A stretch of 64,000 bases of DNA from Hysterium pulicare CBS 123377 (lineage: Eukaryota; Ascomycota; Dothideomycetes; Hysteriales; Hysteriaceae), in contig AJFK01000165.1 of assembly GCA_000467715.1 (NCBI GenBank), positions 124,001 to 188,000 of the forward strand. Reading direction: 5' to 3'. This document shows positions 1 through 64,000 of the stretch, piece by piece; position 1 is the stretch's first letter, and each line of letters begins with the position of its first letter. The translations under genes and the position numbers were made by a program. The notes beneath the pieces are model-generated. The model was not told where the DNA came from and did no database searches. It saw only the letters and a program-made list of their open reading frames with translations.

Positions 1-1
1 A

Positions 2-583
2 TGGGCTTACGCGCGGAGTGAATTCAACCCTTTCCAGCACCGGTATGCCAAGGAAGTGCAACAACTAATGGGAGCGATGGCATACTGGCAAAATATTGCA
101 GATTCGCCGTATCGGAGATACTTTTATAATGAATTGGCGTGGGACGAGGTAGCAGCATCCTTCACTCGTGAGTTCTGCTCATTACTAGGCCTCTCGGCGG
201 ACTCTCCGCTTTACATAGCTGCGACTGCTGGCGCTATTGCACTACCGACTCTTCTAAAATTGAAGAACATCATGAAAGAGAAGCGGACAGAATGGACGAC
301 TCAGAATGAACTACCAGTAAGTTTCTACTCTGCTTCTGCTGCGCTTGGCTAATTAATACTTCAGGTTGAAATTCCATTACCCCCTACATACCATTTCCAC
401 TCCATCTTCGTCTGTCCAGTATCCAAGGAACAGAGTACGGATCAGAATCCGCCCATGATGATGCCCTGTGGTCACGTCATTGCGCAGGAGTCGCTGGACA
501 AGCTTAGTAAAGGCGCGAGGTTCAAATGCCCGTATTGCCCTGGGGAAAGTCATCCTAGAGAGGCGAAGAAGGTATTCCTGTAA
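2..583 (+). CDS. RMD5: RMD5/Gid2-type E3 ubiquitin ligase subunit, 3' part
   Basis: The open frame enters from the left edge (frame 2), so the start lies outside the window. One intron (317-364, donor GTAAGT, acceptor CAG) joins ...NELP to [19 protein letters not shown]. The first exon carries the [22 protein letters not shown] block typical of the CTLH/CRA part of Rmd5. The second carries the degenerate RING of this family: VCPVSKE, then [12 protein letters not shown], then FKCPYCPGE, ending with KKVFL. Rmd5 and Fyv10 form the catalytic core of the GID/CTLH ubiquitin ligase, which in yeast degrades gluconeogenic enzymes when glucose returns. Family assignment is confident. The 5' end, and so the full length, cannot be seen. 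Confidence 0.88.
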
Positions 584-2580
584 TTAGTTGGATTGGAGAA
601 ATATGCTTGTTGTCGCATTCACGGCGCTCGGTGACGATCACATTTGGAGCACTCTTACCGGGCAGGGCAATGATGGCGTTTTCTGTACCTGATATTCAAT
701 CCTGAATCCCTTTATGCATATTGGCGTTTGGGTAGGACTCTTGACTAGTTTTCGACTACATCCGGGATGAAGTAAGGCCTCTGTTGGGGTAACAGTCCCC
801 ATTATGTACAGAATTACCTTGTACACAAGTCAAGCAATTAAGCCTGCGCCTTGAGCACTCTGATTATGACGATCCATAAATAGTCGATGTGGAAGATGGG
901 GTGGAATTAGCGGACCTCTTTCCAATTACCACGTTGCAACAATGCACTAACGCCAATGATATATTGCCAAATCAGGAAGGAAACTAGAAAAGTGTCGATG
1001 TCAGCGGTATGGCCAGGGTACTTCGCAATCGGGGTGGAGCGGACCCAACACCGCAACACCACACCCAACTGCAGCACGCCCCAGTACATATACACCATCC
1101 TTTTTTAAGATGATTGCTCAATTTCCGAGCGAACGCTCGGTCAAATAATGCTCAGTTCACATCAGCATGCGTCTATGTCTAGATTCCCTTCGCCTACGAA
1201 TGTGTTAACGAGCATCATGTTGTCTTGGCATGAAATAAAGAAGCGACGAAGTTTACGAATGGAGGATCCTCTTTCTTCATATCCAGCCATCTCTTTCGCT
1301 CTCAACCTTCGCTCAGAAACGCAGCATATGCAGTATGCACGGTTCCAGATCCGATGCAACTCATTGCTTCCGGTCCGAAGGCTTTCTTCGCAAGCCAATA
1401 ACTGTCAATTTTCCCACTACCTGAAGATACTTTGAGCCGCCATGTCCTTCCCAAATGCACATGTGACTTGCACCATTCTACACCTGGGTCTAAGCTTATC
1501 CCGACCTACGGTAGTGTCCGCAGCCGACTGGACGTTTCTTGGAAACCGAAAGCCCTTGCTCGCATGAGATATCGCTTGGCGCATTTGGGAGAGTGGGATT
1601 TGCTTGAGTGTTTCACAACTGAAGAAAGAAGCAGCTAGGTGCGATGTCGGATAAACTTTACGAAGCGATTCTCCGGCGTTTCTTCTTCAGAGTTTTTCTC
1701 GTAGATCTGGAGAGCTCCCACCTTATCCATCGATACACGATCATGATCTCATGTCAAGTCAGATGGTATGCAGTGCTCAACACCTCCACGCCGTGCCCTC
1801 AAGGGTAGACCTGGTTGCTACATCAAGCTCCCCGCCGGATGCAGAAGAATTCTCTTTAACCCAGGATGTCCAACCAACGAGAAAATCTCTCTTAATTCGG
1901 TAACTCGGTTGTTGAGACCCTGGGATTCCGGCAAGCATTCAAGGACTCAGGCTTCAGCTGCAAAACGCCGCTACCGAATGCAAGGCGCAGGTAAGGAGGG
2001 GCCAGAGCTGACTGCCTTCAGCCTATCTTCAGCAAGGCGGCGGTGGTTTTGGCATGAAAATCCCACATCAAGGATTCGGACTGTGGAGTTGAGGTTGGGG
2101 AACGCCCGTGCGCGAGATAAGGCAGATTCGACTCACCAATCAGCACTGCCCGTAGATCGCAAGGGCCACGGCCTGACCCTTGAGCAGCGGCTTCGGCAGA
2201 GCTTGATGAGACGACGAGATGACAACGCCTTGCAACTCTCTCCTCGACCTCCGGAGAGCTTGCTTTTCTCACTCACAGATGCCCACGCCCAGCCAGAAAA
2301 TTCTAACTTCTCAGAGATGCAGTTGTCCGCGTGGCAGAGAGGGCTGGAACGTGGAGGGACATGAAATTTTCAGCATTCAATCTTCGTCCTCCACGGCTAC
2401 CTTCAGAAAACGGCCGATGGGTTCCAACAGCTGTTCTAACCCATGGTTCTCAATTCGCGAGTGATCATTACTTCGCCGGTTTATATCATCACTGATTAGG
2501 TGACTAAATAGCACCTTCAACGAATTGTTCCATGATGCATCTTATCGAGTAAATGACTTGCCTGTGATCCCGTTCGGTTC

Positions 2581-2587
2581 CTTATCA
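2581..2587 (-). promoter_or_regulatory. GATA-factor site (TGATAAG) upstream of DUR3
   Basis: CTTATCA on the plus strand reads TGATAAG on the minus strand, a full match to the HGATAR site of AreA/NIT2-type nitrogen regulators. It lies 349 bp before the DUR3 ATG. A second HGATAR match, AGATAAG, is at 2115-2121. Urea permease genes are known targets of nitrogen catabolite control in fungi. Binding here is inferred from the motif only. Confidence 0.45.
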
Positions 2588-2844
2588 GTTCGGTCCAGGG
2601 ATCCCACAAATCTACCCATCACGATTGACGTGCATCTTTACTCCAACTGGCTCCCACACGACCAGCTCCACAGATGGCCGTTTTCGCTTCTCGCCGTAAC
2701 AGGGCTAGATTTTACTCGGCCTTTTTCTGTCGAGATTCACTTTTCATGCAGCCTAAGAGCTACGCCGTCATCTGTTCATCCTCCATTGCCTAACCTGTAC
2801 TGGTACTAGTTCGACGCATATCTTTGCGTCCGCCATCTTGCATA

Positions 2845-2853
2845 TTTATATAG
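2845..2853 (+). promoter_or_regulatory. TATA-like box of DUR3
   Basis: TTTATATAG lies about 85 bp before the chosen DUR3 start codon at 2936, a usual distance for a fungal TATA element plus a short leader. It supports this start. Confidence 0.4.
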
Positions 2854-2935
2854 AGAGTCTCCGCCCTGTGTCACTGAACATCAGCTGTGGGAGATCCCAT
2901 TTTGAAACCTTCAACCTTGACCAAGATCAGCAGCC

Positions 2936-5429
2936 ATGGTGTCCCCTCCTCTTGGACAAGGTGCGGGCTATGGAGTTATTATTGGGTTGGGATTTGCTTT
3001 TGCGTAAGTTAGTCGATGCCAAAGTAAATGAGTTCAAGCTGATGTATGAATAGATTTGGTATGATTTTGACCACCTTCGTGCTCAAAAGGTAGGTCCTGT
3101 AGATTTATATTTTCATAACACCCCTGCCAAGCGTCGTAAAGTGCTCTTCAAGAACTTGACCCTTTGCGCATGAGCTAGCAAGCTTCATTGCCCTATGAAA
3201 AGGAACCGCGGCTCAGAGAGCAACTTCTCTGGCAACGACAGCTATCCAGCCCATGATTGAAGATGCTCGTTCCACTCTCAAGTTTTGAATCTACCATCAA
3301 ACATCTATCATCAACACCGTCTAGATTGTTGAGCTTCTTGGTCACAATATATTGACTCGGTATAGATACAACTATGAGCTCCAGACTTCGGAAATGTTCA
3401 GCACTGCTGGCAGAACCGTGAAATCCGGTCTTGTCGCTTCCGCTGTCGTCTCTTCCTGGACATGGGCCGCCACTCTCCTTCAATCTTCCGGTGTTGCCTA
3501 CCGATATGGTGTCTCCGGCCCCTTCTGGTACGCTTCTGGCGCAACTGTCCAAATTATCCTCTTCGCCACCATTGCTATTGAGCTGAAGCGTCGAGCTCCA
3601 AACGCTCACACGTTCTTGGAAGTTATCCGAGCTCGTTATGGTGCCGTCACCCATGTTGTCTTCATGGTGTTCGGTCTTTTCACCAATATCCTTGTGACAT
3701 CTATGTTGTTGACCGGTGGCTCTGCCGTCGTTACATCTGTAAGTTTCCATTTCCACTCATTTCAGTTTCTCGTCGCTAATCCCGCAAAGCTTACCGGTGT
3801 CCCAACGGTTGCTGCTTGTTTCCTTCTCCCAGTTGGTGTCGTTCTCTATACCATGTTCGGTGGTATCAAGGCCACCTTTTTGACTGATTATGCTCACACT
3901 GTTGTCATTCTCGTCATTCTCCTTACCTTTGCTTTTACCGCCTATGCTACGAGCGATGTCTTGGGTAGCCCAGGCGCCGTTTTCGATCTTCTGGTCAAAG
4001 CTGCGAAGGATCACCCAGTTGCCGGAAATGCTGGTGGGAGTTATATGACTATGAGGTCCAAAGAAGGAGCGGTCTTCTTCGTCATCAATATCGTTGGAAA
4101 CTTCGGAACTGTGTTCTGTGACAATGGTTACTATAACAAGGCCATCGGTAATTATTTATCCTTCTCAATTCAGCTTACAGAACGATACTGATTGAGTTGT
4201 CTGTAGCTGCTTCTCCAGTCGATGCTCTTCCAGGATACATTATGGGCGGTTTGAGTTGGTTCGCCATTCCATGGCTGGCCGCTACCACCATGGGTCTTTC
4301 ATGTCTTGCACTTGAAGGCAACCCTGTCTTCCCCACATACCCCAATCGGATGCCTGACGCCGACGTCTCGGCTGGTTTGGTGCTCCCGAATGCCGCTGTG
4401 GCCTTGCTCGGGAAGGGAGGCGCTGTAGCAACTTTACTCTTAGTCTTCATGGCCGTCACATCTGCCATGTCGGCCGAACTGATCGCTGTGTCCTCCATCT
4501 TCACCTACGATCTTTATCAAACATACATCAACCCCTTCGCTACCGGCAAACAACTCATCTACATGTCTCACTGCATGGTCATTGGGTTTGCTATCGTAAT
4601 GGCCGCCTGGTCCACTGCTCTCCACTACATCGGTATCTCCATGGGCTACCTTTATCTTCTGATGGGCGTCATCATCTCTTCTGCCGTGCTTCCCGCAACC
4701 CTTACTCTCATGTGGAGCAAGCAAAACTGGTGGGCAGCAACTCTAACCCCACCCCTCGGATTCGCCTGCTCTTTAATCGCATGGCTCGTGACAGCCAAGA
4801 AGCAAGGCGGCGCCCTCACCGTCGCCACCACAGGCGCGAACAACCCCATGTTAGCCGGCAACGTCGTCGCCCTCCTCTCTCCACTCATCTTCATCCCCAT
4901 CCTCACCTACGCGCTCGGCCCCCAGAATTACGACTGGCTCTCCATGAAGGCAATCCGCAAAGGCGACGACCACGACCTCGCTGCCTCCGCACACATGGAT
5001 CTCGAAATGATCCCCGGCGAGCGCCGCGCCTCCGTCGTCGAAGAAGAGCAGGAACAAGCCAAACTGCTCAAAGCAGCGCGCATCGCCCGCTGGATGACCG
5101 TCTTCATGACGCTCGCGCTGCTCGTCCTCTGGCCCATGCCCATGTACGGCTCCGGGTATGTCTTCAGCAAGAAGTTTTTCACGGGCTGGGTCGTCGTCGG
5201 CATTCTCTGGATGTTCTGCTCTGCCTTCTGCGTGGGGCTGTATCCGCTTTGGGAGGGCCGCAAGACGAGCGGCCATACGTTTAAGAGTATCTATTTGGAC
5301 ATCACGGGCAAGAAGAAGCCGCCGAAGAAGGGGACGCATTTGCAGGGTAGAGAGATTGAGGAGAGCGAGGGGGCTCATACGCCGCCTGAGAAGGTTAAGG
5401 AGGAGGTCGGGGTTGCGGAGAAGCAGTAG
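2936..5429 (+). CDS. DUR3: DUR3-type urea/polyamine permease (sodium:solute symporter family)
   Basis: Five exons: 2936-3003, 3054-3089, 3366-3738, 3790-4147 and 4207-5429, giving 685 aa. All four introns are GT-AG and keep phase. The protein is rich in membrane segments. It carries the SSS-family blocks seen in fungal urea permeases: [20 protein letters not shown], then [20 protein letters not shown], and [17 protein letters not shown], with a charged cytoplasmic C-terminal tail. Dur3 imports urea, and polyamines in yeast, at the plasma membrane as a nitrogen source. Intron 2 (3090-3365, 276 nt) is far longer than the others (about 50 nt), but the splice VLKR-YNYEL matches the family. GATA sites upstream suggest nitrogen regulation. 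It faces the nucleoside transporter tail to tail. Confidence 0.93.
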
Positions 5430-6027
5430 ATTTACCTCTTCTTCTTCTCACTCTACATCGAGCCTGGGAGAGACTGTATCTGGTGCTTGGCTAAGATGAC
5501 ATGTGCTACGATGGATGTAGGTGGTGGTTGATTTGTAGGTTTGTTGAAGGCTGAACAAAGCGTGTGCTTTTTTGGTTCTTGTGCGAGATATCCCTGATGC
5601 CACTCTTTTAGAGGCTGCGAATTGAAAGGAATATGATGTTTTTGTACTCTAAATTGGATCTTTGCTTATGTATTCACCCGTGACTCCGCTAGCCTAGACG
5701 ATGCTTTACTCTGTGTTTGAGGGTCAATCCTGCAGGCAGTCGCCGAGGTTCACCCGAAAGTGAACGACCTTCCGACGCTACCTACATTACCTTACTATGC
5801 TTATCCAACATTGTAAATGCATAAACGTCAGTCTTGATATCAAGGAAGTTAATCACCCACAACCTTCACGAAGCAGGTACAAGCACAACAATTTCGGTTG
5901 AACGAGAGCGCTTGTGGGTATCATTTACAACGCATCGTGTGGCTAGCCACACATGCATAGGTACAGTATTACATTTACCTCAGATTATATCCAAGACATC
6001 CCTCGCCTATCCTCCACCCCCTCACCC
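5430..6027. other. convergent 3' spacer between DUR3 and the nucleoside transporter
   Basis: The 598 bp holds the 3' ends of two converging genes. I see no open frame with family motifs, no repeat and no strong polyadenylation hexamer. The transcripts may overlap here, but the sequence does not show it. Confidence 0.5.
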
Positions 6028-8205
6028 CTATGTCGTCTTCGTCGTACTCGTAAACTGTTTCTGATCCGTAATAACCAACCCCGCAATACTCGCACTCGTC
6101 AACGTCGAAATCACCCCGGAAACAAGCGCACTAACCGCCAATCTCGACACATCACCACTACGGCCCGGACTGATTTGCGAGAGCACACCAATTTGAGTAC
6201 CAAGGGATCCGATGTTTCCGAAGCCGCAGACGGCGTAGGTGGCGATGAGGCGGGATCGAGGCGAGAGATCGGCATAGGTGGGGGATTGCAGGTTTGTGAA
6301 GGCGACGAATTCGTTGGCGATGACTTTTATGCCGATGAGGCGGCCGACGAGGAGGAGGTCTTTGCCTTGGCGGGAGACGCCGAGGAGGAAGGCGATTGGG
6401 TAGCAGACGTAGCCTTGGGATTGTGAGTTGGGATTCGTGAGGTGTGGGGGAAGAAGTAGGTAACTTACCGAGGATTAATTCTAGGGTGAGATCATATTCA
6501 CCGTCAAGATTGATGTAGCGACCCCACCATGTTAGCAGGCCGTCGACTAGGTTGAGGAGGGCAATGATGCAGAGGAGAGTCGTGACAATCATGCCGGCGA
6601 TCTTCAATCCTAGCCAAGCGCCATTAGCGAAGGCGTGGAGGGCGTTGGCAGCTCGGTGTTCATCGTCATCTGGGATCACAACTCTGCCTGCGGTGAGAGT
6701 TTCTTCCTCCTCTGGGTAGCGCAGTTTACTGATTGCCAGAGATGCGGGAATGCTCATTACACAAGAGGAGATCAGAGCTTGAGGATTAATACCCAGACCA
6801 CTGACAGATTCGTTAGCTAGGAAGTCTCCTAGTTGTCAAGAGATTCGAACTTACATATATGCCACAAGCACACTACCAGCAATGGTAGCAAAACCGGAGC
6901 ACATGACTTGATGCAATTCCGCCTGAGTAAGGTGGGCAACGAAGGGTTTGATCAACATAGCAGACTCGCCCTGTCCGATAAAAGGAGATGCAGAAGCTAC
7001 GACAGCCTCGGCACCAGATACACGCATACTCCAGAAGAAGAACACGGCGAATTTGCCGATGAACCATTGGAGCAAACCCCAGTAGTACAGTAGCTGCACG
7101 AAGGACACGAAGAAGATAATAGGTGGAACAACACCAGTGAAGAACCATGGGAGCTTAGGCACGGTTGCATCGGTCAAGAAGATCACACCGTCGTCGGCAA
7201 ACCCTAGGAGTTCACGAGCGAGGGTAGAAACGAAAGTGAAGATGTCGCTAATGTGCAGTTAGCATCGCCTCATCTATACCAATTTTATGGGGTTTTCAAC
7301 TTACTATCCGGCCTTTGTCCTCAAGACGAAGAGAGCGATAATGAATTGCATCAGCATTCCCATAATAACGGTGTGCCAGACAATCTTCTTCCTGTTCCTT
7401 GAAGTGGCCCAGAAAGCAGTGAGGAAGACAAGCAATCCAAAAAGCGAGACAGCGCGATTGGCGCGGGTATTGTCCTGGCTCTCAGGGCTTACGAAAGCCC
7501 CAATAAGAATCACACCGATGGTCAGGAGAGCTCCAGCTGGGACTCTCATCTGTTCGGGGATCAAGGAAGCAACTCTGACGCCAGTGTTATTCCATACGAA
7601 GTGCATTGGCTTGGTAACGATGGTGATGGGGACGTGGAAGAAGAGGAGGCGGAGCATGATGCATAACCAGAGGAGGAAAGGAATGATCCAATTCTTGTTG
7701 TGACGATGTAAGACCAAACTCGCTATCCACCATCTATGCGAAGAAAGGTCAGTCCCCGAATGTGTTTATGTGTCTGCTGCTGCTGGAGTTGCGCTTACCC
7801 AGTGAATAGCATGGCGATGAAAACGTGGACGAATATCCTAAACCTGCTATAGAAGCGTGCGAGGACATGGCGCTGAGGATCTTCCTCTTCAGCAGGATGT
7901 GAATGCGGGCTGTAGCTATCCTTCTCGTCGTATGCATCCAACCCACCATTCTTCTCTAAATCCTTCTCCGCTGTCCGCCCAGCATGTCGCCGCCTGTGGA
8001 GATTGTCATCGTTTGGATCCGCGTCGGGAATCACATTCGGCTCAGCAGTGGTGCCTTTCGAGTAGGCAATCTCGTCGGTGCGACCCTCCTCGGCGAAGGC
8101 ATCGTGGTGGAGATGGGCATGGTGGTGTTCGTGAGCAGGCTCGAGGGCGGGGTCAGGATTGTGCTCTGGCAGCAGCCCACTATGATTGTGAGTATGGTCG
8201 GCCAT
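6028..8205 (-). CDS. concentrative nucleoside transporter (CNT family)
   Basis: Five exons on the minus strand: 7799-8205, 7305-7733, 6855-7247, 6469-6800 and 6028-6413, giving 648 aa. Every junction restores a conserved block, for example VAY-IGLGINPQALISSCVMS and LELILG-YVCYPIAFLLGV. CNT signatures are visible: GAEAVVASASPFIGQGESA, then MSIPASLAISKLRYPEE, then ATYAVCGFGNIGSLG. CNT proteins take up nucleosides with H+ or Na+ at the plasma membrane, so this is a purine/pyrimidine salvage gene. The start is the ATG at 8205; the frame runs further upstream only from a non-ATG codon. The first 45 residues are very His-rich (HTHNH, HEHHHAHLHH), unusual for the family and placed in the cytosolic N-tail. 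Two GATA motifs lie upstream. Confidence 0.92.
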
Positions 8206-9584
8206 GGCGTTGAACACAGCACGAGGGCAATTGCCAGAGAGGGCCAACCGATTAGCAGAGACGGAGAGGTGGAGGCTTCATGGCGAGTGCTGGACCGAGT
8301 TTATACGGAATTCTCGTGGGACCAAAACTGGTGAGCAAGTAGGGCAAGAAGATTGTGCGACTTGGCAACTGCCTGTCCGGGTTACATGCAGAGTTGCTGG
8401 GCTCAAGGATGATTGGTGAATCTCGGTCATCTCCGCTCCAGTTCTATGCACCCGTCGCACCGCTGGACCCGGCACGATGATCGGTGCTCTGGATGCTGTC
8501 CGTCTTGCGCATGTTTGGGCCAGCTCCCTTATCAGCAAGGTCAGCATCTTTAAACGCCCATCTCTGCCAGCCATCCAATCATCTTTCTTAGCCTGTTCTT
8601 GGCCTGATAAACGGCGGCGATATCTGTGCGGGGGCCGCGGTTGAGGCGCCTTCTTGGGAGACGTGTGGCGTTCGGGGTCTATTCTTCGCTCCTTCGTCCA
8701 CAGAATCCCCAACGCCGACCATCCTGATCAAGAGCCCATCCGTCGGCTATTAAATCATAAATAAATAAGTCAAATGGCCTGCCTTATATGCGCAGGCTCT
8801 CGTATCATCGAAATTTGCTCCAATTGGACCCTCTCCATATTCTGACTGTGGCATTTTCCTCTTCTTTCGCGACGGAGAACGCGCTCGTAGCAAACAACCG
8901 TGGCATTATGATCAAACGCATAGACACTGGAAGGGCTGTGAAGATAAGCGGAACCTTACTGCATCCTTCGCATGTTTGCCCAGACGTATGCAACAGAGGC
9001 CAGGAAGAATTTGGCCATCAGCCATGAACCGGGTCGCTGATGCTGATCGCGTGTCATGCACACCTGAATTTGTGCATATCTCTTCCCAATCACTGTTGCG
9101 ACTTCCTATCCACAACAGAAATGCGCCTCCAATCTTCCCTATTCGAGATGGACCTCCAAGCAGAAACCGCTATCGACATTTCCTTTCCCATGAACACCGT
9201 CTACTTCGTCATCTGCCTGTAAGTTTCAGGGTCTTCGCTTCTTATCTCATGCATCTGTCCTATCTATATATTCCAAGACCACACAGACCTGAATCTATTG
9301 ACAACCAAAGGTAATGCTATCGTGAGGAATAGAACACTACATCAATGCTGCTAGGTAGCACATCCAGGGACCTGTTGGCATGTGGTCTCCGCTTGGGAGG
9401 AGGATGGGGAAACACAGCGCACTAACTTTCCCCTCGGAGCGAACCGATGGGGTGGTCTTGGGACTACTATGGAAACTACACCAATCACCGAACATCACTC
9501 TACGAGCCACGCACGTGCTACGTCACAGTGTTGTGAGCTACCCAATATGCGCTACCTACACAGTAAGGTCGGGAAGTCATCCAA
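8206..9584. other. spacer between the transporter promoter and the P450 3' end
   Basis: Besides the GATA motifs near 8.5-8.6 kb I see no supported feature. Minus frame 8278-8712 and plus frame 8976-9314 are Arg- or His-biased, lack motifs and overlap other open frames, so they are taken as chance. Confidence 0.45.
8528..8610. promoter_or_regulatory. GATA-factor sites upstream of the nucleoside transporter
   Basis: TGATAAG reads on the minus strand at 8528-8534, about 325 bp before the transporter start. TGATAA reads on the plus strand at 8605-8610. Two HGATAR matches within 85 bp fit the paired arrangement preferred by AreA/NIT2-type activators. The role is inferred from motif and gene function only. 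Confidence 0.4.
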
Positions 9585-11220
9585 CTATTCAAATCTGCTC
9601 AAGTATTCATCGGCTTTCTTCCATTCCTCCTCGATGACCTCCCGTTTCTTCTCCCCTCTCACTCGAAACTCCACTGGAAACTCTTTCGGTCCCGTCAGAA
9701 TGGCATCTTTGAACGCCGTCTTGACGTCTGTATCCGGCTTCCCTTTAGGAACAATATCAAACCCCCAAATCAACTTCGATATTGCCACCATCGTGCTATT
9801 TTCTGCCATCTGCTGGCCTGGACAAACTCGTCGTCCAGCACCGAAAGCGTAGATCTCCTTCCGCGATGAGTCGGATTCCTGAACGTCCGAATTCTTCGAG
9901 CCGTACTTATTAGACAGAAACCGTGAAGGATTGAAGGTATCCGGATCGTCAAACTCGTCCGGATCATGCTGGATACTCCAGGTGTTCATGATAATAGTAG
10001 TTCCAGCCGGGATGAAATAGCCCTCATAAGTATCATCTTGACTCGTGGCATGGGGAATGCTCACGGGCAGCGCCGGCCGCCATCTGAGCGTCTGGGCAAT
10101 CGTAAGTTTTTTACATGTGTATGGCAAACGTCGAATCGATCCAACTTACCTCCAAGAAGCACGCTCTAATATAGGGAAGTTCCTCATCTCCACCAATCCC
10201 TGGCATATCCTGCTCTCTAAACACCCTATCAACTTCACTTTGCGCCTGTTTCTGCACCTCCGGATACGCCGCCATAGCCAAAACAAACGTCAAAGTAGTC
10301 ATAGCCGTAGTATCCGCCCCTCCTTCCAACAAAAGCCCCGCAATGTACTGAAGCTCCAAATCACTAAACCCATCCTTCTCTTGCTCTCTCAACAACCCTG
10401 CCAGAAAACAATCCTTCCCCTTCCCCTTCCCCGACCTTTCCTTCGTCTCCTCAAAAAGCTCATGATACAACCCCTGCTGCCTCCTCTTCAACTCATCCGC
10501 TCTCTTCTTCCACCCTTTCCAAGGCGTCACCTGATCCGGCACCCACCTTAAAAAGGGGAAAATATCATAAGGCGGCATAGCCCCCTGATCCAACAAACCT
10601 GCCCACTCCTCCTGCACCTCAAAAAACTCCTTCGCGCGTCCATGCTCATACTTCTTACTCCGCTGCCCATACACCGAATTCAACACTACCCCCGCAAACA
10701 CTCTCATAATATGATCATGATACCTCCCGGGCGTCCTTAAAATCTCCCACATCATCTGGTTCGTCTCAGCATTCTGAACCGGCACCAACTTCTCCAACAC
10801 ACTCTCCTTCAAAAACTCCCTCGTCGTCTTCCGATTCTTTCGCCACACGCTCCCGTATTTCAGGAATACGATTGATAAGTCGCCTGGCACGACGTACTGC
10901 ACTATTGGAAAGTCGGGACGCGAGGAGTAGATAGAGCCGCGGTGATCGAGGAGATCGCGGACAACGCGCCAACTGTTTAGGATTATGGCGTTTGTGCTGC
11001 CGATTTTTAGGCCGGTGATGGGACCGTAGGTGCGGGACCAGGTGGTGAATTGGAGGAAGGACTTTTGGAGGGGGATTTGGTGGATGTTGCCTAGGAAGGG
11101 GAGGGCTGGAGGACCGGGGGGGAAGTTGGCTGGTCGGTGAGGTTGCGAGGCTTTGTGACGGATGATAAGAGTTAGGAAGATGAGGACTGCGATGACTGGG
11201 TAAAGGTATTGGTATGCCAT
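9585..11220 (-). CDS. cytochrome P450 monooxygenase
   Basis: Two exons (10150-11220 and 9585-10091) give 525 aa. The intron falls inside the ExxR motif (CFLE-TLRWRP), a common place in fungal P450s. In order: an N-terminal membrane anchor (about residues 4-20), a proline hinge (PPGPPALPFLGNI), the I-helix oxygen-binding motif GGADTTA (about 298-304), ExxR (357-360), the meander (NPSRFL) and the haem loop FGAGRRVCPG with the axial Cys near residue 445. All catalytic signatures are intact. It resembles microsomal P450s of fungal secondary or xenobiotic metabolism such as O-methylsterigmatocystin oxidoreductase-like enzymes. The substrate cannot be inferred. The ATG at 11220 starts the anchor directly; an in-frame ATG-like extension upstream would add 25 polar residues and is unlikely. 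Confidence 0.92.
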
Positions 11221-12175
11221 TTTTGGAGGTTCAGATGCGATGGCTTCTGGCCCTCGAAGCTGCTTTTTGAGGTATATAGGAGAGGAAGTAGACAAGGCTG
11301 ATTCATATCGCTGAACCCCTCTCTCTATTTAAACCTAGCTATTACTTGTCACGACTGCGGGACCTTCCCGGAATCAACCTCACACACATACATATCATGC
11401 ACGCCAAGCCCTGTCACTCACCTGTCAACTCCAAGGCGTTGATGCAAGAAACCCCATCTATCCTACTTTCTACCCTTATCACGCAGGCATCCGTGATTAT
11501 TCAGCTGTAGAGTTCCCCGCGCCCGGTGCCCCGTTTCCATCTACATTAACAAGGGAGTTGAAAATGCTCCAATTACCCCCCCTGCTGACCGGAGTGCTGG
11601 GGCGTGGATGTTGGGATTATTGAGCGCATTACAGAGCTGTTGTGTAACATTGGTGGGACGGATCCGGCGAATACATGTGCGGAGATGAATATTGTCAGGG
11701 TCGTGATGGGGTATTCATAGTGAGAACATGTGGGTTCTTTGATGGACTTGCAATGTTGGTGGTGGCTACGGTTGACTGAGACGTGAATCGGTGGGGTTGT
11801 ATAAGCTGTGGTTAGTCAGGGAGGTGTATTTCTGCTGTGAACGTTTGGGAGTTGAACTTCTGGGAAACTTTCACTAACACGATGTTTCTAGTTTATTGGT
11901 CGATAGGTGGCTGATCAAGTCAGGATTGGTGTGAAGAGAAATAATGACATGAAAATACGGCTAAAATTTACAGATAGAATTAGGATTCTGCCATGGCTGC
12001 TGAAACGAGGCTTTTCATTTTCCTGCGTCGCAGAAGAGAGTTTCGAAATCCATGAGGATTCGGCCCCAAATCCTTGATGGGTATAAATTCGCTATTCCCT
12101 TTGTCAAAGATCGTGGAGTTAGATTGCATCACAATTCTCTTATTCTTGCATCCGTATCATAGTTTACTTCGGAAT
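11221..12175. other. divergent promoter region between P450 and the membrane-protein gene
   Basis: No gene is supported. It carries a TATA-like box for each flanking gene: TATTTAAA at 11326-11333 for the P450 and TATAAAT at 12082-12088, 94 bp before the ATG at 12176. No other repeat or motif stands out. Confidence 0.5.
11326..11333 (-). promoter_or_regulatory. TATA-like box of the P450 gene
   Basis: TATTTAAA (minus-strand TTTAAATA) is 106 bp before the ATG at 11220 and supports that start rather than a longer reading. Confidence 0.35.
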
Positions 12176-14367
12176 ATGACTGCACATCAAGCACGATACT
12201 CTGCCCTTCTTCCCGGCACTTCTGGCGACCACACCATCACCGAAGGTATCCCTGCGGAACCAAGCCCTCTCTTTGCACGGTCAAGGGCTGCTCTTCGAAC
12301 GGACCATGCCGATCACGAGCAAACGCCTAAGGACTCAAGATCTGGAAATTTCGAGCCGTCGTTGAAGACACATTTGGTCCAAACCGCTATTGCTTCAATC
12401 TCTCACTCAGAGTCACCCGAGAACGGGAATAATGGCAAACAGATGGCCACTGGAAAATTAATGACTAAATGGCGCGCTCTGATTTACATGTCGACCACGT
12501 TCATTGTTGGCGTAGCCTTCGCACTAGGCCATCACTTTTACTATACCAACCTAGATGGACGAGTTGTGCCTAACGGAGCACAAGGCAACTTTGATCTCGA
12601 CTCTCAGCAGTGGGAGTTACGTTTTGGGACAGCATTCGCATTCTTAACTAAGACAGCGCTCGTAGTCCCTTTGGCAATAGCCTATCAGCAGCTTGCATGG
12701 TCCAATGTAAGCCACAAAGTCCACTCTATCAAGGGTCTCGACGCACTCTTCTCCAGCACGGCGAATCCATTGGCCTTCTTTCAATCAGACTTCCTATTTC
12801 AGGCCAAGGTCGCTGTTTTAGCTAGTCTCGCCTGCTGGTAGATTGTTTCTGTCGCCTACAAACTATTGCTTTGCTCACCGTTCCTAGGCTGCTTCCATTG
12901 ATCGCAACAATCACTCCCGCCACGCTCACTGTCGTTGCATCTCAACAGAGCTTCAATGCGACTCGAAAAGTCCCTACTATCAATCTCACTGCAGTGACCG
13001 CCAAGATGGATTGGCACTCTAATTACAGAGTGTCACCAACTTGGGGCCGGCTAACTTCCACAACGGCTACTGGGCTGCGCATTTTACCTATGGATGTCGT
13101 CTATCCGAATAGTACCTACAGCATGCAACTCCATGCTCCAACTCTGAAGTGTGAGACACCCGATAACTCTACGCTTACAACGATCGATCGGCTGTTCAAT
13201 TCCGCTGCTAATTTTTCTTGGAATGCTGTCAATGATAGCATTACGGCAGATGTTGGGATCAACATGAATAAACAAGGAGCCTGCTTTCCCATCTATGTCG
13301 GCTTCACGCCGAATTTCGGCATAAACAAAGGCCAGGATACCATCGAAAATAGTTTCATTCGCAATTGTATTCTTGCATCAACTGGAATCTGCGGGATTCA
13401 GCCAAGTCGTACTGGTTTCAGCGCACTAAATGATCCTTTCTGGCTCCGTTTGGGTGACCAACGGCTCGCATGCTCTCTGCGAGATACCAAATTAAACGTT
13501 GCATTTAAGGCTGACAGTAATGGGCAAAGCATCATCGGGCTGCCACAGTACGAGTGGCAGGATGACTCCACGCCAGGTTCAAATTGGGACTATGTCGACG
13601 AGTTTGCGGTTGTGCCACAGGCTTTGGTCAATATCCTGGGCGGCGCTGTGATGAGTTGCTATGGAGATGACGCCGCGATTCAATCCGTGATGCATGTCGG
13701 GACCTCACTCCTTTCTACCGCTCTGAATAAACACGTCATAGATGCTGTAAGGCAAGTGGCAAGCAAGGAGCCGGCGAACACGGCGAGTCCCCCCGACTTG
13801 AGTGCAACACCGCAGGATATTTCAGCAGCACGCGATCTAAGCGTTGCCGCACTTCTAGAAGAGTTATCACGGAATCAGACTATGAGCCTGTTCAGCGACT
13901 CAAGCTTTTGGTGAGCTTTGAAACTGATAGCTTTCTAAGCTCTCCGGCTAATCTTAGCTAGGTCTAACTCCTCCGGCTGGGTAGAGACAACCGTATACAC
14001 AGTGCAACCAGTCAATCGGTACAGGTACATAGCTCACAACCTTATCATCACGTACGGAGTCGCTATCATCGTCTCACTAAGCGGTGCCAGCTTAGGCGTT
14101 CTGGCCATGTTTCGGAACGGCGCGAGCCATGATATGTCATTCTCAAGTATCGTGGCAGCAACCCGCAATCCTACTCTCGATCATATTCTTCTAACCCATG
14201 AAGTAGCCGGGGAATCTAGCAAGCAAATGTTTGATACGAAGCTTATCTATGGTGTCCTAGGAAGCGATCATGCCAGCACAAAATTGGCAACGCCTAAAAG
14301 AGTGGGTTTTGGAACGAAAGGGGAGACATCGCCTCTCCAAGACTGGAGCAGCAGAACGTTGCGATGA
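12176..14367 (+). CDS. fungal integral membrane protein with large extracellular region, function unknown
   Basis: Three exons: 12176-12837, 12888-13910 and 13962-14367, giving 696 aa. Both introns split a Trp codon and keep phase. Membrane segments lie near residues 101-118, 150-172 and 208-232, and a last one near 588-611 (NLIITYGVAIIVSLSGASLG). Between the third and last lies about 350 residues with many N-glycosylation sequons (NST, NST, NFS) and cysteines, so probably lumenal or extracellular. The QQWELRFGTAFAFLTKTAL block recalls a large, unnamed family of Pezizomycotina membrane proteins. No function is known to me for it. The start at 12176 was chosen over 12074 because a TATA-like box lies 94 bp upstream and the extra 34 residues would be translated from the likely leader. 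Confidence 0.8.
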
Positions 14368-15179
14368 AAATGCGACCTCTTTCCGCAGACCAAAGATAAA
14401 TTATCAGCATTGCTATCATTTACGAGAGACTTGAAAGAGCCTAAAAGTGTTGGGTTATACCAACTGTGCTTAGTTAGGAGGGTCAATTTTTGTGTAGCCT
14501 TCTTTCTTTGCCATCAGCTACGTTCCGGTCTACAATCACAGCTATCCACAGACTCTGGAATAGCAGATTTTCCGTCCATGTATTACACCTGGAAGGCCGA
14601 GTTTACCCAACGCTTAATGGGATGGATCTTTACCACCTTTAGTTGACTCACAGCATGTGTCATTATTCATCATACTGCAGACTTCCAAAGCCGCACATGT
14701 CTAGGCAGATCCTATTCTATAAGCTGCTTTTGAATAATCTTAAGGATGGTAACTTGCTTTAACGCTTTGTACCGAAGTTAAATTAGCTTTGTAGGCGGGT
14801 AAAAAAGAAGTTGGTAGACGTAGACCTATCCTCGGGAAACGACAAAGTATAACCCCCCCTGTGACTCTCAGACATAATGAACTGGAACTAGTAGGTCTTA
14901 TAAGCCACGTCATAGCCTTCCGTTCTCCAATTTGATATTCTTTTTGCATCTCATGCACCTACTGTTCGGCCGTTGTAACTCATTGACGTCTGATCAATCC
15001 TTCAATGTTCCTGGCACGACTGCAGAACGCACAGTCAGAACACACATTATTCAACAGGATCCCTCTGGAACCCTTCAGTCACAAAATGTAAGCGTATGCT
15101 ATTGATCTGACTTCTTGTCACGCCACTGAGCTAGTGGACGTATCAGCTCGCCCCTTGCCCGTCTACGCAAGACCACGCA
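14368..15179. other. spacer, partly AT-rich
   Basis: Between the membrane-protein gene and the acyltransferase 3' end. A stretch near 14.7-14.9 kb is AT-rich with many TA steps and small broken frames and may be old repeat DNA, but I cannot name an element. No gene is supported. Confidence 0.4.
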
Positions 15180-16773
15180 TCATGACTGGGCTCCTATCTG
15201 AGCCAACCACCGCTCCATATCCGCCATGAGATGCTCCACAAGACTCGCTTCGATAACGGTGTCCTGCCAGGTACATGTAAGCACCAGCTTCTCGTTTTTC
15301 ACAGACACAGCGGCGATCAAGAGGGCAGCCGCTGGTATTTCTGTGCTGATGGTAAATTGCGCTCGACGGATGGACCACGCCTCTTCCGGTCTGTTGGATT
15401 GAGTCGCTTCTGACTTGGGATTCCCGTCTATTATGCCGAGATTGGTGACAAACCAGGAAAGCTTTCGGGGCTTCTGCACATCACTCTTAAACTGCACCCT
15501 CCAGTCCGGGACATATTTCATGAGGCCAACCATGTCGTTCTTGAGGCCCATATGCAGTCTCGTTTCTATCTCCTCCCGCACTCTGGTGGAAACGGACCAG
15601 ATTAGATCTAGGAGATCAACCGAGAGGCTCTCATTGGTGGCATTCGTCGCGACTTTGGAGCGAATCTGGGCAACAAGTGCGCTATCAAACTCGTGAGTCA
15701 TGATAGACACGTAGTTGGCAATGGTTTTCTTTGGCTCAAGCCAGGGGTAATCTGGGTGGTGTGAAGGCAAGAATCTCCGCTGGTCTATAGCCGTGCTGCT
15801 GGCAAAGGCTGGTGCTCTCTTCTCCTCGAGATGTGTGCTCAGTGAGACAAGTGCGAGGCCATTCAAGAGGGCCGTGAGCGTCGTTTTATGGTTTCGACAG
15901 GTGACTAGACCCTTGGATAGAATACTATCGTCGACGGTGCAGACTTGAAATCGCGTCTTGTATGGTGAAGTCCGAATTGGTGCCCAATTCGCCTGCGTTG
16001 GGCTTTTGAAGAAAGATGATGGTTTATTATCATTCCAAGCTTCTTTCAACAGGAACAGGGGGGAGATGGGCAGCTTCACCAGTTGCTCGGTCGCGGGAGG
16101 AAATTTTCTGGAGGAGTCTGGAAATTCTAGAATGAGCTCATCCAACTCCTGTGCCTCATCCGGCGTTGCCGCATTGAGACTTTTAAGTAAGGTCTCATGG
16201 AATATCTTCCCGCTCATACCGTCCCCATGTGGGTGGTTCCATGTGAATAATACATCAAGAAAGTCGATTTCGGTGTGTTGCAGAACGACTACTCTCCAGC
16301 CTGGTCTGATATCAAGCTCGAAGAATCTAGTATCAAGCTGCAACTCGATCTTTTCCTGCATGGACCGTTGACTATCCATCGAATCGTCCAAGGATGCCCA
16401 TTCAATATGGTGATTCAAGTCAACGCTCCCAAGATTGATCCATACGGGCTTCTTTGATTCTTCTCCAGAAATCCCGACTTGAAGAGTAGGTGATCCGGAA
16501 ACGACATGAGCAATGGCGGCATTGACGGTGTTCTTGAGCTTGGTGCAAGCGTTCTGCCCTGCGAGATTTCCAGGAACCGCATAGCGACAAATGACAGAGG
16601 TACCGCGATACTGGTCGAGAGTATATCTAGCCAGTTGATAGAGCTCACTGCGTCGGGTCAGTTGCCAAGCCTCTTCTAGGGTGTAGCGGGATTAACTTAT
16701 TGCCGAGTGGCCGAATGATGCTGTGATGTTCGCCACCCTCTGACGCTTTCTTTTCTTTCTCAGGTCCAGACAT
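15180..16773 (-). CDS. alcohol-acetyltransferase/condensation-fold acyltransferase-like protein
   Basis: Two exons (16697-16773 and 15180-16647) give 514 aa. The first encodes only MSGPEKEKKASEGG...IIRPLGN, then continues into ELYQLARYTLDQYRGTSVIC. This RPLGN-ExYxxAR opening and the TWNHPHGDGMSGKIFHETLL block (HxxxDG, here HPHGDG) place it with the fungal alcohol acetyltransferase (AATase) and condensation-like acyltransferase superfamily, where the His acts as catalytic base. The second half contains the FVTNLGIIDG segment typical of the DFGWG-like region. The length fits. The donor is GTTAAT rather than GTAAGT, so the short first exon is less certain than the rest. The reaction is probably acyl transfer from acyl-CoA to an alcohol or amine. 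The substrate is unknown. Confidence 0.75.
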
Positions 16774-18453
16774 GACAGGTATCAGTCGAGCAAAGAGTTG
16801 ATGATGGCTACAAGTTATGCCTCCTTCACGGACCAAGTGGAATGTTCGCTGTGGGATAGTTCTGAACTATCATCGTCTAGCTAAATAATTGGACGTGGAT
16901 GAATTGAAATTTGTACGCTTACATGCATATACCCGTCTAGCCAATATGGCCCCAAACGTAATGTGACAATGTGGGTATACCTACAACATCCTCGATGCCC
17001 AATTTCAAGCAAATGAACAATCGTGTGAGCCTCCATAAACCCACCCAGTCCTCCTCCGCATGCAGCCTTCTACGCACAAGATATATGTTCATCGCTGCTT
17101 ACAAGTTACCACGCCGCTTGCCTGCATCCCCCTCCACTCTATTCTATTGGGTTGAACTGGAAGTTGAGTCAAGCAATGTTGTGTAACGACAGCCATCAAA
17201 GTTGCCTCATCAGCACTGCATGTTGGGGGCGTAGGTGGCGAAGCTATCAATCAATCTTGCCTTTGCACATGTTCCCCGTGTTCTGTCTTTCCGTGCATAT
17301 TGACGCCTTGACTTCCGGATTCTTCCCCATCCCACATTTGACTCGACCGCAGCAATCAAGCTTGATAAAATAAGTAGAATGAATGATGCTGAAGTTTTAA
17401 GGAAGTTTAAAGAAAACCTGACGATGATGATCACGTGAAGAATGGTCTGTGCACCCCACGGTCCTCCTTTCGTCTCCGCGCTCTTTGATCTCATCATCTA
17501 ACCATCCATTTCAGCGCGCAATTCATTGATTGGCATCGATCAACACATTTCACAGTTTACGAATACGTTCTCTATCTACCCACGGATCGTAAACACGGCA
17601 AAAGATCAGATCATGCTAGTAGAATTGCAGGACCGGATTGCGTCCGTCTTACCCAGGTGAAGACGAGGCTGAATGGTTCGCGTCTCGAGAACGTTGGATC
17701 CACAGATCACTGCATTGAGAGGTGAAAGTACTAGACAATGTATCCAAAGACACAATCAAGTACCGTGAAAGCTACGGATCCTTGAGGTGGAATACTTTCG
17801 CCATTTCATCTCTATACTCTACCTGATTTTTACTTCTGCCTCAACTGCTTCCAATTTTAACTTTCTTGACATCTCATCTATTTACTCAATATATCTCAGT
17901 TGTATTTTTCAGTCACTTTCTTTGCGACAGATAGGTGTCATGAGGTACCATACTCCCTCTTCAGGCAAAAACATCGGGATTATTAAGACATCTCGGCAAA
18001 ATCGCCTCTGCAACAACCCTCATCAATGCCAACCATCGCTTCCATATCCCTTTCTTGGCCCCGCATAACAGAAACCCTTCCAGAATATCAGGCTATGAAA
18101 GCTCTATTCTCCAAAGTTCGGACTAAGTCCGATCGTTCCCCACAGTGGCGTGCATAACCCTTCTCGATCCTGCATATCAGTCGCATCCCGGGGAAAATCC
18201 CATGGGGTTCGTAATCATCATTGGTTGCGCAAAGTCTGCAGTACGCAAGAAATATGTATGGTCTTCGAACTGATGCAGCATCGGTTTCGAAGACAGGGCT
18301 GAAGAGGACAACCAATGGGACGATAGGGTGAATTGACCATCCGAAACTGACTGTGATTCGGTGAGCTGGGCTTCCGCATGCTGTTACAAAGAGAACAGAA
18401 TATGATGACGAGGAGCTGCTTTTCTTCAGACTCAGTTTGCCAAATTCTTTACG
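16774..18453. other. 1.68 kb spacer between divergent genes
   Basis: This lies between the start of the acyltransferase gene (-) and the start of the secreted-protein gene (+). Frames at 17210-17497 (-), 17787-18068 (+) and 18088-18315 (-) show no motif or credible splicing. T/C-rich stretches at 17.8-17.95 kb look like promoter or leader DNA. Nothing else is seen. Confidence 0.45.
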
Positions 18454-19934
18454 ATGTTGTTCAGCGTAGGTACTTTGCTCCGGCTGTGCTGGATTTTAGG
18501 TTGGACTGTTTCTTTTGTACACTCGCAATTCGACCCCGGGCGTCATTTTGGACCACCTTTTGGTCCTGGTCGTTTTGATCATGGATTTGGACCGGGCGTG
18601 CATCGTGGTGGAGATGTAAGTAAATCCGTATATCCCCTTGGGTTTTTTACGCGGATTTTGCATGCTTTTTCATCAAAGGTTGAGAAGGCTACTTCGAGTA
18701 TTCTTTCTCTGAGTTGCACCAGATTCGTGCTAACTTGTCTCCATAGAGATTCGACCCTAATGGAAACAATCAATCCCCAGGCGATCCAGGTGCTCCAGCG
18801 GCAGCTCCTCCAGCTGCAGCTCCGAGCGTAACCAGCGCAGCCGCAGCCGCAGCTCCTCCTCCAGCAACGAGTGTAGATGCAGCAACTACGACTCCTCCTC
18901 CCCCTCCACCTAGTAGTGACCCTGCTGCGATTTCCGCACCACCGGCAGCGGCTGTGACTTCGGATTCCGGTTCCATTGTGTTGTTCATACCCCCGACGAG
19001 CGCGACCTCTTCAGTACCCTTTGTCGATGCTCCACCTCTATCATCGTCAGTTGCGGCAGTGGCTGCCCCGGCACAGGCAGCAGCTTTATCGCTTGACGCT
19101 TCGCCCATATCCATCGGCCCACTACTCTCGGTAACATCTTCGGTCGATCCATTACTCTCAGTTCTTTCCTCTGTCGATCCAGCAGCCGCCTCAATAGCTT
19201 CGACTGATACTACTCCCGCCGCCGCATCTACCACTCCAGTAGATGTGCAATCGGACTCATTCCCTTATTCCGCCGCTACCACCGCCGCGGCCACCACAAT
19301 TCCTGATCCGTCCCCGATCGCCGCTCTTACCACTTCTTTTGATACCCCCCCGGTTGTCCCAACAACAGTTACAAGCTCCCTGCTTGACTTTGCACCCCTC
19401 CCAACCGATTCCTCTTCCGCCGCTGCCTCCGGGATGTCACCTAGCGCAATGGCCGGAATGGGCGTAGGCATTTCTTTTGGAGCCATCTCCCTCGTCGGCA
19501 TGGCAGGCTTCTACCTCCTCCGGCGACGGCGCAACCAGCGCTTCATCCGCGCCAGCTACGTCCGAGAGAACGGACTCGGGGGTTTCATGTCTCCCCGCGC
19601 GGGGACATTCGAGATTGTGAATGCAGAGAAGGTTCAGATTGCGTCGGGTGCGCATGTGGAGAAGATTGAAAGGATCGAGAGGGTGGATGAGAGGCCACAT
19701 GCTGTTATGAAGGTCGGGATGAGGGTGCCGGTTGGCGGGAAGGCGGTTGGGCCCAGGAAAGAGAGTGGAAGTTGGAGTGAGAGTGAGAAAGTAGAGGGCA
19801 CGGAGAATGAGGTCGTGAGTGTATCATCTGCGCCTGCTACTGAGCCGTTGAGCGCCCCACCGGCTGCTGATATCAAAGAAACGAGTAAGAAGGAGAAGAC
19901 GAATTCGACAGGATCATGGCCACTGCCGGATTGA
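18454..19934 (+). CDS. secreted, single-pass Ser/Ala/Pro-rich membrane protein (Mid2/WSC-sensor-like layout)
   Basis: Two exons (18454-18615 and 18747-19934) give 449 aa. A signal peptide (about residues 1-24, cut before QFDPG) is followed by a Gly/Pro/His segment, then about 220 residues of low-complexity Ala, Ser, Thr and Pro likely to be O-mannosylated. One membrane helix (about 291-312, GISFGAISLVGMAGFYLL) ends in RRRRNQR, a strong stop-transfer signal. A 135-residue charged cytosolic tail follows. This layout is that of fungal cell-wall stress sensors and similar wall-spanning glycoproteins. No WSC cysteine domain is present, so a sensor role is only an analogy. The repeated SSVDPLLSV/SSVDPAAAS units show internal duplication. 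Confidence 0.75.
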
Positions 19935-21091
19935 GAAGATGTGTTCCAGAATGGCTTTTGACGTCTTTGACCGGTTATAGTTGGAGAAGTCGGTGCTCAT
20001 GGTGTTTCCGAGAAGTTATCGCGCCTTTACTCAATTGGGACTCTTTGGACTGGATCTTGCGGAGGTTCATTTGTGTTTTGGTTTGTCCGTGCTGCATTGG
20101 AGGTGTAAGGAAAAGCCCGTTTCACCGGGTTTGTGAATCAATTCGTATTCTCACCTACCTCAATCGATGATAGCCTGCATATAGAAATAAACTATCACGG
20201 AATAGATAGTTTATAGTGTTTTGGAAATGAGATGTATTTTTGGAACCATGTCATCCATGAATCTGGATGACCGAATTGAGGTACCTACTCGAGAGGTGTG
20301 AAATAGTATCGGAGATTTCTCATTTCATGATGAGGCACCAAAGCCATGACATCGCCAGTAGAGTGCATCCAATCGGCCCCCCGCTTATCCAGAAAGATCG
20401 AATGGCTCGAGTGACTCATAAAACTGGCAGGGGAATAGTTAATTCCATCAGCTAGCTTAAGACAGTCGAATAAGAGGACACACTAACCCGAAGAGACTCA
20501 GTAATCGATGGAAATGCGATCTACCCAATTCGGCAAGTTTACGGCAGCCTAGTGACGAATATGACGAAGAGACGGACCCCTGATGATATTCGGTACTCAT
20601 TGCTAGTAGGATAATTGGCACTGTAGACTATGTATTCGATAGACACCACTCCTGCAGTTGTTTGAGTCTTTTCTTGTGTTTTTCTTTTGTTGAGGAGGAG
20701 ATCGGATGTCGTCCTGCGGATAAACAGCAGGACCTAGGATAGACTACCCGGTTCCATTGTTCTCGAAAAGATCTTGAGGTTTCTCGAATCGGCTGGTAGG
20801 AACAAAGGGGAACAAACGTCAATAGCTGAAAGGGATCTTTGTTGAGCTATCTTGAGACAAAGGTTAGAACAAAGTGATTGATATGTCTTGGATGTAGCAG
20901 CGTAAGATATCAAGCTGCCGGACTTTGATATAAGTGTATGGCATGGGATCCACTTTACCATACCGTATGCTTGGCCTGATTCGAAATCGATTTTCTTAAT
21001 CGGTGCCATAGCCATAAAGTCTTTTCAACACACAGCGACCAAGTTCCCAACTTAGCACTGACGCCCACGAGCGGCCAGAGCCCTCAGAAGC
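19935..21091. other. 1.16 kb spacer
   Basis: No gene is supported. A minus frame at 20734-21015 starts with ATG and runs 93 codons but has no motif. A perfect inverted repeat with 10-bp arms is listed separately. Confidence 0.45.
20187..20214. repeat. hairpin-forming inverted repeat
   Basis: ATAAACTATC at 20187-20196 is followed after 8 nt by its exact reverse complement GATAGTTTAT at 20205-20214. It lies about 250 bp after the stop of the Ser/Ala-rich protein gene, so it could shape the transcript 3' end. This is inference only. Confidence 0.4.
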
Positions 21092-21835
21092 ATGGCTCCA
21101 AAAACGTTTTCGGCTGGTCCCGAACACTTCACCAAGCATCGTCGAACGCCCAGGAATAGATCCTTCAAGCATACATTATGTGTACACGATCACGCGCCAG
21201 CGCATCTCCGTCTTCGAAGAGTATGCCGCAGTATCAATATCCGTCCAAAACTAACTTTCGACGGCTACGAAGCGATGTACCTAGTAGAAGCCGCAATTCG
21301 ATCCTTCAGCCGACCAGAAACAAATATGTCACTCATGCAACAGCGTGCACTGTCGCGATTCCGCCGATATGTGAATGCCGAGGGGTTCATGGAGAAGCTC
21401 AACGACGAGAATGTTGAGCGAAGCCTGCCTTGTGCCGAAATGGGAAAGCTGATTCGAGCTCTAGACGATATATTCTTCTTCGGTGGAATCGGAGACTTTG
21501 ATTTTCGTTGGGAGCATGATCTCGCCGCTGATGATGGGGAGGAGTTATGGGGATGGGCGAGGATAATTAATGATGTGGCACATGTGAGATTGGATCCGGC
21601 GAATATCAACACCGAGGGCATGATCGGAGGGTGTAGAGTGATGAGGTTGAATGAGTTTCGCCTTGGTGCCTTGTTGCATGAACTTGTGCACTGCTTCTTG
21701 CAGAATTATGTTTGCGTGGAATGTAGTTCGTATGAGGATAATCATGGTGAGGGTCATGGGAGGGTGTTCCAGATGATTGCGGAAGCGATAGAGACTGTTT
21801 TCACTAAGCTGTTTGGATTTTCGATAGACTTGTAG
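21092..21835 (+). CDS. SprT-like zinc metalloprotease-domain protein, copy 1
   Basis: A single exon of 247 aa. The core is LGALLHELVHCFLQNYVC, where HELVH (196-200) is the HExxH zinc motif of SprT-like domains, followed by a CVEC pair (208-211) and a GHGRVFQM segment whose His is the expected third ligand. Upstream is a long helical lead-in (LMQQRALSRFRRYV, then ALDDIFFFGGIGDFDFRW) shared with copy 2. The SprT fold includes Spartan/Wss1-like proteases that digest DNA-protein crosslinks, but this short protein has no visible DNA- or SUMO-binding tail. Its role is open. The ATG at 21092 gives MAPK..., parallel to MAPE... in copy 2. Confidence 0.8.
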   Translation: MAPKTFSAGPEHFTKHRRTPRNRSFKHTLCVHDHAPAHLRLRRVCRSINIRPKLTFDGYEAMYLVEAAIRSFSRPETNMSLMQQRALSRFRRYVNAEGFMEKLNDENVERSLPCAEMGKLIRALDDIFFFGGIGDFDFRWEHDLAADDGEELWGWARIINDVAHVRLDPANINTEGMIGGCRVMRLNEFRLGALLHELVHCFLQNYVCVECSSYEDNHGEGHGRVFQMIAEAIETVFTKLFGFSIDL

Positions 21836-22447
21836 TTCACATGATTGAAGCGTTGGTTTACCTTTGAGGCAAAGATGCGAATATCGCTTTTTGTGATCAT
21901 ATAATGTTCAAGTATGTAATCCAGAGATTGAAAATCTACTTGAAAAGCGTTGCAGATCAGCCTTGTACATGTATGTAATCAGCAGGACGTCCTTTTCGTT
22001 GCAAGACGGTACGTCCGCTGTTGAAGAACATTTACTCCTTTACTTGAGAACGAGGCTTGAGTTTCTTAGAACTACTCAGTCTCCATAAGACAAGAAAATT
22101 TGAACTCGCACTCTTACAGACCAAATACTCACAAATGCCCAAGTGAGTCAAGTGCAAACAATTAATAGACAATCCGACCCTCCATGAACAGGGTGCAGTC
22201 AATGAACACGTTGAAGCCCCAATGAATCGGCTGAGACGAAATACTGAGACATGGTCTCTAGAGAAGATATCTTGAGCATGGTAGGTGAGACAACAAATTG
22301 AAAAAGTCGCTTAATAGGAATATAAGTAATATGAATTTGAGGCAATGCTTTTTGTACGAACAGTGAGCATACGCCCAACGGCCTCTCCACTGAAGCCCTC
22401 CTTGCAGAAATCGGATCCCCATTTACGTGACTGCAGCTGCCACTAGG
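21836..22447. other. spacer between the two SprT-like genes
   Basis: The 612 bp contains no gene. It must hold the 3' end of copy 1 and the promoter of copy 2. AT-rich runs near 22.25-22.35 kb are the only notable composition change. Confidence 0.45.
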
Positions 22448-23314
22448 ATGGCTCCAGAAAGAGCCCCAGCTCCAGCAACCGTTTGCGAGCTTCAACGCCT
22501 GGTCGAGAATCATCCAAAACCTTGTCTATGTGACGGCCCAGGCCCTTTGCGGCGGCAATGCGTAAACAACCATAGCATTACAAGAATACCAGTACGCTCG
22601 CAACTCGCACTCAACGTCGGACCCTTAACACTCATGACGCAGGCGCACAGTGCCAGGCAGTTAATGAAAGCGTGCATGGCGTACTTCGATCGACCAGTGC
22701 AGACGATGAACCTTCAGCAACAGAAAGCACTGGGACGCTTTCAAAAATATGTGCGCGAAGAGGACTTCATGCGAAGATTGAATCACAACGATGTTGGAAG
22801 GGAGTCCAAACAGGACTTCATAGTCAAAGTGCTCCAAGCTTTCAACGAGATCTTCTTTTGTGGAGCAATAGGCCCTATTGACTTTCGTTTCATTCGAAAT
22901 GAACCGGACAGTAAAATACTTGGAAACGCGATATTTGCCGACGGAAAGGTTAGGATTCGGCTACATGACGAGAAATGGAATGAGACATGTCCCTCCATGG
23001 CCATTTCCCGCCTTGGAACATTGTTACACGAGATGGTGCATGGCTTCTTCCAACAGTTCGCCTGCAGACAATGTAATTCGTACAACGATAATTGCGGTCC
23101 GGGCGGGCACCAGAAGGCATGGCAGATGGTCGCTAAAAGGGTAAGAGGAACGGCCCCTAAACTCCTGGGCTTTCCAATTTATCTGAGCCGGTTCTCGGGC
23201 TGGAGGAATGATTATCTTAAATATCCAGAACAAACCCACTTGCCGTGTAGACACGACCTATCAGATTGGGACCTTCCTGAGGGCTATCAAGGATATGTAT
23301 CGAGGCTCAGCTAA
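22448..23314 (+). CDS. SprT-like zinc metalloprotease-domain protein, copy 2
   Basis: A single exon of 288 aa. LGTLLHEMVHGFFQQFACRQC carries the HExxH motif (194-198) and CRQC pair at the same spacing as copy 1, and GGHQKAWQM supplies the third His. It shares QxKALGRFQKYVREEDFM and AFNEIFFCGAIGPIDFRF with its neighbour, so the two are tandem duplicates, now well diverged. The C-terminus is about 40 residues longer (SRFSGWRNDYLKYPEQTH). The ATG at 22448 is used; the frame extends upstream only from a GTG. The catalytic residues appear intact. A DNA-protein-crosslink role is possible for the fold but not shown. Confidence 0.8.
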   Translation: MAPERAPAPATVCELQRLVENHPKPCLCDGPGPLRRQCVNNHSITRIPVRSQLALNVGPLTLMTQAHSARQLMKACMAYFDRPVQTMNLQQQKALGRFQKYVREEDFMRRLNHNDVGRESKQDFIVKVLQAFNEIFFCGAIGPIDFRFIRNEPDSKILGNAIFADGKVRIRLHDEKWNETCPSMAISRLGTLLHEMVHGFFQQFACRQCNSYNDNCGPGGHQKAWQMVAKRVRGTAPKLLGFPIYLSRFSGWRNDYLKYPEQTHLPCRHDLSDWDLPEGYQGYVSRLS

Positions 23315-23718
23315 TCCTCCTGATTACGACTATAGCTCCTCCGCTGGGATTGCCGTACAGATAGAAATATACCTGTCTCATTCTTTGCGCCAATCTCCGC
23401 GTTGCCCTTCTCTTCAATTCTACGCATTTACGTCTGTTTCAACTCGAGCTGTGTTTGTATCATCTTCTAGCGGTTGGATCGGGAACTGAGTCGGGAAGGT
23501 TTTGTGTTTGTGCATGCGTTGATGTTCGTAGATAATGATAGTGTAATACCTGGTGCGAAAGATTTGGCAATTGATGCGTGCTCCGAATTGTGTCCGCGAT
23601 ACTTTGTATGAAATCGCCTTCGTAGAGGAGAGGACTACCAAGCCGATACGATCTCTCCCCGTACAATTTTTGCATGGCGAGAATCTTGTATATAACCAGC
23701 GAATCCATGGTATCCATT
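23315..23718. other. convergent 3' spacer
   Basis: The 404 bp between the SprT-like copy 2 stop and the RRM-like gene stop holds only chance frames on both strands. No repeat is seen. Confidence 0.45.
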
Positions 23719-24610
23719 TCATCCCTTATTACTCCCTCCCTCCTCATAAATCTGCCTCAAGGTCTTCGTATTCCTATCAATATCCCTCGCCATAACCTTC
23801 AACACCCGACTCGGCGTACGATGATGATTCTCCGGCCGTTTCGAAACATCGCTGAGTCCAATATGCGGCACCACTTTCGACAGATCATTCTGCATCGCTG
23901 ATTTCATAGGCGAATATGCTTTCCAGAAAGGCTGTCTTTCGACGTAATCTTGGTGGACCGTGTGCGAGACGTCGATTGTGACGTGGAACCATTTCTTCGC
24001 TGCTGAGAGTTGTTGCTTGTTTTGCAGGGAGTCTTGGGAGTATTCTTGTCCTGGGAGCATAGCTGATGGTTTGGAGGTGTGGGGAGTTGGGGAAGGGGAG
24101 GTGTTGTATTTTTCTCTGCTCTCTGAGGTGCGGTTCATTAACGTGCTTGGTCTCAGTATCTCGTGTACTCCATCTTGAACCGAACCGTTATGTGTTACAG
24201 GTCCATCTTCATGCATTTCTTCCTCCAACTGTTGTTCTCCTGAAGCTTGTGTCCCCTCATCCTCACTAATCTTCTCCAGCGCAAATCGTAAAGGCGAAGC
24301 ATCTAAAGCTTTCCGAGCGGACTCGACATCTCGATAGATTGCCACAGCTACATTCGGCATAGGACTGTGATATTCATACTATAGTCCAAAAAGAGACAGA
24401 AGTTAGCCGCATGGTCAAGGGCTGCAAAGCAGGGAGTGCTGGAGTGGGTGGTCTACAAACCCGAAGGTTGTTGTAAGTTGTGATTTCGCCGAATCTTTGT
24501 AGCACGCGGAGGATTTCTCGGCTTTCGGTCAGGTTGTCAGGGCGAGGTTGCATGCGAATGTGAACGGATTTGGCTGCAATGGCATGGTTGGCGACCCTGC
24601 GTGCAGCCAT
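23719..24610 (-). CDS. fungal protein with RRM-like N-terminal fold, function unknown
   Basis: Two exons (24461-24610 and 23719-24378) give 269 aa. The intron (donor GTTTGT, acceptor TAG) joins TTYNNLR to YEYHSPMPN. Residues 15-85 follow the beta-alpha-beta-beta-alpha-beta order of an RNA recognition motif: VHIRMQPRP, TESREILRVLQRFGEI, NVAVAIYRDVESARKAL. Aromatic RNP residues are not obvious. The middle is acidic and disordered. The C-terminal 90 residues (WFHVTIDVSHTVHQDYVERQ and VPHIGLSDVSKRP) look like a second conserved block. The basic N-terminus (MAARRVANHAIAAK) could be a mitochondrial presequence. I do not recognise the gene. Confidence 0.65.
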
Positions 24611-25084
24611 CGTTGGGGAAGTGCATCGTTTTTGAGGTCCAACGGAGGATGCGCTTCAAGATCGGATTGTCGATCACGTGATGATTATGCAGATCTGCTG
24701 TTCATAACATGTCAACCTCGACGATGACGGTGTCACGCATGTGAATTGGAAAATCAATGAAGTTCGAGTGTGTACAAGTATTAGTATGTACATATATACA
24801 ATTTGAGAGCGTTCGCCATAGCATACGTGCTTATCGCGAGGCTCGAAAGAAGGAGCTCGACCATTCGCATGGGAGCTCACGACGATTCCCAAATACCTTC
24901 CATTCCATCCCAATCATATATGCTAGATAGAACCCGCAAACTCCAAGTATGGTCCTGCGTAGTCGATATCCCGACTATTGTTCCACCTTCCGGGTCTTTG
25001 CACCCGGTTCCATGGTATATGGCGCCGTCCCGACAACAAAGAATCCAAAACTCCGTCGCAATGCTTTTGAATGTAAAATCACGA
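24611..25084. other. spacer upstream of the RRM-like gene
   Basis: The 474 bp holds the promoter of the RRM-like gene and the 3' end of the next minus-strand gene. No gene or repeat is seen. Confidence 0.45.
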
Positions 25085-25741
25085 TTATTTCGTCGACGTT
25101 TCCCTCTTGGGTTTCTTCTTTCGTATCCTCACGCTTTTCGACACACATGCTTGACCGTGTAGTCGTTCGCCCGATCTCCGGTATTTCAGGTTGAAACTGG
25201 GCAATTCCGGCGAATTCGACCGTCTCATATCTACACCCTCGTCTTCCTCCATGTCTGGTGAACTTTCAGAAGGGGCGGATCGCGGTTGCGGCCGGATGCA
25301 GACCAGGCATTGCTCGCCGTTATCAATCATTTTCTCGACAAGTAGCGTACGATCTTTTGAATGAGATGCATTGCATTGCCATCGCATATTCGCTTGTCGT
25401 TGTAACCGAATTGTGGCAGTGGATAGGGAAGTGTACGGTGGTTGTTCGAACGGTTGCGTTGTGTCGACATAAAAGTCGTTCACTTCATTGGGCGGCGTGA
25501 GGGGTTCGTTGTATGACGTTCCTTCGTACGTCTGATCGACCTCTACACGAAGATTTTGCTGGCTGAATCGGTGTGCCAAGTCGCCCATTGTGACAGCTGG
25601 AGGTGTTGGTGGCCGGCTTTGGTCGGGAGGTGGTGAATAGGGCATCGAAGTCGGTGATACGTTCATCAAAGCGCGCTCAGCGTCGAGGTCGAGTGGCGAC
25701 GGATGCCGCGAGGCAGCTTCAAAGGAAAAGTTCCGGAACAT
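25085..25741 (-). CDS. conserved-looking fungal protein of unknown function
   Basis: A single exon of 218 aa starting at MFRNFSFEAASRHPSPLDL (ATG at 25741; the longer frame uses a non-ATG codon). The first half is Pro-rich with SP/TP sites (SPPPDQSRPPTPP) suited to proline-directed phosphorylation. The middle, about residues 118-155, is the most structured-looking part: TIRLQRQANMRWQCNAS, then LLVEKMIDNGEQCLVC, with three Cys that could form a small metal site. The C-terminus is strongly basic (VRIRKKKPKRE), a likely nuclear localisation signal. I do not recognise a named family. Confidence 0.6.
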   Translation of the reverse strand: MFRNFSFEAASRHPSPLDLDAERALMNVSPTSMPYSPPPDQSRPPTPPAVTMGDLAHRFSQQNLRVEVDQTYEGTSYNEPLTPPNEVNDFYVDTTQPFEQPPYTSLSTATIRLQRQANMRWQCNASHSKDRTLLVEKMIDNGEQCLVCIRPQPRSAPSESSPDMEEDEGVDMRRSNSPELPSFNLKYRRSGERLHGQACVSKSVRIRKKKPKRETSTK

Positions 25742-27210
25742 GGCGACGGGAATGAGCGACAGTGTGCTCTTTGTGCGAAACAAAGCGATGGAAAGTCCGA
25801 AGCAACACTGCCGTGAGCCTGATAAAAGAAAAGCCCACGGAATGGGGGTGACGCGGGTAATAAAGCGATCAGAAGAACAGACGAGGCTACAAGCGGTCCT
25901 CTAGCTCTGTGCAAGCGATTGGGAAGCCAAGGTAGTGGGCGCCGTGCCAATCTCGTGGGTGGACGCCGCCATTACGGTCGAGATGGAGGAGGAACGAGAC
26001 TGGCGAGAGCTGAGGCCAAATAGGAGCCGTGTGGCAAGACGACGGCCTATCAGGCGGCAATGACGACGAGTGGCGCTCCCGAGAAGGTGCTTCGGAGCCG
26101 TGTGAACGATCCCAACGCCGTTCGGCTGTGACCATGGCCTGACAAAGTGCGTCTGGCGTGTGGGTGCGAAAGGCAGTCCTGGTTGGCCGGCCCTCAGCGC
26201 TGCCTGGACTTTGAGAGCCGAGGGCAGCAGCAATTTTGTTTCGCAGGCACCACCCGGGAATAACTGCAAGCAGCGCCGAGGAGACTGCAAAAGAGTGCGG
26301 AGAATGCCTGGAAAGGGAAACCCGCTAGAAGTCCCGACGAACAGCTGTGGAAAAGATGTTCGCGCCAGCAGGGCTTGGTGGACACGCCGGACATGCAACC
26401 CTCCACAAAAGCAAACCCTAGCATCTGGGACCGTGGCCCAGCTAATACCAGCACTTTACTCTCGTCCAGTCATGCTTCCATTGTCCATTGAACATCTCCA
26501 CCTCTAGATTCACACTGCAGGTCATAGACCAACAACACATCCAAAGCTGCAAGGCAGCGCCACACAGCTTTCGCACATGCACAAGCTCAAAGCGTGAGGG
26601 TGCCAGCTGATAGGTAAACCTATAAGGCCAGATGAACCGGTGGTTGAGAAGATCGTCGGCGCACCCGGAAACTTCAGCCGTGAGCTTGCACAGCCCTGCA
26701 GCCTTTCCAGAAGGTTTTTTGATAAAGGGGACCTGCCAACGAAGCGGAAGGCAGGTGTGGGAATAGCCTATTGCCGGTTCATGTTTTCTTGCGCGGTGTG
26801 GCCAATCTGAATTCTCTTGCTTTCAAACATCGTCTGATGTATCGTATATCCCTTTCCCTAGCCTCGGGTCCATGCCTCCACGTCGGAGTAATTTCGTTGC
26901 ATATATCTTATTGTGAAGCGGTAAAATAATATTCAAGCAGCCAAATAGGAGTCCCCGGTCGCGTTGTGTCCAATCTGGATTCTGGTATTAGTCGTGTGGT
27001 AGTTGACATTCTGCTGAAACCCGGCTCTCTTGATGTGGCTGTCTGTTCTTGCCTCGCGCATGAACGCCACAAGTTTCGCAGATCACCCAGACGAACTAAG
27101 TTCCTGATTGGAAACACTGGACGACAGACTTCCAGAAGGCTGTTCGATGTCATCCTTGATTCGTGGCTTGGCTCTTTCATTCGACCACATATCCTTTCCT
27201 AGATGCAACT
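25742..27210. other. 1.47 kb GC-richer upstream region
   Basis: It lies upstream of the minus-strand unknown gene. Between 25.9 and 26.5 kb several long frames overlap on both strands (165, 115 and 86 codons), which reflects high GC rather than coding. None has motifs or introns. It may be a long leader plus promoter. Nothing else is supported. Confidence 0.4.
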
Positions 27211-29121
27211 ATGCAGCTATGCGAAGCCTGTAGTATCGTTAGCGTTCCAAAACTGACCTCCGAACCGCAAGATGTCCCAGATTGGTGGGCTGAAGACTAT
27301 AGCCAGTTACAGCCTCGAGGCATGGTTCACGTACTAGACGCCTGTCAGCTAAATCAATCAGCCGCAACCTGCCCCCTATGTGCTTTGATCAGAGATGCTA
27401 TACTGCACTACAACGCGAACCAGATGTTGCCTAGGCCTAGCATTGGTTTCCTCCGGAAGCGTGAACAATGGGACGTTGCAAAGTTTGAAGATCATCTCAC
27501 CCACGAACCAATCTACTTGCGCCCAAAGAGAGCTTCCTGAGGCGCGCGTTTCCGGAGAAGAACGTGGAGAATGCCTGGCATCTCAGGGGTATGACGGCTT
27601 TCGTTCCTGTTCAGGGCGATTATTGACCGGTCAGATAAGACTATTCGCGCCGTCAGGTTCAATAACCCCCAATCTTATATCATCTAGATGCTGAACTGAG
27701 TAGAAGATAGACAGTGATGCAGCCATCAGCTGCGAGGTCGTCGGTAGACCCGCGTTGTCCTCATCGGAATGCCCGGAGGCCTACCAACTCATACGACGAT
27801 GGATGAGAACCTGCCTTCAGTATCACGCAGCCTGTAGGCGCCATTGTCGATGAAAACAGCCCTCCAATCTTGCCCACTCATGTTATTGACGTGCGACCTC
27901 CAGATGGAACCATCGACCCATGCCTTATAGAGACTCGGCATGGTGCGACAGGATACTATGCTGCCCTGTCCCACTGTTGGGGTCCGCAAGATAAACGTCC
28001 TCTACTAACGACGAGGATGAATCTCCAGGACCGATTGAAGAGCATACCCTGGAATGATATCCCTAAGGTGTATCAGCATGCCATTACGACCGTTCGGCGA
28101 GTTGACTTACGTTACATCTGGATCGACTCTCTATGCATTGTTCAAGATGACCACAAGGATTGGCTGGCAGAGTTCCATGCCAGAAAATTACGATGACATT
28201 TCGCCGGAAGCTGGCGTCTTGGCTACACGGGCATGGGCGACTCAAGAATGGCTTCTCTAGCGTCGTATGATCTTCTACATGAGAGGATGTCGGGTCTGGT
28301 CGTGCAAAATGAATACACAGAGAGAAACTGGAGGGAGTTTCCACTCCACAGCTCGTAATCCAAGGTGGAAGTTCATCGTGGAGAAGTATTCGGCACGCCT
28401 GCTCACAAACGCCTCAGATCGACTTGTTGCTCTTGAAGGACTCCGACAGGAAATGCAAAAGAAGACTCATGATACTTACTGCTTTGGCTTGTGGAAAAAC
28501 AGCCTACCTGACCAACTCCTATGGTTCTGCCTAGAGCCGGCACAGCGCACTGTGAATCCGCTTGACCTTCCGACATGGTCGTGGTCGTCCACGATGCATG
28601 GAATACGCTTTTTGAATCCCGACAAAGCTAAGAATGTCTGGCAAGGCATCAAATATGACGAAGACCGGAAAACACTTACCATCCGTAGCCGATTGAAGAG
28701 AGCGCCAAAGCTCCTCATGCCCTTGGACCTTGAACACGGCAGCGTCGGCGACCAAACGGATCGCCTCACCACCGCGAGATTCTCTACATTCAAACAAGAA
28801 GTTCGGAACTCGGGCTTGGGTACTGCGTGCGCTATATGCACCGATCAGGAAGTTGTTCTCGGCTGGGTCATCCTTGATGAGGATGAACTTCCTTCAGCAT
28901 CGTCTGCAGTCTTCTGCCTCGCGTTGATGAGCAGAAAGGGAATAACGTCCGAGCGGCAGACCCTCCAAGATAGTGATAAGATCCGATTGGAAGAGGATTG
29001 GGTTTTGCTCTTGCGCAAATCGAGCACTGACGATGGTACTTACGTCAGGGTCGGAGTTGGGGAGATATTCTGGAACTCGTGGTTTCAAGAAGAGCCTTTG
29101 CAAAATGTATGCATTCGATGA
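27211..29121 (+). pseudogene. decayed HET-domain (heterokaryon incompatibility) gene
   Basis: The order of a HET protein can be followed across several frames. It runs from an N-terminal segment LCEACSIV with CPLCALI, through ENAWHLRGMTAF and DRSDKTIRAVRFN, to the HET domain itself: YYAALSHCWG, then PKVYQHAITTVRRVDLRYIW and IDSLCIVQDD, then RAWATQEWLL and RRMIFY. The C-terminal region is WKFIVEKYSARLLTNASDRL with DLPTWSWSS. The frame changes at least four times, and the part between DDHKDW and RAWATQEW is much shorter than usual. It therefore cannot encode a full protein, though the last 285 codons (28267-29121) remain open. HET domains trigger cell death on fusion of unlike hyphae, and such genes often decay. 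Sequencing error would not explain the shortened domain. Confidence 0.85.
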
Positions 29122-30253
29122 AAGTATACAAGTGGATATGTGAAGCGTGAAGTGCGTGGTGAGAAGCGCGGAGGTCATGTTTGCTGCACCTTAAGCAGAC
29201 GAGCTCAAAATTTGGTAACCGCCAAGACATATGCTTGAATTCACCTTCACCATGGACGTATGTATTTCTTACGCACATACATCACTCACAGCAGTCACTA
29301 AATGCTGTTCTAACCAGATTTCCAACCATACCTAAAGGCATCGGGTGCATAAAAAACCCAAGCGTTCGAGTAAGAGATGGGAACGTAGAATACCCAATAA
29401 CCCATAGTAGAGACAAAATGTTTGATTTAGTTCCATTTTCTCAGTACCTGAGAATCAGCCTGAGAGCTCGAAAGACATCTCTTTGTGCTATTTCTTTCTT
29501 CGATATTTATGACTACACACTCAGTAGTCTGGTTGTTTTTGGTAAGCGCCAGCTCCATATCTCTGTTCGTAGTGGCAATGCCCCGAGAAGTGACAAAACT
29601 GAGATGTGGTGTATACCTCAAGTTCGTTCACTTCCCTGTAAGAATCTTGCTCTGATTATTATTACATCTCTTGCAGGAATAAAGATATAGCGGCGATCAT
29701 ATCCAAGTACATACATTCACACCCACTCGCAGTGCCAAAAGCTTGGCAACTTCCCCTGGAATGCAGATTCCGGCAAACCCGCGCTCGTCCCGCAAACATC
29801 CAACAACGGGAAGTTCTGACCCCAGAAATCGTTTGTGACCTACCACTGTTATAAGCACACAGTCTTTGTTCTATTAGGACCTTTCTGAAACAGGACTAAT
29901 ACTCTACAAAGTCCCCACAAACATAACTAGGGATGCCACGAACCAAATATCCGATATACGGAGGTATATGCACGTGGAGTTAATGATCGTATTGTGGCTT
30001 TTTTCATTATTCACTGCACTGTTTTAGTTTCGCATTAACTCCTTTTCATTGTCCTTTTCGAAAACGGGTCTTAGAGTACTGACATCCCCGCATCCGGTGT
30101 GCTGGACAAAGAACACAATGCTGCTTCATTTGCCATACAAACACTTTGAGTTTCTTCTTTACCGAGACCTTCTTCCTCCATCTTCTACTTCGCTGAAAAC
30201 TCCGTGAAACTGTCTCACTGTCTTACTCTCTTCCCACTTCCACGCCATTCACC
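29122..30253. other. 1.13 kb spacer
   Basis: No gene is supported. A plus frame at 29181-29690 (169 codons) lacks motifs and is probably chance. The stretch before 30254 is T/C-rich, like a promoter and leader. Confidence 0.45.
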
Positions 30254-31834
30254 ATGCCTTTCTCAGACTGGATCCCCCGTTTGTTCGATTTCAACTTCAG
30301 CTCCCCAGCCCCAACTCCCACCCAAAGCCACAGTTCCACCCGAGGCCGTCGTGCCACCCAAGGTCGTAGTCCCACCCAAGGCCGTAATCGCAGGCGTGAA
30401 AGGTTCGCTGTGCCAGAAATCCCATCTTACAACACCAATCCCACAAAGCGTTCCAGGCAAGTCTACGAAGAAGAGTTACCACCAAGCTCAGTTACGCTCC
30501 CCATGATACCCCCGCAAGCTAAACGGCCAAAAACTGTACGCCCGGAGCCTACAGCCCCTGGACCCTACGAGGTCGCGGCTCCACAAGCTGGTGTACAGCG
30601 CAGCACTCTCCCTATAAACCCCGCAGCAGGCAAATCAGCGGTAGAATTGAACGAGCCACCATATGTAGAAACCGACGCCGAAGTGCGTGATCAGCTATGG
30701 AAGATCATGGACATGACAGAGAAGTTCGCGAAAACGCACTTCTCCTTCAAAGCAAACGAGTATGCGCTGCCATACCAACTCGCCAACATGCCCGGTGAAA
30801 CGCAGCTCATCATCGGGAACATAGCTGCGGGAGGGCCGAGCGGGGAAGAAGGGTGGAACGAGTTGTTCTTGAACGCGGAGAAGAGACAAGCGTTAGTCTG
30901 TGGGATTGTGGGGAATGTGCTTGTCAAACAAGTGTTTTCGAGTATGTTCTTTGGAGCGACGCCGACGATGAAGAGGAGGATTCATCACTTGCAGCATGAT
31001 TATCATAGGCATGATGGTATGGCTCTCCACAACCCCGTTTTCCCTTCCTAAACCCCAAAAGTCTATTCAACTAACCCCCAACCAAAAGGTTTCCGCCGCA
31101 ACGCCGAATACGCCAAATACATCCACCAAAACCTCCCCCCATACTCCCTCCCCCCCTACTTCCCCGCCCACGTATCCGAACTCACCACCCGCCTCTACAC
31201 CCTCCTCGAGCCCATCCTAAAACTGCAAAAGAACTACCCACTCCCGTCCGAAGACCCCGGCCCCGCAACCGCCGTCCTCGCCGACATCTGGGCCATCATT
31301 GCGCGCGCAGGCCTGCTAAGTCTCGCCATGCGCATGGACAAAGAAACAGTCTACTACTTCCCGCCCACGGCGAAAGACGAACGCTACGATTCTAAGTATA
31401 TGGAATGTTTCAATGAGACGGAGATGCGGGAGACGCATCCGAGGGAGAGGAAGAGTTGGCCTGGTGGTACTTCTCCAGAAGAGATATCGCGCGCTAAAGG
31501 GGATGATCCCTTGATCCGCGTTATTTTGATGAGTGGGTGTACGGTTTATCGGAAGGGCGGCTGGAAAGATGTTGAGGGGAAGTTCTTTGAGAAGGGGGTG
31601 AAGGAGAAGGGGATTCGGAGTCGGATTTTGACGCAGGCTTGGGTTGCTTGTAGGTGGGGGAGGCAGAGGAGGTGGAATGCGCGTGGTGCTAAGGATGATA
31701 GTCATAAGGCGCATGGGGTGGCGTGGAGGAATCCGGGGTTCATGGAGTTTAGGCAGGTCGTTGAGTCGAAGAAGAAATGGATTGCGAATAGGAAGGGAAA
31801 GGCGGCTGCTAGGGGACAAGCGCTATTGGAGTAG
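30254..31834 (+). CDS. fungal protein of unknown function with N-terminal hexapeptide repeats
   Basis: Two exons (30254-31016 and 31089-31834) give 502 aa. The intron is phase 1 and restores HDG-FRRNAEYAKYIHQNLP. The N-terminus (about residues 21-48) has four six-residue repeats around TQGR, encoded by an 18-bp minisatellite, ending in a basic RNRRRERF likely to direct the protein to the nucleus. Residues 130-260 and the second exon are folded-looking, with DQLWKIMDMTEKFAKTHFSF and LLEPILKLQKNYPL. A GCTVYRKGGWKD block follows, and the C-terminus is basic (KGKAAARGQ). No named domain is recognised. The ATG at 30254 has an ACC before it, a good context. Confidence 0.7.
30319..30390 (+). repeat. 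18-bp minisatellite, four units, in coding sequence
   Basis: Units at 30319-30336, 30337-30354, 30355-30372 and 30373-30390 each begin CACCC and keep the GGCCGT or GGTCGT core. In frame they encode a Thr-Gln/Arg-Gly-Arg type hexapeptide. The number of units is likely to vary between strains without breaking the frame. Confidence 0.75.
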
Positions 31835-32158
31835 GACCTATTTGCTGAGATGCTTCTTGGTTTTGCTCTAAGACTGAAATAGTTGTTATGATCGTTGTAT
31901 TCCCAAAGTTATTTTACATGAATTCGTACTGGCTAGCCGAGAGACGTCCAGCCTGATTTTTGCAGCACTATTCGATATACTTATGTCGCTGTTGAGCTCC
32001 AGCTCATATGAAGTATTTTTTCCACGCTGTTTTCTCTGAAACCTGCCATGCACTCTCAAACAAAATATCGTACACTATCCACGGACATCATTCTCCACCC
32101 CTAGACTTACCTTCTTTCCCCACAAACTCCCTGACCTCCTTACCTATCCCACGGTCTC
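31835..32158. other. convergent 3' spacer
   Basis: The 324 bp separates the stops of two converging genes. It is AT-rich (TTATTTTACATG, TATTTTTTCC) as expected of 3' ends. No feature is supported. Confidence 0.45.
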
Positions 32159-35100
32159 TCATCCAATCAAGAACCTAACCCCAAAAACAATCTCCTCCTC
32201 TTCAAACCATCCAGGCCTCTCACACCTAACCTGCCTCAAGACCTCCTTCTCAACCACATTCCCACCAACACCGACGACACTCTTCGTGGCAAGTCCAGGC
32301 ATTGAGCTCCACGGACCAGCTTTCGCAAATGTGAGAACGCAATCCTGGCTCAAAGGAGGCGTTTCTTTCATGGTACTTTGAGGAGGAAGACCTGTTCGGT
32401 CACGGCGACGTGAGGAAGAAGGGGTTGGAGTGATCGCGAGAGAGTGGGAGAAATCAGCTCTATGGCCGTTTGAAGAATGAAGCTTTGCTTTTGACTTTGG
32501 CTGGGAGCGGGATCCGGGTTTCGATCTCGCTGATGGTAAGTAATCATCGTCTAGCTCAGGCGTTTGCTGGGGAGTCGAATCGAGAGATGTCAAAACTGAA
32601 TCTGTATCATCAGTATATGTTGCATTGGGAACAGCTCTTGGGATCCTAGCCCTTGGGGCTGACTTTGGCTTCGAACTAGCTCCACGCAATAGCGTCTCCG
32701 GATCTTCGATGATAACTGGGGTTGCACTCGTGCTCGGAGCCGGTGTTGGTTGTGTGGATAGGAAGCGGCCTTGCGGTCCTCTAGCATGGCCTTTTCCTTT
32801 GCCCCTAGTAGATTGAATGCTGGTGGTTTGCACATTTGCGACGTCGTTTCCTTCTAGGGTTTGTCCAGTTGTTGGAGTGTTTCCTTCCAACGGGATGTTT
32901 TGTGAGGCGTTGATATTGTCACTCTGTTCCCTTATCATGACGGGAGAAAAACTGCCAGCCGATGAGGGTGGAGGGGTTGCTGGACCTCCTGAAGTAGCAA
33001 TCCCTTTCTTTTGCCTGACTGACATTAAACGGTCACCAAATGGAGTGGATACTGATGATTCCGATTGGACACTCATAGAGGAACGTCTAGAGACTTGCTC
33101 AATCGGACTCCTACGAACAAGTTGGGGCACAGATAAGGTCTTATCAAGAACGGTCTTCCCTTTGGCAGTGATCACGACGCGCTCGACAACGAAGTTGGAG
33201 CGCTTTGGAGTTTGAATGTTGATAGTATCTCCTGTTAACGCTGCAGGAGTTGATGGTAAAGCATTTCTGAATACCGACTGAAGGCCAAATTGGCCATACT
33301 TAGGAGGATTATCGTTGATTTGTATCCTTCCATTTTCAGGCAAGGACATGAAAGATGCGGATCTTGGCGAGATATCTCTAGGGCTTCCTGGCTGAGTGAA
33401 CACTCCACGACGTGATATGCCAAAGGTCGAAGGAGGGGTGGAGTTTGGAGGTCCGTCCGGGTCATATTCTCCGATGCTGATCGCTCCCATCGAAATTCTT
33501 CTCTTTTTGACCGACAGATCATGAAGTGAAGGTAACGAGTTGATGCGCTGACGCTTCATTGAACTGATACCAAAAGAGCCAACACTGGCTGGAGTTTGAG
33601 GAGGAGGCATGCTGAGTTGAGTCAAGTTTACTTGGTTTTGACCAAGTGTAAAAGCGTTGGCTGTATTCGAATACTGAGAACTATTCATGTTTGAGAATGG
33701 CGTGGAAGAGCCCGTAACATTATCCATTGGCAGAGGCTCAAATTGAGGAACTTCGGTCAAGCCCTTATTACCTAAAGAACCCACGCGCATTTGCCCCCTA
33801 AAATGTCGACCATCCTCTGGGCTGTTAAAGACATCGCTAAACGATGATGTTGGAATGGGAAACAATGACGGGGACTGCAGAAGGAGAGGTCCAGCTGTGG
33901 ATGGCATAGTTGGGAATGGGAAGTTGGATGGCGCTGGTGTCGATATTGGCTCTCTTGCTCTTGCCTGATGAACTCCCGCAAGACTGCTGCTTGGCGGCTC
34001 AAAGGTGAAGGCGGAAGTCGGTACTCGCGGAGTCATTGCTCCTGGTTCTTGATGTGACGCGATAGCCATATCTGAGGATGTTTTTGTTGGCAATTCGGAT
34101 ACTTCCCTCATCCTCCGCTTCTTTTCTTCGGCAAGAGGCATGTAATCAGCATCTTCTAGCCTCGTGGGTTCTTTCAAATAAGGATAGCTTCCTATCAACT
34201 TGCTCCCTCTTCCAGCAGTGATAATGACGTCGATTACACCAAATTTCCTGCCGCCCGGCTTTTGCATTACTTCTACTGCATCTGGCATCGCCAATTCACC
34301 CAGGCTCTCGAGATATTCACCAGTCGGTGGCCTATCCCCGTACTTGTTGACTCCTCTTATATCAGCTTCTGATAGTAAAGCTGTCGAGATCTGGTCCCAT
34401 CGCTCCTGTGGCCCGATCAGAGAGACCTTAGACCGTTTCAAACCCCTCAAAGTGCCATCTGCTTCCTGTCCTGGTGGAAGGATGACCCATGGACGTTCTA
34501 CAAGATATTGCACGCGATTGCCAGCAAACAGTTGAAAAAGAGTCTTAGGAGCAGTTGCGGCTCTTAGACGATCTCGTGCAGCTACGTAAGAGCTTGCAGA
34601 AAGCATGCCATTGAAGAACACATCGATCTTGATGTCCTGCACCCCTTTCTTCGGAGAAAAGTCTCGTAAGAACGTCTCATCCGACAGAATCACTTGTAGG
34701 CAGAGAGCTTGTGGAAGCATCTCGGGTTCAGGCAGCTTCGGGCTTCGAGTAAGGGCATTAGACACGCCAGTGGAGTGATTGGAAGCGTCGGGATGAGCCC
34801 TCGTTGACCTCCCCGATGCAGATGCCCTCCGTCCTTCCGCTTGGCTATCTCCGCCCTTGTCTTTCTGCTCGGAATCACGGGGAGTGGCAGGTGCAGAGGT
34901 GGCCGGCGAGTCAACAGAACCTCTCGCATGCGACTGCCGATCGGATGCCCGTCTCATGAAATTGTCTAGGCCATGTGGCACTCTGAACAAGTCAGCGCCT
35001 GCCTGGACCATCATGAATGGCATGTTGCCATGTTTTCCAAGGAAGTGAAGACGCGATCTGTATCCTTCTTCTCCTTCAATGGGTACGACATCTTCTGACA

Positions 35101-35251
35101 GAATTCGGCCATTCTTCAGTATATTCTCGGCTCGTGCAACCTTTTCATTCGCTGCGTCGCCCTTCTTCCCTGCTGGATCGGTGGTGATAGCACTGGCAAG
35201 ATTTGCGGCTGCGAGACGCACCCTGGTGCCGGTGCAGTAGTACTGCGGCAT
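32159..35251 (-). CDS. large, mostly disordered fungal protein of unknown function
   Basis: A single exon of 1030 aa from the ATG at 35251. Two parts look folded. One covers about residues 1-100 (YYCTGTRVRLAAANLASAIT, then FLGKHGNMPFMMVQAGADLF) and 180-375 (LCLQVILSDETFLRDFSPKK, VQDIKIDVFFNGMLSASSYV). The other is a C-terminal block of about 60 residues (VLTFAKAGPWSSMPGLATKS, then ERPGWFEEEEIVFGVRFLIG). The 580 residues between are rich in Ser, Pro, Thr and Gln with basic islands (KRQRINSLPSLHDLSVKKRR) that look like nuclear signals and phosphosites. This fits a chromatin or transcription-linked protein, but no named domain is seen, so function is not assigned. Confidence 0.75.
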   Translation of the reverse strand: MPQYYCTGTRVRLAAANLASAITTDPAGKKGDAANEKVARAENILKNGRILSEDVVPIEGEEGYRSRLHFLGKHGNMPFMMVQAGADLFRVPHGLDNFMRRASDRQSHARGSVDSPATSAPATPRDSEQKDKGGDSQAEGRRASASGRSTRAHPDASNHSTGVSNALTRSPKLPEPEMLPQALCLQVILSDETFLRDFSPKKGVQDIKIDVFFNGMLSASSYVAARDRLRAATAPKTLFQLFAGNRVQYLVERPWVILPPGQEADGTLRGLKRSKVSLIGPQERWDQISTALLSEADIRGVNKYGDRPPTGEYLESLGELAMPDAVEVMQKPGGRKFGVIDVIITAGRGSKLIGSYPYLKEPTRLEDADYMPLAEEKKRRMREVSELPTKTSSDMAIASHQEPGAMTPRVPTSAFTFEPPSSSLAGVHQARAREPISTPAPSNFPFPTMPSTAGPLLLQSPSLFPIPTSSFSDVFNSPEDGRHFRGQMRVGSLGNKGLTEVPQFEPLPMDNVTGSSTPFSNMNSSQYSNTANAFTLGQNQVNLTQLSMPPPQTPASVGSFGISSMKRQRINSLPSLHDLSVKKRRISMGAISIGEYDPDGPPNSTPPSTFGISRRGVFTQPGSPRDISPRSASFMSLPENGRIQINDNPPKYGQFGLQSVFRNALPSTPAALTGDTINIQTPKRSNFVVERVVITAKGKTVLDKTLSVPQLVRRSPIEQVSRRSSMSVQSESSVSTPFGDRLMSVRQKKGIATSGGPATPPPSSAGSFSPVMIREQSDNINASQNIPLEGNTPTTGQTLEGNDVANVQTTSIQSTRGKGKGHARGPQGRFLSTQPTPAPSTSATPVIIEDPETLLRGASSKPKSAPRARIPRAVPNATYTDDTDSVLTSLDSTPQQTPELDDDYLPSARSKPGSRSQPKSKAKLHSSNGHRADFSHSLAITPTPSSSRRRDRTGLPPQSTMKETPPLSQDCVLTFAKAGPWSSMPGLATKSVVGVGGNVVEKEVLRQVRCERPGWFEEEEIVFGVRFLIG

Positions 35252-35946
35252 GGCGTTGCTGTCGGATGGCCCTAGAAGGTAGAGGAATGTGGCTGTCGCA
35301 TTGGAAACAATAGAGAAGGGGCCAATCGATTAAGCCGAGGAGGCGGAAGGGAATAAGAAGAGGAGGCGGAAGTGCAATGGACAGATTGTTGATGTTTTGG
35401 CGGCTTTTTGAAATTTGCTCGCAGCGACAAGAAAGGCAAGAGCATCACCACGCACTCAGATGCTGGCCAATGACATCAAAGTAAAGACTTCACCGTTTCT
35501 TACAGCTGATGATGCTCATCACCGCTGCAAGTTCACAGCCTATTTCCCCAGCTTTATGTTTCTAGTTGCTGACTACCGCGCAGCGTTACAAAATAGACTC
35601 ACGAAGATTCAAACTCATCACATCATCTTTCACTGTTGGGAAATCTGAGCATTCTCTGGCAGTTCGATGTTCCTTATTTCAGAATCAACCCGAAGGTGAA
35701 AGGTCCATTCTACAGATCTAGAGATCCACATCCAAGTCAGTCAAACAGCCTTTATGTGAAGTTTGACAAAAATCAGGGAAACGTACCCATGCCTTCAACG
35801 AGGCTTTTCTATTCTCGAGACACCCCAATTTTGTTACAGCAATGAGCTGCAGGTTTGATAGCAATTCCCAGCTGATCTTTGACACTCAAAACGTCATCTC
35901 TCCTTGAGGATGTGAACAAAACATTTCCAAGATCTAGGGTGAACGC
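35252..35946. other. spacer upstream of the 1030-aa gene
   Basis: The 695 bp holds the promoter of the large minus-strand gene and the 3' end of the next. No gene or repeat is supported. Confidence 0.45.
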
Positions 35947-36782
35947 TCATCCATCGGTCACAATTCCAATCGGCGGTCCTCCCAGTGTCTCCCCCAACTC
36001 CCCAATCGTCCTCTCGTAGACCTTCGCAATATCCATATCCCACTCGATATCCATATCATCTTCATCGTCATCATCAACATTAAAGTCGTCATCGTCCGTT
36101 TCCATGAGTTCATCACCATCCTCATCATGGTGTAGCTCCCCTTCGGACATGACATCGACCACCGTGATTCTTGTCCGGTCCACGACGCTCTTTATGCGTA
36201 CCTTTTCGGTGGTACTTACTGCCTTCCCATTTTCAAACCCTGACAATGGTTCTCCGCTATCCAAGTCAAGACCTTGTAGGAGAGAAGCAAACGCGAGATC
36301 AAGTTTTTCGAGAAGTCGGAAGGTGGTTCTAGGAGCGGGTGGAAAACCGGGGAGGAAGTCGACAACCAGGAGCGCAAGGTGCAGGAGATAGTTTGTCTGT
36401 AGGCTTGCTATGTGAAAGAATCACAATCAGCATCTGCTAGAGCGAGGAGGTGTGATTCTATGAAAGCAAGCTTACGAGTTCCCGAAACCCAGACGACGTC
36501 AATGAGGCCATCTAAATCTTTACCGGCTTCTTTAAAACTATGATATCCTTTCACTTCACCGGCATCTTCATCTTGAAAATGTCTCTTAGCCCACCGTCGT
36601 TTCGATACGAGGATATTCCGATCTAAATACTGAATCAAGGCTGATTCTTTAGGTCCGCCCGCTTTCAGCGGACGTTGGCGGGGTTGCGGTAGCGGATTCA
36701 CAATAGTAGAGGAAGTGACCGACGACGGTGGTGGGGTTAACATATCGTTCCTCACAAAGCCTCCAGAGTTAGGGGAGGCCAT
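35947..36782 (-). CDS. small fungal protein with very acidic C-terminal segment, function unknown
   Basis: Two exons (36476-36782 and 35947-36407) give 255 aa. The phase-1 intron restores WVSGT-PSLQTNYLLHLALL. Residues 44-100 (ESALIQYLDRNILVSKRRWA, then HSFKEAGKDLDGLIDVVW) and 103-150 (LQTNYLLHLALLVVDFLPGF, TFRLLEKLDLAFASLLQG) are predicted helices. From about residue 188 there is a dense acidic run (HHDEDGDELMETDDDDFNVD) followed by a short amphipathic end (DIAKVYERTIGELGETLGG). Acidic tails of this kind are common in histone-binding and chromosome-linked proteins, but no family is recognised. Confidence 0.7.
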
Positions 36783-37510
36783 GGTCAGTAAGTTATTTTG
36801 GTGAAAGCTATGCAGATATGGCGGAGCTTCTCAAGGTGGAATATGCGGTTCGGAGGCGGATTTCCAGATGCGAGGAGGTGTAAATGTCATCCTACGTTTA
36901 GCCGAGACTACGAAGGAAGAAGAAGTTGTGCATTAGAGATCGTGTTCAGTTCAAGAGTTCAATTTATGGTCTATGGATGACGTTCGCATATTAAGTTGGC
37001 CTGTGCGTTCTGTGTGGGTCAACACCAGCGAAGTCAAAGCTTCGTGATATCGGCAGGGTTACATTGAACTTCGGGAAACGTGGATCATGCACGATTCAGG
37101 GCACAACAAGGTCTCAAAAAACGCAGTTCGATCTCTCCAGGATCAAGCTGTGATTAACGAAATCAATATACATTCATAGTGAAAAAGACGCCGTGCTACA
37201 TTCAAGGGTATATCGTGAACAGTACGTGTCTAATGGATTGCATCGTCCGAGATGTCCCTCGACGAGCTCCTCGACCCGTAGATTAATTAGAAACATTAAG
37301 TTTCGCCACCGTGTGTTGGGCCTCGAGAGTTCCAAAGTGCGCAAGGGGGCTTGAGGTACATGCCATGGGACTGGTGAGACTCTTGGCATACCCTGAAACA
37401 TAACCTCCTCCCCTACGGACAGCTCTTCACATCAACACAGACACGGCGGCGTGCTGCCTTCTCAGTGCGCCTTCGATGGTGGGAAATAGCCGGTATCTCC
37501 GATAAGACCT
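36783..37510. other. spacer upstream of the acidic-protein gene
   Basis: The 728 bp holds the promoter of the minus-strand gene at 35947-36782 and the 3' end of the CRH gene. No gene is supported. Confidence 0.45.
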
Positions 37511-38656
37511 TTACCATCTGTTAGCGGGACTGCCATGGCCAAATTGACCAGCAGCCATTTGTCGCTTGTACTCGAGGAGTTCTGCGGCCTCTTTCTCACG
37601 TTGTGCTTCAAGTGCTGCATGTTCACGCCGACCAGCGCGCCTTTGCTTAATACAGCAAAAGAGTAATGCAAGTACTGCAAGTACTGCAACACCAATAGCG
37701 GAGGCAATGATGGCAATCTGAGCTGCCTTGGGAAGAGCTTTAAAGCGGTTTTCGACACCGTGGGGCTTCAGGATCTCTTCAACGGCTTTAGAAGTACCAC
37801 TATAAAGCATTAGTCATGATTCCTTCATTACTTTAAAGTTCACATACTTGACGATCTGAATGCTCTCCCAATTGCCGGTCTGGTCACCCCATTTGTAGGT
37901 CTTTGCAGAGGTGAAATCTTGCACATAGACTTCCTGGATCGTTTGCGTAAATGGTGCCTTATGGTAATCGGTCTCGCCGCCAGCCCATTGGATAGTATAG
38001 TTGTCGTTCTTGGAATCACCGCCAGCCCAAATGCCCAATCGAACAGTCATTGGTGTCTGAGGGAAATTCTTTCCGCCATTCGCGTCCGAGTAGTTCAATG
38101 TGCGGATCTTCTTGCCGTCGATGTACCAGTCAATGGCATCTTGAGTCCAATGCGTGCTGTAGTTGTGGTATACATTCTGAGGATTGTCGACAGGGTGCCA
38201 GACAGCACGATCGTAGGAGGTGGTGTTGCCTTTTCCGAAGTAGTTTGTCTGGACGTGGGTGTTGTTGCCGCCAATGAGTTCCCAGTCAACCTCATCCAAG
38301 TCGTCGGACTCCAACACGATGCTGCTGACAATTCCTTGGCCAGATGCGGCCTTCATGATAACCGAGACGATGCCAAAGAATATGTAGAAGTTTGATTTAA
38401 TAGTGGGAGAGTCGCCGCGGCCATTGATGGTGAATTCACCGCCCTGATCGGTCCAGTCCACACTACCAGCGGTGGTATTCCAGATTGACGAGTCTGCCAT
38501 GGTTCCATTCCAATTGAAAGTCGCATTGGAACCCAGTGCTGGCATATCGGGGCAACCAGTCGTATTCAAAGGGTTGCATTGTGTCCAGGTCTGCGCAAGA
38601 GTCGAGGGGAGGATAGTAGAAAGAAGTCCGAAGAGCAAAAAGGTACGGGACGCCAT
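37511..38656 (-). CDS. CRH-family chitin-glucan transglycosylase (GH16)
   Basis: Two exons (37848-38656 and 37511-37799) give 365 aa. A signal peptide (residues 1-21, SLA/Q-type site) leads to QTWTQCNPLNTTGCPD and the GH16 domain with the catalytic motif DEVDWE at 121-126, whose two Glu act as nucleophile and acid/base. The WTQDAIDWYIDGKKIRTL and MTVRLGIWAGGDSKN blocks are typical of Crh1/Utr2 enzymes, which link chitin to beta-glucan in the wall. There are about nine N-glycosylation sequons. The second exon gives a membrane helix (IAIIASAIGVAVLAVLALLF) followed by CCIKQRRAGRREH and a coiled tail, so the protein is anchored by a transmembrane segment rather than GPI. A further 46-nt intron beginning at GTAAAG near 37515 would change the last residues; the choice is unsure. 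Confidence 0.88.
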
Positions 38657-39746
38657 GATTGGCAATTGAAGTCACAAGAAGTTAAGATAAAAAGAGTGTT
38701 GCGCGTAAACCAGACACGCGAAGCTGTATTGATGTCTAAGGAACGACTGGGAGTGAGTTTTAAAAGAGTGGACTGTCAAGGAGAGCAGAGGGAGCACGAA
38801 ACGAGGAGCAAGGCATGGCGGTGTTTTACGGCACGAGCGTTGGAGAGGATTGTCGCGACCCTGAAATTAAGGAGTTGCATCATACCAAAACGGGATTGGC
38901 TTGGAATCGGGAAAACGAATCATAAACGGACCAAGGACCCTCATCCGCTCTGCTAACGACGAGGTCCAGGCATTCACGCTATTTTTGATCACGCTGGATA
39001 GAATAGACAACCCACATTCTCTGATTCTACTCATCACTGTTCTCAAGGCATACTGAACAATGTGTCGTCCAGCAGAGGCGCCGCCACGACGCCTTAACCG
39101 CCTGCGCGTCTTCGGAGAATCAAAGCAACGCAGCGAGGCGCCTCCACACCAGGCGAAGTACCCAACTTGAAACACCTTCTGCGCTCCTGGCCGCAGCGTC
39201 GCCCAGGCTCCTCGACTTCAAGTCAGGTTGAGCATTTTCTTCTTCTCAACCCTCTTTTGGAGATTCTAAGTCAGAAACGCTCTTTAGCCACGCGTAATTG
39301 TTCACGATGCTCGTTCTGCTTCAACCTCGTGCCTCTAGAAGGGTTTGTTCACAACGCAATTCAATCTCTATACGATAATTTGCATCTCGCGTTCGTATTA
39401 TATGCGTATCCGTGTTTTATTGCCTATGCGTAGAGTCGAAGGTTATCAATCATTTAGTCAATTTTCATTTCATCAATAGTCAACGATCGTTCTATCACGC
39501 AAGTGTTCTTCGACTTCACAAGTTCTCGTGCAAAAGTTTAGGTTAATGACTTCTATTCGCGCTACTTTCAATACAAAAGGTAACGTAGGGATAAATTTCG
39601 TCAACCGGAAATCCGCTAGAACGACCCGGCGCGTGCTACTGTTTTCAGACGCAAGTCTACACATGTTGCTGCCTCCTCGGCACATGCAAGTCCACAAGTC
39701 CAGCCTTCACAGACTATCCCTAGGAACTGCTACTACTTCCTGACGT
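38657..39746. other. 1.09 kb spacer before the tandem array
   Basis: It contains the CRH promoter. The minus frame at 38867-39175 has no motif. No repeat of the three-unit array was recognised here by eye. Confidence 0.4.
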
Positions 39747-40360
39747 TCATCTCACCCAGCAACTATCCATGTTCTCACTACCGCATCTACTCCGCCCCGT
39801 GCCGCCATCACCGTCTACAACATCAGAACGATTCTTACCCTTACACGTTATGAGGTCTCTGGAACTCAGGCCCTTACCATACACCTTTCTACCTTGGTTT
39901 TTCTTTTTGGTTTTAGGCTTTGGAGGTCCATGCTCCCGATTCTCTTTATGCCAATCAGTGTCAAACGGCAACTGAGCTGCTCGGCCGGAGCTGGCTCAGG
40001 CCCTGGTATTGGAGGTACTGGTGGAGTGTCAGGTTCAAAACTTGTCTCTCTACCCCCTTCTGGTGTTTCCTCCGCTCTGCTCTAATGTCCAGATTGATGC
40101 CCTGACCATAGGTATGCTTCGCGCAGCCACCAGGAGACAATGACATGAAACTTTTCGCCGCAGATACGTCCGGTTTTTGGGTCCTTGTAAGTACAGTATG
40201 CAATACGCATTCTCTTCAAACATCTCTGCTCATTCGTCCCACCACATTCAGAACTATCAACGAATTAGTGTTTGTTCTTATAAGATCGGAGAAGGGTAGC
40301 TTACCAATGATGTGGTCGAGATACTGCGCCTGTCTGGTCGTTCCGCACTTTCTTCGCCAT
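39747..40360 (-). pseudogene. unit A small Cys/His-rich partner, apparently broken
   Basis: Exon 1 (40305-40360) encodes MAKKVRNDQTGAVSRPHH plus the first two bases of a Cys codon, and the intron (40254-40304) ends in TAG. Exon 2 continues CSECGGTNEQRC, then AYCTYKDPKTGRICGEKF. The matching downstream parts, SPGGCAKHTYGQG and then TKKKNQGRKVYGKGLSSRD, lie in two other frames, so at least two frame changes separate them. Start, intron site and motif order match copies B and C. It is either a decayed copy, a gene with an extra unseen intron, or affected by assembly errors. It is a host gene with no known function. Confidence 0.6.
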
Positions 40361-41036
40361 GATCTACCTCTGTCGATCACTGATTACTAAGTTCCAGTGG
40401 GCGGATGGTGGGACGAGGACGGAAGAACTGCTCAGGAGCATTTATCATAAGGCATATGAGGTGATTTTAAGCCTCTAGTTCGTGATTTCATCCTCAGTGA
40501 ATTAGATACATCGTGATGATAATGCTGCAATCCCTGAGGTATGTCTCCACACAATGTATACTTTCTCTCCTGTATGATTCCCAAACACAGTAGCAGCAAT
40601 ATGCATACACGTTGACTCCTAATCTACGGTCAATGGTTAGCAGCATTATCTTGGCAAATGGTACATGCAAGAGGGTCTATGCCACACAATTTGCGTATAA
40701 TCAAGTGAGTAGCCCATTATACCATCACTATACATCATTCACGACCTAACCATATCAAAATCGCCAAATTCGGATACCTTGACATTGTGTAACCATAAGA
40801 CACCTTTTTGATGAACCCACTCATTATTGTCTTTCATGAGCCGAATTGTTACATAGTTTGTTGACGTGTGTGTGCATTCACCAGTTTTCTTTTCGCAACA
40901 AGCACATAAAACTTCCTATCTCTTCTTCTCCATCTACACCCAGTCTCTTCCGATCAAACTTTCCATCCAACAACCCTGTACCACCCTCTCTCAAATCCTA
41001 CTACTTACTCAGGCAGGGCAGTCTATTACGGTAATA
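40361..41036. promoter_or_regulatory. shared divergent spacer of unit A
   Basis: The 676 bp lies between the start codons of partner A (-) and kinase A (+). The last 130 bp are C/T-rich, as in leaders of well-expressed fungal genes. No TATA box is convincing. No motif shared with the spacers of units B and C was recognised by eye. Confidence 0.45.
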
Positions 41037-42596
41037 ATGCGTCTTCCCGGCATACTTGCCGCGATCTGTAATAAATTCAAGAACCTACACCCGTGCAATA
41101 GTGGTACCAAAGCATGCCAACCCTCACCCAAGACGACGGGCCTTCTCCGTGGCGTTATACCCTCACGACCTAAAAATGAGGTGGCCGTAACCGAGCAAAT
41201 CGTCGACGAGAATAAAGTAGACACAGAGTGCACCACAACTACTCCTAACGACTTGGACGGTACTACCGTCAAGACAACGGACGAGCTGGATGATGACTCC
41301 GACTCCGACTCCGACTCTGACTCTGATTCAGATTCAGATAGCAATGACGAAGAAGAATGGGGCCCGATTAAGTCGATACCTGACCGAGATTTTGTCAAGC
41401 TAATTCTCTGCCACTTCGACCCCGACGGAGTTCTGGGTGGCGTAGGCGTCTACGTGAGCGGACGATGTGAAGGCTCATATCATCAGGTGGTCTTTCTAAC
41501 ATTTCTTGGTGGTGGTAAGTTTATTGTGAAGGTGCCAGCCAACGGTTGGGGCGACCGTTGGACCCAAGGTGATGCCCGCAACTTACGATCCGAGGCCTGT
41601 ACAATGGAGTATATTCGCCGCAAGACGACTGCAAATCTTCCAGTGCCAATGGTTATGGCATATGACGATACTTTGGACAATGAAATCCATGCACCATATA
41701 TCATCATGGAATGTATGGAAGGCAAAACAGCGCAGCACATTTGGTATGATGTAGACAAGAAAGGCGACTTCATCTATAGTATCCCTGGGCCTGAACGTCT
41801 CCAAAAACGGATAACATTTCTGAAATCGTTAGCGCGGGCCGTGTCCGAGCTTCGAGTGTTTGAGTTCGACAAAATCGGGATGCTAGGCTTTGAAAGCGAC
41901 CCTCACAATCCTTCCATAGTCCAACCCTGGAACAAGGATATCCGTGAGGAACGACCTGTCTACACAAGCACCAATGCTTTCTACTCCGCGAAGTTGAAGG
42001 AAGACTGGCCTGTAGGGACCGACGATAGGCTTAACGGCATTACAAAGATAACTGAGCGGGTACTCGATACATTTCCTTTCGACGCTGCTTTTGGGGAAAC
42101 ATTCGTGCTGACCCACAGCGATCTCAACCTCCAGAACATTCTCACAGACCCAGAAGGCAACGTCACTGGAATCATTGACTGGGACGGAGCATGCACGGTT
42201 CCACGCTGTGTCGGCTACGCTGCGGTTCCCATATTCTTACGCGCTAACTGGGAAGAACAGTACATGTATCCAGTACGACTACCTTCTCCGACCGAACTCG
42301 CCTCCTACCGTAAGATCTACGCTAAGGCGATGCGTGAGGCTATGGATGGGGAAGGCGATTGTAAGTATACTGAGAAGAGCGACATCTACACGGCTATCCA
42401 TGATGCTTTTTATTCTTATGGCTGCCTTCCTGTGGTCATCGATAGGATAATTAGCGACATACTAGGCCCTCGAATGATCTATCACCACCATTTTGAAGAA
42501 CTGATGGGTACGGGATTATTTCCAGACGGAGAGGAGGCTTTACGGCGGCATTTGCCGGAGTATTTGGCTCCTGATCTTTCCATTGTTGGGGGTTGA
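41037..42596 (+). CDS. unit A phosphotransferase (APH-fold) kinase-like protein
   Basis: A single exon of 519 aa from the ATG at 41037 (the frame opens earlier only at a GTG). Residues 83-105 form an acidic Ser-Asp repeat run ending EEEWGPIK. The kinase fold follows: the ATP-site Lys in KFIVKVPANG (K163), the helix-C Glu in NLRSEACTMEY (E184), the catalytic loop HSDLNLQN (H360, D362, N367) and the metal-binding Asp of GIIDWDGA (D381). A long family block PRCVGYAAVPIFLR follows. These are the signatures of the aminoglycoside/choline phosphotransferase (APH) superfamily, and all catalytic residues are present. The substrate is unknown and antibiotic resistance is not implied. It is divergent from partner A and intact although that partner is not. 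Confidence 0.85.
   Translation: MRLPGILAAICNKFKNLHPCNSGTKACQPSPKTTGLLRGVIPSRPKNEVAVTEQIVDENKVDTECTTTTPNDLDGTTVKTTDELDDDSDSDSDSDSDSDSDSNDEEEWGPIKSIPDRDFVKLILCHFDPDGVLGGVGVYVSGRCEGSYHQVVFLTFLGGGKFIVKVPANGWGDRWTQGDARNLRSEACTMEYIRRKTTANLPVPMVMAYDDTLDNEIHAPYIIMECMEGKTAQHIWYDVDKKGDFIYSIPGPERLQKRITFLKSLARAVSELRVFEFDKIGMLGFESDPHNPSIVQPWNKDIREERPVYTSTNAFYSAKLKEDWPVGTDDRLNGITKITERVLDTFPFDAAFGETFVLTHSDLNLQNILTDPEGNVTGIIDWDGACTVPRCVGYAAVPIFLRANWEEQYMYPVRLPSPTELASYRKIYAKAMREAMDGEGDCKYTEKSDIYTAIHDAFYSYGCLPVVIDRIISDILGPRMIYHHHFEELMGTGLFPDGEEALRRHLPEYLAPDLSIVGG
41290..41345 (+). repeat. Ser-Asp microsatellite in kinase A
   Basis: Imperfect hexanucleotide repeats GACTCC/GACTCT/GATTCA encode about eight Asp-Ser pairs just before the conserved WGPIK start of the kinase domain. 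Such a tract can change length in frame and offers many casein-kinase-2 type sites. Confidence 0.75.
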
Positions 42597-43611
42597 GTTT
42601 AGATTGATAGATAGACTAAAGCATAAAATGAGTCGGATTCTGCTTCCACAATACCTTGCTAACAATTAGGGAATACGTAGATGTATGGGAAGTGTGACGT
42701 AATAAATATCGCTAACTGGTTCGGCTTGGCGAAGTCGACTTCTTCTGAGACGCTCGCTCTTGAAATCCTTTCCTTCACACTCCATCTCCCGGGCTTTCTC
42801 ATAGGACCTATCGATCGTGAAACAAAATACGACATGCTATCGAAATGCTTACATATTTCATCGTCCATGCATGAACTACAGTTATTCTTTGATGATCTAA
42901 ACCTCCACTTCTAACAAGCTTCTAGCCTTCATTAAATGTCAGGTAAAACGGGTTTGAGCATGTGTCTACCTGTCCATCTCCCATTTATGCAACCATTTGC
43001 TCAAGCGTTGGTAAGCGTGTGAGGTTCCTTTCTTTCTTACAAGCATTTGCCTCTGACCGTCCTGGCAACTCATCAGCAGCTACTCAGTCATTTGCGATAT
43101 CTCTCCTTCCTATTAATCGTTGATTTTATAATTATTTGATTACATTCACAAGTTCACTATTTCAACATTTGACCACGTGCCTCTTCTACATTGTATCACA
43201 CTCGAAAGAATTTCTGAATGGGGTTTTAAATTTCATTGCAACTACATCAATGGAGCAGATGGTGGTTTGAAGTTCGTACAAAGGTAGTACGGTTGAGCAC
43301 AGTTTCCCTTCTACCCTCGCGCAGAGTATGTCGAATAGTGTATGCTGAGCACACACTTCTACTCTGCATGATATAGTGTTTGAGTTGGAACATAACGAAA
43401 AACATCGGGTACAAGACAAAGATGAGTCAGGGGAAAGAGGTTTGTTGACAAACGAAGCCAGTGGTGAAGAAGGAGAGTCGCCATAACTACTTCCAGATCA
43501 GCTCGAGGTACAGACATGGTCGAAAATGACGATTCCACAAAGAGAGGGAGGTGACTTACCGAAGGAGACTTTCCGGTATCAATCTCCGTGCGAGATACTG
43601 CGAAATCAAGA
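42597..43611. other. spacer between units A and B
   Basis: The 1.0 kb between the kinase A stop and the partner B stop contains only short chance frames (42681-42914 +, 43186-43419 -). It is the convergent 3' region of two array units. Confidence 0.45.
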
Positions 43612-44143
43612 TCAGGTACCTTTGCCTTGTTTGGACTTATGTTTCTGCTGTTTCATGAGGTCCCTGAAAGAAAAGCCATTGCCACCTTTCTTCACCCCCT
43701 GGGTGATGCGGGTCTTGGCTTTCTGCTTCCCCTTAACTCGGAACTGGGGCTTGTCGTCCTGCTCTTCGTCCGCAGCCACTTCGGGCTCTGCTTCCTCCTC
43801 CATTTCATCAGCTTGCTCATCGTTGTCCTTGAGAGGGAGCCGGTATCCCTTATTAACTGCTTTGACCTCCTTGTTGAAGTCCAGACGGTAAGGATGCTTA
43901 ATGCACCCGCCCCCAGATTGCACGGTATATCGCTCTCCACAAACAGAGCCGTCTGGCATCAACGATTCGCACATGGCGACATGACCTTTCTTCAGGCAAC
44001 GTGCCGTCATTGCTTTTTTGCAATAAGAACTATGGAAAGTTAGCTGCTTCTTATTTCAGGATAGGAATAGGGATTACTCACCAGTGATGGATTTTGCCTG
44101 ATAAAGCTCCAGTTTTAGCATTGCGTACGAAGAAGCCGCCCAT
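43612..44143 (-). CDS. unit B small Cys/His-rich (probable zinc-binding) partner protein
   Basis: Two exons (44082-44143 and 43612-44029) give 159 aa. The first encodes MGGFFVRNAKTGALSGKIHH, and the intron splits the next Cys codon. The second gives CSYCKKAMTARCLKKGHVAM, then CESLMPDGSVCGERY, then QSGGGCIKHPYR. The pattern CxxC, C, C, VCGER, GGC, H is shared with copies A and C and suggests two zinc sites. An acidic stretch (about residues 90-115) is followed by a strongly basic end: KAKTRITQGVKKGGNGFSFR, then DLMKQQKHKSKQGKG. The TQG-K and F/L-S-x-D motifs near the end are also shared. No known family is recognised. Its position beside a kinase gene in every unit points to a joint role. Confidence 0.75.
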
Positions 44144-44711
44144 GGTTATGAAGTTAGTGTTCGAGTTTTTCTTCGAGTGTCTTCGAGTTTGTATTCGAAT
44201 GGCTTCGAGTTGGTTTTGCAAGTTGGATTTCTAGTTGATTTTCGGCACTGCCGTTGGTACGTTTTGTTGACGAAGAAGCAAGAGAAGAGCTCGAAGCAGG
44301 CTCTTATGGTAGTGGATTCTGGTGACTCGTCCCATGCTGCTAATTCACGGTGATCGACTCCTTTCCGTGATCTGTATACGAACATTTCGATAGAGTGACC
44401 AACTTATATGACAGGAAACTGTGATGGTAAGTATATATCATAACAATGTGCATGTACTAAGTGCACGGTCAACCCCAGATTCACCTCGGTTGGGTGGACT
44501 CTGGTCGTGGTCGAGAGAATATCTTCAATTCACTCCCATTGTTTGCGCACATTCTTCGGGATCACATTCGCATACAGTGTGACCTTGTGGACAAGTACTT
44601 TTACGACAAACTCTCTTCCCACTTCATTTAATTATATCAAACCACAACTTCCTCTCCACTTCTTTCCATTTCGAGCAACTTCTTTCCACTTACAAACGAG
44701 ACTACGCCACT
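44144..44711. promoter_or_regulatory. shared divergent spacer of unit B
   Basis: The 568 bp separates the start codons of partner B and kinase B. Its left end carries a phased TTCGAGT repeat listed separately. The part before the kinase is T/C-rich. A bidirectional promoter is inferred from layout. Confidence 0.5.
44160..44210. repeat. five phased TTCGAGT/TTCGAAT elements before partner B
   Basis: The seven-base word starts at 44160, 44172, 44182, 44194 (as TTCGAAT) and 44204, so spacing is 12, 10, 12 and 10 bp, close to one DNA turn. It lies 17-67 bp upstream of the partner B ATG. All copies would face the same side of the helix. It may be a protein-binding array or a leader repeat; the sequence alone does not decide. 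Confidence 0.6.
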
Positions 44712-46322
44712 ATGGGTTTCTGTGCGTCCATGAAACGTGCAGTCAATCGCTTGTGTGGCGTGCCAGCGAAAGTGTCGAATAAAAACTTACGCAAGCCTCA
44801 CATCCAAAAAGCCAACTGTATAGATTATCTTCTCCGTCGCCAAGACCGAAATGACCAACGTTTCACAACGGGAATGGTTTCAACTCCACTTAATTCATCG
44901 TTTTCGAGCAAAGGCACCACACAAATCGAGGAAGAGGAATACATTCAGAAGATAGTCGAGGATGAGGATGAGGATGAAGATGAGAACGAGAATGACGACG
45001 TGGCGATAGATGAGCTTTTGTGGGGTCCTATCAAGTCCATCGAGAGCAAGGCCTTCGTCCGACTAGTCATGCGCCATCTCGACCCTGATGGTGAGCTTGG
45101 CGGTGTCGGCGCCTTTGTGAGCGCGCGCACGGAAGGTTCTTTTCACCATGTTGTCATGGTTACCTTGCTTGGAGGAGGAACCTGGGTGGTGAAAGTTCCA
45201 GCGTGTGGCTGGGGCAAGCGTTGGACAGCCGCTGACGCTTATATGTTGCGCTCCGAAGCACTATCCATGACATATATCCGTCGACATACGAACATACCAA
45301 TTCCCTGCGTTATGGGATTCGATGAGACAATGGATAATGAGATCCAAGCGCCTTATATCATCATGGAGTACCTCGAAGGTAAGCCAGCACTCGAGATCTG
45401 GTACGATCATGACAAGGATGGCGAACCCGTAATTGAACGATCCACTTCACCAGAGCTCCTGAAGAAACGCCGAACCTTTCTAAAGTCACTTGCTCATACC
45501 ATGGCCGAACTCCGACATCTTGAATTCGACAAAATCGGTGTCCTCAACTTCGAACATGGTCACGATAGCCCTGCGATTGGAACATATCAGTGGACAGAGG
45601 AGCCCGGAGACAAATTACCAGGATTTAAAGGATACGAGCGAAAGATTTTTACGGTGCCCACATACACCTCGTCCAAAGATTATTACTCCAAGAAAATCCA
45701 AGAGAATTTTCCCAAGGGTGTTATCCCGCAATGCACCGGGATCTCCAAACTTCTAGATATGGTTGTGGAATCGTCACCATTCTCCGAGTCTAAGGAAGAC
45801 GACTACGACGAAAAGGAGACATTCGTCTTAGCACATGCAGATTTTGATCTCCAAAACATTTTAACTGATTCAGAGGGAAACATCACAGGAATCATTGATT
45901 GGGATAACGTAAAAACTGTACCACGATGCGTGGGCTATGCCGCTGTTCCTATGTTCCTGCGAGAGGACTGGACTGAGGATTACTTCTGGCCAGCAAAACC
46001 GGACACACAATGGATGATGCCCGTCAAGGAGTTGGAGTATTACCGAACGCTTTACGCGGTCGAAATGTCCATTGCTATGGGCGGCAAAGGCGATTGCAAG
46101 TACACGCAAAAGAGCCACATTTATAACGCTTTTCATACATGCTTTTACCCTTACGCCGGTGAGACTGGCAATGCTATCGACTTTTGCTCTAAACTTCTTT
46201 ACCATCTCATGCCTTATGCTTGGGCAAAGGATGTCGAAGAGATGCTGGGTGAGGATGGTTGGGAATGGGGCGCAGAGGAGTTGCGTAAACTCATTCCGGA
46301 ATTCATGGCGCCTGCGGCGTGA
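44712..46322 (+). CDS. unit B phosphotransferase (APH-fold) kinase-like protein
   Basis: A single exon of 536 aa. The N-terminus MGFCASMKR has Gly2, Cys4 and Ser6, which resembles an N-myristoylation plus palmitoylation signal. Residues 77-95 form an acidic run (EDEDEDEDENENDD) before LLWGPIKSI. Kinase signatures: WVVKVPACGWG (Lys near 161), MLRSEALSMTYIRR (Glu of helix C), HADFDLQN (H375, D377, N382) and GIIDWDNV (D396), then PRCVGYAAVPMFLR. All catalytic positions match the APH superfamily. The order acidic tract, WGPI, GSFHHV, LGGG, then kinase core is the same as in kinases A and C. The substrate is unknown. Confidence 0.85.
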   Translation: MGFCASMKRAVNRLCGVPAKVSNKNLRKPHIQKANCIDYLLRRQDRNDQRFTTGMVSTPLNSSFSSKGTTQIEEEEYIQKIVEDEDEDEDENENDDVAIDELLWGPIKSIESKAFVRLVMRHLDPDGELGGVGAFVSARTEGSFHHVVMVTLLGGGTWVVKVPACGWGKRWTAADAYMLRSEALSMTYIRRHTNIPIPCVMGFDETMDNEIQAPYIIMEYLEGKPALEIWYDHDKDGEPVIERSTSPELLKKRRTFLKSLAHTMAELRHLEFDKIGVLNFEHGHDSPAIGTYQWTEEPGDKLPGFKGYERKIFTVPTYTSSKDYYSKKIQENFPKGVIPQCTGISKLLDMVVESSPFSESKEDDYDEKETFVLAHADFDLQNILTDSEGNITGIIDWDNVKTVPRCVGYAAVPMFLREDWTEDYFWPAKPDTQWMMPVKELEYYRTLYAVEMSIAMGGKGDCKYTQKSHIYNAFHTCFYPYAGETGNAIDFCSKLLYHLMPYAWAKDVEEMLGEDGWEWGAEELRKLIPEFMAPAA

Positions 46323-47287
46323 GAAACGCGTCGCATCGTTTTAAGATTCTTTTACCGGAACCTGTTGGTTCTGAACGTCTTTTTCATTTTGATCTACTGC
46401 TATTTATGCAGATTTAGAGTCTGATTTTAGACATTTTACTTTATAGATGACGAGAAGATGATACTACAAATTACGATTGATGATATATTGGGCTGGTTAT
46501 CTTCTATGTTGCTCTTACCCGTGATTTGTATTAATGCAAACTAACATCCCTAAATCTGTCCTTCAAGTAATAAATTCTTAGCAGTGTTAGCACCATCTAA
46601 TGGACAAAGTCCAGGAGATATTTGACCAGCACGTGACCGTATGATGAGGTAATAAGTTGTTACTAAGCCCGGTCCCCATACTAACAAAAGACGACAAACG
46701 ACCAACACTCTCCTTTTCTTCCACTCTTTTATACCAGAACATATCTCACATTCACTACAGACACATGCATTCAATCCTCTGAATCGTTCAATTATATCTC
46801 CGTCTAAGTATCTGAAGCACTCGTTTGAAGCACTCACTTATCACCTCCATTGTTCGAAGCTTCACAACAGTGTACAAAATCTCACTGGGAGTTTCAAGAT
46901 TAGGGTAAAATATGGAGTGTGCTACCTAGATCAATGGGTGCATAGGATATAACCGAAGTCTATATTGTTGAAGATAGACTTCGACCTTGCGCAGGATATT
47001 ACCGAAGTTTGTATGGTTGAACATACCCTTCTATCCATGATCAAAAAGCAAGGGGTAAGGACAAGATACTAAGTGAAGGGAGAGATGGGCAGGGAAAGGA
47101 GAAAATCGCTGTTTGAAAAGCCAAAAATCGGAGTATAACCGATGACAAGCGGTCAACGATGCGTATCGACCAATCTAACAGAATGATTGACGTCAATAGT
47201 CCACCCTAACCATTCTAACTTTATCAACAGCAGGACTTCGAGCTCTGAGACTATCTAGTCTCTTGTCTTAGTGATTTGGCCCTCGAT
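46323..47287. other. spacer between units B and C
   Basis: The 965 bp holds the converging 3' ends of kinase B and partner C. The only clear structure is the repeat and hairpin at 46944-47030, listed separately. No gene is supported. Confidence 0.45.
46944..47030. repeat. imperfect direct repeat with hairpins in the B-C spacer
   Basis: Two related stretches of about 38 bp start at 46944 and 46993 (GGATATAACCGAAGTC and GGATATTACCGAAGTT), 49 bp apart. The first contains a perfect inverted repeat GAAGTCTAT (46955-46963) and ATAGACTTC (46974-46982). The second keeps a shorter one (GTATG/CATAC). It lies between two converging array genes. Confidence 0.55.
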
Positions 47288-47845
47288 TTAAGGCTTGCCA
47301 CCGTTATTCTTACGCATTTTCTTGATGTCGCTTGCAGTGAGCCTATTCGAGGTTTGCTTCCTACCTTGAGTTACCTTGGTCTTAGCTCGGGGAGGGGCCT
47401 TCTCCCGGTATTTAGTCTCTGGTTGTGCATTTTCTTCAACAGCCTCAACTTCGTTTTCGGGCTGTTCATGTTCCTCTTCTTCAAGAATGGTGTCTAGAGG
47501 CTCACCACGGTCCATTTTCCTACGACGCTCTAAGATGCGAGCATTATATCCCAAGACCTTTGGGTGGCTTCCGCAGCCTCCTGAGTGCACGCCGAACCGC
47601 TCGCCACAGACCCGGCCTTGGTCTGTGAGCTCCTCACAGTAAGCCTGATGGAGGTTGTCAAAGCATGACTTACTTAATGGTTTCTTGCATTCGTTACTAA
47701 AAAACTCGTTAGCATGCACTGATTTTTGTAGGGGGAGAGGAGTTTCTTACCAATGATGAGGCTTCTGGCTTACAGCCCCAGTGGTCTTGTTACGGAGTCT
47801 AGCATAATTGAGTACCTTATGCTGGGGTTGGTCTTTTGGATTCAT
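47288..47845 (-). CDS. unit C small Cys/His-rich (probable zinc-binding) partner protein
   Basis: Two exons (47751-47845 and 47288-47696) give 167 aa. Exon 1 ends RNKTTGAVSQKPHH, and the intron splits the next Cys codon exactly as in copies A and B. Exon 2 gives CNECKKPLSKSC, then AYCEELTDQGRVCGERF, then VHSGGCGSHP, the same CxxC, C, C, VCGER, GGC, H order. A Glu-rich middle (about residues 110-135) is followed by a basic tail, RAKTKVTQGRKQTSNRLTAS, then DIKKMRKNN. A TATA-like run (47926-47935) lies about 85 bp before the ATG. The family is unrecognised; a metal-binding fold is inferred from the Cys/His spacing. Confidence 0.75.
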
Positions 47846-48377
47846 TTTGTAAGTGAAAGTTGTTCTGATCTTTGCTTTAAAGTCAACTTAGTGATGATAG
47901 AAAGGAAGAAAGTTAGAGTAGATTCTTATATTATAGGCAGCCGGTGATTCAGTCAAAGGAGTTCCACACTAGTATTTGTGAATACAGAATACAACAACGA
48001 GGTATAGACCGTCATTGTTCGTTTTCAGATCATTTATATAGGCGCCTGAAGAGCTTTGGTGAGCTTTTATCATCGGTGATATGAAATGGCTGTTCTCGTG
48101 CTCTGTGAATGTATAATTAACGTGAGTACAATCACATTCCAACATTGTGAAGATAGTGAGCACTACTTCCGGATTGTCCTCCTACAAAGTACTGTGAGTG
48201 TATTTTACATTGTTTTCCTACAACTACTAACTCACGATTTCTAAAGTAACTCAAACAATATAAAATCCACATTCTCCCCACGATATATTATTTAATCCAC
48301 CCAAATCCGCAATCGTCTATCAACACAACCAATACATCGACTCTCATTAATTTCATCTCGGAACTAAACGTTCCAAT
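47846..48377. promoter_or_regulatory. shared divergent spacer of unit C
   Basis: The 532 bp carries TATAATATAA on the minus strand at 47926-47935 for partner C and TATAAAA at 48259-48265, 119 bp before the kinase C ATG. Two outward-facing TATA-like boxes support one bidirectional promoter region. Confidence 0.5.
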
Positions 48378-50051
48378 ATGGGTATTGGAAACCTCCTCGG
48401 ATCGGCTTATGCTGGAATTGTCAAACATTTACAGACGGCCGTGCGTTCGAATGATCGCAATTCCTCACAGCGCTTCCAAATTCGAATGAAGCCTCGTAAG
48501 ATCAACAGCAACAAATCCCAAATCCCTAAGAAACACCGGAATATCTTAGATCGAATCTTTCATCGAAAGCCCAAGCCCGATGACCAGGTGGTCACTGATA
48601 CAACTGGTTTTGTTTCAACTACCGGTCTACTTGTAGACGAGTCTACAACCCCTGATGATGTAGCCATTGACGTGGTAATGGATGATGGTTCATCGACTAC
48701 TACCCGCTCACCATCTTTGGCTGAGTCAACCCACACTACCACGTTCTCGGTCACAGAAGAGGACGATGAGCAATACTGGGGTCCAATTCGGAATATTACC
48801 GATAATGCATACCAGCAGCTCCTTCTACACCATCTTGATCAAGATGGTCAATTAGATGAACCAGGTGTTGAAATTATCTCACACCACGAGGGTGCATTTC
48901 ATCATGTTACAATCCTCGAGTCTATTGATGGTAGCAAATGGGCCATCAAAGTCCCCGCAGAAGGATGTGAAGACCGATGGACTCCTGGAGACGCCTACAA
49001 TCTTCGCTCTGAAGCGCAAACAATGAACTACATCCGCCGTCACACAAAGGTGCCCGTGCCATTTGTCGCAGCCTTCGATGACACGATGGACAATGAAATC
49101 GGGGCACCCTACATTATCATGGAGTGTGTGGAAGGTAGGCCCGCTACAGATCTTTGGTTCGGCAATGAGGAAGAGTATCTTAATGATGCTCCACCAGAAC
49201 GCATTCAACTGCGCATCAACTTCTTAAAGTCGCTAGCGAAAGCGATGGCTGAGTTGGGCCGTCTAGACTTCGACAAGATTGGCATGCTCACTTTCCCTTC
49301 GGGTCCTGATGCGCCTATCGTTGGTCCGTACTGGGACTGCAAGAAAGCCTCGAATCGTGATCGTCTTATGGCTGGTGTCGCACGGAAGATGGTTGAACGA
49401 CCAGTCTACGACTCTTCGAAACAGTTTTACACGGCAATGTTGGAACAGGAGTGGCAAAAGGACGACGATGATCAGATTGATGGAATCATCAAAATTTTGG
49501 AGTGCATCCTCGACTCTCAGCCTTTCTCTTCTTCCAAGAAGTCTTTTGATGATGCGCATAGCCCTGAAACCTTTGTCCTCGCGCACGCCGATTTTAACTT
49601 TCAGAATATCTTCACAGACCCTGAAGGGAACGTCACCGCCATTATTGATTGGGATGGCGTTTCAACCCTGCCACGTTGCGTAGGCTATGCCGCGGTTCCT
49701 GAATTCCTCCGATGCGACTGGCAGCGAGACTACATTCATCCAGGCACAGCGGCTCATTCGCCGACGGAGTTAGATTTCTACCGCAAGGTCTATGCTGAGG
49801 CCATGCTCGAAGCCCACGGCGCTGACGCCGGTGACGGCGAATACACCCTCAAGAGCGCTATCTACTGCGCCATCCATGAAGGTTTCTATGGGAACGGTGA
49901 CCTAGCGGGCTTCATCAAGAAGATGTTCATAGGCATTCCTGATCTCCGTTTTACTGATGTTGATACTTTTGAAGAAGAGCTAGGTAAAGGAAGCTGGGAC
50001 CGGGCGGAAGCGATTGTCCAAGAGTTCGTCCCGAAATTCCTGGCGCCCTGA
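48378..50051 (+). CDS. unit C phosphotransferase (APH-fold) kinase-like protein
   Basis: A single exon of 557 aa starting MGIGNLLGSAYAG. The basic N-terminal 65 residues (RMKPRKINSNKSQIPKKHRN) differ from copies A and B. A Thr/Ser-rich and then acidic stretch ends EEDDEQYWGPIRNI. Core motifs: KWAIKVPAEG (ATP Lys), NLRSEAQTMNYIRR (Glu), HADFNFQN (H403, D405) and AIIDWDGV (D424), then PRCVGYAAVPEFLR. It is intact, and the APH superfamily assignment is firm. The target is unknown. It ends the array; beyond it lies a MITE-like element and no fourth unit. Confidence 0.85.
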   Translation: MGIGNLLGSAYAGIVKHLQTAVRSNDRNSSQRFQIRMKPRKINSNKSQIPKKHRNILDRIFHRKPKPDDQVVTDTTGFVSTTGLLVDESTTPDDVAIDVVMDDGSSTTTRSPSLAESTHTTTFSVTEEDDEQYWGPIRNITDNAYQQLLLHHLDQDGQLDEPGVEIISHHEGAFHHVTILESIDGSKWAIKVPAEGCEDRWTPGDAYNLRSEAQTMNYIRRHTKVPVPFVAAFDDTMDNEIGAPYIIMECVEGRPATDLWFGNEEEYLNDAPPERIQLRINFLKSLAKAMAELGRLDFDKIGMLTFPSGPDAPIVGPYWDCKKASNRDRLMAGVARKMVERPVYDSSKQFYTAMLEQEWQKDDDDQIDGIIKILECILDSQPFSSSKKSFDDAHSPETFVLAHADFNFQNIFTDPEGNVTAIIDWDGVSTLPRCVGYAAVPEFLRCDWQRDYIHPGTAAHSPTELDFYRKVYAEAMLEAHGADAGDGEYTLKSAIYCAIHEGFYGNGDLAGFIKKMFIGIPDLRFTDVDTFEEELGKGSWDRAEAIVQEFVPKFLAP

Positions 50052-51805
50052 ATCTTTCTGATCTCTGTCTCCCTCTTACGCATTTTTTTCTACTGCTATT
50101 TGGTTGCACTTAGCGTTATCTGGATAACGTATACTTTCTACAATAAATGAGAAATGATCTTATATTGATTTACCGACTTTCTTTGTCGCTCTTTGATCAT
50201 TATGTGACACACCATGCTTTGCCAGTTATCTCTATGCCTCAAATTTATGTGTCTTATTACCCGAGAAGAATCGAATGTCTTTGTCCTTTCGCACAACATA
50301 AATGAGAGCTTTAAATATAATCACCGCTTACGCGTGGTTGAGCTTAACCAAACTCTTTTTCCTTTCGCACAATGTAGGAATGTCCGAAACGGGAAGGGAT
50401 GCTTGGCATCCTCGGCAAAGGCCAACTTCACTTCACTGCATTCCTCTGCTTTTGCTCTACCACTTCCGACCTCGAATAACCCTGTCCGCATGTCGCTACT
50501 TAATCTCCACGGTGAAAACACGAGAAGATGTATCTGATATATCTCATTCAGTCTCATCGATCGTAACATGCGCAACGGTCTTCATTCATAATGAACTCAC
50601 ACCGTCAACGTAGGTGTGCATTTTCGACAGAACCCGAGCTCAAGATTGCCTTGTTCTCATAAGAGGGACTTCGAGACTTGACTGTCAAAGATTTGGCGCT
50701 CAGGCCCACGGTTTAATTCCCTCGGCCCAGAACAGCACTTTGCAAGTGATCATGTGAAGCATTCGCAATTCCTAGCACGCCCTTTCCCTGGAAGAAGATT
50801 TGGTAAAGTTCAACCACGCGTAAGCAGTGATTATATTCAGAGCTCTCATTTACGGTGACCTCTCCCTTGATTCAGTACACTTGACGGCTAAGTCAAGCCC
50901 ATTTCGGTTATTTGACGCGCTCGATCCATTAAAATCGTGCCTTTCCTTTCACCGTATATTTCATAAAGTCAAGCCAGTGAACCATGACAGGCACCACTTC
51001 GTTCCTATATACTAACTTTCAGTCACTTTCGACTCCTCAACTTCATGCGCCCATTAGTTCTCGCACGCGGCCGATTGCGGCCGGTGTCATTAGGGCACAT
51101 TCACCATAGTGCCAGGGCTCGCAAGCCATTGGCGCATCTCATCCGTTCGATGAGTGAAGGGACATCCTAAGAATACAATTTCCTATGGTGGTGTGATCCA
51201 GTTTGCAAAAGGTAGGTCTTCCCTTAACTTTCTTGTCACCTGCGTCCTTGCAAACCTCCTTCACTCGCATCATATCTACTTTCGTGGCTTGGCTGCATCA
51301 TCTGATCCAAACTCTATTTGAACTACATTTTGACCTGAATTTCTTCAGGCTGCCATCAACTTCTTCTTTATCTTCACACTCTCCCACTTACTTCTATCTC
51401 GACCATCACGAACCAATCGTGAATTCATACTTTGACCCACTGAAAATTCACATCTCATCGCTATCGGCACTGGACTGCACGTTCCTTGTCACAGAAAGCT
51501 CATTCAATCTCGAAGCTCAATTCACCTTCTCTCTCAACTGGACTCTCCAGCCCTTCACAATCGAGACTACGTCGCAGACCTTCTCAGACGCATACACACC
51601 TTCACAAAGCCGCTACATTAGCTCTACTTGTCTACAGCTTTGTCACTCCCCAAGCTTTCTTGGTGCATTCAGCAAGTGAAGCCTTTTCCGGAGATCGACC
51701 TCACAGCGCTTCGGACCACAAGGACTCAAACATCAAATCCTACTTTCACACTTCCAATTTAACTTAGCTGCCACAAGGCTTTCAATTCCTCTACCTCACA
51801 GCAAA
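50052..51805. other. 1.75 kb spacer holding a MITE-like element
   Basis: A MITE-like element occupies 50299-50852. From about 51.2 to 51.8 kb the plus strand is T/C-rich, probably the leader of the gene at 51806; the 158-codon frame there (51203-51679) is a product of that bias. No gene is supported. Confidence 0.5.
50299..50852. mobile_element. MITE-like non-autonomous DNA transposon remnant
   Basis: About 60 bp at the left (50301-50362) recurs as its reverse complement at the right (about 50789-50850): AATGAGAGCT...TATAATCAC, then GCTTACGCGTGGTTGA. There are roughly six to eight mismatches, several of them C/T or G/A. Both ends are flanked by TA (50299-50300 and 50851-50852), as for Tc1/mariner-type insertions. 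The 550-bp length, long inverted ends and lack of coding fit a MITE. CCTTTCGCACAA also occurs on both sides of the left end (50285 and 50361). Confidence 0.6.
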
Positions 51806-52636
51806 ATGAACACTCAAATAAACCCCCGAAGCCCTTCACAGGCTCTACCGCTTTTCCGTCGAGACGTCAGGATCCTCATCTCCAAAGCTAGAAGCTTCAT
51901 CTCCAAGAAATTCAACAAGAAAGCCATCAAGGCTGCCGAGACTCGAGAAGATTCACTAGAAGTTCAGCATACCATCTCAGAGCATCCACTACCAGCTATC
52001 GAGCCACCAAAACCGATGACTCCGGATGCCACCACACTCCCCTTCTACGACTTGAATAGTCCCATTCAAATTTCGACTCGACCCACAACCGCGACTTCGG
52101 CAATGAGAACCGCATCAGCTTGGTCAGGCACAGCAGCGACCCCATCCACCACTATCACAAGCCCAAACAGAACCTCTACTTCCAAGCCCTCCGGCGCACC
52201 ACCAAGATTTCTAATCCCCACAAAAGGCTCCACAGCTCCCTACGACCTCCTCCAAAGCCACCTAGAGGAACTCCGCGCATCCCGCCCTCGCCACCTCGCT
52301 GCCGAGCCCCACAAAAGGTGGTTGGTAAGAGGTTTACTCCTTCTTCTCATAAAGATGGCTGAGTGCCATCCATCAAGTCCAAGCTACCAGATTCTAGGTG
52401 ATCCGGATGTGGTGTTTGATACGCTCCCAATGGAGTGGAGGGAGGTGTTGAAAGCTCTTTCAAACTGGCAACTGACGTTGGATAGTGTTTCGCGGATTCT
52501 GCATGCTGTTTGGCCGGGCTTAGATGTTGTTGAGCTGTGTATTCGGATTGGGGATCCGTGCCAGGGGCTTACAGATGGTGAAGACGTGGTGTTGAGAGGG
52601 GAACTGCGAGCTTTGCTTTGCCCTGGATGGGGGTAG
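51806..52636 (+). CDS. fungal protein of unknown function, basic N-terminus and helical C-terminus
   Basis: A single exon of 276 aa. The N-terminus is basic and helical (DVRILISKARSFISKKFNKK). Residues 45-140 are low-complexity Ser/Thr/Pro. The C-terminal 130 residues look folded: YDLLQSHLEELRASRPRHLA, then WLVRGLLLLLIKMAECHPS, then LPMEWREVLKALSNWQLTLD. The hydrophobic LVRGLLLLLI stretch is short for a membrane segment. I do not recognise a family. It follows the three-unit array on the same strand as the kinases but shares no motif with them. Confidence 0.6.
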   Translation: MNTQINPRSPSQALPLFRRDVRILISKARSFISKKFNKKAIKAAETREDSLEVQHTISEHPLPAIEPPKPMTPDATTLPFYDLNSPIQISTRPTTATSAMRTASAWSGTAATPSTTITSPNRTSTSKPSGAPPRFLIPTKGSTAPYDLLQSHLEELRASRPRHLAAEPHKRWLVRGLLLLLIKMAECHPSSPSYQILGDPDVVFDTLPMEWREVLKALSNWQLTLDSVSRILHAVWPGLDVVELCIRIGDPCQGLTDGEDVVLRGELRALLCPGWG

Positions 52637-54293
52637 ATGGGAATTAGGCTTGGTTGTTTCTTATTTAAGGATTGTCTGCTGTTTATAAGTGTTTATGTTA
52701 TACTTGGGTTTCTTGTTGTTGTTTGGCTTAATATCAAATTCTGGGAAGAATCTTATGTAGAATCTTTAGATCGTCTGAATGCATAAAACTGCTCCCGCTG
52801 CATAGTCATCAACTTAAAGGTTAAGTTTTCTGAAAGTCTATGTTGCTATATATAGAATTAGATTTTATTATATTATAAGTCTTTTCTCTACTATAAAAAT
52901 CTAAACTTAGAGAAATTAGAAAAGTTAGAGTACTCATACAGCAAAGAAAGCCAATTCTCTCCATTCCCAAAGCTCAAACACATCGCGCACACAGAGCCTT
53001 CAGTCATATATCTCCTTCTCCACATGCTGGGTAATTAAATTTCTAAGTTTCTAAGATTTACACTGGCTACCTATAGAGAGAGTTTCCAAACCTATACTAG
53101 AGTATAGCTTGGATGAAGACTCAGCAAAGCTCAGCGAGCTTACGCCTCTTAGTACGATAGCATCCCACGCATCTCACCATATCAATCCACTTGCTGGGAA
53201 GCCTTCCTGGAGGTGTCCAGACTGATCTAATCGGAAGCCGTGGGTATCGTCGAGGGACGAGAACATTACCTTCGCCGAATTTGCTAAGAGACGATGGTGT
53301 CAACCCCTTGCCCAAAGCCCGATTCGACAACGTCGTCCAAGGCTTTAGTCATATACCTCCCTATGCAAGGCCCGCGTAATGAAGAGCCATCCTACCGCCC
53401 TCCGTGTTTCAGAGCTCGAACAATCGATAGGGACGAAGAATGATGGATAATGGGCCAAGGAACTTCGCTATTTTGTGGTCGAAGGCGCAGAGGGTTGAGT
53501 AACCTTCTCACCGTGACTGAGTAGTGAGGCCATGGTGATCGAATCCGACCGTGGTTGAACTCAACAATTCATAGCACCAATTTCACCAGGCGTCACATCT
53601 CAAAAAGCCTCAAAGTCACAGGCAAGCAACATCATCTGAAGGTAGGCAGAGTATTCGTGCAATATTACAGAGACTATATCTCCATCAAGCCTCCTTTCCC
53701 CTCCACCCCACACACCCTCCTCCTCGGAAATAACGCCGTCAAATATCCTTTCAGAGGAACACATCATATGTATGTATGTAACCTCCCTCACCCATTCCAT
53801 AACACATCCATCCGTAGAAAAGAGATGTGAACGCCATCGACCATACGCCGCGACCGTTATGTCCAGGGTATCATATTGAGTTGGAAAAACAGACAGAAGT
53901 ACAGATAACCGCCTCCCGTTCATATGAACTTTTGTGTGTAAAGGAAAGAGAAGGGTTGAAGGGATGGGGAGAAGGCTTGGATTGGATATCCGCCTTTGAA
54001 ATATGTCAGATCTAAAACACCCCCTCTGTGGAGATACGAAAGAAAGTGGAAGGAAGATACGCTCCAATATAACCGATTTGTTGGTACGCGCCGGGAATAG
54101 AGCGATATGATGCGCTATGGTGTACGTATGAAGGGTTTGGCCATGTTAGAGGTAGGATAATATGCACGCAGAGAAAGAAACAGACAGGAAGCATAACTGC
54201 TATATTTGATCCGAGACGAGCGTTTCGTGCTTTACGGAAATTGCTGGCAGTGTGATTTTCCGTCATGAACGTATGATGGGGCATCGAATGAAA
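52637..54293. other. 1.66 kb spacer, partly very AT-rich
   Basis: 52.8-52.96 kb is strongly AT-rich with TATA-type runs, as in repeat DNA altered by repeat-induced point mutation or in a 3' region. The stretch 53.1-53.4 kb has overlapping short frames on both strands and may be old repeat DNA, but no element can be named. No gene is supported. Confidence 0.4.
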
Positions 54294-57200
54294 TTACAAG
54301 GTGTCGGTTGTACCCTTCAACGTTAATTAGTACTGAACTAGAAAATTGGAGACGTGAAACACTTACAAACAAGTACATCAATTCCCTGACGCCTAGCCTG
54401 GCGATCGTCTTTCCCGCCCGTTCATCCAAAGCCGTTGTAATCAATTCACGCTTTTTGTCTTGCAGCGCGATAATGCGGTCTTCGACCGTCTTGGGAACGA
54501 GAATACGATGAACGGTGACCTCTCGCTTCTGCATCATGCGATGGGCTCGATCAACAGCCTGATCCTCAATGAAGGGGTTCCAGAAAGGATCAAGAATGAT
54601 GACTTGAGAAGCCTTGTTCAGGTTGAGCCCGGCGTTACCGGCCTTGAGAGACACGAGCATCAACTTGCAGTTGGGATTCTCCATGAAGTCGTTAACAGCA
54701 TCAACGCGGTCATTCGATCTCATGCTACCGTCGTATCGATGATAACGGAAGGTGCTACCATGAAGAGGGACCTCAAGCAAGTCGAGGAGAGAAGTCCACT
54801 GGCTGAAGACAAGGATTTTTTCGGTAGGGTCGTTCTCGTGAATCTTATTAATGAGTTCCATGGTCTTTTCAATCTTGGCACTTGTCTGCCAATTGCGACG
54901 CAGGCGGCGAAGATACTTCTGTTTCGCGGCTACATTGCGGAGAGACTCTTTCTTCAGCTGTGCGAGAGTCTTTTTCGGTTTTGCAGGAGCCTTTCCTTTG
55001 CCTTTGCCGTTGACTTTGGTCTTCTTCTTCCTTACCGGGGCAGGATCCGCAGGACCTTCAAATGCGTCACTCTCAGAAGTGCCTGCATCCTTATCCTCTT
55101 CTTCATCCGGAACAATGAAACCACCCAACGTCTCATCCTCGTCGCCTTCCTCGGATTCCTCATCGGAAGAGTCGGCAGAGTCGACATACTGCTCTTCTTC
55201 CTCTTCTTCTTCAATCTCTGACTTCGGCAATTTCTCTGGCATGAAGACCTTGAGAAAATGGTGGTAGTCGGTGATTTTCTTAGGATGGACTTCGCCGCGA
55301 CAGTTGGGACACTTCGCTCTAGCGCCCTCATTACCATTTTGGATGCCTTGCGTTGGGTCAACGAGCTTCAAGAAGCACTCGGCGCAAGTATTGTGTCCAC
55401 AAGGAATGAAAATGGTGGGATTTTCTACTCCATCATAGCAGATCGGGCACTCGAACCCTTCCTCCTCCTTAAGACGACCGACAACTTCCTCATTCAATTG
55501 CTTTGCCAGGTCTAGTAGCGTATCTTCAGGAATCCCCTCTGTTGCTGCGTCTACGCCCAAATCTTTGATCAAATGTGGATGGCAGCAAGCCTGGCGCAAT
55601 CGTAACAAAAGCAGGAGAATGTTGGCGTAATGATTGGTCACCGTACCGGCCTTAAGATACTTGTTGAATTGCAGAACTGACTTGCCTTCCATCGCAGTGT
55701 AAAGAGCTTGTTCATCTTCGCTAAATGCAACATGCTGTTGCTCGACATGCTTTGGTGGAATGGTGATAATTGGCTTGTTGTCGATGAGTGAAGTCTTCGT
55801 ACGGCGAAGAAGAATAGCCCTGAGCAGGCCTTGAAGTTTCTTCATTGCATTTTTTCTGACATGGTCATGATTTGACTTGATTGGTTTGCTGAAGTCGAAG
55901 CTGAACTTTTGCCAGTCGTTGTACGGCTTGATCCGCAAGAATTGGAGCAATGAGTACAGCTCATCCACCGAGTTCATCATTGGCGTTCCAGTCATACAAA
56001 ATCGATAAATCGCCTGTAATTCGCAAGCTGCCTTTGAGTTGAGTGTGGCCTTATTCTTGATGCATTGGGCCTCATCAACGATGATTCGATACCATTTACA
56101 CTCCTCACCCAGTAATCCGAGCGGATCCCTTCCTAATGGGCGTGGGACGAGATTTCCATGTTCGTCAGGTCTTGTTTCATACTTCCTCTTGTGCTCCGCT
56201 GCAACGGTGCCGAAAGTCGTCAAAACGACATCATACTTGCGAAGTGTACTGAAGGAACGCTTGGTGCCAGACCCGTGGTATATGTGCACTTTCAGAGCCT
56301 CGTTGTCTTTGACTTTGTTCTTTATCTCTTGCTGCCACTGGCGCATCAATGCAACTGGAGCGATGATGAGCGTGGTCTTACGCAGAGGATCTTCTGAGGG
56401 TCGAGACAAGATAAGTGCAAGAGCTTGGACGGTCTTACCAAGACCCATGTCGTCCGCGAGTATGCCACCTTTGTTGGCTCCCTCTTCCATCCTTCTGAGC
56501 CATGCTAGACCCAGTTTCTGATGCTCCATCAATGGCATACTCATAGCACTAGGAGTTTGTTCCCTGTCCTCTGGGGGTATATCCTCGTCCGGACGGATAT
56601 TTTCAATCAAAGCGTTGTAGTCCTGAGTATTTCTCAAGCTTGGCACATCACCACCATAGCCACCCGCTAAGCTGTTTAACTGAGGCGCGTTTTTTGGGAA
56701 CGTTGAATCAGTTGACTCATTGAAGGCCGGAAGACCAGGAATGGGAAATTGTCCAGGACCACTCGGGGCCGGGGTGACCAGAAATTGAGCCAGTTCATCT
56801 TGGGACATAAAGGGATTGGTGAACGGGTTGGAGACGTGCTGTTCGTGATCCGTCGCAAAATCGCCGTCAAGAGTCGAATCTCCTACGTGACCATTCATGA
56901 CAGACATCGGAAGATACTGTCCGAAGGTGGGTCCGTTGTCCGTTTGCTGCCCCGTGTAGGCTAGATCAAGATCACCGAATGGGTCAGTGGGGAAAGCACC
57001 GGGTATGTTGTTAGATGTTGTTACAGTAGAGAAGTTTGCGGGTTGTGCAGCATAGTTCGAAAAGCCCGTGGTCGTGTCGTTCCCATCGTTACTAAATGTC
57101 TCTGATGAATCGTCTCCTGTCAAGTCAATGATGTGGCTCTGACCAGATCCTTGTGCTGAGGCAATCTTGGGCGGGAAATTGGCTGCTGCGTTCGGGAAAG

Positions 57201-58104
57201 AACCCGTGAAAGCTGGAACACCAAACTTGGGGTTACTGGTATTCGATTGCTGATTGAATGGAGATGCCAGATCATTCTGAAAGGCCAGGTCAAACCCAGT
57301 TTGAGTAGTCATCGGTTGCATAGAGCCATTCCGTGGTGAAGGCTCGCCATGGACGCTGACATCTCCGAAAGACCAAGCAGGAGTGTCGTTGAATTGTGGA
57401 ACAGGAGGTCTTGTCGGAAGTTGAGTTTGCAAGGGTGCGTATCCTGGATTCTCCACATGCTGTGGAGTGGCGAGGCCACTAGGTTGCAGCATTTGAAATG
57501 GCCTCATCCAAGGCCGTTGCGTATCTAAAGTTGCCTGGAGAGTATTGTATGGTGCTGTTTCAGCTTCATATCCAGGTGGCTCTTCCCATTGTTCAAAGGA
57601 ATTCATCGATGAAGGCGTGGTGGGCTGGGTCATTCCTGGGCTCACTCGCTTTCGCTCTGAATGGTCCATGCCAGCATGGTTGTGCGAGAGCGTTATGCTA
57701 CGCTTTCTGCAGTTTGATGGCGCTTCGTATGGAGATGACAATGCAGAGTCTGCACCTGAGCCTTGGAGTGACGAGGCTGAGCTCCCATTGAAGTCTGGAG
57801 AGGCTACACCATCGGGAACTGCGGAAAGCCCCGAGCCATTGCCTGGTATTCGTCCATATTCGTCCATGCCATGGTATTGTACATTGAAGTGTTCGGGCCC
57901 TCCACTCGGCTGCGCCGTGGCCTCTGCAGCATCTAGCCGTCGTGCCAGGTCGTCTAGTAAGCTCTGATGGTGTGCCTGTTCGTACTCGTAGCTGCCTGAC
58001 GACTGGTCGGCAGTTTCCATGAGGAGAGTGATGAAGTGTATCTCTTGTGAAAGTTCCTGCACGGTTGGGTTTGGAGGGAGGTCCGGAAGATATAGGTTCG
58101 CCAT
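54294..58104 (-). CDS. ULS1: Uls1/Ris1-type SWI/SNF2 ATPase with RING finger
   Basis: Exon 54367-58104 plus a small last exon 54294-54314 give 1252 aa ending ELMYLFGTTDTL; without that splice the frame would run 50 odd residues further. The first 500 residues are disordered and contain HIIDLTGDDSSE (about 321-332), a classic SUMO-interacting motif. The SNF2 domain has Walker A DDMGLGKT (about 548), the DEAQ box (VDEAQCIKNK, about 673) and the C-lobe blocks SQWTSLLDLL and AGNAGLNLN with DRAHRM. A C3HC4 RING (CPICYDGVENP, CGHNTCAEC, CPNCRGE, about 883-940) sits between the lobes. This layout is that of Uls1, a SUMO-directed translocase/ubiquitin ligase acting in replication stress and telomere protection. 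Rad5/HLTF is less likely because no HIRAN domain is seen. Confidence 0.9.
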
Positions 58105-59236
58105 GGTGTTCAATAGCCGTCGTACGGCTTAGGTAGGCTGCAGCGAGGCCAGGGCGGTTCAAGGCGGTTCGGGTTGGACTCGTTTGATTTAAAAGGAATG
58201 TGTTTGACCAATTTGAAATAAGTTTGGGGGCACGACTTTGTGATTCGTTGTAGATGAAGTGCCACGATCAGAGATGCGCGGTGCGTTACTCAGAAAGCAG
58301 AGGAAGGCGCGGTTGTTACAAACGAGAAAGAGAGGAGGGAATTAGGCGGATGAAATCGAGGAAGCAAAAGGAAATAAGAAAAGACATGGGCGCGGGCGCG
58401 TTGCCCTTATCATGAAGTTGGGCGAAGATGTGAATTCGAGAAGGCTTGTGAATCGAGGTGCGGTTGTTCAGGTGTTGAAAACTACGCCACTATCGACATG
58501 TCGCATTTTCGACTTCACTCTTCACCGGAAAAGGCCCCATCTGCCTATACGCGCCAATAAGAGCGAGAGGAAGCTTAAGGCGTGAGTGGATATATATAAA
58601 CGTATTGGATCGGGTCTTTGCATGGCATATCGCCTTGCAGCCTGGTGAGTGGGTTGCGAACAACGTGTTGGTAGCCGAACCGGAAAGTTTCACGACATAG
58701 AAAAGTCTATCCGACAATGCACCACGCCACACTTGAGACTGTTCCGCCGAACAGATCGTTGAGTCATACTTCGTAATTCCTACAATTCCTCCCTTCAAAC
58801 CTAGCTCACCAAAGTCCTTTGCAGTTAATCGAAGTAACAAGTCAAATACAAGGTGATGAAGCTTCCGAAAATTCCGACACGCCGCATCACACTGAGAAGC
58901 AAACCCCGGAACCAAACGACCCCTTATGCAGTCGAGAACAAGATCCTGCTAAACACATGCTCTCCTGCTTAAAAAGCTATGAGCCCTAGAATTCTGAACT
59001 TGAGTAACCTCAACGCCTGGAAATGGAATCAACATGGTTGCACTGCTGCACACCCTTGTGGATGCGGCCCCAAAAGCACTCCGTACGCGCCCACCCACGG
59101 TTGGGGATCCCACAAAATCAAAAATAAGACGAGAAACCACGGTTGCTTCTTCCATCATCTGTTCAGGCTGTAGCAACTACCAGCAGCGCCAAGCATCATA
59201 ACTTTACTGGGTATTGAATAGCCTTATAGAACTGGC
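58105..59236. other. spacer between ULS1 and NIK1
   Basis: The 1.13 kb holds the ULS1 promoter and the NIK1 3' end. The minus frame 58490-58915 has no motif. No repeat is seen. Confidence 0.45.
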
Positions 59237-62200
59237 TCAACTGCTATGCGATCTAAGGAGAAGCTAAAGATCGTGTTAGCATGACTTCCATTTCAACACA
59301 AATAGTATAACTCACTCTATCGACAGGGTCGGATTGGTCAGCTGTAAGCAGCGAAGGACTCTCAGCCGCGTTACCTCTCTCAGTAAAACCTCGGGCCTCC
59401 AAGTGCGGCCTTCTAGGACTTCTAGGCGTACCCTTAGGAGTTATGTTGGGAGTGTCTGGTGTCATTTGAATGTCAGGCGTTTTCAGGGGCCGCTGGTCAT
59501 TGTTGTGCTCCAAAAGCGCGCCACCAAGAGTGGCACACCTTAGGATTGTTTGTATCAATTGATTCTGTTTGAGGGGTTTCGACAGATAGTCCTAATCCAG
59601 TCAGTATAACGCCAACACAGTAAAGGAAGTGCAACTCACATCCATCTGTGCTGAGAGACACTTCTCGCGGTCACCGACCATAGCGTGGGCGGTCAAAGCA
59701 ATGACAGGCGTTGGTGAAAGACCGTGTTCACGTTCCCACTCGCGGATTTTTGCAGTCGCCTCAAAGCCTCCCTACGCATCATATTAGCGTATGACTTACA
59801 ATTTTTGAGTTGATATCGCTTACCATTACAGGCATTTGCACATCCATAAGAACACAGTCGTATCTCTTTCTCTGGATATGTTGGAGAGCTTCTAGGCCGT
59901 TGTTTGCTACTGTGACAGTATGATGATATTTTTCGAGAATCTTCACAGCCAACCGCTGATTGACGGCGTTGTCCTCCGCCAGAAGAATATTGAAAGACTT
60001 CGAATGGTCAGATATAGATGGCGCCGCTCTGCCATCGAGAGCAGGTATTAAGGCATTTCCTAAGTCTATGGGTAGACACGGGGTCGTCATGTAGCTCGAA
60101 ATGCCATCCTCGAGTGCGGATTTCAGGCTGATGGACACCCGAGGAGTCAACATCACAAGTGGAATGTACTTGAAACGCTCCGCGATTCTGAGTTGCCTGG
60201 CCGTTTTATCGCAATCCACAATGACACAGTCATACGTAGCGCCGGATGGAGTCTTCATATCGTGGACGGGCACTTCCTCGGCAGTATGAACAACGTGGGG
60301 AATCAAGTCAAGTGCTTTGAGGTGCTCAACAATTGATTCGCCACATCCGGTATTTCCCTGGTCGACAAAAAGGACTGTATGCTTGCTGTAAGGATGTAGT
60401 TGCGCCTGGATAGCGCTCAAATCCGGGTTTCCGAGACGGACCGTACAAGTGAAGAAGAACGTGCTGCCTTTGCCGTAATCGGAGGTCACCCACATCTGCC
60501 CACCCATAAGAGTGACTAGACGCTTGGAAATAGACAGTCCCAGACCGGTGCCGCCGAACCTACGGGTAGTAGAACCATCGGCTTGCTGGAAAGTGTCGAA
60601 AATAAGGTTCAGTTTATCTCCGCGAATACCAATACCAGTATCCGAAACAGCGAATTGAAAGACGTATTGATCTGGACCGCAATGCCGGCCGCCAGCCATA
60701 GCAATCGCAACTTTCACCTCTCCGTGCTCGGTAAACTTGATTGCGTTACCCACGAGGTTAAGGATAATCTGCCTCAACCTGAAGGAGTCGCCAACGACGT
60801 AGTCAGGGACAGAGCAGTCAACTTCATACGCTAAGTTTAGTTTTCTCTCGTTTGCTCTAGACGCCAGCGATTTGAGAGCATTGAAAATTGTTCCACGGAG
60901 CGAGAATGGTATCTCTTCCATAACCATCCTATTTGCTTCGATCTTGCTGATGTCCAGGATATCGTCGATGATTGTGAGAAGTTGACCAGCCAAGTTGTGG
61001 ACGATTGTAAGCATCTCTCGTTGCGAGTGCGTAAGGTCGGTGTCAAGGGTGAGTTGAGTCATTCCGATAATACCATTCATGGGCGTTCGGATTTCGTGGG
61101 ACATGTTCGCGAGAAATTCGGATTTCGTCTTATTAGCAAGTTCGGCTGCCTCCCTTGCGGCTGTGTTTCTTTGAATACTCTCGCGGAGACTTGACACCAT
61201 CTGATTGATTTTTCTCTTTAGCTCGTCCATTTCTCCAGACGCCTCAACGGTAATCTGCGTGAATTTGCCTTCCATAGCCGCATTGGTAATGTCTCCGAAT
61301 GCTCGAACTTGTGATGTGAGGTTCTGAGCCATGGTGTTGACATCGGTCGTGATCTCTTTCCAGCGTCCGTCGATGTATCGCACATCGGCTTGACCGCCCA
61401 TCTTTCCGTCGACACCTACATCTCGGGCTACGCGTTTGACGGCAAGTGACCAGTCATCTAGACGGATAACCATGTCGTTGATGGTATCTTTCAAAAGTCG
61501 AATCTCGCCTTCTGCGTCCACATGAACTCTGCGCGACATATCACCCTTGGCAATAGCCTGTGTGACCTCCGATATACTGCGTACTTGCAATGTGAGGTTT
61601 TGAGCCATTGTGTTGACGTTATCCGTGAGGTCTTTCCATTTGCCCTCCACGTTCTCTACTTCAGCCTGACCACCCAAGATACCGTCTGTGCCGACTTCGC
61701 GGGCGACCTTGCTGACTTCTTGGGCGAATGTGTTCAGCCGGTCCACCATAGTGTTGATGGTGATCTTGAGAGACAAGATCTCGCCTTGAACTTCAGCGTT
61801 GACTTTCTTGCTTAGGTCGCCTCTTGCTACCGCAGTTGTGACCTCGGCGATTTCGCGCACCTGAGTCGTCAGGTTCATCGCCATGCCGTTCACATTCTCG
61901 GTCAGATCTTTCCAGGTACCCTCAACACCATGTACCGTTGCTTGTCCACCTAGTCTGCCTTCCGAGCCGACCTCGCGGGCGATCTTGGTCACTTCGTGCG
62001 CAAATTGCTGGAGTTGATCCACCATCTGGTTTATTGTTCGCTTCAGGTCTAGGATTTCGCCTTTACACTCGGCCTCGACTTTTCGAGTTAAGTTTCCTTG
62101 AGCGACTGCCGTTGTTACTTGAGCAATATCTCTGACTTGAGTAGTCAAATTCTTAGCCATTGCGTTCACGTTCATGGTCAGTGTATTCCACATCCCTTGC

Positions 62201-63387
62201 ACGCCGTCGATCTGTGCTTGTCCGCCCAGAATACCTTCAGTGCCGACATCGCGAGCTACTCTACTTACCTCCTCTGCAAAGGAGCGCAATTGGTCAACCA
62301 TGGTATTTATCGTCTGTTGAAGTTGTAGGATTTCGCCTCGAGCTGGTCGCTCGATCTTCCGGCTCAGATCACCATGGGCTACGGCGGTGGTAACGGTTGC
62401 AATTTCTCGCACTTGGTCTGTGAGATTCTTCGCCATCACGTTGACTGTATCAAATTAGTGGATGTGGCAAAGAGTTCCATGACTGGGAAACATACCGCTG
62501 TCTGTCAAATCTTTCCAAATACCGTCGACACCGGGCAGGTGAGCTTGTCCGCCAAGTCGGCCCTCTGTACCGACTTCCTTCGCAAGGTGTGTTACCTGAC
62601 TGGCAAATTCCTGTAGTTGATCCACCATCTTATTGATCGTGCGCTTGAATGTCGTGATTTCGGGGTCCATCTCTTTGGCATGAATTAGAACTTTCTTGCT
62701 CAGGTCGCCATTAGCGACAGCTGTGACAATGTTCCCAATTTCTCGGAGTGCTTTCTGGAAGGCCAAATTTGCTTGCTGGTGCTTGCCAAGTTCCCTCTTC
62801 AATGCACCAATGTCTTCAATGCCATGTCCAAATGCAATATCCTGATTTCTTAATTGTTTGTTCACCTCTTGACCGAGACTATCGATATGTTCCCGTTGAT
62901 TCTTGATCTGCTCCGCCTGCTTGTTGAGATGGTCGCGGAGGTAGCCAAGTTGCTCTTCGGTGAGAGCTGTCGTGGGTTGTTGCGTCTCGCCGCTGTTGGA
63001 CTCCTTTGAAGATAGCCAATTTGTAACCCATGATGTCCTTTCTTTATTTGATCCACGACGTTCCGATGGGTCTCCATTTTTTGTCACAGGAGGATCGCTC
63101 GGAAACGGGGTGGGAATAGTAGGTTCGCCAGGCGTCATTGGAAACATACGATTATCGACAGCGTTTGCTTTCGCCTCGAGGTATTGAATCCGGGCAGCGA
63201 GAGCAGAGAGCTCCTTCTCGAGTTTTCCCTTGGCTGGGTCGTTCGGCCCAGGAAGGGTAATGGTATTTGCTTTTGCGCCATTCGCAGCGATCTGGCCAGG
63301 GAACGAACTCTCTACAGCAGGATCATGTTGTTTGGCAAGGTTGGAGATAATATCAGCGAGCGCTGCCGTAGTGTCGGTGGTCGACAT
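59237..63387 (-). CDS. NIK1: group III hybrid histidine kinase (NIK1/Os-1 type)
   Basis: Five exons: 62496-63387, 59824-62444, 59640-59771, 59316-59591 and 59237-59263, giving 1315 aa. The last exon has nine codons and ends RSHSS, the usual end of this family. A coiled N-terminus is followed by six HAMP domains (for example [34 protein letters not shown]). Then come the H-box [14 protein letters not shown] (about residue 745), N, G1 and G2 boxes ([25 protein letters not shown]) and a receiver domain with the phospho-acceptor Asp in CVLMDVQMP and Lys in YLSKPLKQ. There are no membrane segments, so it is cytosolic. Members sense osmotic stress upstream of the HOG MAPK cascade and are the target of dicarboximide and phenylpyrrole fungicides. 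Confidence 0.95.
61240..62760 (-). repeat. HAMP-coding tandem repeats of about 276 bp
   Basis: The NIK1 gene repeats a 92-codon unit with the wording VTTAVA-GDLS, INxMVDQL, VAREVG-GxLGGQA and W-DLT-NVNxMA. Five closely related copies lie here, with a sixth degenerate one before the kinase core ([13 protein letters not shown]). The units have diverged at DNA level, so unit loss by recombination is unlikely but possible. Confidence 0.8.
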
Positions 63388-64000
63388 CCCTATTGTAAGG
63401 TTGCTCGTCGTGGCCTATGCGGGCATTGGGACAGCGACAACAAGGACTACGACGGGTTCGGAGAGAAGAGTGCAAGCAAGCCGTCTCGAAAAGGAGTGAA
63501 TGGTAAAAGCGGTGCAGAAGTATCGTCGCGCAGAATAATTCAGCAGGAATAAGGCTTTTGCCAACAAGGGAGCGTGGTCCCCGCGACTCGAGGCTGGGGG
63601 CGGTGGGTCGGCAAGGAAGGCCGAGAACAGGCTTTTGGTCTGCTAAATAAGGAGCAGGTGAAGAACAACAAAGATGACAGCGATCTGTTGAAGAGGACTT
63701 CACGATGAACTGGATAGGAGGTGCAGGAGGGCAGAAGGGGTCTACACTATAGTCAGCGACACGAAAGCCTCCTCCTTGATGAAGCTCGATCGGCGATAAA
63801 ATCTATTACTCGAGAGAGAAAAGCGCCCGCCAACGAGTGACCGGGTTTGACATGCACATGCACCGGCTGCACTTTGAAATGGCCGTCGTACGCGAGAAAT
63901 CATTGAAGAGGGGAACGCCACTTGAGCCGGCCGTCTTTGTCCTTCTCCCGAGGCGTCGACTAGGGCTTCTGAATTGTTTCAACTCCTTTATGTGCTACTC
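63388..64000. other. NIK1 upstream region
   Basis: The 613 bp upstream of the NIK1 start runs to the window edge. Frames here (63353-63703 -, 63184-63552 +) extend from or overlap the gene in other frames and lack motifs. No clear TATA box is seen. Confidence 0.45.

What the first reader, a model, noticed from the sequence alone, without database searches (positions are those of the whole stretch)
39747..50051. A divergent two-gene unit (small Cys/His protein plus APH-fold kinase) amplified three times in tandem
Seen: three copies of the same pair in the same orientation, kinase starts 3675 and 3666 bp apart, each pair opening outwards from a 0.5-0.7 kb spacer, with kinase catalytic residues intact in all three. 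Known: APH-fold genes are common in filamentous fungi but usually lie singly. Inference: the pair is a functional unit, for example a kinase and its substrate, regulator or adaptor, because copying and divergence kept both genes together. I know of no described fungal system with this layout.
Basis: partly seen in the sequence, partly recalled or inferred. Interest (0 to 1): 0.82.

Follow-up and report, generated by a model that had tools for sequence, protein, structure and literature searches.

The report
Triplicated divergent kinase–zinc-protein gene pair
A fungal genome carries three old, side-by-side copies of a two-gene pair (an antibiotic-kinase-like enzyme and a small, probably zinc-binding protein), one copy having a broken small gene, and the long survival of both genes hints that they work together but does not prove it.

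Summary
The layout is real. Three single-exon APH-fold kinases (41037-42596, 44712-46322, 48378-50051, +) each have a small Cys/His gene on the opposite strand, 676, 568 and 532 bp upstream (ATG to ATG). The three small genes share a phase-2 intron of 51-54 nt inside the same Cys codon, which settles their homology. One correction: the first small gene is not intact. Its family matches lie in three successive frames, and the first frame change leaves no room for an intron. It is a recent pseudogene, or broken in this assembly. Synonymous sites are saturated, the divergent spacers show no detectable similarity, and proteins are 37-49% identical, so the duplications are old and both families were long constrained. 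In this genome I found the kinase subfamily and the partner family only here; no partner was detected at 25 other APH-like places (22 with at least 1 kb upstream). Pfam, NCBIfam and PDB sequence searches gave no relative of the partner. Still, tandem duplication of one ancestral neighbour pair gives this layout without functional coupling, and no other fungal genome could be searched. Best reading: a co-retained kinase/zinc-protein pair, about as likely as not to work together. Interesting, not extraordinary.

The parts
39831..40360 (-). P1, small Cys/His gene of copy 1, broken: exon 1 40305-40360, intron 40254-40304, exon 2 from 40253; family matches continue in three successive frames (to 40142; 40131-40054; 39938-39831 by the P3 query)
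   Evidence: tblastn with P2/P3; profile hits 21.2, 15.6, 16.0 bits, shuffle control
40361..41036 (.). 676-bp divergent spacer of pair 1
   Evidence: no match to the other two spacers at blastn E<=0.1
41037..42596 (+). K1, APH-fold kinase, single exon, 519 aa
   Evidence: PF01636 43.5 bits; motifs intact
43612..44143 (-). P2, small Cys/His gene, intact: exon 1 44082-44143, 52-nt intron 44030-44081, exon 2 43612-44029; 159 aa
44144..44711 (.). 568-bp divergent spacer of pair 2
44712..46322 (+). K2, APH-fold kinase, single exon, 536 aa
   Evidence: PF01636 36.0 bits; motifs intact
47288..47845 (-). P3, small Cys/His gene, intact: exon 1 47751-47845, 54-nt intron 47697-47750, exon 2 47288-47696; 167 aa
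47846..48377 (.). 532-bp divergent spacer of pair 3
48378..50051 (+). K3, APH-fold kinase, single exon, 557 aa
   Evidence: PF01636 42.2 bits; motifs intact

Best explanation
A divergently transcribed two-gene unit was duplicated twice in tandem long ago and both genes were kept by selection. Shown: APH-family kinases with intact catalytic motifs, and a small protein made of a Cys/His block (C-x2-C-x7-C-x8-C-x9-C-x10/11-C-x2-H in P2 and P3), an acidic linker and a basic tail. Inferred: the Cys/His block binds zinc, and the small protein works with the neighbouring kinase as adaptor, regulator or phosphorylation substrate, the two being expressed from a shared intergenic promoter. Unit 1 is decaying or shares a partner: its small gene is broken while its kinase is intact. 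The kinase substrate (small molecule or protein) is open.
For: Tandem layout and the same intron position in all three small genes. Saturated synonymous sites with constrained protein sequence in both families: pS 0.76-0.81, pN 0.34-0.46 over the three K pairs and P2-P3, while the divergent spacers show no similarity (best cross match E 0.11). Both families are nearly equidistant among copies: K 48.8, 47.8, 44.5%; P 24/51, 24/51, 26/52 residues in the shared block, as expected if the genes duplicated together. In this genome partner queries hit only the array, apart from one 16.6-bit match at E 0.15; the profile finds no partner at 25 other APH-like places (best 7.2 bits, E 1.5); the K2 query finds three close members, all here. 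Two neighbours both surviving as duplicates is more likely if they are needed together (inference).
Against: P1 is broken while K1 is intact, so K1 does not need its own partner. All pairs descend from one adjacency, so co-occurrence counts once. No expression, interaction or other-genome data. No shared promoter element found between spacers. The own-genome partner searches missed the broken P1 itself, so diverged copies elsewhere could be missed too. The partner is known from three sequences of one genome; zinc binding is read from Cys/His spacing alone and the structure model was unusable (mean pLDDT 48.1).
Confidence: 0.5

Rival explanations
1. Passenger model. Two functionally unrelated genes happened to be neighbours when a segment of about 3.7 kb was duplicated twice by unequal crossing-over; each family was then kept (or, in P1, lost) for its own reasons.
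For: One ancestral adjacency explains all three pairs. A tandem APH pair without a detected partner occurs elsewhere in the genome (C184, 36% identical). Fungal APH families are reported to expand (F. zanthoxyli, PMC11110190, passages seen, one from the abstract). P1 is broken independently of K1.
Against: Both families show old, constrained duplicates; a passenger would be expected to be lost more often (inference). The partner is not found elsewhere in the genome at the reach.
Confidence: 0.4
2. Conflict module. The pair acts like a poison and a protector (or a self-recognition system): the small protein is harmful unless the kinase acts, and the array diversifies under conflict. Copy 1 has lost the poison and kept the protector.
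For: P1 broken with K1 intact is the loss order expected of a poison/protector pair. In SPOK spore killers a Cys/His cluster and a predicted kinase domain are both needed for resistance, and a Spok2 allele lost killing but kept resistance (PMC6660238, passages seen).
Against: The small protein has no recognised toxic domain by Pfam or NCBIfam. SPOK is one polypeptide; the passages relate its kinase to eukaryotic-like kinases such as Kdo kinase and do not call it APH. Nothing tested shows toxicity, drive or polymorphism.
Confidence: 0.06
3. Annotation artefact: the small 'genes' are not real, or the P1 break is an assembly error.
For: No transcript data were available; no Pfam or NCBIfam model recognises the small protein.
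Against: Same phase-2 intron, homologous protein at 37% identity with saturated silent sites in P2/P3. The three kinase frames (519-557 codons) and flanking frames of 891-1298 aa are open, which speaks against a high indel rate; a local error in P1 cannot be excluded.
Confidence: 0.04

Closest known systems
APH phosphotransferase family (PF01636), fungal expansions
   Same: Family membership by profile and catalytic motifs; passes the Pfam cut-off in all three. Family expansions are reported in fungi (PMC11110190, passages).
   Different: Three tandem, highly diverged copies with an acidic or Ser/Thr-rich N-terminal extension and a divergent Cys/His neighbour. No match to any curated resistance-enzyme model at its cut-off (best 29.4 bits against 205 for APH(3')).
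SPOK spore-killer proteins (Podospora; PMC6660238, passages seen)
   Same: A Cys/His cluster and a predicted kinase acting together in a filamentous ascomycete; multi-copy family.
   Different: SPOK is one protein with coiled coil, nuclease and kinase; its cluster is C-x3-C-x13-C-x5-H-x7-H; here two genes and another spacing.
PsiK and other small-molecule kinases of fungal metabolite clusters (fold recalled; PsiK seen only in a search listing)
   Same: Fungal small-molecule kinase of this general fold (recalled, not tested here).
   Different: Of six flanking stretches scanned with Pfam (32-62 kb) none matched a biosynthetic family: four matched GH16, TFB6, SNF2/RING and a HAMP histidine kinase, two had no match. 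A P450-like frame by eye at 10111-11328 was not scanned.

Membership tests
APH / PF01636 (K1-K3) | Score over the curated family cut-off | tested here: met
   43.5, 36.0, 42.2 bits against 23.2
APH / PF01636 (K1-K3) | Catalytic HxD...N loop and metal-binding Asp (IDW[DE]) (motifs recalled) | tested here: met
   H360, D362, N367, D381 invariant (K1 numbering)
APH / PF01636 (K1-K3) | Kinase activity and substrate | not testable with these tools
   No assay; AlphaFold model unusable (mean pLDDT 31.5)
Aminoglycoside resistance kinases APH(3')/APH(4) | Score over the NCBIfam cut-off | tested here: not met
   Best 29.4 bits against 205
SPOK spore killers | Cysteine cluster and kinase in one chain | tested here: not met
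   Two separate genes on opposite strands
SPOK spore killers | Cysteine cluster C-x3-C-x13-C-x5-H-x7-H | tested here: not met
   P2/P3 spacing is C-x2-C-x7-C-x8-C-x9-C-x10/11-C-x2-H
SPOK spore killers | PD-(D/E)XK nuclease domain | tested here: inconclusive
   None recognised by Pfam in K1-K3 or in exon 2 of P2/P3, but whether Pfam would recognise the SPOK nuclease was not checked
Known zinc-finger families (small protein) | Match to a curated profile | tested here: not met
   No Pfam or NCBIfam match up to E 1 for exon 2 of P2 and P3; PDB profile search with the whole proteins best E 0.35, chance level, though all five listed are zinc-finger or LIM chains
Toxin-antidote / meiotic driver | Killing and protection | not testable with these tools
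   Experiment needed

The most novel reading that the evidence does not exclude
A two-protein fungal conflict system not described before: a small zinc protein acts as poison (or recognition signal) and an APH-fold kinase as its protector, amplified and diversified in tandem, with one copy that has already lost the poison and kept the protector.
Probability: 0.05. Interest if true: 0.85.

Novelty: new variant of a known kind. Interest (0 to 1): 0.4.

Why it matters
APH-type kinases are reported as an expanded family in some filamentous fungi (PMC11110190), and to my knowledge most have no known substrate. A constant neighbour that is itself conserved gives a concrete candidate substrate or adaptor to test. 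The small Cys/His family matches no Pfam or NCBIfam model. The array also offers a natural comparison: two intact pairs and one kinase whose partner is broken.

Tried and rejected
AlphaFold for K1 (three-row alignment, mean pLDDT 31.5) and for the small protein's exon 2 (two rows, mean pLDDT 48.1): too poor, so no fold search was run. A second intron to explain P1: one search listed 10 single-intron options (GTR/GCR donors, YAG acceptors, 30-300 nt) from the first frame to the last; none keeps the GGC-x2-H part in frame. Forms with two extra introns were not enumerated. Relatives outside: prokaryote genomes for the partner (586 pattern matches, none confirmed), virus contigs for partner and kinase (65 and 61 pattern matches, none confirmed), PHROGs (partner best E 0.094, K2 E 0.0087 to a family of unknown function). 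These collections hold no fungi by design, so this says little. Rfam in 38700-51700: no match at gathering score. Shared promoter motif between spacers: best cross-spacer blastn hit E 0.11. Loose motif search: one chance-like match of the full Cys/His pattern at L025:4429-4659 (-), without a profile score at E<=20, and a lone GGC-x2-H at L018:2365-2583 (+); both set aside. Literature: eight searches, several with capped lists, showed no paper whose title or abstract start describes this pairing; passages of six papers were seen, none whole. Tree comparison of the two families: three nearly equidistant tips and no outgroup for the partner, so not attempted.

Full report
Setting. The window is part (124001-188000) of contig C134 of a 37.2-Mb, 596-contig genome. 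Of six flanking stretches scanned, four match ordinary families: a GH16 enzyme and a TFB6 homologue on the left, a SNF2/RING helicase and a HAMP-repeat histidine kinase on the right. That this is a filamentous ascomycete is my inference from such genes and the compact layout.

Kinases. All pass the Pfam APH cut-off and keep Lys, Glu, HxD, QN and IDWD. Pairwise identity is 48.8, 47.8 and 44.5% over 488-499 codons. Searched with K2, the whole genome gives 13 matches: the three array members at 100, 53 and 47%, and ten fragments elsewhere at 27.7 bits or less, nine of them in places of the APH list and one (C491) not. The trio is thus a subfamily of its own here; the next best alignments of K1-K3 to other APH frames of this genome are 82 bits or less, against 360-401 bits among themselves.

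Small genes. P2 and P3 encode 159 and 167 aa and are 37% identical. Their Cys/His block (HHC-x2-C...C...C...VCGE[RK][FY]...GGC-x2-H) is followed by an acidic stretch and a basic tail (net charge -11 and -10, then +8 and +7, in blocks of 30). A 51-54 nt intron with GT..AG ends splits the same Cys codon (phase 2) in all three copies. This settles homology of P1, P2 and P3 better than sequence identity alone.

P1 is broken. tblastn with P2 and P3 places their N-terminal, middle and C-terminal parts in frames -1, -2 and -3 of the P1 region, in collinear order. A P2/P3 profile finds the three pieces at 21.2, 15.6 and 16.0 bits; the best of 500 codon-block shuffles gives 10.9. Between the first two pieces there are about ten nucleotides by the P3 match (by P2 they overlap), too few for an intron; between the second and third an intron is possible. 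None of the ten single-intron forms listed from the first to the last frame keeps GGC-x2-H in frame. Since silent sites are saturated yet all three pieces are still recognisable, the break must be young compared with the duplication (inference), or an error of this assembly.

Age and selection. For the three K pairs and P2-P3, pS is 0.76-0.81 and pN 0.34-0.46 (Nei-Gojobori counts, synonymous distance beyond correction). For the 55-codon P1 stretch, pS is 0.89 (P2) and 0.71 (P3), pN 0.43 and 0.44. Divergent spacers show no match between copies better than E 0.11; of the 3' regions, one 21-nt stretch shortly after the K2 and K3 stops matches at E 0.003. The duplications are therefore old, and both proteins were constrained, the small one less.

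Is the pairing specific? Partner queries against the whole own genome return only P2 and P3 and one 16.6-bit match at E 0.15. These searches missed the broken P1, so their reach is limited. I therefore fetched 25 stretches covering 25 other APH-like places (27 matches outside the window, which I count as 24 genes, plus C491) and ran the profile on all six frames. At 8 of the 25 one flank is under 4 kb (7 by a contig end, C184 by my own cut), and at 3 (C73, C251, C491) less than 1 kb lies upstream of the match, so 22 can be judged upstream. Best outside the window: 7.2 bits, E 1.5, while the broken P1 pieces score 15.6-21.2. So no partner was detected at 25 other APH-like places, and 3 of 3 kinases of this subfamily have one (one broken). 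One of those places, C184, holds a second tandem APH pair (36% identical), without a detected partner.

What this means. Co-retention of both genes through old duplications favours a working pair, but the three pairs trace back to one adjacency, so the statistical weight is one event. The copies are nearly equidistant in both families (K 44.5-48.8%; P 24/51, 24/51, 26/52), which fits joint duplication and gives no further test. I put a functional pair at about one half and the passenger model at 0.4.

Function. No Pfam or NCBIfam model and no solved structure names the small protein. The kinases' best solved matches are weak, to hygromycin-B kinase around the catalytic loop (E 0.017); NCBIfam resistance models are far below cut-off. 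A role in aminoglycoside resistance is thus not supported. The most useful analogy is SPOK, where a Cys/His cluster and a predicted kinase domain are both needed for resistance to killing (PMC6660238, passages). It is an analogy only: single-chain architecture and cluster spacing differ, and the nuclease test is inconclusive.

Limits. No other fungal genome, no expression data and no usable structure. The literature statement rests on eight searches of one open-access library, several with capped lists.

Noticed in passing
window 50297-50361 (+) and about 50787-50856 (-), just downstream of K3: Two inverted copies of a dispersed repeat of about 65 bp; the first copy matches about 40 other places in the genome at 93-98% identity (lower bound, 40 of 274 candidates scored). 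In 8 of ten sampled stretches the likeness among copies runs about 40 bp further on the 5' side, and it ends at a T run; it looks like the end of a short mobile element.
   Followed up: partly
L007 (C184:13000-22900), 1493-3334 and 7398-9158, minus strand: A second tandem pair of APH genes (frames of 614 and 587 codons, 36% identical; matches start 5.65 kb apart), without a detected Cys/His partner.
   Followed up: partly
window, about 46385 and 50081: A 21-nt stretch (90% identical, E 0.003) shortly after the stop codons of K2 and K3, the clearest non-coding likeness found between copies.
   Followed up: no
window 44712, 48378, 44143: K2, K3 and P2 begin with Met-Gly; K2 (MGFCAS) resembles an N-myristoylation signal (motif recalled). 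K1, P1 and P3 do not begin so.
   Followed up: no
window about 41280-41357 (K1) and the corresponding region of K2: Acidic low-complexity stretch (Ser-Asp repeats in K1, Glu-Asp in K2) just before the kinase domain; K3 has a Ser/Thr-rich stretch there.
   Followed up: no
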